DNA from: Saxidomus purpurata
Lineage: Eukaryota; Mollusca; Bivalvia; Venerida; Veneridae
DNA: 64,000 bases
Reading direction: 5' to 3'
Assembly (NCBI GenBank): GCA_022818135.1
Contig: JAFMSR010000008.1
Location: forward strand, 10,640,858 to 10,704,857
Positions 1-64,000 of the stretch are shown piece after piece. Position numbers and translations under genes: made by a program. The notes below the pieces were generated by a model that saw nothing but the letters and a program-made list of their open reading frames with translations, had not been told where the DNA came from and ran no database searches. Position 1 is the stretch's first letter; each line of letters starts with the position of its first letter.

Positions 1-480
1 TACATTTTTAAATGTTTTAAGCAATAATTTTTTTTTTTGGGGGGGGGTAAACGGCAAGGTCACTGTTACTAAAGATAGATTTTTTTCTTCGATTTTATCT
101 TTTGGATTATAAAATTGTTTAACGCAAAAAAAATTTTTTAGGTCAAGGTCACTGTTACTAAATATAGATTTTTTTTCAATTTTCTTTTATTATAAAATTG
201 TTAAGGTCACTACTAAAAATAGATGTTTTTCAAATCTTTTTTAGTGTTAAATTGTTTTCAGCAAAAAAATAATTTTAGGGGTCAAGGTCACTGTAACTAA
301 ACATAGATTTTTTTTCGATTTTTTTTCTTTTGGTTTTAAAATTGTTTTACGCAAAAAGAAAAAACAATTAAGTGGTTAAAGGTCAAGGTCACATACTTTT
401 TTTCAATTTCGTTTTTTAAGTTTTTTTTTTTGGGGGGGGTAGCAAAAAACTATTTTATTGGAGGTCCAGGTCACTTCATA
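1..480. repeat. Degenerate tandem array with 'AAGGTCACTGTTACTAAA' core
   Basis: The core (G)GTCAAGGTCACTGTTACTAAANATAGA followed by T-rich sequence recurs near 53, 140, 203, 277, 382 and 461, spaced roughly 60-130 bp, with increasing decay to the right. A related array is at 61380-61860. No coding potential; it lies downstream of the visible GCNT exons and may be intronic. Confidence 0.7.
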
Positions 481-660
481 AAATATTATTTTTTTCGAAT
501 GTTTTATTTTCTTTTTAATTTTTTTTTTATTTTACAATTTCTACAGATGCCGTTTTCACGAATTTCACACTCAGACTTTTACTTTAAAAACTGTTCCTTT
601 CATAGTACAACTTTTGCATCAAGTTGGGCATACGTGTTTTACAAACAGCTCTTGTTATTG

Positions 661-910
661 TAAAAAACGGTCCTATCATTATTGTAGAACACAATCCTTT
701 AATTACGGTTTAACACAGTCCTATCATAATTGTATAAGACGGTCCTAGAAGACCGTCTTATTTAAGTATAACACAGTCCTTTCATTATTGAAAACACGAT
801 CCTTTCATTATTGTAGAACGCAGTCCTATCATTATTATATAACACAGTCCTATCATTATTGTGAGACACAGTCCTATCATTATTGTGAGACACAGTCCTA
901 TCATTATTCT
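661..910. repeat. About 22-bp minisatellite, 'ACACAGTCCTATCATTATTGT' units
   Basis: Roughly ten to eleven imperfect units are visible. The best preserved are three consecutive ones at about 841-906. An inverted pair (gacggtcctag / aagaccgtc) interrupts the array near 747-762. The small open frame across it simply reads the repeat. Confidence 0.75.
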
Positions 911-1219
911 ATCCGTCAAGTCATCAATTTATATATGAGTATTATTTTTTATTTGTTTTTATTCGTCAGTTGAGAACGAAGGTGTAATAAGCGTGCTTTC
1001 GGCACTGATACCAAGTACTTAATAAATTACCATAACGTGCCAAAAGGGATTATTGGTACACATTATTTATATGTATACGAATTTATTTGAGTTCAATTAC
1101 GAATCAGGCTCCGTAGCTTATTGAATCGTTCTCGAACACTCATGATCAGGACTTTTGAAATATCGAAAGACGCCCTAACTGTTTACAAATGAAAGCTAGT
1201 ATACTTAAAACCTACTTAC

Positions 1220-1443
1220 CTGAAAATGAGCCCGGGACACCTAGGCTTGGATTATGATTGAGTGTCGAAAAGAATGTTTCATCAGGTATTTTTGTTAAGT
1301 TTGTCCAGTCAAGAATAGCCTGGGCTCGCTTGTCGTGAAGAACGTAATCAACAAAACCTCTGCTTACTGCGACATGTACAGCGCCCTTGGTTGGTGTAAT
1401 TCCATATGGAGGAGGCGGAGCGTTTTCCCATCTTTCTTGGTTC
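1220..1443 (-). CDS. GCNT1-like: GCNT-like exon 2 (conserved GT14 core)
   Basis: The exon is 224 nt, in frame with exon 1. It encodes an Asn/Pro linker (NAPPPPYGITPTK), then AVHVAVSRGFVDYVLHDKRA, a DWTNLTKIPDETFFSTLNHN segment and LGVPGSFS up to the donor. The PDETFF..L motif is a hallmark of core-2/I-branching enzymes. It is separated from exon 1 by 6.3 kb, and the plus strand over it reads only as a meaningless ORF. The acceptor is ATTAATAAAACAG| and the donor is G|GTAAGTAGG. The following exon was not found between 1 and 1219. Confidence 0.87.
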
Positions 1444-4400
1444 CTGTTTTATTAATGTATTTTCGTATTTCGTTTTATACATGGATGTATACCAAGAATC
1501 CCATATTTATAAACTATACAGATAGTTGTATATTCGAAATATACGGACTTGCAATTCCAAGTACATCTAGTTTCCCGCTTAGTACATTATACAGAATATC
1601 GTTGCCGTATTTAAGGAATATATTTTACAAAATTATAAACAATTTCAATGTTGACAATATCACTTTTTAACAGGTTCGCTTTAAAGCTACTCGCTCTCAG
1701 TTGCCGTTAGATAGAATGGCATACTAATTAATACATAAATATAAGTCAAAAATGGCTTTGCTATCGCTGTTCAAACTTTACGAAATTTATCAAATATCAT
1801 ACAATATCAAAGACAAAAAACGAAAAAAAGTTTTAAAAATCATGAAACGACTTGTTTTAGTCATAATCTATATAAAAGATTCAAAATATATGATACAGTT
1901 ATTGTCTAAATTGGTAATTTAGCTCCACTAAGCCGACCCTAAACCGTACCTTAAGGCTAGAATCAACACAAGAAGTAAAGATATGGCTAGAAATTTGCAA
2001 AAAATCGATTGAAAATGCTGGATTTACGGCACCGCTACCCTATATGTTTATATTAGAATTTCAAATTAAAGCGTTTGCAACGCTTTATTATTTATTTATT
2101 TCAAATCTACAGAAATACAATGTACTTCACAGAAATTTAGTCCGGAACATTTTTATATGACTATATGTTCTGAAATTTGTTATTTGTACAGTTTGAAGAA
2201 CTTTATCTTTTTACAAAAATCTGAGAGCGAGCAGCTTTAACTTTATATTGGCCAAAACATTAGTATTAATTACATCGTATATCGTATACCTAATAAAAAG
2301 TTAAAATATAACAAACTTCCATATTTAAGGTATGTATATATTACTGGAACAAGCAAATTTATTATGAGGGAACGCAGCGAACAGGAGCTATAAGTTTGTT
2401 CATTCCTGTAATACGTACCAATAAACGGCTTACAGTTTGTCCCATCTACAGAAAATCTTTGTATTGAAATATATAGATATTTAGGGCGGAGCTGAGCTCT
2501 GTGCTGTCACAGTCTCACTTATTGGATAAATATTGAGTCAATATGGAGAATGCATTTTGCTTTTTTGAATGAAATGGGGGCATTTGATTGGATCGGAAAG
2601 AAGGGCAAACTATAAATCTAGATAGCCGTATTTTCAAGTGTACGGAATGCGGTATTTTCGGAATGTACGGACTTGCAAAAAAACTCCCGTATTTCAGTGA
2701 CAGTATAGGTTATTGAACTTGTATGGTGAAATATTACTCGGAACGAGTTGATTTGGCGGGAACAACGAGCTTGCGAGTTCAATAACCTTTTTATTATATA
2801 CTTTCATATTGAATATGAACAAAATGACATTCTGTAAGCAAAAAACAATAAATGAATCTTGAAATTTCCGAGACAACTAGCGTACTATTTTACCATGTAC
2901 AATTTCTTTATTTAAGAAATATTATGTATCAATGTTTGGTTTATGGTAGAATAACCCGAGTTCGGAGTTTTTATGCGCAAGAATATATCACGAAGGCCTG
3001 AGCGGTATATTATTACGCATAAGAACGACAAACGAGGGTTATTCTACCATAAACCAAACTTGGATACTAATTATTTCGATTCTCACACGACTTATTTGAA
3101 CAACATTTTTCATCGAACGTAATTTACACTTGCGTGCTACGCACCTAGTTTTTGCCGTTGAAATTACCTCTCGCGAACACTGTAAAGATGCTATTTCAAT
3201 GTGACTTTCATTCATGAAAAATGTATACGCGGTGTTTCAGAGTGTTCATCAAAAATTGTAATAATCTAATTTCAAAGTAAATGTAACAGGAATTTAATTT
3301 ATAGAAATAGTTCGAATTTTCAGGGTACGCAATAACGATTCAAGTTACAAAAAATATTAGTTAAGGGTTTAGATAAATGATGTCACAGTTTCTCTTGATT
3401 AATGACGTTACTGTGTAAACAAAAACAATAACAACAAAACAGTAAATAAAGTGGTATCGTAACATTAATCAAGTAAACTGGACGTGTGTCATCCATAAGA
3501 TCACCCCGTTTTGCTCCAAGTCATCCATAGCATGCCATGAAAGGGTAAATTGAACAGCCAAAACACGATGCGCGTGCAGCGTCGTTCAAAGTAGGTTTAT
3601 TTCAGAATAACCCAAATAGATTTTGTTCTGCATGTATGTAGGTTATTCGCTGGTCGTGTTAGAATGCGTATTAATAGACTCGATTCAATATTGTTGTTTG
3701 TACGTGACGTCATTTTTCAGGAGAAACGTTGACGCCAATTCTAGCATAAAATATGCTGTTTTTGCCCATTTTGCCGGTGTTTTAACAGGAGAAAAAACGT
3801 GTGTTAACGGGGAGATTCACGCGCCGTTATAACCCGTTTTCATTTATGCGCAGTACAGGGCCATTGTAAACAATGGACCTGTCTTCCAAGTCTTACATCA
3901 TGTACAGCGTCAACAGTGCCGAGCTTAAAAACCGCTGGTGACGTCATAAATATGACGTAAACAACACGGACGTTGTCCCGCGCATTATTGAACGTCGTAC
4001 CAGTAAGGCGTTTCATTTTTATTTCTATGATTTTTTATGTTATTTATGCTAGAATAGCGCTAACGAACGTTTATTCGTGTTATAACACCTGCAGAAACCC
4101 TCGGGATATGTTGGTCCTCGCCCTAACGGGCTCGGGCACCAACCATCCCTCGGGTTTCAAGGGCGAGGGCACCAACATATCCCGAGGATTTCTGCAGGTG
4201 TTATAACACGAAAAAACGTGCGTTAACCCTACATTATACGGTAAGAAATTCAATTTGTCGTTCGCCATCTTGTTTTGAAAAACGCAAGAATTTTTCTACG
4301 GATGCAGGTTTGTACTTTGAAATGTGAATAAATCAACTTGATATACGTTCCTTAAAATGTTTTCTCTTTCTTATGACTACATGTAAAACCTCATTCCTTT

Positions 4401-7400
4401 TCTTTATCAATATTTGGCTGATATACGTACCAGTAACTTTCGTAACCAGAACTGGTATTGCGTGCCCTTAAAAAATTCGAACCATTTTAAAAATGAAACT
4501 CTTTTACATCTACTTGAAAATGATTAAAGTTTCTTTCTTATATTTAGATCGTAGTGTATTTAATTGTAAAAAAATTGTCAAACTTCGACATATTAACCTC
4601 ATTAAAACGATGTTTGCAAACAAATAAAATAGTCCGTACAGCTGATCGCTAGGACATTCAGAATCATTCCTTACCAACGTGCAGTACCGTAGAATACTGA
4701 ACAAACTCTCTTAGGCACAGTGAACGGGGCAATATGAAAGTATATAATAAATGGGAAAATATATCTAGTTTCCCGTATTTACGCAGTACAGTTTTTTAGC
4801 AGTGTATGGACACCCGTATTTTAGAACATACGTGATAGTTTATCAAGATTCCTCTGAAAAGCCACATAAACTGTATACTGACCGATACATTAAAGTACTT
4901 TAGTATTGTCATACCTCCGTATTCTAAGTTTTCCGTATTATTTCCCGTATATTGATCATATACGGAGTACTGGCCTATATCTCCATCTAAATGTGTATTG
5001 CTGACTATCAAATTGATTAAAAAGTATCATTCTGATACGAATAATAATTTAGTAAAAACATGTCGGTATTGTCATTATTCATCGAAAACTTATCCTAACT
5101 TTTAACTAATTAAACTAAGGATAAACGCCTGGAGCAAAATTTGTGACGAATTAATTACTTTTCCTTACAGCATAATAATTATGTATGTATAGGTTATACA
5201 TGTTAGTCTATATTATAGAATATATATACTTTAGAATAAACAAATTGGTTGCGAAGGTGCGTTAAGCGAACCGAAGCAGTAAATAGAGGATATTTGTTTG
5301 TGTTAAATGGATATGGAATATATCTCACCGAGAAGTGATACACTTGTAATATTTTCACGAGGGCGAAGCGCGAGTTAAAATATGAAAATTGTATCACTTT
5401 GAGTTGAGATATTCCATATCCACTCAAAACGAACAAATTTTCTTTTTATCTTACAAGGCCGTCGCAGACGGTCCGGCCGGTACGGCCATGGCCGGACCAC
5501 TATTTTGGCCAAGTACATTCGGCCGTACCATTTTTCCCTTGACTCTCTCAATTTTCTTTTTTACTGAAATGATCAAAAGTGCCGACGTACTGACACGCTA
5601 ATGCAATCACGCTAGCGCGACTCTTATTGCCTGAGGGTGTGAAAACCGGCAACTATATTTAATCCAATTACCAATTATTAAAGATTATCTCAGGCAAGGT
5701 ATCAAAGGCACGACAACTGGTTCATCTTTAATTCTGTTTAATTTAAAGAACGACTTTTTTATTGTAATAATTCTTAATCTGAAACCTTCTGTGTGTATGT
5801 TATTGTTTCAAAATCGATATACCCCGAGTACCAACTCAATCTAAGCCATTTAATTTTCCACAGCGAACCTTTGGTCAAAAACTTCCAGCTAGAAGAAGTT
5901 TTCAGTCTTCATGGTTTACTAATAGACCATGATTGCATTATTCAGCGTTGCGGAGAATCAAACATACCTACGAAGCACTATGACACATGCTAGATCCAAC
6001 AGTCTCATGACTATACACGTTCATAAACACAAAACAGACGCTCTGGATTTGAATGAAATTGCAAATGAATGTATTGCTGTGCATGAAAAACGTAGATTGG
6101 TGTTCGGTTAATTACAAACAATGACTTTAAGCTCAGAAAAATGTAATGCTGAAACACAGCAGCTCTGAGTAATAGCTAACAGCATTTCTATTCAGTTTGG
6201 TTGTGTGCAGTTTATACGATGTCTTGGTTTTGTCAATTATTATACAATGTAGAATTACTGAAACTGTGGAAAATAGTTTGGGGTATATAATAATGCTCCT
6301 GTCATATGGAATTCGTTTGTTTATCTGATAAAAAGGTAGCTCAGAACAATGTAATGCTTAGTCATGCTATGATTATGTGTTTGCATTGTATACGGTGTCA
6401 TGTCGAGAATAAATAAATCTGCTAAATTATTGGCCAAATATATGGTTTTCCATAAAATCTTAACGAAAAAAGTTAAAATTACAATCCAGAATTACACTCG
6501 GGATGCAATAAAAACTCATCTTAAGGCATACAGAAACTAAATAATTTCTGAGGGAGATCCCCCATACCCCCTTACGAGAGGGGATAACCCCTCTCGTGCT
6601 CTCCCCCATCTCATGACTTCAGCCGGACCACTTTTCAATAGTCGACGACGGCCCTGTCTTATGCCAAATATTAAAACAAAAGCAAAAGTATGTATATGCA
6701 CTACTTAAAAAAGTAGTTCCGGCAGACCTATATCACCCACACTGTGACTGATATGAAATCTATATCATCACTCTATATTTCACTGATATAATAGGGTTAT
6801 TTTCTTTCTGTCAGGTCGTATTTGATGGTTGAGTAATGGCTGTATTTTTGACAGAATATTTATAGGTATATAATAAAACACAGTATTTCATTAGTTAGCA
6901 TAAAATAAGTGTGTTTATACCTGTAATATGGACCTATATCCGGCTTACAGTTTGTCCCATCTATCAGTCATAATTTGTATTGTAATATGGAGAGATTTTG
7001 GGCGGAGCTGAGCGTTGTGATGTCACAGTCTCACTTTTTGGAAAAATAAGGGAAATAATTGTTTTCATTTCGGAGATACTGAGTCAATATGGAAACTACA
7101 ACTTGCTTTTTAAATGAAATGAGAGCATTTCAGTGGATCAGAAAGTAGGACAATTTGTAAATTGTATATTCAAGACAGTAATGAGGGATGCTTTTAAAGA
7201 TAATGTTCGATTTGAGCATGCATTCACCGTTATATAGGAATTATATGAAACTAACTAATATGTGGTTTTTATTGAAGTTCATTAAGAAAGAAAGAGAATA
7301 CTTTCTTGCATATCGGATCGGCATTTCCGGTGATTTTGCCCATGCCGGAAAAACCGGGCACCCCTCCTATGCCAGACGACTCTCGTGAATCACTTATGAC

Positions 7401-8665
7401 GTAACATTATAAACATTGTGACGTCAATTTCCCAAATACAACGTCGGAAAATCGTTTGTTTTTCATGATAATTCATCATTTTGATAAGTTTGCATTAAGA
7501 AATCTACTTTTAAAATGCAAGACGGCATGCAAGAAAAGTTTCCATCATGAGACACTTGACTCAGATGGAATATCCGTCACCTCGGGTAACTGTTTTACGG
7601 GAACTCGGCGGCCTCGTTCCCGCCAAAACAGTTACCCTCGGTGACGGATATTTCGATCTGAACCTCGTGCTCATGACAGAAATTATTAATCAGTGTGTAC
7701 CTTTCTCGCGTCGCTTCAACGTCGTTAGATCCATTGTATACTTTTAATATTTTAACAAGCTCGTAATTTGTTCTCAGTGGAAATTCCTGTCCTGTTAAAT
7801 TGATGAAATATTTCCATGTTTTACTTCTATTCCATAATTCCTTCATGCAAAGCAGTTCCGGTTCCAGTACGGTCATCTTTCCCCAAATAACCGATATTCT
7901 TTTTGAAGGGATGAACACATTGTCAAAACAATTCGCAATTCGTTCCATTGCATCAAATATCTTATCGCTACTCTTCGCGTCAATATGTAAACAATATATA
8001 TTCTGTGGCCGATAGATTGCACGTAAAAGTCGCTCGGCCTGTTCTACATTTTTATACATAAGAATACTGTACGCTATAGGGAAATCTTTTTCCTCCTCAG
8101 ACAAATAATCAGTGATATATCCTCTCGCTGCTCTAAATCTTTTACAGTCTAATGTCATTTTTTCATATTGTTCAATTTCTATCGTCCTGATGGGAATCCT
8201 GTCTGCACGTGCTATCTCTTCCTCATTTTGGTTAAACAAAGCATGACAGTTCACTTCCGGTACTCTTCTATAGCGTTTTGCGTAATGTTTATATACCAGA
8301 TTTTCAACTTCGACTTTTTCAGTCAAAATACTTGAAGGGTAATCTTTACTTCTTCTTTGTAACACCTCTTCATTCTGATACGTTTTAATACGCGTATCCT
8401 TTTTACCTTGTCCAACGTGTTCAATACGTACAATTGGTTGATCCGTGTCTTTATTCCCTTGTCCAGCGAATTTTATATGTATACTTTGTTGTTGTGGGCC
8501 TTTATTTCCTTGTGTTGTTGGTTGCAAAAGCCGTTGCATGTGTTGTGTATAAAATGCGTCACGTACAATTATGCTGGACTGCAGAAGGTAAAGACAGCCA
8601 CATAAAAAGAAAAATATTATAACTTTTTCTCCAAATGTTGATGTGTTCATATTTAAATACGACAT
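1220..8665 (-). CDS. GCNT1-like: Core-2/I-branching beta-1,6-N-acetylglucosaminyltransferase-like gene, 3' end outside window
   Basis: Type II Golgi glycosyltransferase of family GT14, which by family knowledge adds beta-1,6-linked GlcNAc branches to O-glycans. Two exons are seen on the minus strand. Exon 1 is 7701-8665 (321 codons plus 2 nt, donor AG|GTACAC). Exon 2 is 1220-1443 (acceptor ..AAAACAG|, donor G|GTAAGT). The phases match: the split codon gives Arg322. Residues 14-30 form a hydrophobic signal anchor and about 45-100 a stem. The catalytic domain starts near 195 (FPIAYSILMYKNVEQAERLL), with YCLHIDA at 224-230 and FINLTGQEFPLRTNYE at 287-302. Exon 2 supplies the family block KGAVHVAVSRGFVDYVLHD and then IPDETFFSTLNHNP. 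About 396 residues are encoded here; the last ~50-60 (Cys-rich end) should lie left of base 1. The start ATG at 8665 directly precedes the anchor. The intron is 6.3 kb and full of foldback repeats. Exact paralogue (GCNT1/3/4-like) not resolved. Confidence 0.88.
2327..2610 (+). mobile_element. Dispersed non-autonomous element, copy 1
   Basis: Shares an ordered series of blocks with 6911-7152 and, inverted, with 10647-10955: CGGCTTACAGTTTGTCCCATCT, then GGGCGGAGCTGAGC, TCACAGTCTCACTT, TGAGTCAATATGGA and a final GATCGGAAAG. No coding capacity. The left end carries a decayed version of the terminal hairpin that is intact in the 10.9-kb copy. Confidence 0.7.
2707..2788. repeat. Short hairpin (foldback) repeat
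   Basis: AGGTTATTGAACT at 2707-2719 is exactly inverted as AGTTCAATAACCT at 2776-2788. The loop contains ggaacgag and gcgggaacaacgag. It resembles the other intronic hairpins in having a GC-richer loop with GAGC/GAAC words. Confidence 0.6.
2934..3059. repeat. 126-bp hairpin (foldback) element
   Basis: GTTTGGTTTATGGTAGAATA at 2934 is inverted at the right end (up to 3059). Pairing continues inward through TTATGCGCAA / TTACGCATAA and ATATATCA / GGTATATT, leaving a loop around cgaaggcctgagcg. Nearly the whole element is self-complementary. Confidence 0.8.
4060..4227. repeat. 168-bp hairpin (foldback) element
   Basis: The arms pair over about 75 bp, including GTGTTATAACACCTGCAGAAA on the left and its inverted copy on the right, then CTCGGGATATGTTGGT. 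The centre has CCTCGCCCT / AGGGCGAGG. The two overlapping short ORFs on opposite strands share a C-terminus because of this palindrome and are not genes. Confidence 0.85.
5293..5437. repeat. 145-bp hairpin (foldback) element
   Basis: TTTGTTTGTGTTAAATGGATATGGAATAT on the left is inverted on the right as ATATTCCATATCCACTCAAAACGAACAAA. GAAGTGATACA / TGTATCACTT pairs inside, with a loop around cacgagggcgaagcgcgag. Confidence 0.8.
6911..7152 (+). mobile_element. Dispersed non-autonomous element, copy 2
   Basis: Same block order as 2327-2610: CCTGTAATATGGACCTATA, CGGCTTACAGTTTGTCCCATCT, GGGCGGAGCTGAGC, TCACAGTCTCACTTTTTGGA, TGAGTCAATATGGA. It has an extra stretch between the last two blocks. Sits in the GCNT intron upstream (plus-strand sense) of the 7.5-kb hairpin. 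Confidence 0.7.
7310..7677. mobile_element. Element with terminal hairpin abutting GCNT exon 1
   Basis: The hairpin at 7543-7677 pairs GATGGAATATCCGTCACC and GGGTAACTGTTTTACGGGAAC with inverted copies on the right. The sequence to its left (7310-7542: GCCGGAAAAACCGGGCACCCC, CTCTCGTGAATCACTTATGACG, CGGCATGCAAGAAAAGTTTCC) recurs inverted at 62516-62790, so hairpin plus body form one dispersed element. It lies about 24 bp beyond the exon 1 donor and supplies the stop codon seen if that intron is retained. Confidence 0.75.
7701..8665 (-). CDS. GCNT1-like: GCNT-like exon 1 (start codon, anchor, stem, first half of GT14 domain)
   Basis: This is the largest coding exon of the gene. The open frame does not stop at the donor: it reads on to 7595 through a foldback repeat, giving an unspliced tail of 35 residues unrelated to GT14 enzymes. 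I place the exon end at 7701 because AG|GTACAC is a usable donor, similarity to the family ends there, and the exon at 1443-1220 continues the protein in the matching phase. The stem carries a 17-residue imperfect repeat starting QGNKGPQQQ, QGNKDTDQP and QGKKDTRIK (about residues 52-100). Such low-constraint repeats are plausible in a stem region. Confidence 0.88.
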
Positions 8666-10364
8666 TTCTTTTTAATTTTTTATTCTACGTTTTTACACTT
8701 AAGTTGTCATTGGTAAAACTACAGTTTTTATCAGTAAACTGGTCAACATGGTCAAGCTATTATGGCAAGCAGATAGGTGTATAGGCCTAGGGCATATTAT
8801 TAATTTAATTTTGTATGTGAAATATTTGCAATATAAAAATGAAGTGATTACGGAAGATAAATTTTAAGTAAAAACGGTTCGTTTCAAAAAAATAGTTTTT
8901 CAGTAACGTATCGAGATAATTGCCGATCCTATCTCACTGAGGTGTTAGTGACGTATACGTGAACTCATTAACTTTGCAGTGTGCGGCGATTTAAAACATG
9001 TCTTTTTCATCGTCAAAGTTGGTACAGTATATATCAATACTATCAAAACCGTGCATGTTATCTTGTATTATCTGAAAAGAGACAAAACCATGTGTTTTAA
9101 TTGATTCTATAAACTACAGTTACACTTCATCGACTGGGTAGTTTTACCGGCCACACAACTTTGAAACAAGTATATGAATATGAAGTAGAAAAAAAAACCT
9201 TCGACAAAACAAAAAGCCAAACATTCATTAAAGGGATATTCCCTATAACTGATGCCAAACTAAATAACCTCCAAAACATAAATTATAAAATCTTTCGAAG
9301 TATTATAACTTATAAAAGTTTCAGCTATGCATTCCCAGTCATGCGGTTTAGAATATACTGCAGTGGATGTTATTTATTACATAAAGCCTCTATATTGATT
9401 CATTGTGGTAAAACGAGGCATTTTCCGCCACAGGTTCTTCTTTGAAACTGTTTTAATTTATCAGTTTACGTTCATTGAACACATAATCTATGTTTCAATA
9501 ATATATTCTGCTAGATGTAGGGAGTGCCCCTTTAATAACACATTTAGGCACACCAGAAGAACAGAGATTGTTATAGTTTATGTTGGCATGCCACTTTCCG
9601 TTTATGGTGGTTACTTTTACTTTTACTTAGAAATATATGTATACATTTCTGAACGAATCTTGTCCTAAATGTTGACGGCGGATAGCAGTTACTTTTAAAA
9701 ACTGAAGCGGTTTACCCGCTCAATGTTCTCTGTCACTATAATTTCGCCATTTCCGATAAACAAACACATTTGGCGACAATGTGCACGGTCTATTTTGGCA
9801 AAAGAAATTTATTTCAAAACAATACTCATTTTGTAGTGACGATTTGATTAAATTCAACACAAAGTATAAACAGCAGGCGGGCGCTTACGAGTGAATCAGC
9901 ACCACACGACCAATTTGAAAGATACAGCCGGTTCGAAACCGTAACAGACTGTTATTATATTACGTTTCAATCATGTTTACACGATGTCAATTTTCAAAAA
10001 TGTTACATGTAACTTGCATGATACCAGTTGATGAACATACAAAACATATGTAAATAATCTAATAATAATTGTATTTGAACTTGCTACAGAATTTTTTTTT
10101 CTCAGTCATTCTGAATGTCATGACGTGACGTTAAAGTTGCGATCAAGGTATTTTTTATGTAAATCGTGTAAGTATATTTTAATGAATAAACTCATAATGA
10201 AATACGGATTTTCATGATAGATTCGAAATATAGTAGTATTTTGATTTCACAATTATGCTCTGAAATACGAAATACTAAAGGCATTTACTGTGTAAAAGGT
10301 TAAAATGCATAGAAAACTACAGTTAACATGTGTATAACGATGTATTATCGTATACCTTTCACCA

Positions 10365-10425
10365 GGGTGCGGATCAGTGGACCAGCGGTAAACGCGCTGG
10401 ACTCGCAGGTTAGATTCCTTGCTCC
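10365..10425 (+). repeat. Decayed tRNA-like / SINE head
   Basis: The stretch ggatcagtggaccagcggta followed by cgcgctggactcgcaggtta and gattcc looks like an A box and a degraded B box (GGTTAGATTCC) at tRNA spacing. No acceptor stem can be formed, so it is a SINE remnant or tRNA pseudogene. Confidence 0.4.
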
Positions 10426-10646
10426 TCAACCAACCATGCTAACTAATTGTCTTTTGGATGAGACCTAAAGCTGAGATCCGATATGTCCGTGCTGTATGAC
10501 GGGCATGCTGAGGAAGCAGGCAGTGTCTCTTGAATGAAATGTGTTCTGTATCTTGCATTATCACCTGAAACTTGAAATGTTTAAAATTCTTCTGAGGACG
10601 TTGGTCATATGGATTATCAGGTACCAACAATACAACTTTTTCAGTT

Positions 10647-10955
10647 TGCCCTACTTCCCAATCCAATCAGATGCCTATATTTTGTTAAAAAAAGCTAATT
10701 GTGTTCTCCATATTGACTCAATATCTCCAATATGAAAATAATTATTTCACTTATTTTTTCAATAAGTGAGACTGTGACATCACAGAACTTAGCTCCGCCC
10801 TTAATCTCTATATATTTCAATACAAATAGTGTCTGTAGATGGGAAATCTGTAAGCCGGTTAAAGGTCCATATTACAGGAATAAACAAACTTATTGTATCG
10901 GTTCGCTGACGCTCCCTTACAATAAATTTGTTTATTCCTGTAATATAGACCTATA
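10647..10955 (-). mobile_element. Dispersed non-autonomous element, copy 3, with terminal hairpin
   Basis: Inverted relative to the copies at 2.3 and 6.9 kb: TCCATATTGACTCA, AAGTGAGACTGTGA, AGCTCCGCCC, AGATGGGAAATCTGTAAGCC occur in order. The right end is a ~90-bp hairpin (10863-10952): GGTCCATATTACAGGAATAA pairs with its inverted copy and encloses a loop with ATCGGTTCGCTGACGCTCCC. This best preserved terminus suggests a hairpin-ended non-autonomous element; the family is not recognised. Confidence 0.75.
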
Positions 10956-11849
10956 ACCTATACAAATCATAAAGGCTTAATACTGATGGACCGATAGCGA
11001 TCGCGTGCCGGGTCCCCAGATATACGTGTAGACCTTAGAAGATAAGGTGTACGTCTTTCCTGTTATATTTTCGCATTTTTTTTCAATACTTTTTACAAAG
11101 TATACGATTTAATAATTTTAGAATAATATTTCGGTCAATACGTAGTTTTGCCATCGTCGAATACCCACGTCCCCCTCTTTACGCTATGCTTCATCGGTAA
11201 AGACAAAAGTCGCAGCGGAATATTTAACGGGGGCTCCGACGATGAGTTTTGCGGACCCGAGAAATCATGATACTGACTATAATCTTTTAACAGGTCCGGA
11301 AAGCTATATATTTACCTCGACATTAGTCTATAACTACTATCAAGTCTGTCTGTAAAATAAAAAAAAAAATGACCAGATTACTAACCTCATTCCAAAAGAG
11401 AAATTTGACAGTTGAAAGGGAAATTTGCGTGATGCATAAACTGAAAAACCTTCGTATTTATTGTTGTATTTTTCAGAGTTTTTTGTTTTAATAAAGCATT
11501 AATAAAAAGTATATACTTTCTCATTGTCCCGTTCACTTTGCCTTAGAAAGTTTGTTTTGTATTCAACGGTACAGTGTGTCGGCAAATCACTATACTGAAT
11601 GCTAACAAGTCTATTCAGCTGGATTCAATGAATATTTCGTCATACAAATTCAATAACCCATAAAGCTACTGAACACTGCCGCGATATATTGCTAATTCTG
11701 AGGTTAGCCTTAGCTAGGGCGCCAGAAGTCCGTTACAATACTTACAAAAAGATCACTCAGACGAGATCTTTAAATTGTCCAGCTTTTTGAAAAGACTATA
11801 AACTGTTATTTATACCCATATCGTAAATAGTATTCAATTCAAAAGTTGG

Positions 11850-11940
11850 CCATCTCCTATCACGATCGCTTATCTAAATTGGTAGAGCACGAGACTTGTA
11901 ATATCGAGGTAGCGGGTTCGATTCCCGGGGCTAACCGGCT
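11850..11940 (+). repeat. tRNA-derived SINE head (Thr-like)
   Basis: AATTGGTAGAGCACGAGACT (A box) is followed by TTGTAAT in anticodon position and GCGGGTTCGATTCCCGGGGC (B box) at correct tRNA spacing. The 5' flank does not pair into an acceptor stem, and non-tRNA sequence continues at the 3' side, as in SINEs. Confidence 0.65.
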
Positions 11941-12619
11941 AAAATTACTAACAGTCTTTCAGATCAGACTAAAACCGAGGTCCCATGTATGGGTGCTACA
12001 TGTATACATCTGCATACGCTGGATTGTTAGTCAAATGCCTGATCCTATACGCCATTGTGGAATGCAAATATCAGGTACAGTACGAAATTGATATTTTATA
12101 TAAAGCGCTTGTTATATTTTCATCGGAAGATAAACGACCGCATACGAAATATTTATGAGTGCCAGTTTAATATTGTCGCACAATACTTTTATCATAATGC
12201 ATTTGTCGTCCGGTTGTAATTCTTGATATAACATTTCGCTTTACTTGTTAAAAATGTATACTGACCCCAAACTAAGATTTTGCCATTTTTAACATACAAA
12301 AGTGAAGGCAGACATAAAACACACAATTTTGACCTCATATTAATGATACTGTCGTGTGTCGCAACTTTTGACGTTACGTCCATAATAAAAGAATGACGTC
12401 ACAGTACCTAAACGTCAACTGTTGTAGTAACGACGTCATTTTGATATATTTCCTCAGAGATGCTGAGTTTACACACCAACAGGCTTCTTATTTTCAGAAT
12501 ATAAACTATTATAAAGGTAAGACTATGCTTATTGTTTTTTTGGAAATGTGAAAGCATTTCTATTCTTGTGCAAAATAAACTTTTCTAAAATTCTATTTCA
12601 GGTTAGAGAAGATAACATA

Positions 12620-14155
12620 TACGAATATTAGAATAATAATAATAATAATATAATAATAATAATAATGATAATATCTTTATTTAAAGAAGAGTGCAGATTT
12701 AGACAAACATTAACACATATTTATATATAATGTTTCAATGTGGCCTGCTAAAGAAATTATATTTACAAAGCATTACCTAAATGATGATATAAAATAATGA
12801 TGCACACATTCACATACCTTGTTGTACTATGTTAAGGCAATGATATAAATCAATTTAACATCATACAGTGAAATAATTGCTGAATGAAGAACACATATAC
12901 TACGACAAACACTCATAATTTAAGACATATCAAAGTAAATATGCATTCATTCCGTCCTAAGTTTGTGTTGTTTCAGTAAATACTGTAACGGGTTTTAGTC
13001 GTATGACTAGCATACCTATATGAAAAAGACAGCAAGGGATTGTTGCATTAGTGGTAATAGTCAGTCTATCTATAACCAGTTTTTAAGGTTTATTCACTAT
13101 TTCCCTTTCCCATTACTGTGACACAATAATCATGCCATTGGGTAAAAACATTCTCATATCAGTCATGAAGTAATATGATACTCGTTTCAGGGGTGGAATT
13201 TTAGAAATTATCTGCGCACATGTTTTGGATGTGTGTACATTCCATGAGAATCAATTGTCAATTAAAATACCTAGTACATTGTACTTTAAACTTAAGCAAT
13301 CTTATATACAAAATAGTAGAAACTAAACAGGTATACACTAAAAGTGACTCCAATAGACCGAAATATTTAGTAAAGAGTGAACTTTTGAATTGTTACACAG
13401 GTATACATTTTTCAACCCTGTTATCTGTTTCAATTGATAATTTTTATCGTGAACGTGGAAAGAGATATAAGTAATTTTTCATAAACTAATCAACTTTAAG
13501 TTCTGCGACTTCTTTGTAATGAAATCTTCTACCTTTGAATAGTTGACAGATTAATTCATTTAATTCTTTAAAGTATAATTTACGCAAGTTTATACTGAAT
13601 ATGTAATGAGTCACATAGAATTTTCGTATGAATGTTTTTATTGTATTTAAAGTTAACAAAAAATGTTCAGGTTATTTAGTTATACGGTTGTGCTTATTGG
13701 GTCCACCATCCTCTAAAGAGGCTATCATCGTTACGACCCGCAGTTATACGGTCATGTATGTTGAAGTTAAGAATGTGTAAACATTTTGAAAAGTTTCAAT
13801 TGAACTGCCTCTTCTGAATCAACGAGTGTTTGTCGGGTACATCTGCTATAGTTAATATTGCATTAGAAAATGTTAATTCATTCAATCACTCATTCATTCT
13901 GAATTATTTTTTTTCTCTAAGCATTCATTCATTGATTCATTGATTCATTCAATGATTCATTCATTCATTCATTCATTCATTCATTCATTCATCATTAATT
14001 CATTCAAACGTTTGTTGTATAAATGTTATTTACATTGTAAATAAGTCAAATGCTTTGTACATTTTACTTTATGTGTTACCTTTCTATAAATAAAGATTTT
14101 ATTATTATCATTATTATTATTATCATTATTAGTAGTATTAGTAGTAGTAGACCTA
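12620..14155. repeat. Two converging retroposon-like tails with (AAT)n/(ATT)n ends
   Basis: At 12640-12690 an (AAT)n run is followed by aatatctttatttaaag. At 14085-14155 the inverted counterpart, aaataaagattttattatta followed by (ATT)n, occurs. The sequences next to them (ttacaaagcatta / aatgctttgta) also correspond in inverted orientation. I read these as the 3' ends of two related retroposons facing away from each other, or one long inverted repeat about 1.5 kb apart. Confidence 0.5.
13880..14005. repeat. (CATT)n microsatellite
   Basis: CATT/GATT tetranucleotide run, most regular at about 13919-13994. Confidence 0.9.
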
Positions 14156-14405
14156 CCCTAATTTTCCTGAAATTTTACTAAAACGTAGCCAATAAATTTG
14201 AAATGTCACAACAGTTTTGTTAAAAATATTTCTGAAAATTTGTAAAAATTGAAAATAACTGGAACTGATTGCATCCACCATCAACCATCCAAAACGTACA
14301 AACGGACTGTCAATACTGGCCGGTTACATAATTATGTAAATACCAGAGAAAGTAAAATTATCATTCTTCTACACGAGACAAATACACCGGGTCGGAGAAG
14401 ATGTA

Positions 14406-14525
14406 TGTTATTTTGCAAAGGTTTTTGACCGTGTCCCAGATCGATTCCAAATAACTAAGATTCAGTATTATGGAGTCGGGGACATCAACCGCAAGTGGAT
14501 GCAGTCACTTTTGTTCAGTCAGTAA
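14406..14525 (+). pseudogene. LINE reverse-transcriptase fragment
   Basis: One frame reads YFAKVFDRVPDRFQ, then IQYYGVGDINRKWMQSLL up to a stop. This matches the conserved 'A.AFDRVPH..L...L..YGI....L.WI.S.L' segment of non-LTR reverse transcriptases (domain A and after). The sequence before it (cacgagacaaatac) may be the decayed SCETQ motif. A remnant only, immediately upstream of the orphan coiled-coil gene. Confidence 0.7.
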
Positions 14526-14822
14526 AATCTTAAATACGCCACTTTAAACAAGTAAACAATATTGAAATAGGCATGCAAGATGCCATTTCACAACATTCTT
14601 TCTAGATTCGTCGTCTATATATAGCTAACATGAGAGTATGCTGAAAGTACTATTGATACGACTATTTCAATTCAAAATCATATATCACTCATTATAGTTC
14701 ATGGTGTGATGCGTATCTGGTTTAGCATATGGCTTTCATATTTCTTTCCTTTCAGGATATACAGTGTTAAATCAGCGAGTGTGTGTAAGTGATCACGTGA
14801 CGTGTCTGCACACAGTACCAAA

Positions 14823-17800
14823 ATGCAAACGCAAGACAGCGTTATATCTGCTATGGAAAAGATAAGTACGTGCTTTACCTATATGCACGTCTCATTGTGT
14901 GTTGTGTTTTGTATGTTGTTTTGTATATTGTTAGGTGCACTTTTTTGTTAAAGTTATACAAAACAAATCATATACATAAAACATGTAAATATAGTAACCA
15001 AATAAACTAGCAGCTATCTTTGTGATCTTTGTTAATATACATGTATATACATGTATATCATTATATAATATGTATATTAACAAGCTATTTTTTTTTAAAA
15101 GCAATTCGATTTCCGTTACACACTGTAAAAGATTACCGTTGAATTTACGGTCAAAGAACTGGCAGCTGGTTTCCAGTTCTTTCACCGTAATTTTTGACTG
15201 TACTATATCGTATATCATTACAATACAAAAACATGCAGCTGGGCCAGGCCCTTATAGAGCATGCACTCTCCAGTTGGTAAACTAAACACCAGGTACACAA
15301 GATCATGTGTGTGTAGTTTGGCGACTCTATGTCAGTTACATCAGGCTCAGTGGTGCCAAATATCACACCACGTGCCTCCGAAAAAATTCCTGCGTATCCC
15401 ATAATCTTTTCCTTTTACGGGATTTCTCCGTAATCTATATTTAGGACGTAAAACGACGTACGGGACAAGTACCGTCAGTATTTAATGTCGAATGACCGTA
15501 AAAGTGACGGTAATTTTTTACAGCGCACACTCTCGGTTACAGTACGATGACTGCTTGATCACATCTCATTATTACTTCAGAAGCTTTGTACGCTGACTCC
15601 TAATGGTAATATGGATCACTGTTTGATCACAGCTCAGTGATTGGTCAGTGACTGTTATGTAGAACCACTGCTGGATCACTGCTCGATGCCTACAATAAAC
15701 AAACAATATACATGTATTTACAGTTATCATTTTCACAGTTTAATACTATTAAACAGTTGCTAGGAACACTTATTTTATTTATTGGGCGAAATATAACATA
15801 TCACTGTGCGACCACTGCCTGATCACTGTTCGATGACTGTTCTTTGATTGCCTACTGCTTCACGACCGCTCCTGTTACATTTTTCAATTAATTTAAAGAT
15901 CACATTTTCACCATTTCAGAATATTATGAGACCCTGTCTAAAGGAGGAGGAGGTTCTGTTCCAGACCGGAAGTTTAGGTCGAAAGCATACTCGCCGACCC
16001 CGTATGGCAATCTTAAAACGCCAACGTCTGTAACAGAACATACACCTCCGCGCTTAGATGGTAGGGCTACTAGCGCAGACAAAAAGTATGAGAGCCAGAA
16101 TGTAGAAAGGACAGTTGCTCCTGTACGAAACACTGAGACACAGCATGTTACCAACCTCACAGCCAGGCGCACAAACGGAACAGCCTATGACTCCAATGCA
16201 AAACAGAAAATTCTGTGTAAAGAAGGAACGGTCACTGAAGCTGTAGCTGAACTCAAGGCTCGCCCTAAAGTTGGGAAATCTTCTCACATACGTAAATGCA
16301 TGATTCCAGATAATGCGGTAAAAGGTAAGGAAACAATACACTAATAAGTATTTACACAACGTACTATATGTAAAAAAATCACACCAAACACACATATATA
16401 TATATATACATGTATATAAAAAGATAAAAACACAGTCCATGAGATAATTAAATTATTATTTGCAAACCGGTTTCGCTTTCATGCTCATCATATGGCGTCA
16501 AAATATGTGTAATTGCTTAGAAACGTACACAACGTACGTCAATATTGATTACACATATTTTGACGCCATATTTGCCCTGATGAGCATGAAAGCGAAACCG
16601 GTTGGCAAATAATAATTTAATTATCTCATGGACTGTGTTTTTATCTTTTTATATATTTAACTTTTTTCCGGCACATGTTTTTGAATTTTTCACGTATACA
16701 TGTATATATATAGTTTAGGCGACAAAGCATTTAACCGTTGCCCCAGCATCAAGTCCTCAAGTCTGGAGTTTTTACCCCGAACACAGATGTTAGTTTGACG
16801 CAAGATGGCGCAGTTGATGGAACGGATTTTTTCGGTTCATTGATTTCCAATGCTGACTAGTACCGGTTAAGGTAAAGGAACTGACCCCTGCTGTAAAGCA
16901 CAAGAACATTGTTTTAGAGAGAAAAGAACATGGTTCTATCATTATCCTATCAATAAATTTATGTAACTATATCAGTTAATTCAAAGTGATCTTGGGACTT
17001 TAATTTAAAGCCAATAGTATCAAGCGATGATGTGCGAATCGTACAAGAAAATTCGGGCCCGACTTATGGCCATTAAAAGTTTATACTTTTTATACATAAA
17101 TTTGTCCGCGTTATTTCTTGATAACAGCTAATTTTAATAAAACTGCGAAACGCATATTTCAATTTTTCCGATCAGATTTAAGAGGTCAGATTTGCGGCCA
17201 TTTTGAATTTTTTATACTTGATATAAACAGAATTTTTTGTAATTTTATCCGCACCTTTTCTCGATTACTGTTCGTTGTATTCCAACGAAGTTTACGGTAA
17301 GCTTCACCACATACGCGAAATGCACATGACCGGCTGCAATGGCGACCATTTTAGATTTTTTTATTATGTATGCACTCAATCCGCGCTAATTTAATAACGA
17401 CAAGTCGAATTTCAACGAAACTAATTAGAGGCTTCAGTAACAAGTAGAGATGGACATATTTAGTTAATTTGTTAGTCTGTTCTATGCAGATGATTTTTCA
17501 AACAGTAAATAGTGAGTGGCTGTTTTGATTTAATGTTTGTATTTTTAGCATTAATACAAACAACATAATTGCAAATTATTTGTCAGACCTCGAGCCTTAC
17601 AAACATTTGTGTGCTTGGTACATTTTTATGTCATACCTTTTAATTCCTGTGTTCAAGTATCGATTGTGGTATGCTTCACCTTCACAATCGAAATGAAGGA
17701 GACGGCATCATGCATTAATGGTACCAACAGCTAGTAGACTGAGGCACATTTAGCTTTTTAGCGTGTTTCAAAAGGACACATCGCGTGCGCCGTAATCATG

Positions 17801-20800
17801 GATCGAACACAGGTCCTCTCGACTGATTTTGTCAAGACCGAGGATTGTGTAGGTTGAGTTACCATTTCTTCCTTTATCGACGGATAGTTCATCACACTGT
17901 CCCCTCCCCTGACTCGCTTTATAATCATCATTTTGTTCTATTCTAGCAATGCCATTTGAATCAGAGCTTGCCAAAGAAACAAAACATTTTAATGTTCAAA
18001 GCGGCACAATCGACGTAGTGAAAAGTACCGGCAAGTGCTTAGAAATGGACGAAACAAATTCATTGAGCAAACCTGGCGACTGTAAAACAAAGATTTACCC
18101 TGACAAAACTGAACATAGTTATAATGAAGCAGTTTTGTTTGAGTGCAAAACAGGCACAGACTATACACAATGCAAAAGGAAAACTGTCCCGAGAAGTAAG
18201 TTGCCGGTTAAAACAACAAACCAAGAAATAAAAGCTGTATTAAATAATGAGAGCAAACATGTGAAATCAGAACAGATAGAGTTAATTTCTGTAGAGAAAT
18301 CACGGTGTACAAGAGGTAAGTCATATGTTTTTGAATTTATTCTTGCTTTGAACTCAAACGAACAGTATTTTCTGATAGTTATATTAATCAAGAAAAGGGG
18401 GACACCTTGATCCTTTTGTGGGGCAAAGATACGATTTGAATATTTCAAGTTGGTTGAATCCTTAAAAAATCTTTTAAATAGTTTCGTTTGTAATTTGTAG
18501 TAAGTAGGTCAATCATTTCTGCAAGTTTGACTGCATTCATGTTTTGCAGTTTACTTCATCATGTTTTTCGGACCGTTACAAGACCTTTAATCTCTGAAAC
18601 TGCCAACTTTCTCATGTAAATAATCATGTCGGTAGTGGGACTCGAACCAGTCAGAGGTTTATTGATTATAATCAGGTATCTTACCACTTAATCACGTAGG
18701 CGGGTTTCCTCGATATGTAATGAATTCAATTAACCCATTTCAAAGTTTACCGCCCGTGTGTGCAACAGTACCTAGGTTCTAATGCGGGAGCATTGAATAT
18801 GGGATTTTTGTGCGAACGGCGTTCCAATTATGTGTCACCAAATAGTTTCAGATTCCGCAAACAATCTTCGTGTAAACAAAGTGTATGAAGAACACATGGA
18901 ACAGAAGGAGAAATTTGAGACTGAAACAGAGAGACGACAAGTTGAAATGGAGAATCAGCTAAGGTATTGAAGCGATACTAACATAGTGTTTGTTATTGTC
19001 ACATTTAAGCGTCAAAATGTTACTCTAACATGACTCACGATTTCATCTCGTAACTCTACTTTTATTAAGTGTTTCAAAAATTATGGAATATCGCGTAATA
19101 CCAAAAAAGCGATATGACGTCATTTAAACACGTGATCGTCGCATTTCCATTAATTACCGGTATACTTTTTGACGTTAAATCCGGGAAGTGTTCGCGTAGA
19201 AAATAACGCTTTGCACTTTTATTTCACTGAGAAAACTCTATAATTCACTGAATAACATAAAATAATATGTTATAATCGAAATAACATCCTCTTAAGCGAT
19301 GTCACCGTCTTATAAACAATTATTGTTTATTATCCACTGGAAAGGATGTTATTTCATAAATATTACACGATATTTTTGGCTCTGTTGTGTCTTTTAAGAA
19401 TGATTTACTTGAATTCAAAAACTGATTCAGTTTTTCTGAAACGGTCATGCCAATAAACTTTCTCGTTGTTCTCTTTCAGTAGTTTCATTCATTTGGAGTA
19501 TGATTAGATTCAATGAATTTGCTTGCTATTCTATATTTCGTTATTGTTATTGTATGTTTGATTGTCATATACAATTAATTTTATGTCTTTTACAATAAGA
19601 ATAACGAAACATTGAATATGACTATCAAACATAAGATAACAATAAAGAAATATAAAATAACAATGATGACATTCGCTAACGGAATAACGACACATTGAAT
19701 ATGAATATCAAACATACAATAACTATAATGAAATATAAGATATCTATAATGATGTCTCCAATAAGTAAAGAACAAAAAAAACGTTGAATATGAAAATCAA
19801 ACATTCAGTAACAACAATGACAAATTGAATAACAATGATAACATTTGCAATACGAATAACGAAACATTGAATATGACTGTCAAACATACGATAACAATAA
19901 CGAAATATTGAATACCAATGATTGAATTTGCTATAGGAATGACAAAACATTGAATATGACTGACATTCACAAAAAGAGTAACGAAACATTGAATATGACT
20001 ATCAAACATACGATAACAATGACGAAATTAAGAAAAAGAATAATAAAATTCACAATAGGAATGACGAAACATTGAATATGACTATCAAACGTACGATAAC
20101 AATAACGAAATACAGAATAACAATATTAGAGTAAAAGTAACGAACATATAAAACTTAGCAATGTTTGACACGCCAAAACATTCTCCCAAAGATAATTTAA
20201 AACTATATACAACTAAAATAAAACAAAACAAATGATACTGTGTATAAATACAAAACAAGATCAGCGATGAAATGTTTACTGCGAATGTGATGTCTAGCCT
20301 ACTATCACTACCTTCGAAATAAGTATAATTGTGTTTAATACGTTATTCCTTGCATTAGACAAAAATATTACATAATTTGATTTACAAAGGTATGTCGGTA
20401 ATACAAAATACACAATGTAGTTTTATCATTTGTTGATTGATGTTATGATATTTAGATTTATGTACCATCAAATCATATTTAACTTGGTCTTAGGTTTAGT
20501 ATTGTGTTATAGTAAGGTTATTGTTAGTATTTACATCTGTAAAATACTGCTTAACATCTAGATTCATTTGAAATAATGTTAATTATTTCAGAAGTGTGTG
20601 TGATATTCTAGAATCGATTAGGGCGGAAACAGAAGAAATAGAGAGAATAGTCGAAAACTTCGCAGATAATGTTACAGATTGCATTACCATTTTACACAAA
20701 TCAGACAATTATGAAAGTTCGGAAATGAATTCAGATGAGACTAACGATAGAAAGTTTAACAGGGCATATATTAAAGACGAAATCAATGAATGGCTTCATC

Positions 20801-21738
20801 AAATCAGTGAAGTTAAGCAAAACCGCATTGTCAGTCTTATAGATCTCCAAAGGGATATGGAAGAAATGAATAATTTTGTAAAGTTTTTGAAACAGAACAA
20901 TAGAAAATATACTGGGGAAGATCTCAGTTACAAAGGAAGATCATTTGCTGCCGAAAAAACTCCATTGCAAACGTTCGAGACAAGTGTCCAAACAACGAAA
21001 CCATTCCAAAACCAAAAGTCAAGTCACATTTCTATTACTGAGGAACAGAATCGAAAAGGAAAAGGTGGTGGGGATTTCAATCTACGGGCTGAAGGTTCTG
21101 ATTCGGCTATGGAAATCATTGAGCTGCTGCGAGGAAGTACTTATCAAAAAGCAATTAACGCAAGTCTTGATCTAGCATTAGGTTCTTCGTTAACAGCCGG
21201 AGAGGTTTCCCAGAAAAATAACAATCATAACAAATTAGTCAAGCACCAGAAAACATTGGGTCTTGTAAAACAAAGGTCTGTAGAGGAATTGGTGTCTCAA
21301 TCAAGCTTACTGGAAAGAAAATCTAGAATTCCAAAACCAACAAGGCAAACATACAACAATGTGTCAAGAGATAGAAAAGAGTTTGCACATTTAGAAGAAT
21401 CATCAGAGAGCGGCGATTATAATAGAACTCTGAATTCTGCAAAACAAATTATGCAGAAACATGAAATAGAAATCAAACGTCGCGCAACAGGGGAAAGCAC
21501 GACCATTACGGATAATTCCAAGAAAATATCGACGAAGAATCAAAGAGAGAACACATTTTATTTGAAGATAAAAGATATTAAACCTAAAATTGACACTGGA
21601 TTGAAAACCAGATCTGTTGGTCAGACTAAAGTTACACCGAAGGATAATTTACATTCGGTCCATGGCAGACACACAACAAAGCGGAAGTATGAATCTTCCA
21701 AAATACCTATTAATTCGAATTCAAGAATTCACTATTAA
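14823..21738 (+). CDS. Unrecognised five-exon gene: 691-aa basic, disordered/coiled-coil protein
   Basis: Exons 14823-14865, 15920-16324, 17947-18315, 18852-18963 and 20592-21738 join in one continuous frame. All have good sites (e.g. A|GTACGT, TTTCAG|, G|GTAAGG, TTCTAG|, G|GTAAGT, TTTCAG|, AG|GTATTG, TTTCAG|) and matching phases 1,1,1,2. They total 2,076 nt, 691 residues. The ATG at 14823 (ccaaaATGc) has an in-frame stop upstream; an acceptor at 14755 may start its exon. The protein is Lys/Glu/Ser/Thr-rich with no signal peptide or membrane segment. Residues ~16-272 look disordered (KGGGGSVPDRKF, TPPRLDGRATS). About 273-345 is heptad-like (EEHMEQKEKFETETERRQ), with a second helical stretch at ~372-411 (DEINEWLHQISEVK); the C-terminus is basic (KRKYESSKIPINSNSR). 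No family recognised. A cytoskeletal, centrosomal or nuclear role would be guesswork. The five-way phase agreement makes a real gene very likely. Confidence 0.85.
15121..15525. mobile_element. 405-bp MITE-like element with 19-bp terminal inverted repeats
   Basis: CACTGTAAAAGATTACCGT at the left end is inverted as ACGGTAATTTTTTACAGCG at the right end. An internal hairpin (CAAAGAACTGGCAGCTGGTT / CCAGTTCTTTC) lies at 15150-15185. Several ACGGTA/TACCGT words lie inside. TIRs starting CA(C/G)TG suggest hAT-like affinity (weak inference). No clear target duplication. It sits in intron 1 of the orphan gene. Confidence 0.7.
15540..15860. repeat. Degenerate 'GATCACTG' word repeat
   Basis: Variants of (T)GATCACTG(C/T)T(T/C)GAT recur about a dozen times (cgatgactgcttgatcac, ggatcactgtttgatcacag, ggatcactgctcgatg, tgatcactgttcgatgactg), with a non-repeated insert near 15690-15790. 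Located just before exon 2 of the orphan gene. Confidence 0.6.
16412..16654. repeat. 243-bp near-perfect hairpin (foldback) element
   Basis: The left arm (TATATAAAAAGATAAAAACA..., CCGGTTTCGCTTTCATGCTC, ATGGCGTCAAAATATGTGTA) is inverted almost base for base on the right, ending at 16654. Arms are ~110 bp and the loop is about gcttagaaacgtacacaacg plus a few bases. It lies in intron 2 of the orphan gene, ~90 bp after the donor at 16325. Confidence 0.9.
18625..18710 (-). repeat. tRNA-derived SINE head
   Basis: On the minus strand, GATTAAGTGGTAAGATACCT (A-box-like) is followed at tRNA spacing by CTGGTTCGAGTCCCACTACC (B box). It lies in intron 3 of the orphan gene. No acceptor stem is evident. 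Confidence 0.55.
19599..20125. repeat. About 84-bp tandem repeat, ~6 units
   Basis: Unit: GAATAACGAAACATTGAATA then TGACTATCAAACATACGATA then ACAATAACGAAATA and an AT-rich spacer. Starts are near 19599, 19681, 19767, 19855, 19936, 19977 and 20059. The three overlapping minus-strand ORFs (MFDSHIQCF...) are this repeat read in frame. It lies in intron 4 of the orphan gene. Confidence 0.85.
20592..21738 (+). CDS. Terminal exon of the orphan coiled-coil gene
   Basis: 1,147 nt, residues 310-691. It starts after TTATTTCAG| and finishes the codon begun in the 18963 exon. There is no ATG at its start: the frame opens with AGT GTG TGT, so it is an internal continuation rather than a separate intronless gene. 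The segment IRAETEEIERIVENFADN extends the coiled coil of the preceding exon. The stop TAA is at 21736-21738. Confidence 0.87.
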
Positions 21739-21766
21739 AATATTTATTTGTTCGAAAGAAATTTTA

Positions 21767-21772
21767 AATAAA
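21767..21772 (+). terminator. Candidate polyadenylation signal AATAAA for the orphan gene
   Basis: AATAAA begins 29 bp after the stop codon, inside tttaaataaatgaaaa. It would give a very short 3' UTR. Other AT-rich hexamers exist, so this is only the nearest candidate. Confidence 0.5.
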
Positions 21773-22400
21773 TGAAAATTGCGTCTTAAGATATGATTGA
21801 TATCTTGGTCTTAAATATAAGTCCCCGTTTCACTTATCGTAGTAGATATGGCAGCCGCGTGGACGGGTTTATATAAAGTTCGAAGTTTTAATAGTAGGTG
21901 GGATCTTTAGCTATGTAAGTAGACCTTTTGACGCATAATTAGCTCCATAAGCTAGCATACCAAAAGGCTAAAAGCTCTTTTCGGAATTAAATAACTCCAA
22001 GAGTGGAGTCACAAGGACCAAACTTTTCAAAATAATTCACACCAAACAGACAAGTTTACAAACCAATCTGTCTCTTGTCTCAGTTGTATTTTGTTCACTG
22101 AGGCTGATTTTTAAACTTCAGCTTTAAAAGGGTACACTTGAAATTATCAAATTCTTTGAAAATTCTTCTTCCAATATTCATGACGATTAGTCAGTATGGG
22201 TTTAGTCTTAGACCAAAGTTGATTCGTGACCCGAAGATAAGTACATCCAACAGTGTTACAAAATACCAATACTTGGCCATTCAATCCGTGCGAGCCTTAA
22301 TAACGTTATACTTTTGCACTTTGACACGTATGTTCTTGAATCCGGAGCTATAACTCAATTTTACGAGAATCCTCAAAGTAGTTGAATTTTGCAATGTTGC
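21773..22400. other. Spacer between convergent genes
   Basis: Separates the 3' end of the orphan gene (+) from the 3' end of the CHST15-like gene (-). It must contain the latter's 3' UTR. No repeat or exon recognised; the ORF at 22138-22353 has no supporting features. Confidence 0.5.
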
Positions 22401-25105
22401 CTAAGTATATCTAAAGTTATTGCCTAATAGATTTAAAAGTCTTTCATTGTATGGTTTATAAAATTCGGCAAGAAGTCGCCTAGTGTTAGGAAGCATATCA
22501 CCTAGTTGCCTGTCATCGTCTTTCCGTTGCTTTTTCTGTTTAACTCCAGATATTTTTGTCATGATTTCTTTTGGTGGTTTACCTGTGAACACAAAACATA
22601 CAAAGCATTTACTTTATTACTTTTAGTGGCTTACATTTGAACTAATAACATACAAAACATTTACTTTATTACTTTTGGTGGTTTACCTGTAAACACACAT
22701 CATACGAAACATTTACTTTCAAATTATTACTTTTTGTGGTCTTGCCTGTCAACATATATCATACATACCATTGACTTCATTACATTTGGTGGTTTACCTG
22801 TAAACATATATCCTACAAAACATTGACTTTATTACTTTTGGTGGTTTTGCCTGTGAACATATATTATACAAAACATTGAATTCATCACTTTCCTTATTTA
22901 ATACATTTGCATACAGGCGATAAAAAAGAAAGAAAAACGCTTAAAGTTACAACATCTTCGAATAATTTTCCATTTATTTATTTTGCTTCCCTCGATGGTG
23001 ACAGAAGAAAAAACATTTAGGTACGTTTATACATTTACTGTTCGTTTTTATGTCTTCAGTATTAAAATGGAAACTCGATTTTACGACGATATATATTTAT
23101 TGGTTTAACCACAATATTGTTTCGCTTCTTTATATGGCAACGTGATTTGTAACAACTCAAAGTTTAAAATGGAGGTACATGTAACTAGATCAGATAAATA
23201 ATTTATTTAACTTCCATTTTGCGAGGATATTACAACCTAATGCTCAAGTAGGTGAAGTTTTGACCATAGCTTTTTCAAAATGAAAGTAAAATATAAGATA
23301 CGTGCCAATTTAAGACAAATGCACTAAATTGTCTGTAAAGCCAGACAAAAACATTATGATACATGTGTCTCATTAGTCTTGAAAAATGTGGTGTTAAAAA
23401 CAAAAATAAATGAAAATAAGAATAAAAATCAATTAGAATTATTAAACCTTAATAAAACAGTCAATTTACGTACACGTAGATATTTTGTTTGTGTGAAAAC
23501 ATACCGAATCTTATTATTTATACGAAACATGAAAACCATTGGACTGATAATAATAGGCTAGACCTACCTATACCAAGAAATGTAAAAATGTCTTTCATAT
23601 AATCGGTCAAATGTTGTGAATAATCTTCTAGCTTTAAGATCTTTATTTGCTCTCGTCGAAACACCCTCAAGTAGTCCTCGATGTATATGTGATAAAAGCC
23701 AACATTTATTCTAGGCTACATGTAGATAGAAGCAAACGTTTGTTGAAACAATTGTAATGATAATAAGTGATGAATCGAAAGTATATCCATAACAGTCATC
23801 AAGAACGATCAAAAGCAACAATCATTAGATCAAACAACCGACTAATTTTATCAGGATTAAATTAGCAGCTTCGTCTATATAAATGATATAACCGTAAAGA
23901 TGCTTGCAATTTGCCGGTTGCATTAGAATGAAGTTACATGTTCACTTTTAATTTGTTGGCTAAGTGTTCGGTCTTAGCAAATATAAGTTGCTTCGGACTG
24001 GCTTATTTCGGATACAATGGTAATAACCAACGGAACATGCTCAGCCATATCTTTGCTAGATGATAGATCATTTAAATTATATAATATTGTGTCATTGTAA
24101 CAAATGCCACAATGCTGTCAGTTGCAAGTTGCAATTAGGCAAGTGAGTATTTAAAACAAACTATACAAGTTGATACGGCGAACAGATCAGTGTTTTGTTT
24201 GTAATTACACACATGTTTTGTATTCGGAAGATGGATGTCGCACTAATAGACCACCAAAACTTTTCCTCCAACACAATATGACAGTAAAATGACTAGGTAG
24301 GCTTGAGATACGTGTCTATGTGGAACTTAAATAAATTGCTACCCTTAGAATTACAAGAGAACATCGTATTAGACCCGCTGCATGTTAAACTTACACGTGT
24401 TTGTAGGAAGTATGCACAGTAACGTAGACTGTGGCCTTGTGAACAGTTAAAGTGAGCCTTTATATTAAACACTACTTCGTCATGAAAATTCTCGACGCTT
24501 TTATTAGATTCACGAAAGAAGAGATACTCCGAATACAACCTGAAATAACAAAAGCGTTTAGAGGTACAAGTAAAGACACTTATCTATGTAGGGCGGAAAG
24601 TTTATTATGGGGTTAAGTAACTACAAAACTTTATGAAAACCGAGTTACGTGAAGTAGTTTTGTCAAGAAATTTGGTCAAAGAAGTGTTTAATTTTCAAAC
24701 ATGTCATAGTAACTTAAATAAAGCAAAATGCTTTAGACTTTGTCCACTAAAAAAGAAGTCAACAAGTTTACTCCAATTGTACATTTATTTATTATAAACT
24801 CTTATTCTCGATAAATGTAACTGTGCGTCGAGGTCATGAAATAATAATAATAATAATAATAATAATAATTAAAATACACAAAAGGATAATATTATATTTT
24901 TAAATGCTAAATTGTTTCGGTTTTGTTCTATAAAGGGAATAATAAAATCAAACAAAAATACAAAAGAGAGAGAATATAAGCTGATGAATGAAAGAGGTAG
25001 ACATTATTTATCTGGACCAGTGGCCAAAACGTGTACAAAAATTATATTATAACATCAAATATATAATATAATCAATATATATTTAATGAAGAGCACAATG
25101 AACTG

Positions 25106-25150
<45 letters not shown>

Positions 25151-28100
25151 TGTGTGTGTACGTGTGCGTGTGCGTGTATGTTACAAAACTAGAGATGAAC
25201 TGGTCAAGAAACCCGGATGTAGATTCACGTGAATCAGTGTTATACACTGAGCACGTACCAGAACCAAGGGGTCGATTGGTAAAAGAGCTTAGGTCTTGTA
25301 CTCGGATTTCCTTACATCTGTTTCTTTCTGTTCAACCTGCAGCTGTAAAGCGGTTAGGTACACTTAAGCACTGACTCATGTAGGAGTCATACTCTATTTT
25401 AAGGTATATCAGTAAATTGTACTCTAGCTTAGGGTCTCTTGGCTGGGTAGTTGAATATAGATAATTTTGAAACAGGCGGTTGAAAAAGTGAAAATTGTAC
25501 ACTCACATTACAATGAGTTAACGCTTCACTCGCAAGAGGTCTTCCGAAAAGACTGCTAATATAGTATATATGCTAAAATATAACTAAATACTCATACATT
25601 CTGCTAGGCTAGTTTTACACAAAAGGTCAACAGAAAATTTAGATCTGCAATATCTAATATCAAAAATAGAATTTCGCATGAATAAACAACAAAAACCATA
25701 TGATATAACAAAAAGGACCTTATGTACAGGACCTTGTGTACAAGGTCCGCCCCTATTTATCTTTTCAAGCGTAAAAGCTATCTTGGCAGAACTTGCCGCA
25801 GCTCTACCATTCATTTGGCACGCAAAAATAGTTTGGAAACTAGGGGATGGTACCTCCTACAAAAACTCTCATCCGTAGACATTAGATTCATTGACAAGTT
25901 TAACAGTAATTTAGGAGAAATGCTTTGGTTGGCTGTAAACGCTCCTTCAGGGCTAAAGGGATTAGATCTTCTAAACCCAGTAAAGTAAAGCAAGTAAGTT
26001 ACTTTGCGTCACAATAAACGAGTAAAACGTAGGACGCCTAAGTAGGGACTTAGATTTGAATGTTTGAATCCAGGTAGTTTACGTTTGATGGTTGCCTTTG
26101 ACAGAACTGACGGAAACATAAAAAATGTAATGGAAAAACAAGCTGCATCGTACAAAACATGTGTCCATAACCTAAAACATCTACGACAGTGTGCAACGTT
26201 TCAGGTTTGAAGATTTGACAAGCGAAACACAAGAAAGTTCAAACTGGTTGCGAGAACAGTTTTACAAAGTTTGTCAAGATAAAAGTTACCTTGTAATAGG
26301 ATTTCTAAGAATGATCAGTATTTTTGCGTCTGGATACAGGTTATGAATAACGTCTGCAATTGTATACGGAGGAGTCGTCATTGTCCTGTATCTAAAAGAC
26401 TTTAATAATTCTGTGTTATCCCATAACAAGGAAGGGCTGCAGTCTCCTGTAAAACAAACAAGGAAGGGCTGCAGTCTCCTCTAAAACAAACAAGGAAGGG
26501 CTGCAGTCTCCTCTAAAACAAACAAGGAAGGGCTGCAGTCTCCTCTAAAACAAACAGCCTGTGATATAGTCAATAATAGTACATGGAACGTGGCATATAC
26601 GTTTGTCCTGCTATTTACGGAGGTATATTGCATGTATCCTATTATTCTATTTAAAGGTGCAGATATGGTTCACCGAAATAGCACCTTAGATATTATAAAA
26701 GTATTCTGACGAAAACCGATAATTCTCAATACAGTTGCTAAGTATAAAACTGTACTTAAAAATGTCTAAGTTAGCAATTTTGATGCGTAGAAGTTGTGAA
26801 CATTTCTATATTGCCTTCATACAAAGACATTTTCATGAACTTGGCAGCCTGGCAGCGTGAAATTGGCAGCCTGGCAGCCTAGCAGCCTACCTTTACATTA
26901 AACAATTAGAACACGAAAACACGATTCAATGAAGGTTACTTGTTGACAATTTTTCAAATTTCATTTTTCAAAGCGCAACGATTCCTCAAAATAGCGGTAT
27001 AAAGGACAAAAACCACAGCTTCCTTGCGAACTTTACAATTACTGGGAATTGTGAAGGAGAGACATGAGAGGTTAAATCAACCATATGACACAAGGGGGAT
27101 AACGACAGAGAAACAAAAGGGAAAGACAAACAAGGTGAAGGAAATGGGAAAGTAATATGCGGCTGAAACTATCGCATTTTAAAGACAGTTATCATGATCT
27201 TTGTCACTAAACCGATTGCGTGTGTATGTTAATTTGAATAAAACACATTTACCAAAAATCATAGGGTGATAGTTATTCGTATCGGTCTCTGAAATATCCC
27301 GTTCCACAGCCTCGTCAAACTGTTTCAGGTAGCTTGACAATTTTCGGTCCATTACTGCAATATAAAATTTTAACAATGAATTTATTTATTGTGTCGCCTT
27401 TTCGGAGAAAAGGTGATGCATAGCGATCGCTGTGTCCGTCAGTCCGTCGGTCGGTCGGTCCATCCGTCCGTCACATAAACTTAACGTTGGCTATAACTTT
27501 GTCATTTCTGAAGATTTCTTCATCGAACTTTACAATTGTATTGATTATGACAAAAGGGTCGTGATGACGTCAAAGTTTGGAGAACAATGTCATATTTGAC
27601 AGAGTTATGCTCCTTTTTGTACTTAGACTTTGTCACATAATCATTGGTTATTCTGACAAAGCGTAAGATGGCGACACAAGTGTTCTACTGAACACCCATC
27701 TAGTGTTATTAAACGAATGTAGGATTTTTAATTCGGGTTGAAATATCCAAAGCTATACAAAACATCAAAGAGTTACATTGTACTTTAGCTGTCAGAGTAC
27801 ATGCGAGTACCCCTTTTGAATCTATACCACCAAAAAAGTTTTGATTACAATTCTCGCGGAGATTGAATATTAAAGGTGAGTATCTTAGTCCAGTCCCTGA
27901 GCGCCATTTGTGTGCAAAAAGCGTACCGGCTTATTTTCAGATCAATGTTAAGTTAAATGTCTGAAGTGTCACAAAACTTTGGGTGGACTCGTCACATTAT
28001 TGTACGTATCTAGAAATCCAAGATGGCGTCTAAGATGACCGGAAAAATACTGAAAAACCTCTAATTCTTATTACATAGAAAATAGCATAGTTTTTAATAC

Positions 28101-31100
28101 TGATGTACGTACATGTAAGCAATTGAGAACGTATCTTTCCACTAAATACAGTTGTTTTCTGTCATATCTTGTGAAACAAATTGAAAAATGTCTGTGGAAA
28201 AAACGTATGAAAAGTGGCTTGTTTTATTGTCGTTTAATTGTATATGTTATAAGACACCTCTCCTCAGAATAAAGATGATATATTAACTCTGGTAAAATAC
28301 AAACATTTTGCATTTATCCACAGGAAAACGTTGATATAAGTATATGTTACTACCATATTTCTAATTTGTTCCCACCACTATTGTTAACTATTTTTCACCA
28401 TTGTTCATCCTCCATATGATTCCTAAATTGTATCATAATTTCTATATTCCTCTATCTTCATGTGAAAGTTGTAATACTTTTGAAGTGTACACCTCCATTT
28501 TGATTGCATGTTAAAATAATAATGCTACGTATTGTATTTGTATGACAAAAACAGTATAGTCTACGTCAATAAATTAAAACTTTTGTCTGTCTCTCTGTCT
28601 GTCTGTCCTATGCGTTTGTCTATTTCCATTTCTTTAAAGTGGGTAGTTTAAATAGGAGCTTAGATTTACATGACGAAAGCTTTATAAGCAATATTAACAG
28701 GGATGTCCTGTTATAATAAAACGACACCAATTTAAAGGAATAAAATGGCATTTATATTTAACACTTTGGCTGAAACTCTTCATGTAAGAAATGAAAATTT
28801 ACAACCAATTTACTGTTTGGGTCATTTTTACACGCTTTTTCAGATATTTTATTTATATTTTCAATATGTGTCATAAGATATGACAGAAAGCAACTTTATC
28901 AAGTGGAAAGATAGGTTTTCAACAGTTTGTGTACATCAGTATAAGAAACTACTCTTTTTCCTATGTCATAAGAACTAAAAAGTGATAATCAGTGTTTTTT
29001 CCATCTTGGATTTCTAAAAACGTACCATGTTGTGGCAAGTCCACTCAAATGTTTCTGACACTTTAGATTAATCTAAACTTTGATATGAAAATAAACCGGT
29101 GCACATTTTTGCACGAGATTGGACTATATAATAGATACTGTGTGAATAAATCATTATATCGTTTAACTTACCATTACCTAAAAATCTAACACTGCAAGTA
29201 GTTCAATTTTCTTTACCAATTCTGATGTCATTAGTAATTCATCCAAAGGTTATTATTACGGACTATTCCGAGGATTTACCTTGCCAAAATCGTTTTCTTG
29301 TCAACCAGTGCTGCTCTTTGTACACATTTCGGGAAATAAACGGATGTTTTCTTAACCTTTTATAAAGATCAGTGGTTCCGCACTTCGGGGCCCCAACCAG
29401 GTAGAAATATGGCAGACAACGAATACGACTGATATTTGTGTTTTCGTCAAGTTCCTGCCAGCATGGATTTCTGTAGTTCTTCAAAAATGGTAATTTATCC
29501 TAAAATAAAACTTTACATGAAAACTGCTGAACTCTGAATGGAAAGATTGCCGAGAATTTATTTAAACTTAATACAGGTACGTATCTTCTATAGTATTTAA
29601 TTCACACAGTATGCTAATTCGCGAACAAAAATGCAACTTCATTTTATACAGTATTTAATGGAGAGAAATATAAATATAATATATAACATATGCAGTCAAA
29701 ACATGCAACGCTGGGGAATTTTACGTGAGCTGTTGAGGATATACCAAAATGTTGGACAGAAATCCGCCTCCGTGGAGTTCGATCCCCGCTACCGACCATT
29801 TCTATTTCTGTTGGCCAGGAACGATGGTTAGGTAAATGGCCCGCCTGTTTATATGGCCACAATACGGTTGAAACGGGCGTTAACTCATACAACAACATTA
29901 ATGGAGCTAGAATGTATGAACTTGTTTCGAAATTAATTTATCGAAGACATTTTGTTCATACAAGTTTGTTTGCGGTAAAAGAATAAAAAAAAACATAAAA
30001 CAATCAAGTAACTAAGGAATATGTCAAACCGTTTTCTCTGGCGTTGTGTCTTTCCGGTAAAAGACTGTGTTTTTAATCGTCTCTTTGTATGGAGTCGATA
30101 TTTTCTTTATTTCCATCAGCTGTGTCGTTAACGAATCTAGTTGTACTGTACTGTCTCCATGTGACTTTATACTTTCTTTAGACGACCAGTTCTTGCTTTG
30201 GGTCAACTTTTTCGGAAAATCTTAAATAATTAAGAAAAAATACATATGTCCATGTAATTTGATTATACAGTGTGAACTAACGATTATTAATATATTACAC
30301 AGTTCCTTCTTTGAGTATATAAGAAAATAGCACATGTGGTGTTAGAATAGTGATTTAAAATTATAATACTGTTCAAAATAACAAGAAAAATATGGTCAAG
30401 AAATGTTCTTGAAACATGAATTAGAAAAAAATAAGTTATGCTCAACCATTTCTTCTATAAGGGGATACAAACAAACAATTATCATACAAAATACAATAAA
30501 ATACAAAATGAAAACCTAAGATTTTATGAAACATCTCACCACTTTATTAAAATCTGAATGTTGAAACCTTAACATGCAAGTTTACACACACGGCATAATA
30601 TGCCGTTTAATTTTATATTTCATCGATTGATGCAGGTGTGAAAATAGGTAAATATAACTTGGAATTGAGTTAGTATCATTTTTAAACTTAATCCTATCAT
30701 GTTAAATCATAAATACATAAATACATTTAAATATTGGATTTTATTGCGTTTTTAAGTGCCCAACAGAATTTCGTAGGGGTTGTGTTCCCAGCTGTGAGAC
30801 GTAGATCGCCAGCTGTAAATGACGTGAAAGTGAGACTACGGCCGACCCCAGCATTTCTACTATAAACCTGTTGATCTTGAATTAATTGCCTAAAAAGACG
30901 GTTTTTTGTTAGGGGGTGCCACTCCCGAATTTCCAAACGATTTTAACTTTGCGAGCCAAATGAAGGGTAGAGCAGCTGCAAATTTTGCCTAGATAACCTT
31001 TCCCATTGAAAGGGTAAATAGATGTGGAGCAGTTTTTCTCGACTTTTGTTATTAACATGTTAATTTATATACAGTATCTTGTATTCGCTCTAGACGCCTA

Positions 31101-32709
31101 GTACTCTTCTTTAAACATAATAATTTTAAGATTTTATGTAAACTTTTGTTATGATATAGATTTTGTACTCTTTTTGGCCACTGATTCCCTATTCACTTCT
31201 CTCAATTATCTGCTCATATTCTCTCTCTTGTGTTTTAGTATGCTTTTTTTTCATTTTCATGCTGGTCAGTGAAGACCTTAACGTATTTTCACTTATCTAT
31301 TACTCATCACTATCTATCATAAACAATATTTAACAAACACAGTGCATTAATCTATTCCTATTATGGTATAGCCTAGCAATAGCCACTGTTTCACATATTC
31401 CTGCTTCTATACCAGAAAGGCGTCTCCGTCCTTCCATCGTTGCTTATTGCATCTATTTGCTAAACGCGGATTGATTAGGTATATCTATGCAAGTTGCTAA
31501 CGACGTTGCTTATTGCATCTATTTGCTAAACGCGGATTGGTTAGGTATAGCTATGGAAGGCCGGAGTCCCTTTAATATATTATCCTTAAGGTAACTTATG
31601 GATACAAGCAGTGATTATAAGACGGCAAGAGGCTTTATTATACTACAACTAATGCACAAATTATGGTTTTTGGAGGATATCATAATAATTAACTGTGGCC
31701 ACTTTGTATAGGGCTATCAAAATAAAACAATCAGAAGTTCTACTTTTCCCGTTACGTTTTGAACACCTTTCATCATGTATTGTGTACTCACTCTTTAGTA
31801 TACACTTAATCATATATTCAATTGAGGAGTGTACAATTATCTAGAGCTAAATAAAAAGCTGAAACTTTTCCCATTCTGAGAAAGCCGATCGTTGGTTAAC
31901 TTTACAGAAAGCGCATTAATCCAATGGATAATGATACAATTTCGGACATGTATATGTTCTTATCTTCTAGATATGCTTTAATGAAGCCCAGGAAATAATA
32001 ACTGCACTTTCAGGAAATAAGGGTGATCAAGTGATTACAGTGCTTTGATCCGATCGAGCTTTTTGCCAAATGAATATATATTGATGTAAAACTTATAACA
32101 GCTGTTAACAAGTTATTTGAAAGCTGGTATCTTAAGTGATACATATGTTACATGAAGACAATGACACTCTCTTAAGTTTAAGATGGGACATAATGTTATA
32201 TTTGTAGACAGCTGTTACATGTACGTGCCCTCATACCGTTGTATTGTAGTGGTACCATTGTAAACCTGAATACCTAGGGTTGGGAATTAAACAATGAGCA
32301 CCGCGGTCATTACAGAACTATTTCTTTGCAATAAAACCCGGAAACTGTTGGTTAATGAAAGAAAAAAGAAAAAAATAACATAAAACCAAAGTACCTATAT
32401 ATCAGCAAGCAGGCCCACACACACCTTATACACAGAGGAATGCTACCTCCAACCATATGATAACATTTAGCTGACAGGGTACACAGCACAGTTCTAATAT
32501 GCAACACACATTGCATGTACAGCGAACCCGCTACGAACGAAACAAAAATTTAATAAAATAACACCTCCGTAAAACGAATTTTAATACATACCTGTGATGA
32601 AATAAAGTCTCCGATGCATTGAACATATCATGATTAAGATAAAACTTCCTATTAAAATGATGGATATCACACACCTTTTACTCGCATGTGAATTGTAAAC
32701 ACAAAACAT
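22401..32709 (-). CDS. CHST15-like: CHST15-like carbohydrate sulfotransferase, complete, 8 exons, 420 aa
   Basis: Golgi type II sulfotransferase; by family knowledge it moves sulfate from PAPS to sugar hydroxyls (CHST15 acts on GalNAc-4-sulfate of chondroitin). Minus-strand exons: 32592-32709, 30030-30220, 29280-29499, 27253-27354, 26290-26446, 24395-24539, 23568-23715, 22401-22582. They sum to 1,263 nt with all phases agreeing (1,0,1,1,2,0,1). The ATG at 32709 has an in-frame stop just upstream. Residues 13-31 are the signal anchor (CVISIILIGSFILIMICSM), 40-103 a hydrophilic stem. The 5'-phosphosulfate loop is YFYLVGAPKCGTTDLYKRL (PKCGTT at 141-146), then KEQHWLTRKRF. The 3'-phosphate site is ILIILRNPITRLYSEYLFF (RNP at 258-260). 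Later come VGFYHIYIEDYLRVF, ILKLEDYS and the typical end MLPNTRRLLAEFYKPYNERL. Shorter than human CHST15 (561 aa), mostly in the stem. The exon 2 donor (ACG|GTTTGA) is weak. Orthology to CHST15 itself is not proven. Confidence 0.9.
22565..22890. repeat. 52-58-bp minisatellite built from the exon 8 splice acceptor of the CHST15-like gene
   Basis: Six units: TTTTGGTGGTTTACCTGTGA + ACACAAAACATACAAAACA + TTTACTTTATTAC, with divergence. The first unit overlaps the true exon 8 boundary (acceptor at 22583/22582; exon start GTAAACCACCAAAAG on the minus strand). Most later units retain an ACAG|G acceptor-like sequence and the first ~15 exon bases. Confidence 0.85.
24840..24871. repeat. (AAT)n microsatellite
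   Basis: About ten AAT units, in intron 5 of the CHST15-like gene. Confidence 0.9.
25108..25180. repeat. (TG)n microsatellite
   Basis: About 25 TG units with TATG and CGTG interruptions at the right end. The Cys/Val-rich ORF across it is meaningless. Confidence 0.95.
26425..26556. repeat. 32-bp minisatellite built from the exon 5 splice acceptor of the CHST15-like gene
   Basis: Four units starting at 26427, 26459, 26491 and 26523: CAAGGAAGGGCTGCAGTCTC then CTSTAAAACAAA. Unit 1 contains the real exon 5 start (minus strand ..TTTTACAG|GAGACTGCAGCCC). Units 2-4 read ..TTTTAG|AGGAGACTGC instead. Period 32 exact, almost no divergence. Confidence 0.93.
26827..26892. repeat. Short 'GGCAGCCT' tandem repeat
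   Basis: Runs cttggcagcctggcagcg and ttggcagcctggcagcctag + cagcct give about seven GGCAGCCT-like units. It lies in intron 4 of the CHST15-like gene. Confidence 0.7.
27395..27680. repeat. Dispersed mollusc-type repeat with GTCCGTC run
   Basis: GTCGCCTTTTCGGAGAAAAG, then tagcgatcgctgtgtccgtc, agtccgtcggtcggtcggtc and ACTTTGTCATTTCTGAAG. The layout (gene-like start, GTCCGTC run, 'ataactttgtc...tgaa') matches repeats at 35048 and about 52.06, 53.0, 53.8 and 60.0 kb. Confidence 0.55.
27887..29125. mobile_element. 1.24-kb foldback element with ~350-bp diverged inverted arms
   Basis: The left arm (AGTCCAGTCC...CTAGAAATCCAAGATGG...CTTTCTGTCATATCTT) corresponds in inverted orientation to the right arm ending GATTGGACT at 29125. 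Block order is conserved (CTTATTTTCA, GTGTCA, GTGGACT, GTACGT, AGAAATCCAAGATGG, ACTGATGTAC, TATCTTTCCACT, TCTGTCATATCTT). Arms are perhaps 75-80% similar. The ~500-bp centre has no coding. Fills most of intron 3 of the CHST15-like gene. Confidence 0.8.
29745..29898 (+). repeat. SINE 3' region
   Basis: GGAGTTCGATCCCCGCTACC, CGATGGTTAGGTAAATGGCC, CGCCTGTTTATATGGCCACA and GAAACGGGCGTTAACTC resemble the tail regions at 40290-40340 and 40985-41060 inside the palindrome arms. I read it as a bivalve tRNA-derived SINE in intron 2 of the CHST15-like gene. Confidence 0.6.
31425..31573. repeat. Hairpin flanking an internal direct duplication
   Basis: AAAGGCGTCTCCGTCCTTCC at the left is inverted as GGAAGGCCGGAGTCCCTTT at the right. 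Between them a ~45-bp unit (GTTGCTTATTGCATCTATTT, GCTAAACGCGGATTG) occurs twice, at about 31448 and 31504. In intron 1 of the CHST15-like gene. Confidence 0.75.
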
Positions 32710-34611
32710 ACTTTAATTTACATAGCACATCTTCACTGGTAGTTTTCTTAACACATCTATATTGTATATTGAACTTTGATATCTGGTTGCACAATGATAG
32801 AATATACTAGTCAAGGCAATGGCTATACGTCTGTTCACAGTGGGTGATACGCATGTAGTTATATAGTGGTGAAAACTACTTGTCACTTAATGCAAAAAGA
32901 CTTGTGTATGCCCACCTTCTTTTCTCTTGCTCGGAGCATAATCTTGGTTTCAAGTCACTGACGGATTTCCTTTATATTCAATAATCAGACATTTACTATA
33001 TATAATTGATTATTTAAAGTCCCGACATACCCTAGGAATTCTCCTCGATTGGACTTGCCAAGACCTCGGTATGGTTCATTTTCTTGGTCTTGAGCGTTGG
33101 ACAGTGTACAAGCCGGGTTTCGATCTCTAATATAGGATTGAAGACGCGCGAGTGGCCATTTTACAATGTTTTTCGAGACGAAAGTTATTTTTGGATATTT
33201 ATTAACATTAATTACTATGGATATACGTCTTTTGTGTTACTAAAACGAACAGAATGACCTTTAAACTTTAGTACGATGCAACAAAGCGTTATGTGGATAA
33301 GGTAATAGAAGCAGTTACAATGCTGTAGCACTGATATATATGACGTCAGTGTAGCGCATGCGTGTTTCTATTTTATTTGTTCGATGCAATGAAGTGTTAT
33401 CTGCCGAAGCCAGTAGTTAGTCGCTACAATGTTATAGTCTGGAAATTTTAGTGTCTTTTCCATGCAGTAACAGTGAGTTAGTTATGGGAGATAGAGCGGT
33501 GGTATACGTAAGATGACGTCATTTTTAAATAATGAATATGCAGGAAAGAACAATAGAAAAATACATTTTTTTAAATATCTTTTGTTAGGAAAAAGCGCAT
33601 GTTATTTTTTTAGTGTACTGAGTATGTTTAAATTATTTGTAAGGCAATTTTCATGTCAATATCTTGTTGGTGAATTTTTTTTTTTACCGGCTGGAAAACC
33701 AGAAAGTAATGTTTTTATCAGGTCTGTATAGATCAGATAAATATTCTGTGAAAATTTAACTTGCGCTTTTTCTTTGAAAAAAAAACGTTATTTAAAAAAT
33801 TGTACTTTTCGATTGTTTACGTTTCAATGTCATCGGGCTGTTTTAGCTCATTCGGGGTATATACCCCAATCGGGAGATATGCTCAGCCTGTTGAAGTACA
33901 GCCGTGGCCATTATTCTGTACACTGTAATGTAATACAGTAATCGTCTTATATAACAACAACAACAACAATACCTTTATTGCAAATCATCATTTACATGAC
34001 TTTGGCAACGAACAAAATAAATACAAATACATTTAATATATGTTACATGCGCAGTGTATTTTAACAATTTTATTGGAATAAAGAAATACGGACATTTTCT
34101 AAGATGTATAAACACATCAAATGTTTACATTAAAATAAATCATTATATTAATATAACTGTTAAGTTATAATTTTCTTGTTAAACCACCTTTAGGGAAGGC
34201 TTGAACGATTATTATTATTATCAGTTTGATTGCTACATAATACATGTATAATAGGTCTTATTTCGATGCATCTTTGTTTTTTTTTTATTTCACATATTTT
34301 ACTAAACATACATTTGATAAGATAGATGTGTAAATTTTTTTAACTACTCAGTATGTTTCATAATTAGAGTTATCTATCTTACTATTTCCATTTCATTAAA
34401 AATGTAACCTAATAAATGATAAATTGTATTATCCATTTATGCCACATACTACTGAAATCTTGTGAGATTTTTATTCATATTTGTGCACAGATTTAGCCAA
34501 TATTACACTTGAATAAGCGGGAAATGATTTCTTCCCTGGAGATGAAATTATTCGAAGATGTTTTTGCTCGTTTAAACATCATGCATGTTAACGTTAGAAT
34601 GTCCCCATGTG
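32710..34611. other. Intergenic region between divergent CHST15-like (-) and C1q (+) genes
   Basis: Expected to hold both promoters. At 33250-33440 two diverged copies of a ~130-bp segment (CGATGCAACAAAGCGTTATG / CGATGCAATGAAGTGTTATC) lie in tandem. At 33955-34020 an (AAC)n run plus ataccttta resembles the 3' tail of the LINE at 54.4 kb, in minus orientation. No exons seen. Confidence 0.5.
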
Positions 34612-34618
34612 TATAAAG
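34612..34618 (+). promoter_or_regulatory. Candidate TATA box of the C1q gene
   Basis: TATAAAG lies 38 bp upstream of the start codon, implying a transcription start near 34640 and a very short 5' UTR. Placement fits an inducible TATA promoter, but it is only a motif match. Confidence 0.5.
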
Positions 34619-34655
34619 ATACCGCGATACGATTTCCACTTTTCTCTATCGCATT

Positions 34656-37600
34656 ATGGGTTTCACACAGTTGAGCTGGATCTTTGTTCTCTGTATTTAT
34701 TACTATGGACAAGTAAGTCCATGTGATGAATGTGAGGAATTAAAGACCGAGGTTAGAGTTCTGAACGAGAAAATACAGGAGCTTGAACAGTCTATCAACA
34801 ATTTGAATAAAAGCACAGTGAAAAGGAACGAACACAACATAGAAACATCTAAAGGTAAAATACCATACTATTTGATACATCACTTACTCATTTGTCAGCC
34901 TTTACGACTATCAAATTAGTAATTGATTGATAAACATTTCTGTTTTGAGTTAAGTTTTAAAGTCGATAATGGTCACTTTGAATTTTCTACATTCATTACC
35001 CGACATTTGATAGTTAAATATCAAACTGATTGATACATCACTTATTATACCCCGACAAAGGCGGAGGGATATTGTTTTAGCGTTATACGTCTGTCCGTCA
35101 GTCCGTCCATCCGGAGCCATAACTAAAGATACACTGGCTATAATTTCATGAAACTTAAAATAAGAACAGTGTATACAATAGCATAATACCACGGCGCACG
35201 CGCAACTTTTGTCAAGATTTGCTTGGTATCTCCAGTTATTGCCCTTTAATTGTTATTTCCTCCTATGTTCAATATAAAAAAATAAAAACTTCTATTTCTC
35301 TGTAAATCAGTTCTCAAAATTTAATTGTGATTGGCTCAAATAATTAAATGATCACTTTTTCTAATATCCACACCCTGCCCCTGGATGTTTTTAGAATTGA
35401 GGCCCCCGACCCGGTTATCCTTAAATATTTTATATAGAAACTTAAGATTTTTTTTCTTTTCTGAAACAAATAGTGCTGATACTGTAATGTAACTTACAAC
35501 AACTGAGTTCGGTAGGAGTGTAAAATGCAGAAAAAATAATTACCCCTCAGAGATGAGGCTCCAATAGGGTGGTGAAATTTTAAAAATGCTTCTTTTCTGA
35601 AAAGGCTTGTCCGAATTTTATTCTTTTTGACACAAATAATCAATTTTTTACTCTATAACAACGGAACATTTTGAAACTGGATTTTTACAGAAATGAGGCC
35701 CTTAAGGGGATGTAGTGTTATTATTCTATATAGAAACTTAAAACTTCTTGTCTGAAACAAGTAGTACTGATTTAAATTTACTTACAACAACTAAGTTTTT
35801 TATGACTGTAGTGGCTCTTTTTCATTTTTTTGTTTCATTTGGCAGGGAATATAAACTCGTGAATATTTCCGAATTAATCGTGTTTAACACATTTTCGTCG
35901 ATTTCCGTCATTAAAATTATATTACCTTTCAAAATAGCCGTGATTGATTTATGGTAGAGCATAAAGCAAAAGCTGAAGAAAAAAAAATGTATGGCAGGAG
36001 TTATACCGAAATAGTTCTCTTAATGACAGGTATATTAAAGAATTACTAGAAATAAAAAAGTTTCCGTTTTTGACTAGGATAGTCAAAACGGCAATGTCCA
36101 TTAGTCCGAGAGTATGCAATGTCTTTCTTAAAATTATGAAGGTCACTTTTTGAACGGTAATATCACTTTAATGGTGATGCTTGATCGAACATTTCCATTG
36201 AAATAGAAACTATCTGTATGCCATTCTTTTCTCAAATTTGCGACCACTTTTTCACTTGCTTCCATATAGTATTATGTACCGTCACCTGATATGACCTATT
36301 GCACGTACATGTATAGTTGTTTTACTATGACTATCTAATTAGCATTAGTTCGATCTTGTTATATATGTTCCTGTTACCGAAGTATCTATGATTTTAACAC
36401 TCAGCTCAATGCTTTATTGAAAGATGTAATATCATGTGAAACATCCGATCATTTCAATCATTGTATTACACGTTTCAGTGCGGAAAAGGTCGATACCACA
36501 GGGCAATGTTGCATTCTCTGCATCTCTAAGTTCCGAACTTAGTCATATAGGGCTTGCTCAGATAATTAAATTTGACAATGTTTTGTTGAATGATGGACAA
36601 GGATACAACAAATATTCTGGTGTATTTGTTGCTCCACAAAGTGGGGTAAGTGAATCCATACTTTGTTTTGTTTATTTCAGTTTTAAAGTATAGAAACGTT
36701 CATAAATTGTGCGCTACATTGGGGCTCATTTCTACCATTTTCACCCTTCTGTCGCCCTCGTCACGAAACAAACGACTCGTGTGAAGATCCAATCTTCCAA
36801 AATAATTCGACGACTTGAAGATGTTGCATGATTTCGTATGCTCCTATACAACTAGCTACTTCCGTGTGTTTACCTAATTTAGAATATACTGATAGATACT
36901 GAAAGCCTTTACTCTAAAATCTCTAGAAAACTGGAATGATATATGTTGGCGTAAAAGAAATTCCAATATTCAACTGATTTTTAGACTTAGTTTCAAGCGT
37001 TTTCGGCTATTGTACGCTAGGGTATGGTAACTGTTGAAATGTTGCTCCAACCAGTAAAAGAAATCAACCAATCAAAGCCTTGGCCCTGGAACTGGCTTGT
37101 GAATTTTTAAAATGCTTTCGTCCAAATCATTACGCACAGCAATTACAAGCTGGGAATCAGCAAATCCTGCATATGGAGGCAGTCTGCAGTTTGCTTAGCT
37201 TCTCACACGACACTCGGCTTCACAAGTTTCAAAACCACACACCAAACATCGCAATCAAACACCTGAAACAAGTGTATTGCATTTATAGCATGACCATGTG
37301 TGTCTCAATAAAAACTGTCAGTAATTTCTGTCCAACACCCAAATCTTCACACACCAGCTTAGCATTTTGTTTTTTCAAGTATCGCGAAATCTGATGACAA
37401 AAGTAACACGTTTAACCTACACCTGAAAATTATCTGCAAATGCTGGAACAAACCGCTGCACCATTTCTGACTCTTGAAACACTGTAAATCTAGAAAACAA
37501 ACTCAATCAAATATGGTATCCATACCGTATTTCCAATATTTCAGATCTGACGCCACTGTAAAACTGACGCTCGCGTTCCTAGCTAACTACGGAAACACAT

Positions 37601-40600
37601 GTTGTCGTATTTAAAAGCCATTATGTAATTTCTTCGGGGATCAAGGTCACTACTTTCACTTTCATTAGATAAATAGTCTTAATATTTGACACTTAAGATG
37701 CACATATAGCATGCATTAATATTTTCAACTAAAACCATACACTTGGATCTGCATTTACCTCTAATTTGTATATTTGACCCTAGGCAATATGATATGGCAA
37801 GCGAAATGCACATTAATCCCTTAAACCCTAGGTTTAACTGTTAAACCCAGGGTTTAACAACTCTTAAACCCCTAGTTTCAGGTGCCGTTTGCACATTAAT
37901 TTCTTAAACCGTGGTTTAAAGTCTTAAACCGTAGTTTAAAGTCTGTTAAACCCATAGTTTAAGAGACGACCAATTAAATGAGCTGAAACCACGGTTTAAA
38001 GTGTCACGTGACTCGTTAAAACGACAATTACATACATATTTACTTTAAACTGTGGTTTAAGACTTTAATCTAGGGTTTTACGCACCGAATGCACATTTAA
38101 TCTGTTAAACCCTAGGTTTAACTCTTAAACCCATAGTTTCAGGTGCCGTTTGCACATTAATTTCTTAAACCGTGGTTTAAAGTCTTAAACCGTAGTTTAA
38201 AGTCTGTTAAACCCATAGTTTAAGAGACAACTAATCAAATGAGCTGAAACCACGGTTTAAAGTGTCACGTGTCCTGTTAAACCCCTAGTTTAAGAGACAA
38301 CCAACCAAATTAGCTGAAACCACAGTTTAAAGTATCACGTGACCTTTCACTGCGACGCGTGGAATTTGTGTGTAAACATTCACAATATGACATAGGCTGT
38401 AAAAAACACTCTTTGGTCATTATCTATATGTTATCTTCGGATGTAATTTAGGGGATTTTTGTAACATAACAAGTAACTGTTCATAAAACATTTTAGCGCA
38501 TGGCGTAAACATGTAATTTTATTCATTTATTTGTTTATTTAGTTATCACAATATCATATCTTTATATTTGCGCTTATATCAAAGAAATACTGATCTAACA
38601 TCCGCGTTAAAAATCGACAGTGACAAAGATTTGGAATTGCTTGTATAATTCATATAACTTTGACAGAATGAAAAATACACCTTTTACAGCATTAATGCGA
38701 GAACTGCTGGGGTCGGTAAAATTTGACAGTCTAGATCCGACTTGTATTACCACGGACCGATATACACATAGGTCCGTGATATTACATACATGTATAATGA
38801 AAAATACCTATGCGTATAGTTTTAGCTAAAACATTCATTTAGGGCATAAACATATATCCGTTTCATTGATAGATTTTAGGGTTTTTTATTAATAGAATGC
38901 ACAAATCAAAACCTAGTATACAGCTTAAGTATTTAAGTATATTACAGGTCATTATAAATGTTACGTAATGTCCGGCCATAAAGTATCAATAAGCGAGCAG
39001 ACGAACTGATCATTCGGAAGTGTAAGAGCAGCATTATGGGACATCCGTGCGACAATACCCTTTTAAATAAAACTTCAAAACAGTCCCTTTTCCTTTCTTT
39101 ACATATATTTTATATCACCATAATCTAGAATGATTGTTTTATTCTAACCCGTTTGTGATTCTTAAATAATTCCATAGTTGTTACAGCTTATGCCAGGATT
39201 TATCATATTAACGGCCCTGTGTATACGATCCCTGCGCAAGTTAAAATATTATTAACAACTGTTTTTTTAGTAAACATGATCACATTTTGCGCGTTTTAAT
39301 TTAACTGATCATACAAAGTATAGCAATATGACAATTACGAATTTAAACTTAAAACAGTTCAAATTAGTCAAGTCTGAGAAAAAAAGAAAAAAAATACCAT
39401 TAAAAATAGGAAATGTTACATTTATCATGCCGTTTATGATTATAAAATAACTTAAATTTTATCGGGAGTTGATTACGTCAGTGGCGTGTATTAGCCTTGA
39501 CTTTGACATTTTCTGACACATGTTAGAAACTTCTGCAATATCCCGATAAGAGACAGGTAATAAAACAATGAAGGGTCATAAACCTGATCCACTTTAACCA
39601 AATTTTAGTTGAAGCGGGGTCCTAATATAACGTTTATAGCACGGAGGTTTAAATATTATTCAATTTGTCATAAAAAAATAAAAATTATATCTAGTTATCC
39701 TATATTATGAATATGAGAGGGTGGTGATGTAGAGGTTAAGGTGTCTGTCGCTCATCCCGGCGGTTACGGGTTCGAGCCCCACCGGGTTGCGACACCAGTA
39801 CTGTTTTTTTTTCAGGAAGCAGACTCGAGTGACCGCACAAGTTTCAAGATTTCTTCACAATCTATCTAAATTGAATTAGTACAAACTATAAAACATCATT
39901 TTGCTTTACTTATAAATTTTAATATATCAGGTAATTTAAATGTATTCATACTTAAATGTGACGTGTGAAGAATGCGGCGAGCAACATTCGCGTTAAACAA
40001 CCCCTGCAGCCCAATTTTGCACAAGGGGACACTCACATTAGTCCCTTCATTATTTGGCAAAAGCGGACATTATCCCTTTTCAGTTTTCAAAGCTAAAAAT
40101 TGATTTAAAATCATCATAACGTTATATCACCTGGTGACAAGCTTGTCTGTGCAGATGAAACCACCCCAATCCCTCTAATCCCACCTTAAACAGATGCGAT
40201 ACACCTTCGTGGGTTCGAGCATTGCTACAGAACATGTTTTTTGCGTGAGCAAAACAATACAGTATATTACGGAGGATACGGGTCTGCACGTAGTACTGGT
40301 TCGGCTAAGAAACAATGGTTATAGGTGAACTGCCCGTAAATGAAAAGCTAGAGACACTTATTTTGTATTTACAATTACAACATTCACAACATGACATAGG
40401 CTATCGTCTGCATAATGCATCGGTCAATCATACGACGCAAAACGTAAAACCAAATTAGAATTAATTATTAAATTAATTTTCCACAGATCATGAAATGTTT
40501 GAGAGGCATTTTATTATATCTTACTAAACCTAGTAAAAGTAATGCTGTACAGGCTTCAATGATACTATTTTTCTATTTGCTATTTATCTTGTATAATTAC

Positions 40601-43600
40601 TAGTATGTGAGCTTTAGGCAGTCAAACCTGTGATAAAGACCACCTCCGAAGAGAGACCACCCTATGAATAGACACCAGCAGGGAGATCGCCGTGCACTAT
40701 TTATATATTATACACTTGTATCAAATTTTTGTGCACAACGTAAACTTAAAGAATGTAAGTCAATAACAAAGGGATTATTTGCAGTTTGACAGTTTGCTGT
40801 GGTGTTAAAACTAGTCGTAGTATTGTCTTTGACAAACTGTCGTATTAGACCAACTATCTTATTCGGCGAAGTGTCGTAGTCGACGAAATGTCTTTCGGCG
40901 AAATGTCGTGCACGGCATGGAATCGAGTACTCCTACTGACCATGTCTCTGTATGTGAGAAAATTGTTAGTTTCAAACAGAGAAGAGGAGTCTAGTACTGG
41001 TGTTTAGCAAAAACAATGTTTAGGTAAACTGCCCGCCTGTTAAAATGACTAGCAGCCCCCATAGTAACATGATGTCATGCCGTTACATAGTGGCGCTGTG
41101 AACAAATTTATTAATTCAGTTGCCTGTTTGTATATACATTGAAGTTCAATTTCGGATTGGCTCGATCATTTCCGGTTTCGTATGAGAAATTAAAGTCTAT
41201 GATATATGTTTTTTGTATAAAACTTGTTAAAAGTACATTTTTTTCGGAAATCTATGTTTTCATATACTGTAACCTGTCATAATAGGCCCGTGTAGCTAAA
41301 TATTCTTATTTAACATCCGACATATTGCAAATAGTCAAATAATCAAACAGGTAAGACAACATACTTCTAATGTTTTTACAACAGCCTGCAGTTGAACGAT
41401 TGTCAAAGTGATATGCAATTTATTTATTTGTGACCGTTGATTTTTCGCGAGGGTGTCAGATCAATGTTTCTTTGAAAAAATGGGTTAAAACGCATATATA
41501 AAGAAATATTCTATTGAATGAATGAATGGATAAAAAAACAAGTTAACACTATGCGCTAATCTTTTTCATATCCAAAATTACTTTAAGATATTGTCCAAAT
41601 AATGGTTTATAACGTATAAACTAAATCAAATTTAAAATGCGAAATTAGAAATTTATCAAATACAGATTTTCCACACGTATATCATTCGTATTATATTAGT
41701 GCAAGTAGTGTGTCACGTGACACTTTAAACTGGGGTTTCAGCTCATTTCATTGGTTGTCTCTTAAACTATGGGTTTAACAGACTTTAAACTACGGTTTAA
41801 GACTTTAAACCACGGTTTAAGAAATTAATGTGCAAACGGCACCTAAAACTATGGGTTTAAGAGTTGTTAAACTATACGTTTAAGAGTTAACTGAATTAAT
41901 GTGCATTTGGCGCGTAAAACCCTAGATTAATGTCTTAAACCACAGTTTAAAGTATTGTATGTAAAACATCGTTTTAACGAGTCACGTGACACTTTAAACC
42001 GTGGTTTCAGCTCATTTGATTGGTCGTCTCTTAAACTATGGGTTTAACAGACTTTAAACTACGGTTTAAGACTTTAAACCACGGTTTAAGAATTAATGTG
42101 CAAACGGCACTTGAAACTAGGGGTTTAAGAGGTGTTAAACTATGGGTTTAACAGTTAAACCTATAGTTTAAAGAATTAATGTGCATTTCTATGGCAAGCG
42201 AAATGCACATTAATTCTTTAAACTATAGGTTTAACTGTTAAACCCATAGTTTAACACCTCTTAAACCCCTAGTTTCAAGTGCCGTTTGCACATTAATTCT
42301 TAAACCGTGGTTTAAAGTCTTAAACCGTAGTTTAAAGTCTGTTAAACCCATAGTTTAAGAGACGACCAATCAAATGAGCTGAAACCACGGTTTAAAGTGT
42401 CACGTGACTCGTTAAAACGATGTTTTACATACAATACTTTAAACTGTGGTTTAAGACATTAATCTAGGGTTTTACGCGCCAAATGCACATTAATTCAGTT
42501 AACTCTTAAACGTATAGTTTAACAACTCTTAAACCCATAGTTTTAGGTGCCGTTTGCACATTAATTTCTTAAACCGTGGTTTAAAGTCTTAAACCGTAGT
42601 TTAAAGTCTGTTAAACCCATAGTTTAAGAGACAACCAATGAAATGAGCTGAAACCCCAGTTTAAAGTGTCACGTGACACACTACTTGCACTAATATAATA
42701 CGAATGATATACGTGTGGAAAATCTGTATTTGATAAATTTCTAATTTCGCATTTTAAATTTGATTTAGTTTATACGTTATAAACCATTATTTGGACAATA
42801 TCTTAAAGTAATTTTGGATATGAAAAAGATTAGCGCATAGTGTTAACTTGTTTTTTTATCCATTCATTCATTCAATAGAATATTTCTTTATATATGCGTT
42901 TTAACCCATTTTTTCAAAGAAACATTGATCTGACACCCTCGCGAAAAATCAACGGTCACAAATAAATAAATTGCATATCACTTTGACAATCGTTCAACTG
43001 CAGGCTGTTGTAAAAACATTAGAAGTATGTTGTCTTACCTGTTTGATTATTTGACTATTTGCAATATGTCGGATGTTAAATAAGAATATTTAGCTACACG
43101 GGCCTATTATGACAGGTTACAGTATATGAAAACATAGATTTCCGAAAAAAATGTACTTTTAACAAGTTTTATACAAAAAACATATATCATAGACTTTAAT
43201 TTCTCATACGAAACCGGAAATGATCGAGCCAATCCGAAATTGAACTTCAATGTATATACAAACAGGCAACTGAATTAATAAATTTGTTCACAGCGCCACT
43301 ATGTAACGGCATGACATCATGTTACTATGGGGGCTGCTAGTCATTTTAACAGGCGGGCAGTTTACCTAAACATTGTTTTTGCTAAACACCAGTACTAGAC
43401 TCCTCTTCTCTGTTTGAAACTAACAATTTTCTCACATACAGAGACATGGTCAGTAGGAGTACTCGATTCCATGCCGTGCACGACATTTCGCCGAAAGACA
43501 TTTCGTCGACTACGACACTTCGCCGAATAAGATAGTTGGTCTAATACGACAGTTTGTCAAAGACAATACTACGACTAGTTTTAACACCACAGCAAACTGT

Positions 43601-46600
43601 CAAACTGCAAATAATCCCTTTGTTATTGACTTATATTCTTTAAGTTTACGTTGTGCACAAAAAATTTGATACAAGTGTATAATATATAAATAGTGCACGG
43701 CGATCTCCCTGCTGGTGTCTATTCATAGGGTGGTCTCTCTTCGGAGGTGGTCTTTATCACAGGTTTGACTGCCTAAAGCTCACATACTAGTAATTATACA
43801 AGATAAATAGCAAATAGAAAAATAGTATCATTGAAGCCTGTACAGCATTACTTTTACTAGGTTTAGTAAGATATAATAAAATGCCTCTCAAACATTTCAT
43901 GATCTGTGGAAAATTAATTTAATAATTAATTCTAATTTGGTTTTACGTTTTGCGTCGTATGATTGACCGATGCATTATGCAGACGATAGCCTATGTCATG
44001 TTGTGAATGTTGTAATTGTAAATACAAAATAAGTGTCTCTAGCTTTTCATTTACGGGCAGTTCACCTATAACCATTGTTTCTTAGCCGAACCAGTACTAC
44101 GTGCAGACCCGTATCCTCCGTAATATACTGTATTGTTTTGCTCACGCAAAAAAACATGTTCTGTAGCAATGCTCGAACCCACGAAGGTGTATCGCATCTG
44201 TTTAAGGTGGGATTAGAGGGATTGGGGTGGTTTCATCTGCACAGACAAGCTTGTCACCAGGTGATATAACGTTATGATGATTTTAAATCAATTTTTAGCT
44301 TTGAAAACTGAAAAGGGATAATGTCCGCTTTTGCCAAATAATGAAGGGACTAATGTGAGTGTCCCCTTGTGCAAAATTGGGCTGCAGGGGTTGTTTAACG
44401 CGAATGTTGCTCGCCGCATTCTTCACACGTCACATTTAAGTATGAATACATTTAAATTACCTGATATATTAAAATGTATAAGTAAAGCAAAATGATGTTT
44501 TATAGTTTGTACTAATTCAATTTAGATAGATTGTGAAGAAATCTTGAAACTTGTGCGGTCACTCGAGTCTGCTTCCTGAAAAAAACAGTACTGGTGTCGC
44601 AACCCGGTGGGGCTCGAACCCGTAACCGCCGGGATGAGCGACAGACACCTTAACCTCTACATCACCACCCTCTCATATTCATAATATAGGACAACTAGAT
44701 ATAATTTTTATTTTTTTATGACAAATTGAATAATATTTAAACCTCCGTGCTATAAACGTTATATTAGGACCCCGCTTCAACTAAAATTTGGTTAAAGTGG
44801 ATCAGGTTTATGACCCTTCATTGTTTTATTACCTGTCTCTTATCGGGATATTGCAGAAGTTTCTAACATGTGTCAGAAAATGTCAAAGTCAAGGCTAATA
44901 CACGCCACTGACGTAATCAACTCCCGATAAAATTTAAGTTATTTTATAATCATAAACGGCATGATAAATGTAACATTTCCTATTTTTAATGGTATTTTTT
45001 TTTCTTTTTTTCTGAGACTTGACTAATTTGAACTGTTTTAAGTTTAAATTCGTAATTGTCATATTGCTATACTTTGTATGATCAGTTAAATTAAAACGCG
45101 CAAAATGTGATCATGTTTACTAAAAAAACAGTTGTTAATAATATTTTAACTTGCGCAGGGATCGTATACACAGGGCCGTTAATATGATAAATCCTGGCAT
45201 AAGCTGTAACAACTATGGAATTATTTAAGAATCACAAACGGGTTAGAATAAAACAATCATTCTAGATTATGGTGATATAAAATATATGTAAAGAAAGGAA
45301 AAGGGACTGTTTTGAAGTTTTATTTAAAAGGGTATTGTCGCACGGATGTCCCATAATGCTGCTCTTACACTTCCGAATGATCAGTTCGTCTGCTCGCTTA
45401 TTGATACTTTATGGCCGGACATTACGTAACATTTATAATGACCTGTAATATACTTAAATACTTAAGCTGTATACTAGGTTTTGATTTGTGCATTCTATTA
45501 ATAAAAAACCCTAAAATCTATCAATGAAACGGATATATGTTTATGCCCTAAATGAATGTTTTAGCTAAAACTATACGCATAGGTATTTTTCATTATACAT
45601 GTATGTAATATCACGGACCTATGTGTATATCGGTCCGTGGTAATACAAGTCGGATCTAGACTGTCAAATTTTACCGACCCCAGCAGTTCTCGCATTAATG
45701 CTGTAAAAGGTGTATTTTTCATTCTGTCAAAGTTATATGAATTATACAAGCAATTCCAAATCTTTGTCACTGTCGATTTTTAACGCGGATGTTAGATCAG
45801 TATTTCTTTGATATAAGCGCAAATATAAAGATATGATATTGTGATAACTAAATAAACAAATAAATGAATAAAATTACATGTTTACGCCATGCGCTAAAAT
45901 GTTTTATGAACAGTTACTTGTTATGTTACAAAAATCCCCTAAATTACATCCGAAGATAACATATAGATAATGACCAAAGAGTGTTTTTTACAGCCTATGT
46001 CATATTGTGAATGTTTACACACAAATTCCACGCGTCGCAGTGAAAGGTCACGTGATACTTTAAACTGTGGTTTCAGCTAATTTGGTTGGTTGTCTCTTAA
46101 ACTAGGGGTTTAACAGGACACGTGACACTTTAAACCGTGGTTTCAGCTCATTTGATTAGTTGTCTCTTAAACTATGGGTTTAACAGACTTTAAACTACGG
46201 TTTAAGACTTTAAACCACGGTTTAAGAAATTAATGTGCAAACGGCACCTGAAACTATGGGTTTAAGAGTTAAACCTAGGGTTTAACAGATTAAATGTGCA
46301 TTCGGTGCGTAAAACCCTAGATTAAAGTCTTAAACCACAGTTTAAAGTAAATATGTATGTAATTGTCGTTTTAACGAGTCACGTGACACTTTAAACCGTG
46401 GTTTCAGCTCATTTAATTGGTCGTCTCTTAAACTATGGGTTTAACAGACTTTAAACTACGGTTTAAGACTTTAAACCACGGTTTAAGAAATTAATGTGCA
46501 AACGGCACCTGAAACTAGGGGTTTAAGAGTTGTTAAACCCTGGGTTTAACAGTTAAACCTAGGGTTTAAGGGATTAATGTGCATTTCGCTTGCCATAATA

Positions 46601-47075
46601 TGACACTAAAAGTTTGAAACTGCATACTGCCGCCTTAGATTATGGCTCTTCAGTAGGGTGGAAATTTTGCAGTTACCCGAGTTGTTCGACCATAAACTCT
46701 CATGACTGTGAGAAAAATAGCCGAAAACGCTCTCGCGGTTTAGAATAAGTTTAGAAATTTAACAATATTTTCACTTTTTGAAACAGGTTTTTTCTGTCTT
46801 TTCTGGTTTATTTGTTTGCCTACGTATTCTGTCATATCAATTTTGCTTCAGCAGGGAGTCAAACTTTGTTGGAACTTATGCACAATGGGAAACATGTAAA
46901 CTCGGGTATTGCCGATTCAAGGCAACGGTCACAAGATATTCAAGGGACGAATATAGCAATACTGCGAGTGGATGCAGGCGACAGCGTCTGGGTGCAGAAT
47001 TTCTTTGAGCATGATACCAGTCTTCATTCATATGAGGGTCTTAATTCCTTTTCGGGAACGTTGCTTTATGTATAA
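34656..47075 (+). CDS. Secreted coiled-coil C1q-domain protein, apparent frameshift in exon 3
   Basis: C1q-domain proteins are secreted, usually trimeric lectin-like recognition molecules. Exon 1, 34656-34854: signal peptide (FTQLSWIFVLCIYYYGQV), CDEC motif, then a coiled coil (ELKTEVRVLNEKIQELEQS); donor G|GTAAAA, phase 1. Exon 2, 36479-36645: start of the C1q fold (VAFSASLSS, IIKFDNVLLNDGQGYNKYSG, VFVAPQSG); donor G|GTAAGT, phase 0. Exon 3, 46787-47075: rest of the fold (INFASAGSQTLLELMHNGK, SGIADSRQRSQDIQGTNIAI, LRVDAGDSVWVQNFF, LNSFSGTLLYV, stop). Exon 3's C1q frame is +1 relative to the phase exon 2 delivers; one surplus T in the TTTTTT run at 46788-46793 would explain it. So either a pseudogene/null allele, a homopolymer sequencing error, or a missed splice arrangement. 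Intron 2 (10.1 kb) is mostly the giant palindrome. Confidence 0.8.
35048..35260. repeat. Dispersed mollusc-type repeat with GTCCGTC run
   Basis: Starts TATACCCCGACAAAGGCGGA, GGGATATTGTTTTAGCGTTA, then TCTGTCCGTCAGTCCGTCC, then 'actggctataatttcatgaaact'. In intron 1 of the C1q gene. Confidence 0.6.
35420..35800. repeat. Diverged ~300-bp direct duplication
   Basis: TTATATAGAAACTTAAGATT...CTGAAACAAATAGTGCTGAT near 35430 recurs as CTATATAGAAACTTAAAACT...CTGAAACAAGTAGTACTGAT near 35729, each followed by TTACAACAACT. C1q intron 1. Confidence 0.6.
37787..37792. other. Left copy of 6-bp target-site duplication ATATGA
   Basis: ATATGA directly precedes TATGGCAAGCG, the outer end of the palindrome; the same six bases directly follow the other end at 46598-46603. 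Confidence 0.7.
37793..38345. repeat. Outer terminal array of the left arm (TTAAACC/GGTTTAA motifs)
   Basis: About twenty near-palindromic motifs such as TTAAACCCTAGGTTTAA, TTAAACCGTGGTTTAAA and TTAAACCCATAGTTTAA. They alternate with TGCCGTTTGCACATTAAT, AAATGAGCTGAAACCACGG and GTCACGTGAC. A ~270-bp super-unit occurs about twice. The mirror copy is at 46045-46597. Confidence 0.88.
39716..39900 (+). repeat. tRNA-derived SINE inside left palindrome arm
   Basis: GGTGGTGATGTAGAGGTTAA (A box) and GGTTACGGGTTCGAGCCCCA (B box) at tRNA spacing, followed by a CAGTACTG and pyrimidine tract. The mirror copy is at 44490-44674 on the minus strand. The acceptor stem is absent, so not a functional tRNA. Confidence 0.6.
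40985..41065 (+). repeat. SINE 3' region inside left palindrome arm
   Basis: AGTCTAGTACTGGTGTTTAG, GTTTAGGTAAACTGCCCGCC, TGTTAAAATGACTAGCAGCC: same layout as the SINE tail at 29745 and a second tail at 40290-40340. Mirror copy near 43325-43405. Confidence 0.5.
41708..42189. repeat. Inner terminal array of the left arm
   Basis: Inverted counterpart of the array at 37793-38345, roughly 90% similar by eye, with the same motif order, ending GTGCATTTC at the spacer. The mirror copy is at 42201-42682. The two arrays of one arm differ more from each other than from their mirror images. Confidence 0.85.
44490..44674 (-). repeat. tRNA-derived SINE inside right palindrome arm (mirror copy)
   Basis: Reverse complement of 39716-39900. 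The T/A homopolymer after the B box is 7 here and 9 in the left arm. Confidence 0.6.
46598..46603. other. Right copy of 6-bp target-site duplication ATATGA
   Basis: Follows CGCTTGCCATA, the right outer end of the palindrome; matches 37787-37792. Confidence 0.7.
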
Positions 47076-47300
47076 AACAATATACCTGTATCAGAAAAGT
47101 AGATTCTAAATTATTCAGAATTATTTGTTCTTGTTGACTGTGTTAGTCGATTATTCCATTGACAGACGTTTTGACGATATAGAATGTTATGTAATGCGAT
47201 GTATTAAGGTGGTATGATACGTTTTTGTCTTTTATAATTACACACAAATGATCCATTGTATAAAACAGGAAAGGTATGGCCTACGTTTTCATTTTTATCT

Positions 47301-47586
47301 TTGAAGAGCGATATATTGTAATATTCTAGAAAAAAACATTAAGGCAAAGTATTAAAGGCACCGCAAATATATTTGGAACTTCATTGGGAGACGAATAGGA
47401 AGTAAGCCCACAGCCCCATGACGTTAACCCCGTAGCCTCTAGTTTGAAGACCGATATATTGTAATATTCTAGAAAAAACATTAAGGCAAAGTATTAAAGG
47501 CACCGGAAATATATTTGAAACTTCATCGGGAGACGAGTAGGAAGTAAGCCCGCAGCCCCATGTCGTTAGCACCGAAGCACCTATCT
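47301..47586. repeat. Direct duplication of a ~143-bp unit
   Basis: TTGAAGAGCGATATATTGTA...ATTAAGGCAAAGTATTAAAG...GGAAGTAAGCCCACAGCCCC occurs at 47301 and again at 47444 with few changes. Confidence 0.9.
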
Positions 47587-48801
47587 TCCCAGCAGCCCCG
47601 TGCAATAAGTTACGTGGCCACTACGGGGATAGCGTTGTAACACCGGATACAGCTCTTTTCGAATACAGCTCCCCTAATCAAACGTGAGTGAGCTGTGTTC
47701 GGGGTTCTTGTACCTTTTTTCGAATATAGCGCCCCAGTGACCCGATGCAACATAGACGTATCATTCGTTTATACAAATACGCGGCAAAGAACTTATTTAA
47801 TAATAAGGATCCATACCGCTATTCAGGATGCAGTATTTAGTCCTGGGATGTCTGTCTTGTCCGTACGTGTTGGACGGACAGTTCAATGAAAATTTGAAGT
47901 TTTTGCTGATTGAAGAAACCAAGATGGCGGAGCAAAACTACCAAACAAGGTATGTGTCAGTTTAAGTCTCTGTAACTTCAGTCCATTTACGCTTAGAAGT
48001 GTATCTTTGACATTTACTGGCGTTGAAAGGATTACTATTCTTGTTGCATATATTCTTACCGGTCCAAATGCTAAATTTACACTGCAAATTTCAGCCGAAT
48101 GGGTCATTTCTAACCCGATGAAATTTGAATCGAGACTTGTTGCTGTTTTTGCATGGAAAGTGACACGAACGTAAAAGAATCAGCCAAACTTTAACAGTAA
48201 CCTGTCATAAATGTATTATCCTTCACGAAACTGGCTAAATATCAGCTTTGGTTTGCCACTGTTCGTTTTATTCTTGTACTTTCTCTTTCAACAACATACC
48301 GGTACGGTCAGCACGCACCGGTATCACTTTTCCGTAAAAAGTCACCGGTACGGTCGCAAAAACGCAACGGTACAGTCATCGCTCACAATTGTAAATGGTA
48401 CGGTCACCTTTTGATGTGACGCTTTCTTTGTGGGATATTCTAATTTGGGTTGTTTGTTCATTTTTTGCTATTCCTTTTCAGATATTCTGTAACGGATACG
48501 TCTTTACACTTTATTGTACTTTTCAAATCATGATTAATCTGATACTATGGTTTTGACAGGAAAAATATGTAAAAGTGCTGGCTTTGTGCAAATGTCAACT
48601 GTCATACTCATTAAAAAATGCTAGAAACACAATAACAAATAGCACATAGTGCAAATTCGAAAGAAATACCTTAATATATTAAACCCGTTACACTTTTGTG
48701 AAGTGGGGACTGTAAAAAATCATGTAGTTGTCCAGTCGCATCCCCACCAACATAAGTAAAATATATGTATATAATTATGTTATATATTATCACATACAAT
48801 T

Positions 48802-49583
48802 GGAGCCACTTCTAACCCGACACTTGTATAATTCGGTATAACTGAATTATTTGTATGCAGATTTCGTTCAAATGTAGAATATAATTAATTCAACACATAA
48901 TACATACTTTTGCGAAATTTAATTTTATTTGATTAACAAATACATATAAAACTTAATTTTATTTGATTAACAAATACATATAAAACTTAATAAATAAAAA
49001 AAAACATCGCTGTAAAATCCGAATTCACAAAATGGCATAAACGTGAAATCCCAACAATGAGAAGATTCATAATAAAATCCGTACATCGGAGTAAAGAAAC
49101 GAAATACAATGTAATTGTATTTACTGCAGTACAGATAAATTTCCACCTTTGCTACGACTTATAGTGAATAGGTTGATACTGCATATGTTTATAAATAAAA
49201 TTATTGCTAAATGAATATGATACATTTACATACGTGACTCCGGCAAGCAACATGTCAATTGCGCGACCACGCTCTTGGTTATTCATTCGGAGTGACTGAT
49301 TTTTAAAATCAAAATTCTGTTTTTACGGTTTAAATTACGTTACAGAATAATAAAATGAAAATGAAAATCGATATTTTCCGCTCATCTACATTTCCTCGTG
49401 CAAAATGGCGAAATCGTACTTGTCACACGTGCAAAAGTAACCGATCGTCACAGTTGAATGGTTTTATCATTTTTATACAGCTAATAAATGTTGCCCAACA
49501 ACATAATATTTAATTTGAAATACATATCTTGAACCGTATTCGAGAAAATCGAATTTGAAAAGTGTCGGGTTAGAAGTGGCTCC
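48802..49583. mobile_element. 782-bp inner element with 24-bp terminal inverted repeats
   Basis: GGAGCCACTTCTAACCCGAC + ACTT at the left, its exact inverse at the right end (49560-49583). The interior is AT-rich without coding. The phrase 'ATTTCTAACCCGA' also occurs at 48104 in the outer arm. Looks like a MITE; no clear target duplication. Confidence 0.8.
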
Positions 49584-49588
49584 AAGTG

Positions 49589-50228
49589 TATGTTAAGGGG
49601 TTACCTTTCAGCAGACAAAAAGTAACATTACTCTGCCCAGCTTGTAAGTTGTAAGGTGATAGAGCAGCAACCTAACGATGACTAGTAGCAACAATCTTTG
49701 CAGTTAATAGAGCATACATACATGTCAATGGGTTATTGTCTTTGAAATCTGTGAAAGAGTTGCCGTAAAGGTAGTCGTGAAATTTATCGGTTACCGCCCA
49801 TTTCATTGAGGATGTTGAGGAAACATGCAGAGTGCAAGAACCAAATATTTGCCTCGTTCTTATTTGTTTCCCTTTATTTTTTTTCGTCCCGAGCTAGACT
49901 CTTAAAACTCTCTTAAACCTTTATGGCAAACTAGTTATGGTTCTTGCACGCTGCCTTTTAATACTTATACAAAAATTAAATACATTGGCATCAATGTGTT
50001 TAAGCTATGCTCTAGATGTAGAAACTAAAAAAAAGTGACAAAGGATGAGACAAGATTGAGTTATGTTTGTGAATATTTCTCTTTTCAAAATTTCAACTAA
50101 CCTTAACTAATTTCATTCAAATATATCCAGTAATATTGAGATATTAAAACAAAGAGAATCATGGTTGAGAAACAGGTTGGGAAGGGTTATGTTACTTTTT
50201 GTCTGCTAAAAGACATCCCCTTAACATA
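49589..50228. mobile_element. 640-bp inner element with ~40-bp terminal inverted repeats
   Basis: TATGTTAAGGGGTTACCTTT + CAGCAGACAAAAAGTAACAT on the left corresponds to the inverse at 50189-50228. A second inner pair, GCAGAGTGCAAGAACCA / TGGTTCTTGCACGCTGC (about 49826 and 49937), lies inside. Directly adjoins the 782-bp element. Confidence 0.78.
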
Positions 50229-51401
50229 AGTGATTATATAGTTCCAACATTTATATTTCTATGTTGCATGGGATGCGACTGGACAACTATAATACACACC
50301 CACTTCACAAAAGTGTAACGGGGTTAATAAATTAAGGTATTCTTTCGAATGTGCACTCTATGCCATTTTCTAGGAATTTTTAATGAGTGTGACAGTTGAC
50401 ATTTGCACAAAGCCTGCATTTTTACATAATCATAGTATCAGATTAATCATGATTTGAAAAGTACAATAAAGCGAAAAGACGCATCCGTTACAGAATATCT
50501 AAAAATGAAGAGCAAATAATGAACAAACAACCCAAATTAGAATAGTTATATCCCACAAGGAAAGCCTCACATCAAAAGGTGACCGTACCGTTTACAATTG
50601 TGAGCAATGACTGTATCGTTGCGTTTTTTACGACCGTACCGGTGACTTGAAGTTACAGAGACTTAAACTAACACATACCTTGTTTGGTAGTTTTTCTCCG
50701 CCATCTTGGTTGACAGTACCGGTATACGGAAACACTGTACCGGTGCGCATTCACGACAGTGAGCCCATAAGGCAAAGAAATGTTAACGGAATGAAGCTCA
50801 TAAACATCAGGGTGTACGACCTGCCAGACGGACGGATAAGACAATAGGCAGGGTAGGACAACACACAGATGGTGGGACAAATAGACGGACGGAATACATG
50901 TATCATGCAGTATATTGAACAGGTGTTAGATGCTTTTAGGCACAGGGGGACGGTGTGTACCTTTTACACTAAACGGGTGTTTTATATGTGTTTTCTGATC
51001 ATTTTCTGACAAAAATCCATTTTACGTATATATACATAAGAAAAGGGGTCTAACTCCGCAAGCCGAAATCGCGATCTTATTTTGACACATCTCAAACAGA
51101 TGCAGATTTTATAGCCGACGTATGGTCTACGAAGTCAAACTATAAAATAATCAATAGTAGATATATTTTGCTTTCAGAAAATGTACAGGTTCCCTTAGCA
51201 AATAGTTCAACTTTTGATGCAAATTCTTTCGAAATCGAAATTTATACTCCAAACACGCGTCTTGAACGAGATCTTGCTACCGCTGTTTACATTATAATAT
51301 CACTACGAAATTCTGAATAAACGCGTTTTGCAAGCTAAAACAATTTAACAGTCAACAAAAGGGTTATTTGGGAACACTTACTGCCAACTTCTCTTTTGAA
51401 A

Positions 51402-51668
51402 ACCGAAATCTATTCCCGTAGTCCATTAAAATATTTTCTGTTTACCATTTTCGCTTCGCCGGCAGACATATTTGTTTAAGGAGGTAATACTGAACAATTT
51501 CAAATACCGATTTAAAGCTCCAGTTCAAGCGTCCAATAAGAAATCGTTATTTGAAATTGTTCAGTACTACCTTTTTAGTAGTGTGATGACGTCAGTCATC
51601 TCATAATTCTAAATATGTCTGCCGGTGAAGCGAAAATGGAAAAATGGACTACGGGAATAGATTTCGGT
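51402..51668. repeat. 267-bp foldback element
   Basis: ACCGAAATCTATTCCCGTAG, CATTTTCGCTTCGCCGGCAG and CTGAACAATTTCAAAT on the left are inverted in mirrored order on the right, ending CTACGGGAATAGATTTCGGT at 51668. The centre is ccgatttaaagctccagttc. Confidence 0.88.
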
Positions 51669-54367
51669 GTCACTGGCCAGTGGAATATACTCAACACAGG
51701 TAGTTGGTACATAAGTCTGGATCGTGATTATTCCATGTTCCAATTTACAAGTTTAAACAGTTTAACTCATTGAAACATCCCGATATATATGTTGCAGCAA
51801 GGGACATACTTAACAATGGACAGATGAAATTGAAATATAAAGCTGTACCATAGGAAGTATGTGCATTAATGTAGATACACAAAACACTGGTCTATGTCAA
51901 AAAATGTATTGAATGTTGGCCTTCTAATGTTTGTTACATAAAACAATGCCTTATATGTAATTGTCTCTTGTCAGAAACCTGGACATAATGAAAACAGTAT
52001 GATAGAAGAACTGAACTGTGAGATGCACCTTGACTAGAGCGAATTCCTTTTAAGGATGGATTATTGTACGTCGCCCGTCCGTCCGTCATTTGTTTGCTTC
52101 AAAATACATCTCCTCTGAAACCACTGGGCCAATAATGATGAAACTTAACATGGAGGTACCTTGCAGAAAGCTCCACCAAAATTGTTCAAACATTTCAATT
52201 CCATGCAGAACTATGGTTGCTATGGCAACAAATTGAAGAATCTTCTTCTCTGAAATCACAAGGTCTAGAGCTTAGATATTTAGCATGTAACATTGCCTAA
52301 TGGACCACTATCAAGATTGTTCAAATTATCACCCCTTGGTCAAAATTGACTCCGCCCGGGGTGTCACTTGATTTTACATAGGCTTGTATAGGAAACACTT
52401 CTCTTCCTCAAACTACTCTGAAACTGAAAGGCCTAAGCTTAGATATTTGGAATGCAGCATTGCTTAATGGACCTCTATAAAGTTTGCTCAAATCATGACC
52501 CCCGGGTCAGAACTGATCCCGCTTGGGGTCACTTGATTTTACATAGTTTTTTATAGGAAAAACTTTAAAAATCTTTTTCTCCAAAAACACATGACCCAGG
52601 GCTAAGATATTTAGTATACAGCATTGTCTAGTGGACCTTTACCAGGTTTGTTCAAATATTGCCCCTGGGGTCAATACTCGCCCCGTCCAAGGGGTAACTT
52701 GTTTTACACAGACATAGATTCGAAAACTTTTTTAAAAAACTTCTCCAAACCACAAGGTTTAGAGCCTAGATATTTAGTGTATAACAGTGTCTGGTTGACC
52801 TCTTCGAAATGTGTTCAAATTATGCTCCCGGGTCAAAATTGACCCGCCAGGGGATTCACTTGGTATAGGAAAAACTTTAAAATTCTTCTCCAAAGCCAGT
52901 AGGCATAGAGCTTAGACAGTTGGTATGTAACATTGTCCAGTGGTCCTCTACCAAGTTTTTTTAGCTCACATGGCACAAAGTGCCAGAGTGAGCTATTAGG
53001 ATCGCTCGCCGTACGGGGTTTGTCGTCCGTTTGTCTGTCTACCATTTCCTTCAAACAACATCTTCTCTGAAACTACTGGGCCAATGTTGATGAAACTGTG
53101 CAGGGATGTTCCTTGCTTGAAGCTCTATCAAAGTTGTTCAAAGAATTCCATTCCATGCAGAACTCTGTTTGCTACGGCAACAAATAGGAAAAACTTTAAA
53201 AATCTTCTTCTCTGAAACCACAAGGCATAGAGTTTAGATATTTAGCATGAAGCATTATCTAGTGAACCTCTACCAAGATTGTTCAAATTATGACCCCCGG
53301 GTCAAAATTGACCCCGCGCGGGTAGTCACTCAGTTTTACATAGGCTTATATAGGAAACACTTTAAAAATCTTCTTCTCTGAAACAACAAGGCCTAGAGCT
53401 TAAATATTTGGCATGTAGCATTGCCTAGTGGACCTTTACCAAGATTGTTCAAACTAGTACCCCCGGGTCAAAATTGACCCTGCCTGGGGCCGGGGGTCAC
53501 TTGATTTTACATAGGCTTATATAGGAAAATCTTAACAATTCTTGTTCTCTGAAACCGTAAGGCATAGAGATTAGATATTTGACCAGTAGAAATGCCTAGT
53601 GGACCTCTACCAAGATTGTTCAAATTATGACCTTCCCGGGAGGGGGGGTAGGTCTCTTGATTTTACATAGGCTTATATAGGGATATAGGGCCATCTTGGC
53701 CCTCTTGTTTCAAATCATGCCCGTGGGGTCAAAATTGACCACGCACGCCAGAAGGGTGGCTCCTCGTCTTCATATAGAGTTATAGGAGAAACTTAGCTTC
53801 CAATTTTTAGCTACGCCAGGGTGAGCTTTTCTGATCGATGATTGTCCGTCGTCCGTCGTACGTCGTCCGTCGTCCGTCAACATTTTGATTCAAATGACAT
53901 CTCCTCTGAAACCTCTAGGCCAATGTTGATAAAACTATGCAGGAATGTTCCTTGCATGAAGCTCTACCAAAATTGTTCAAAGAATTCCATTCCATGCAGA
54001 TATTTGGCATGTAGCATTGTCTAGTGCACCTCTACCAAGATTGTTCAAATTATGACCCCCGGGTCAAAATTGACCCCACGCAGGTGGGCACTTAGTTTTT
54101 GCATAGGCATATATAGGAAAAACTTTAAAAATCTTCTTCTTTGAAACCACAAGGCCTAGAGCTAAGATATTTGGCATGTAGCATTGTCTAGTGGACCTCT
54201 ACCAAGATTGTTCAAATTATGAGCTCCGGATCAAAATTGACCCCGCACGGGGGTCACTTAGTTTTACATAGGCTTATGTAGGAAAAACTTTAAAAATCTT
54301 CTTCGCTGAAACCACAAGGCCTAGAGCTTAGATATTTGGCAGGTAGCATTGGCTAGTGGACCTCTAC

Positions 54368-56127
54368 AACAACAACAACAACAACAACAAACAACAATAA
54401 CTTTATTTTGTGAAGGTTACATACTAAGTGTACAAAAAGTTTCATACTGCTTATTTCCAGTATGGCCTTCATTTTAACTTTAAAAATATCTTTCATATTC
54501 TCACACACACAAAAGTTCACAGTTTCTCAAAGTATTTAACATGCATGCATACCAACATATAAACATATCCATTACTTTCGACAAACACGCATCAACTTAT
54601 GACATGCAGTCTTATCTATATATCTTTTAATCATGCATATATACAAAAATCAAAATATCTAAGAGAAGCATATCCCGAATAATTGCCTCTTCATCAAGCA
54701 TGATACATATATTTATAATGTCCATTGTATAAAATAACACCAAAATGATTGACATTTCCTATATTAACAGCTCAACCGTTATAAAGCACAATATATGATA
54801 ACTAAGATATTTAAACATCTTAACTATTATTGTTTTTTAAACAATATAATATAATACAATTTATAAATGCAGCATTATATTTCATTATACATATACATGA
54901 TAACTTGATTTATGTCTGCATGATAAACTCCTTCAAAGTGTTCCTGAATGTGCAAATGTTTTGGAGAAGTTTAATACGTGCGGGAAGAGAGTTCCAAATC
55001 TGTGCAGCTTTATAACTGAACGCCTGTTTCAAATAGTTTGTGTTAGGTTTAGCAATATGGAGATCTTTGTGAGTGGATGAACGGAGACCATAGTGGTCAT
55101 TATTAACAAAATTTAGTAAATCAGTGATATAAGTAGGACAATTGCCTTTTTTGCATTTGAACACCAGTAATGCAATATGATATTTGCATCTATTTTCAAA
55201 GGATAAGATATTTGAGTCTCTTAATAGAACCTGAAAGTCACCTGCTTTTGTTTTATTGATTAATTTTACAGCGCGTTTTTGTAGAGATGAAATTTTATTG
55301 GTATCAGATTTATGACAAAGTCCCCAGACATTGCAACAGTATTCCATGATAGGTAATATATATGCGTTGTAGTATAACAGTTTCATTTCATCTGTTAAAT
55401 AATAAGCAACCCTTCTAAAAAGGGCAAGTTTGGAATTAAGCTTTTTAGTAACTATACTAGCGTGGCAACGCCAAGATAGAGTTTCATCAACAGTAACACC
55501 TAGAATTGTATGACATTTTACATTTTCAATGATCGAATCATTAATTTTCAAGTTAAGCTTTTCAGCGCGTTTTATTTTAACACCTGTGCTGAGTAGCATA
55601 CATTTTGTTTTTGACGGATGAAGGGACATATTATTTATAGAACACCAGTTATTAACATTGTCTAGGCTATACTGTAGTTCAGTTTGTATTTTTGAAATGC
55701 TCTCGGCGGACGTATGCAAGGTTGAGTCATCAGCATAAAGGTCTATATTGTCATATTAAATCCTAAAGGCATGTCATTTATATAAATCAGAAAAAGAAGG
55801 GGGCCTAGTATGGACCCTTGTGGAACACCTGAGTGAACAATCATCTTTTTAGAACATGTATTTTTTAGTTTCAGTATTTGTGTTCTGTTTGATAAATAAG
55901 ATTTAAATATTTTTAATGATCTATCTGTGAAATGGTAAGTTTGAGTTTGTGCAATAACATTTCATGGTCAACCATGTCAAAAGCTTTCCTTAAATCAAGA
56001 AAGATAGCACCAACAAAGTTCCAATTGTCGATAGCTTTAAGCCAAGTTTCGATTAAATATGTTAAAGCAGTTTGGCAGGAATTGTTCCGTCTGAAACCCG
56101 ACTGACTTTTATGTATTATATCTGTTT
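54368..56127 (-). mobile_element. 5'-truncated non-LTR retrotransposon (LINE) inserted in the 168-bp array
   Basis: Minus-strand element: reverse-transcriptase sequence starts at 56127 (5' truncated) and ends in a (GTT)n tail, seen as (AAC)n at 54368-54400. It splits one 168-bp unit exactly between CTCTAC and CAAGATTG; no target duplication longer than a base or so is visible. RT motifs in order: SGFRRNNSCQTALTYL and [20 protein letters not shown] (domain A), [20 protein letters not shown] (domain B), DLYADDSTLHT (YADD catalytic box). The C-terminal region reads SLQKRAVKLINKTKAGD and FSYKAAQIWNSLPARIKLL. The motif set suggests the Jockey/CR1/L2 side of LINEs (inference). Confidence 0.9.
54910..55743 (-). 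pseudogene. LINE reverse transcriptase, C-terminal open frame
   Basis: The longest open frame of the LINE: YADD box, thumb (WCSINNMSLHPSKTKCMLLS) and C-terminal domain to a stop at 54910. The preceding domain B (about 55745-55905) is in another frame, with what looks like a 2-bp insertion just before the YADD box, and domain A (55913-56127) in a further one. Not functional as it stands. Confidence 0.88.
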
Positions 56128-56804
56128 CAAGATTGTTCAAATTATGACCCTCGGATCAAAATTGACCCCGCACGGGGGGTCACTTAGTTTTACATAGGCT
56201 TATATAGTAAAAACTTTAAAAATCTTCTTCTTTGAAACCACAAGGCCTAGAGCTAAGATATTTGGCAGGTAGCATTGGCTAGTGGACCTCTACCAAGATT
56301 GTTCAAATTATGAGCCCAGGATCAAAATTGACCCCGCACGGGGGTTCACTTAGTTTTACATAGGCTTATGTAGGAAAAACTTTAAAAATCTCTTCTCTGA
56401 AACCACAAGGCCTAGAGCTTAGATATTTGGCAGGTAGCATTGGCTAGTGGACCTCTACCAAGATTGTTCAAATTATGACACTCGGGTCAAAACTGACCCC
56501 GCACGGGGGGTCACTTAGTTTAACATAGGCTTATATAGGGAAAACTTTAAAAATCTTTTTCTCTGAAACCACAAGGCATAGAGCTTAGATATTTGGCATG
56601 TAGCATTGCCTAGTAGACCTCTTCAAAGTTTGTTCAAATTATGCCCCTGGGGTCAAAATTGACCTTGCCCGAGGGGGATCATTTGTTTTACAAAGGCGTA
56701 TATAGGAAAACTTATTTGGTATATAACATTATCTAGTGATCTTCCACCAGGCAAGTGGACTTGTACCAAGGTGAGCGATATAGGGCCATCTTGGCCCTCT
56801 TGTT

Positions 56805-56935
56805 TCCTATAGCAATCACTGACTTCCTTATAAACCGGGGACTTCCATAGTAACCAATGACTTCCCCTAGCAACCGGTGACTTCCTTAGCAACTACTGAC
56901 TCCCTTTAGCAACAAGTGACTTCCTTAGCTAAGTG
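56805..56935. repeat. ~20-bp minisatellite 'AGCAACCRGTGACTTCCTT'
   Basis: Six or so units: tagcaatcactgacttcctt, agtaaccaatgacttcccct, agcaaccggtgacttcctta, gcaactactgactcccttta, gcaacaagtgacttccttag. Followed at 56950 by another copy of the terminal hairpin (GGGTCATCATGGCCCTC). Confidence 0.85.
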
Positions 56936-57984
56936 CACTGGTACTCAGTTAAGCGATATAGGGTCATCATGGCCCTCGAGTTTTTATTGTGAAGGCAAAA
57001 TACAAATGTAGGCTCTGTCGGATTGATATGAAGATTTTGTTGAGTTTTCAAGTATATTGAGTGAAGTATATTGCCATAATGTTTATAAATAGATTAATCT
57101 CTTCGCAATATTCTGCTTATTAACATTCCGATGTTTTAAAAGCTTGTTATTTTGATTTTGTTGATTACAAAGCTTTTACAGTTACTACAGGTTTCAACCA
57201 AAACCAACTGACCCAAAACATGGACTTAGAAGGCAAATAGAAGGCAAATTGAAGAGAGAAACGTTCAAATAGGATTTCCATTATTGCTATATAACACTAT
57301 GATGATATTTTAAATAATGTAACTAACGTTTATGTATTGCTTGGAAAATAAAACATAACGCCTTTAAAGGGGTCACTGGTAAGGTTTTGGATTTTTGCAC
57401 TTCCGGAAATTTACATTTGTTATATTACAAAAATTATAATTTAGCAGGAAAAAACAATTATGCAGTAGTAAACGACGGAAAAACCTTAAGTTTTTATTCC
57501 TTTATCGTGAAAAAATCATTTATCAAAAATTGAAAAAAAATGAATTTTAGTAAGGTGGGAGGGGTAATAATAATTGTAATATTTATTCAGATGATGATAA
57601 AAGTACCACTATCCCTAATTTTCCATACAAAAGGTGGACGTATTACATTTGAAAAGATTGAAAATTGATACCTATTCTGAAAAATACACCACATACTTAA
57701 TAAAAGTTTACAATACCAAAATTCTAGCTAATTCTGCATTTAGCACCTTGATTTGATAGTGTATCAATAAAGATTAATATTGCAAAAGAGTTAAGTCAAC
57801 GACCCATCATTATTTTTCTAGAAATTATCTCTGTAAAAAAAAAACAGGGTCAGTAAAATTTATTGTTAATTTGATTTTCAGCAGTGATCCACCTTAAATA
57901 CTTCCTATGTTGTCTGTTTAAACAGGCGCAGTAAGCTACTTTAATGAAATATTAATTTTGTAATTTATTTTGATCATATTTTAG

Positions 57985-58173
57985 AACAGAAGCCGGCAAT
58001 GGCATACCATCGTTTGATGAAATTATTATTAAAGGCACCAAATATAGACACCAATACTACTGAAAAAGAAGAAATTATAATGGACGCAAGTCACGATGAC
58101 GAAGATGTTGATGTCGATGGATCAATATCTAGTATTGACGAGCGCTCAATTAAAAAATATCCAGAAAACAGTG
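57985..58173 (+). CDS. Roc GTPase gene, upstream linker exon
   Basis: Acceptor CATATTTTAG|; encodes MAYHRLMKLLLKAPNIDTN and an acidic stretch. The phase fits the 60468 exon with either the donor at 58174 or a later one near 58192. Without similarity evidence it could still be a chance open frame. Confidence 0.5.
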
Positions 58174-61100
58174 GTACTTTTTATATTTGTCAGAGTGATA
58201 AAAAATGCAAATGATATAAATTAATTATTTCTGATACGCTTTTCAAAAAGTATACGTATTTCTCAATACAACAGCTGCTTCAGTTCACCTCTTTCTATTC
58301 GTATTGAAACAGTCTTTTAATTTTTTGACGTAAAGGTAATGATGGTATTTGATACTGATATATACTAATCTTAATCAGTACTGTTTACAACATGTTTTAT
58401 TTCTACTATGTGTTTAGTGTACAATGAAATGTGTTAATATTCCGACTGTTGTTCTGTTTGAAAATTTCGAGAACACGTAGGAGGTAAGGTTTTGTGTACA
58501 ACGCGGGCATAATGAGGTTTGAATACTGATTAGTGGATTTTAGTAAGAGATAAAACTGCGTCATCCGCTTTAGATGCATAACCTCCCTATCAAATATGAG
58601 GATTTATGATGGATTTATGTAGAAATGGACCTTCGACGTTTTCTTGTTTTCTTCCAAATCACTTGAACCTTGACCTTTAAAAGAAGTAGTGACATTTTCA
58701 ATGATGCCCAACGTCCATTTGAACTTTCAAGATCCTAGACCAACGTTTTCTCGAAATAAAAAATTATTGATCGAAGCCGTAGATGATCTACTGGCTATAA
58801 CCATATCTTATACAAAACTTCAGGATTCTATGCCTAGCGCTCTCGAGCTATCGATTCTTACCGACCAACACTGCAAAGGGCAAGGACATATATGTACAGT
58901 AAAATCCGTATATAACCACTCCGGATATAGAAAATTCCGTATATAAGGAACAAACTTTCTCTGATCGACTTTATTTTTATTTATTTTTATTTTATATGAG
59001 CATTATATGGATATTATAAAGTCTAAATATAAGGAACAAATTTAAACGGTCCCAAGGAGTTTGTTATAAACGGAATCATAGTTATATATGTGCAAAAATG
59101 ATGGCCAAAGGTTAATAGAAAATGGGGGAAATTTTGACAAAGTGAGGATAGGGTTAAAACAAAAAAAAACACTTAATAACGGGTATGACCACCTATTGAG
59201 TTGACCGCTGCAGTGCATCGCCGGCGCATAGAATTGACTAAAGTGTTGATTTCTGCATGTGAAATATTGTTCCATTCCTGAATGAGCGCTTGACGAAGTT
59301 GGTTAACGTAAGCAGGTGGGTTGGGACGACGCCCCACTCGTTTGTCCAGAATATCCCAGACCTAATCGATTGGGTTGAGATCAGAACTTTTAGCGGGCTA
59401 GTCATCAATGACAGTCATTCCTCTGTTCCATAACAACGCCAACATCTCGATTTTTAGCATGATAATGCCACATCTCATACAGCTAGAGACACCGTAAATT
59501 TTCTATAACATTTATTTCATTGATGACTGGCCCGTTAAAAGTTCTTATTAGAGGTGGCCATACCCGTTAGTATGTGGTTTTTTGTGTTTTTAACTCCTAC
59601 CCCTAGTAGGAAATCCCAAAATCTCCCCCATTTTCTGTTAACCTTTGGCCATCATTTTTGTACCAAACGATGCATCATGGAACACTCTTTAAACGCATAT
59701 ATAACAATGATTCCTCGATTTTTGTATCCAGTTATGTTCAAGCAAACTTTGCGGAAGTTTCTTTTTTTTATTATATATATATTTTACATTAATGTAAGCC
59801 GTGCGCTCATGATGATGTCTGTCGGTTCAGTTCAATACCGAAGTCATGAATTACGTTATAGTGTGTTTATGGATATGTACTAGTATATTCCTATCAGAAC
59901 AATATGCAGAGCACATAATATTAAGATACTAGCTCTACAGATTTTAAGGTCATTGTCATATTTATAGAGGTCCACATTAAAGTTGGCGACATGCAATCTA
60001 ATAAACCTTCTAGTTTCTTTTTATCCCCTGGGGGATATAGGAATGGTCTCCGTCTGTCCTTCCAACCGACCGTCCGTAACATCTCCTGACTGCTTCTTAT
60101 CTTCTTAACACCTTGAAGTTTGATGAAACCCGGGTCAAGTTAAACCCATGATCACGCCGACTCATGGTTAAGTTCACAACTTAAAGTCAAAGATTTTAGG
60201 CTGTCCGCTCACAAATCCTACGAATCCCTACTTTTTCTTCGACTACTTGTCATGAACAGATCAGTAACTTAATTTTCCTTTTATCAATCCACGCTGTGCA
60301 CCTCTAAGAGAAAACTACATTGAGTACCATTAATTCTTTCAATGTTTCTATTTGCGGCGAGGGATATAGCTGTCTTTTAGACTGCCTTGTTTATTATTGT
60401 GTTAATAATTGCTTGTTTTTGATAGAAAAGAAACAAAATATATTCAAAATATCATTTCATCTTTCAGCAAATAAAGAAGACGCCCCCGACAGTGATCCAG
60501 ATGATTTTTCTGTTGACAAAACTGGCAATATAACAGAATCTACTACATTTAAATCAGAGGGACCGAGGGAGGGGTATATTTCAAATCATTTAAAGGTAAC
60601 TCTGTGTAACTAAGATTTCTTCTTACTATTGAGATTGATAAACGTGAGCGGGATTATAACAGAAAATCTATATTAATTTATTAGTTTGTCGCTTTTGCAT
60701 TAACACCTATTTCAGTTGCTTAATTTCATTTTAGTGTAGTCAGAATTAATTTGATATAATTGGTACACCTGGTTGTGTTTTTTGAAAAATTGTGCCATTT
60801 TACAAATCTTATTGTAGGTTTGCATAACGCTCTTTCTGCTGTCTCCAGTTTCTGCAATTTTTACTTCGTGTTTGTTCGTCTTCGTATGATGTTTGTTCTG
60901 TTTCAATAGATATTTAAGTTTCTAATAGTATTTTTTTAACATTTGGCATTATGTTTCATTCGGTTATTATTACATCCAGTACCTTTTTGAGTTTTTACCC
61001 GTTTGGGTACGCATACAACAAAAATACGAACCGGATTGTTCAAAGACATTTATTCCTTACAGAACTATGTTTTTCATGACTATCAATAAGAAAAAATTGC

Positions 61101-62331
61101 ACTTTTTTCTCGGCTTAAAAAGCTAGTATAATGGTCCTTTTCCAAGTTTCTTAAGGTCAAAATTGGCCAGGGTTTACTTGTTTTCTACTAAATTCTTAAC
61201 ATTTCTTGTCCAAAATCATATGCCAGATTTCGAAATAATTTCGCTGAATTGTTTTTAGTGACCCAGACAAGTATTGCCTAAATATTTACATTCATTAAGA
61301 CACATTGTCGTCTGTTATTCCTACACTGATTTACAGACAACGGTAAGTATGTTTTATGGGCAAAATTGTTTTCGGTTTCTGGCCGACACTCTTGTTTGGA
61401 ATAAGGTATTGCCATGAAAATTGGTATCTATGTATGTATGTAGGTAGCTATGGAGATGTAGTTTAGGATTGCATTTTGAACCCCTGAGATCAAGGTCGCT
61501 GTAATATTTTAATATTTTAAAGATTTGAATGAGGTATCGTCATGAAATGTTGTTTATAAGTAGCTAATATGGAGATATTGCTTTTGGAGTTGCATAAGTC
61601 AAGGTCAAGGTCGCTGTTACAAACTTTAAAAAAAATCAAACCAGTAAGTCGAGAATGAAATGAGGTATTGCCATGAAACTTGGTGTATACATGTAAGTAG
61701 CTTAGATAGAAATTTTCTTGAAATGGCATTTAAGGCCCCTGGAGAAAGATCAAATTCACAGTTATAATAATAGCAAAACAGAAACTGGCCAATAACTCGA
61801 GATTGGAATGTGTTATGCCATGGCACTTGGTATGCAGATAGTTTATAACATAAACTATTGTATTCTACATCCTTCTCATTTCAATGACCGTTATATCTAT
61901 ATAGTTTACTTGCGTAGATACGTGAGTTCAAATGTCGTTTACACACCAGGAAATGACTGGAAGCACTTGTGATTATTTTTTCCTTTAAATATGCAAAGAC
62001 CTCCCGCTGATTGATAGACACTAGGTAGGGCCTACAAATGGGTTAAGTGCAGAAATTAACATGTTTCACGCTAATATGAAGTTAAATTTGTTTTAGGAAC
62101 TGATTGAAGAATTTCAGAAAAACCCTGTGGACGACGGAGTTTCCGACGCAGTAGATTTGTCAATGTGGGACTTTGCAGGGCAGTTTGCGTTTTATGCAAC
62201 ACATCAGACTTTTCTGTCAAGACGAGCTGTATATTTGCTTGTCACAGATATTTCCAAACATGTCCAGGGTATTTTTGAAGATGACAGTTGCTTCATCGAT
62301 AGCAAAGGCAAAACGACGTGGAACATATATG
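57985..62331 (+). CDS. Internal exons of a Roc/ROCO-type GTPase gene (partial)
   Basis: Three plus-strand exons splice in one frame: 57985-58173 (donor G|GTACTT, least certain), 60468-60595 and 62097-62331. The third encodes VDLSMWDFAGQFAFYATHQT and FLSRRAVYLLVTDISKH. The DxxGQ switch II, followed by FYATHQxFLSxRAxYxLV, is diagnostic of Roc domains as in the bivalve ROCO/MFHAS1-like GTPases. The preceding two exons form a strongly acidic linker (DASHDDEDVDVDGSISSIDE; EDAPDSDPDDFSVD) between the region after the P-loop and switch II. The P-loop exon (upstream) and the rest of Roc/COR (downstream; the donor at 62332 leaves phase 1) are not seen. Roc GTPases act as intracellular signalling switches; this one's pathway cannot be told. 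Confidence 0.75.
59071..59716. mobile_element. Foldback derivative of a Tc1/mariner transposon with transposase remnant
   Basis: Inverted flanks: GGAATCATAGTTATATATG and TGCAAAAATGATGGCCAAAG + GTTAATAGAAAATGGGGGAA on the left, inverted at 59580-59716. Between them (minus strand, about 59405-59165) a decayed transposase end reads SSDLNPID, VWDILDKRVGRRPNPPAYV, NQLRQALIQEWNNIS, SMRRRCTAAVNSIGGHTRY and stop: the typical Tc1-like C-terminus with DLNPIE-type and GGHTRY motifs. Stops and changes make it inactive. Part of the transposase end (GATGACTGGCCCGTTAAAAG) is repeated inverted at 59520. Lies in an intron of the Roc gene. Confidence 0.82.
60020..60240. repeat. Dispersed mollusc-type repeat with GTCCGT words
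   Basis: TCCCCTGGGGGATATAGGAA, CCGTCTGTCCTTCC, CCGACCGTCCGTAACATCTC and 'acaccttgaagtttgatgaaacc' match the dispersed class at 35048. Intronic in the Roc gene. Confidence 0.5.
60468..60595 (+). CDS. Roc GTPase gene, acidic linker exon
   Basis: 128 nt, acceptor CATCTTTCAG|, donor AAG|GTAACT. Encodes NKEDAPDSDPDDFSVDKTGN and ESTTFKSEGPREGYISNHLK. Joins the 62097 exon in phase 0. No motif on its own; supported by splice sites and phase. Confidence 0.68.
61380..61860. repeat. ~120-bp tandem repeat with 'GGTATTGCCATGAAA...TCAAGGTCGCTGT'
   Basis: Three to four units: AATGAGGTATTGCCATGAAA, CTTGGTGTATACATGTAAGT, AGCTTAGATAGAAAT..., TCAAGGTCGCTGTTAC. Related in its AAGGTC core to the array at 1-480. 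In a Roc gene intron. Confidence 0.75.
62097..62331 (+). CDS. Roc domain exon with DFAGQ switch II
   Basis: Exon of 235 nt, acceptor TTTGTTTTAG|, donor G|GTGAGC. It starts ELIEEFQKNPVDDGVSD, has the WDFAGQ motif ~30 residues in and ends SKGKTTWNIY. The motif order fits Roc rather than Rab/Ras GTPases (Gln after DxxG, then F-Y-A-T-H-Q). Confidence 0.85.
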
Positions 62332-64000
62332 GTGAGCAACATTGTCAAATTTTAAAAAAAAATATGTTAAACATATGTAGGAGACACGAAACAGCAGAAA
62401 TGAGAAATATCATGATATACCTTACATGCATATAAGGTTATATCAAAGGAGAATCCAAAGGGGAAATAACAAGTTGACCCAACATTAAAAGTTTCTGTTA
62501 TAAGCACGAGGCTCTACCGAGTTCCCGCAAAACAGTTACCCTAGGTGACGGATATTTCCATCTGAACCAAATGTCTCATGATGGAAACGTTTTCGAAACC
62601 GTCTTGCACTTAAAAGTGGACTTACCGAAGTGACATTAATCATTTAAAAACAAACGTTATTCAGATGTTTTGTTTGGGAAAGTGACGTAACATTGCTTAT
62701 AACCTTACGTCACAAGTAATTCACGAGAGTTTTCTGACAAGGGGCGGGGCGGCTGGGCATATCAACAGAAATACAGATCCAAGAAACTAACATCTTAGGT
62801 ATTGTTAGATATAATGTAGGTAATTATAAAAACACAGAGTTGATTAATTAACAGCTTTTCGGAAGTAATCTATTTTAATTTTTAATACTTCCCCTTCTGA
62901 AATGTCTGGATGCCTAGAGTGATGGAACCTATGCTGGCGGTATCCTTATGCTGGCGGAATTTCCGAAAAACGGTTATTTACAGAAAAACAGACGAAGGCA
63001 TATTTTTCAAAGTATATTCAGCATGGACAGTCATTGATATGTTTTTACGGCAAACGTAGTGATAGGCGCGCGTGCGACTCTGTGACGTCACAGCAGCCGA
63101 TACAGTTGTTCTCGATCCATAATTTTCGCGAGAAAAAATCTAAATATAGACATCAAAACCACCCAGTTAAAGTCAGCATTTTTGATAAAACTGATTTCTT
63201 TTGTATAGAAAAATATATTCTATGGAAACTTTTACAAATTCATCGTTAGAAAAGCTCATTTCAAGATTTATCACACCCCTTTCACGGCTGTCAATTTTTT
63301 GACATATTGCGCGAAAGTTTTGTTTCATAGATGCATTTTATTTTTACAACCATTTTAAGTAGTTTATTATCAGGATCACATTTATAACTATATGTGCATT
63401 TTGAATGAAAATATAAAAATTATGGAACTCTAAGCGAATGGCTACACATGATATTCATTTTACTGGCTTTCGTCACGAATAACAGTGTGTGTGGCTGTAC
63501 CTGTACAATGTACTACTCCGCTATACTAAGAAGTGGATGCGATGGAATGTGACACCTGGATACGCTATGAGTGTTTAATTGTTTCCCAAACAGTTAAAAG
63601 ATCAATGTTGATCTTGGTATCGTCACTAAGATTATTAAGTGGCTACGTCTGAGGGAATAGTAACATTGCCGGAATAATAAATCATAAACCCGATGGAATA
63701 CTTGTAGAAATACATTATAGTGTCTTATTTTCAAGTTCTAATACAGTTTGGTTTGTAAATCGTTATTCAATTTTAAAGTTGTTGAATTCTATTGCTGCAA
63801 GACAATAATTATTTTGCATAAAATAGACATTGTGAATGAAAAAGCATGTTCATGATATAGTATTTTGTGTGCACAATTAAAATTACTGTATTGTAATTTT
63901 ATCTCTTAGTAGTTAATATTTAGGCTTTAAAAACTGTTTCCCACCTGTAGGTTGTCAGATATCACATACCGCGAGCATTGGTTCCTTTCGGGGTGAAATT
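62332..64000. other. Intron/3' flank of the Roc gene
   Basis: Contains the inverted counterpart (62516-62790) of the element abutting GCNT exon 1. The rest is AT-rich; the next Roc exon was not found, and the ORF at 63034-63249 has no support. Confidence 0.5.
62516..62790 (-). mobile_element. Second copy of the 7.3-7.7 kb element, one hairpin arm only
   Basis: GAGTTCCCGCAAAACAGTTA, CCCTAGGTGACGGATATTTC, CATGATGGAAACGTTTTCGA, TAATTCACGAGAGTTTTCTG and GGCATATCAACAGAAATACA match 7310-7610 in inverted orientation. The partner arm of the terminal hairpin is missing, so the copy is truncated or the hairpin of the 7.5-kb copy is a later duplication. Confidence 0.72.

Follow-up and report, generated by a model that had tools for sequence, protein, structure and literature searches.

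How did a near-perfect palindrome of 8.8 kb come to lie within an intron of a C1q gene of Saxidomus purpurata, by rearrangement in place or by insertion of a finished unit? Long near-perfect palindromes are usually put down to local rearrangements. We analysed the window, i.e. the whole stretch of 64,000 nucleotides around this locus, together with related copies in the host assembly.

The palindrome and its insertion site

Self-BLAST of the window gave one block of inverted self-match from 37793 to 46597 (8,810 columns), and both this search and the alignment of the arms bore out the original prediction of a near-perfect palindrome with 4,397-bp arms. The arms are two 4,397-bp copies in inverted orientation around TATGGCAAGCG, with four substitutions in 4,395 aligned letters (0.09%) and four indels, every one of them within a homopolymer run. 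Through the centre the sequence runs ..GTGCATTTC, TATGGCAAGCG, AAATGCAC.., from which it follows that the right unit (42190..46597, minus strand) is complete, measuring 4,408 bp and having its 19-bp terminus at each end, and that the left unit (37793..42189, plus strand, 4,397 bp), with an intact outer end, lacks the last 10 bp of its inner end (GCTTGCCATA) when monomer ends are compared. The 11-bp centre (42190..42200, plus strand) is the right unit's inner terminus in full, as had been claimed for a spacer repeating the element's own terminus.

The TIRs of ~480 bp are built of 20-, 82- and 186-bp sub-repeats. In the left unit, the outer TIR (37793..38271, plus strand), with two ~186-bp sub-repeats at 37833-38020 and 38096-38281, and the inner TIR (41714..42189, minus strand) are ~91.5% alike across 480-490 columns (self-BLAST). 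The element has no stop-to-stop frame of at least 90 aa and six-frame translation of the left arm gave no Pfam domain, in agreement with the earlier statement that the arms encode no protein. Rfam and ARAGORN gave no match, and an exact search of viral contigs did not find the element's exact terminus.

The outer flanks read ATATGA followed by TATGGC on the left and GCCATA followed by ATATGA on the right. The predicted target-site duplication in the flank sequence (37787..37792 and 46598..46603, no strand assigned) is thus identical at both outer ends (6/6), a match with a chance of ~0.0004 from base composition; ATATGA adjoins the dimer on either side, and no target duplication was present at its centre. 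The palindrome sits in a ~10.2-kb intron that splits the C1q domain, between exon parts ending at 36645 and starting at 46854. This gene, of which the exon borders and labels were set by eye and the borders are approximate, comprises on the plus strand an exon with a signal-peptide-like start and a coiled-coil-like stretch (34656..34865) and the first and second exon parts of the C1q domain (36502..36645 and 46854..47075). The domain joined from three exon-like stretches matched PF00386 over 127/127 positions (E=1.4e-13), and the palindrome might form a hairpin in the C1q pre-mRNA.

The left flank (37175..37788, no strand assigned) is a portion of an older dispersed repeat, found at 77-78% identity in 39 other places among the matches listed. 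When the palindrome and one ATATGA were removed, the flanks aligned without gap through the join to 7/7 paralogs examined among these 39, the right-flank match at the joined site being short (12-36 bp), with 26-30 of 32-36 letters in six paralogs and 12/15 in one. The ATATGA flanks, this alignment through the join and the monomer family described below make it very probable, at the level of sequence, that the inverted dimer went in as a unit, and the duplication, the uninterrupted related sites and the PF00386 match support the proposal of an inverted (head-to-head) dimer mobilised as a unit in a C1q intron. Our favoured account, with a probability of about 0.8, is that a non-autonomous DNA transposon formed a tail-to-tail inverted dimer, via joined sister copies or hairpin closure, and that this dimer was inserted in one piece.

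An assembly or library foldback, in which a monomer is read through and back, is highly improbable. Four of the eight arm differences are homopolymer lengths, as read errors would give, but such an artefact would place the reverse-complemented left flank after the second arm, where instead end 1 leads into ATATGA and then into the rest of the repeat that the palindrome interrupts; moreover four substitutions distinguish the arms, and the 10 bp at the centre are missing on one side only.

The monomer family and the origin of the arms

Solo 4.4-kb copies, whose absence elsewhere the original prediction had counted against itself, were searched for and found with their own 6-bp duplications. They belong to a ~4.4-kb family in the host assembly with ~480-bp TIRs, in which the ends are TATGG..CCATA and the 6-bp target duplications are exact in most cases. 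All 15 full-length monomers in the alignment had TATGG..CCATA, with a single base change further inwards in one of them (L022), and the window dimer ends, TATGGCAAGCG..CGCTTGCCATA, likewise have TA..TA termini. The duplication matched 6/6 in 14 of the 20 tabulated elements, which include the window dimer as well as L035 and the 9.1-kb element on C1, which are probably L012 and L027 again in a second version. It was exact in three of four further elements, and a 10.7-kb copy on C5 has GTAGTG on both sides.

The divergence between TIRs had been taken as a sign of an old element, an argument that does not hold, as the 9% TIR difference gives no date and the left and right TIRs of other copies differ by about as much as those within the dimer arms. 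The recent age proposed for the dimer stands on another comparison, the arms being 0.09% apart and the closest monomer among those aligned 1.25% away from them. In the alignment, 25 substitutions were common to both arms and absent from the other 17 rows, and each of the four arm differences was derived on one arm, two per arm. One source copy for both arms is favoured from these sequences, because the closest separate monomer loci aligned are 0.23% apart. Private substitutions in common do not prove this, since three pairs of monomers have 22, 26 and 71 of their own; as separate monomers are also very close to each other (0.23-0.45% for some), the arms may instead derive from two sibling copies of very recent age that were fused at their ends.

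We also considered two separate copies lying side by side, or a nested or targeted insertion, with the inverted pair arising by chance. Nesting into a TIR does occur in the family: on C607 one element lies in the TIR of another, with GTTTCA flanking the inner element, the middle of which was covered in part on inspection, and AACGTG flanking the outer one. Separate monomer loci can also be as near as 0.23%. However, the C607 site plainly keeps a remnant and both duplications, while the window centre has neither duplication nor split-end remnant and a single end that is short, by 10 bp, and the arms are nearer than any separate monomer loci aligned, so that this origin is very unlikely.

A second dimer and the census of ends

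A second inverted dimer of 8,615 bp was found on C11 (L021, C11:4025839-4034453). Its right arm begins at AAATGCAC, which lies 11 nt in from the end, the equivalent in the window being 10 nt; each of the two centres has one break at this distance from an element end. The C11 dimer does not show unit insertion, because it has no clean duplication (CAAACT and CAAAAC, 4/6) and more than 300 bp are gone from its other inner end. Its arms differ by 0.44%, no closer than some separate monomers (0.23-0.45%), and an allele search with the first 300 bp of its right flank gave no second copy.

The C11 dimer, lacking a clean duplication, could have formed by inverted duplication in place of a monomer already inserted, through breakage-fusion or template switching and possibly with later arm-to-arm gene conversion. 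For the window palindrome we regard this course as unlikely: both duplications adjoin outer end 1, whereas a copied monomer would put end 2 beside the right one, and four single-arm differences remain despite any conversion.

A census of facing ends of the same type covered exact matches, with 100/104 CC-type ends paired by script and 83/83 TC-type ends by eye; it does not reach pairs of mixed type, ends of any other sequence or the copies owning the four unlisted CC-type ends. Same-type ends 7-10 kb apart were found in the window (8,805), on C11 (8,615), on C1 (9,095) and in one C5 pair (52821059/52829931), and among these exact ends no third clear inverted dimer was seen. The C5 pair has an extra end between its members and looks nested. 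Another span, C18:2872870-2884022, covers 11.1 kb and was inspected in part. Several candidates were set aside: the C607 junction (L011), considered as a third, mixed dimer, is a nested insertion from the sequence further left with its GTTTCA and AACGTG duplications; the 9.1-kb C1 and 10.7-kb C7 elements were not dimers on inspection; and the 10.7-kb C5 element was rejected from its two end stretches. With up to two mismatches allowed, 326 termini (162 + 164) were counted, with positions listed for the first places. The exact pattern of a tight end-to-end junction, ATTAATGTGCATTTN{0,30}AAATGCACATTAAT, was found nowhere except at the window centre, and TATGGCAAGCN{0,30}GCTTGCCATA, the footprint that transposase cuts 10 nt in from either end should leave, gave 0 exact matches, a point against the favoured account.

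Formation of the dimer and comparison with known systems

What the sequence itself carries is that monomers of the family exist, that the dimer's outer ends are intact, that a 6-bp duplication encloses it and that related sites lie uninterrupted; how the pair formed is what we infer. The 3' end of an excised or copied-out element would have been joined to an identical molecule, its sister copy, or alternatively the element's two strands would have closed on each other into a hairpin, with replication following; the data do not tell these two routes apart. Cutting or trimming of one strand at a point 10 nt from the end would have left one full terminus as the 11-bp centre, and the joined product would carry two identical intact 5' ends outside. 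A transposase acting in trans could then bind these outer 5' ends as a normal pair and paste the 8.8-kb linear dimer into the intron. It is doubtful, though conceivable, that the family's transposase itself makes such same-end joints, its first strand transfer being directed not at the opposite end but at a point 10-11 nt within the same end, on the sister or the complementary strand; inverted linear dimers would then be a by-product of a eukaryotic copy-out/paste-in pathway, subsequently pasted as 8.8-kb palindromes.

The ends and the duplication length fit IS3EU/GingerRoot. According to the accessible part of the cited paper, IS3EU has TA..TA termini and usually 6-bp target duplications and GingerRoot has 6-bp duplications and mostly TA..TA termini, with which the TATGG..CCATA ends and 6-bp duplication of the clam family agree; the clam family differs by its very long, repeated TIRs, and that part of the paper makes no mention of an inverted dimer for either group. 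Six-frame Pfam searches of the left arm and of the extra part of the 10.7-kb C7 element found no transposase for the family. Among 63 listed rve_3 matches (150/471 candidates scored), none lay near the element termini listed when compared by eye, and two that were inspected sit, as judged by eye, in apparent Ty3-type retroelements.

The same part of the IS3EU/GingerRoot paper gives Polinton a 6-bp target-site duplication. The clam family shares this length with Polinton/Maverick. Polinton/Maverick elements have AG..TC termini and are large coding elements with a DNA polymerase; this class was rejected, the termini here being TA..TA and the window element having no visible coding. Tm1 of root-knot nematodes, in the portion of its description available, has a 9-bp duplication, a Phantom-like transposase and long composite TIRs of short internal repeats (PMC3169594). 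The clam element resembles it in its long TIRs composed of internal repeats, a Foldback structure; the Mutator/Foldback type was nevertheless rejected on the duplication, 6 bp here and 9 bp in Tm1, and the foldback of Tm1 lies within one element whereas that of the clam lies between two fused elements (PMC3169594).

The 8.8-kb palindrome thus seems to have arrived ready-made by transposition, which suggests that a fused transposon pair is able to move. That this genome also contains monomers, a second dimer and a nested insertion is of use in separating the alternatives. A ready-made palindrome offers one concrete way in which genes can acquire large inverted repeats, with hairpin RNA and fragile sites, and raises a testable question on how an IS3EU-like element handles its ends. 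A literature search of titles and abstract beginnings found no report of a eukaryotic DNA transposon that moves as an inverted dimer, though one may exist. Maize double Ds and other composite transposons are inverted paired elements of which the outer ends can be used together. Double Ds is one element nested in another, whereas the clam dimer shows end-to-end fusion with no nesting. One report also describes, in its available part, an intermediate in which termini are joined across a short spacer and which integrates later (PMC3219604). The clam dimer shares with that system, as far as this part describes it, the end-to-end joint with a short spacer, but there opposite ends of one element are joined, and in the clam two copies of the same end (PMC3219604).

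The palindrome and its setting in a C1q gene

Self-comparison of the window showed an inverted repeat spanning positions 37793-46597. It consists of two transposon arms, 4,397 bp each, and their alignment revealed 4 substitutions (4/4,395 aligned letters, 0.09%) and 4 homopolymer indels. The right unit is complete, with the 19-bp termini TATGGCAAGCGAAATGCAC on each end, and the left unit is a copy of it that lacks the final 10 bp; the sequence at the centre is TATGGCAAGCG. The 6-bp target duplication ATATGA is located immediately outside each outer end. This palindrome is a real, unusual structure. Its element contains no open frame of at least 90 aa. A tRNA-like stretch with the B-box-like GGTTCGAGCC was noticed by eye at window 39727-39795, with its mirror in the right arm; ARAGORN called no tRNA.

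The intron hosting the palindrome, of about 10.2 kb, splits the C1q domain of a gene with three exon-like stretches (window ~34656-34865, ~36502-36645 and ~46854-47075), and the protein joined from them exhibited a full C1q domain. This gene, together with the repeats, suggests a bivalve as the host. On the right side of this gene, the window contains a further inverted repeat (48339-48768 / 50247-50648, 83%) and, in the self-comparison, satellite-like direct repeats (52093-56717, shifts of ~166 bp, 77-95% alike). A MITE-like short self-complementary element (16413-16655, 86% over 252 columns), a Core-2/I-branching enzyme ORF (7595-8671, minus strand), a Roc GTPase exon (62097-62435, plus strand) and a reverse transcriptase fragment scoring below the Pfam cut-off (54910-55755, minus strand) were also found.

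Probable unit insertion of the dimer and origin of its arms

The left flank (window 37175-37788) is part of an older dispersed repeat, found with 77-78% identity at 39 other places among the matches listed; this repeat also forms an array at C359:26688-51008, with copies mostly ~1,738 bp apart. The palindrome and one ATATGA were deleted by script and the joined flanks were aligned to copies of the repeat. The first copy aligned without gap through the join, with 522 of 670 columns identical and only 35 bp to the right of the join. With six further copies fetched, no gap was present near the join in 7/7; right of it, six copies were identical at 26-30 of 32-36 letters and the remaining one at 12/15. 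The similarity stops soon past the insertion site, yet crosses it. Since a duplication surrounds the dimer, none lies at its centre and the joined flanks align without gap, the dimer appears to have entered as a whole unit, which was the main point of the original prediction and stands. An assembly foldback would give the left flank again in reverse, and the gapless joined flanks speak against it.

The nearest of 15 aligned monomers lies 1.25% from the arms, and separate monomer loci are as close as 0.23%, compared to 0.09% between the arms. The two arms have 25 substitutions in common that are absent from the other 17 aligned rows; of the four positions where they differ, two carry the derived letter on one arm and two on the other. 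Because three monomer pairs, used as a control, also have common private changes (22, 26 and 71), those of the arms indicate close kinship only. We favour an origin of both arms from one source copy, the end-to-end joining of two very recent sibling copies being the less favoured alternative.

The transposon family and a second dimer

The assembly containing the window (1.135 Gb, 4,232 contigs) was searched for other copies, as had been proposed from the sequence, and many were found, with 326 occurrences of the family end sequence at up to 2 mismatches. The flanking 6 bp are identical in 14 of 20 tabulated elements, the window dimer among them, and match at 5/6 in copies L015 and L024, at 4/6 in a dimer on contig C11 and a 9.1-kb copy on C1, and at 1/6 in L012 and L035, which are probably two versions of one locus. 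Four additional copies exhibited exact 6-bp flanks in three cases, L041 being the exception. The terminal inverted repeats (TIRs), whose divergence had been taken as a clock for the age of the element, cannot serve as one, because left and right TIRs differ by ~8-9% in other copies too.

A 10.7-kb form carries ~6.5 kb of additional internal DNA. Its copies at C7:26646992-26657716 and C5:22816652-22827336 are flanked by the 6-bp duplications CTTTCA and GTAGTG, respectively, and are ~99% alike across the compared stretches; further cases, judged by spacing, are at C12:2065939-2076637 and C288:15516-26215. The 9.1-kb element (C1:9972177-9981271) and a 4.3-kb version (C2836:7149-11481) have the same right flank, AAAAACGGATAC, and probably represent a single locus, as alleles or haplotigs. 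The CC-type end variant is present on both ends in L032, L036/L037 and L043/L044, a pattern suggestive of exchange between their TIRs. By coordinates, family ends also bound very short stretches (C2:33842529-33842626, 98 bp; C10:12490083-12490446, 364 bp).

The C11 dimer (L021, C11:4025839-4034453) is also inverted and belongs to another subfamily. Its arms differ at 18/4,118 positions (0.44%), inside the range seen between separate monomers, and its nearest monomer, L020, lies at 1.1%; the arm differences are partly clustered, perhaps through errors in the consensus. The flanking CAAACT and CAAAAC form no clean duplication, and a genome search with the right flank showed no second allele. The left arm is shortened by more than 300 bp, and the right arm starts 11 nt inside the element end, compared to 10 nt in the window dimer, a near match that is suggestive, with only two dimers to compare. 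A census of same-type facing ends, covering 100/104 CC-type ends and, by eye, 83/83 TC-type ends, did not reveal a clear third dimer in the 7-10 kb range. A C5 pair of ends 8.9 kb apart, with a further end between, looks like nested elements. An apparent third dimer at C607:5317-24159 was rejected as a nested insertion (L048, L011), with one member inside the TIR of another, GTTTCA on both sides and AACGTG flanking the outer element; L034 on C384 holds a right part near-identical to that of this pair.

Proposed joining of the two units and known kinds of element

Six-frame Pfam scans for a transposase returned no domain in the left arm of the palindrome or in the additional internal part of the C7 copy, the domain scans covering this arm, part of the C7 copy and three C7 and C1 frames. 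No clear coding was seen in the family copies read, with frames reaching 158 aa in the longer forms. Two fetched rve_3 matches both lie, by eye, within Ty3-type-like retroelements, and these searches yielded no transposase.

Integration as a unit is read from the sequence; we infer the joining step and the enzyme that carried it out. The most likely route is that an element was excised or copied and two of its sister copies became linked through like ends, or that an element end closed into a hairpin and was then replicated. The product would have two intact, identical outer ends and would have been integrated in trans by the transposase of the family. The 10-11-nt loop corresponds to a single strand of the terminus, which cutting or trimming of the 5' strand 10 nt inside would be expected to leave. 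Regular cutting 10 nt inside both ends could leave excision scars with two 10-nt tips; none were found.

A literature search of titles and abstract openings, partly aimed at such dimers, found no account of a eukaryotic element that moves as an inverted dimer. Polintons have the 6-bp duplication in common with this family, whereas their AG..TC ends are unlike its TA..TA ends. Both the ends and the duplication length fit IS3EU/GingerRoot, of which the family is a candidate member and for which TA..TA ends and 6-bp duplications are described (PMC10045372). Foldback elements, in the account of PMC3169594, have long composite TIRs as here, without the fusion of two elements seen here. Copy-out IS elements form end-to-end joints, described as linking opposite ends (PMC7780238; PMC3219604), whereas the window dimer joins two like ends.
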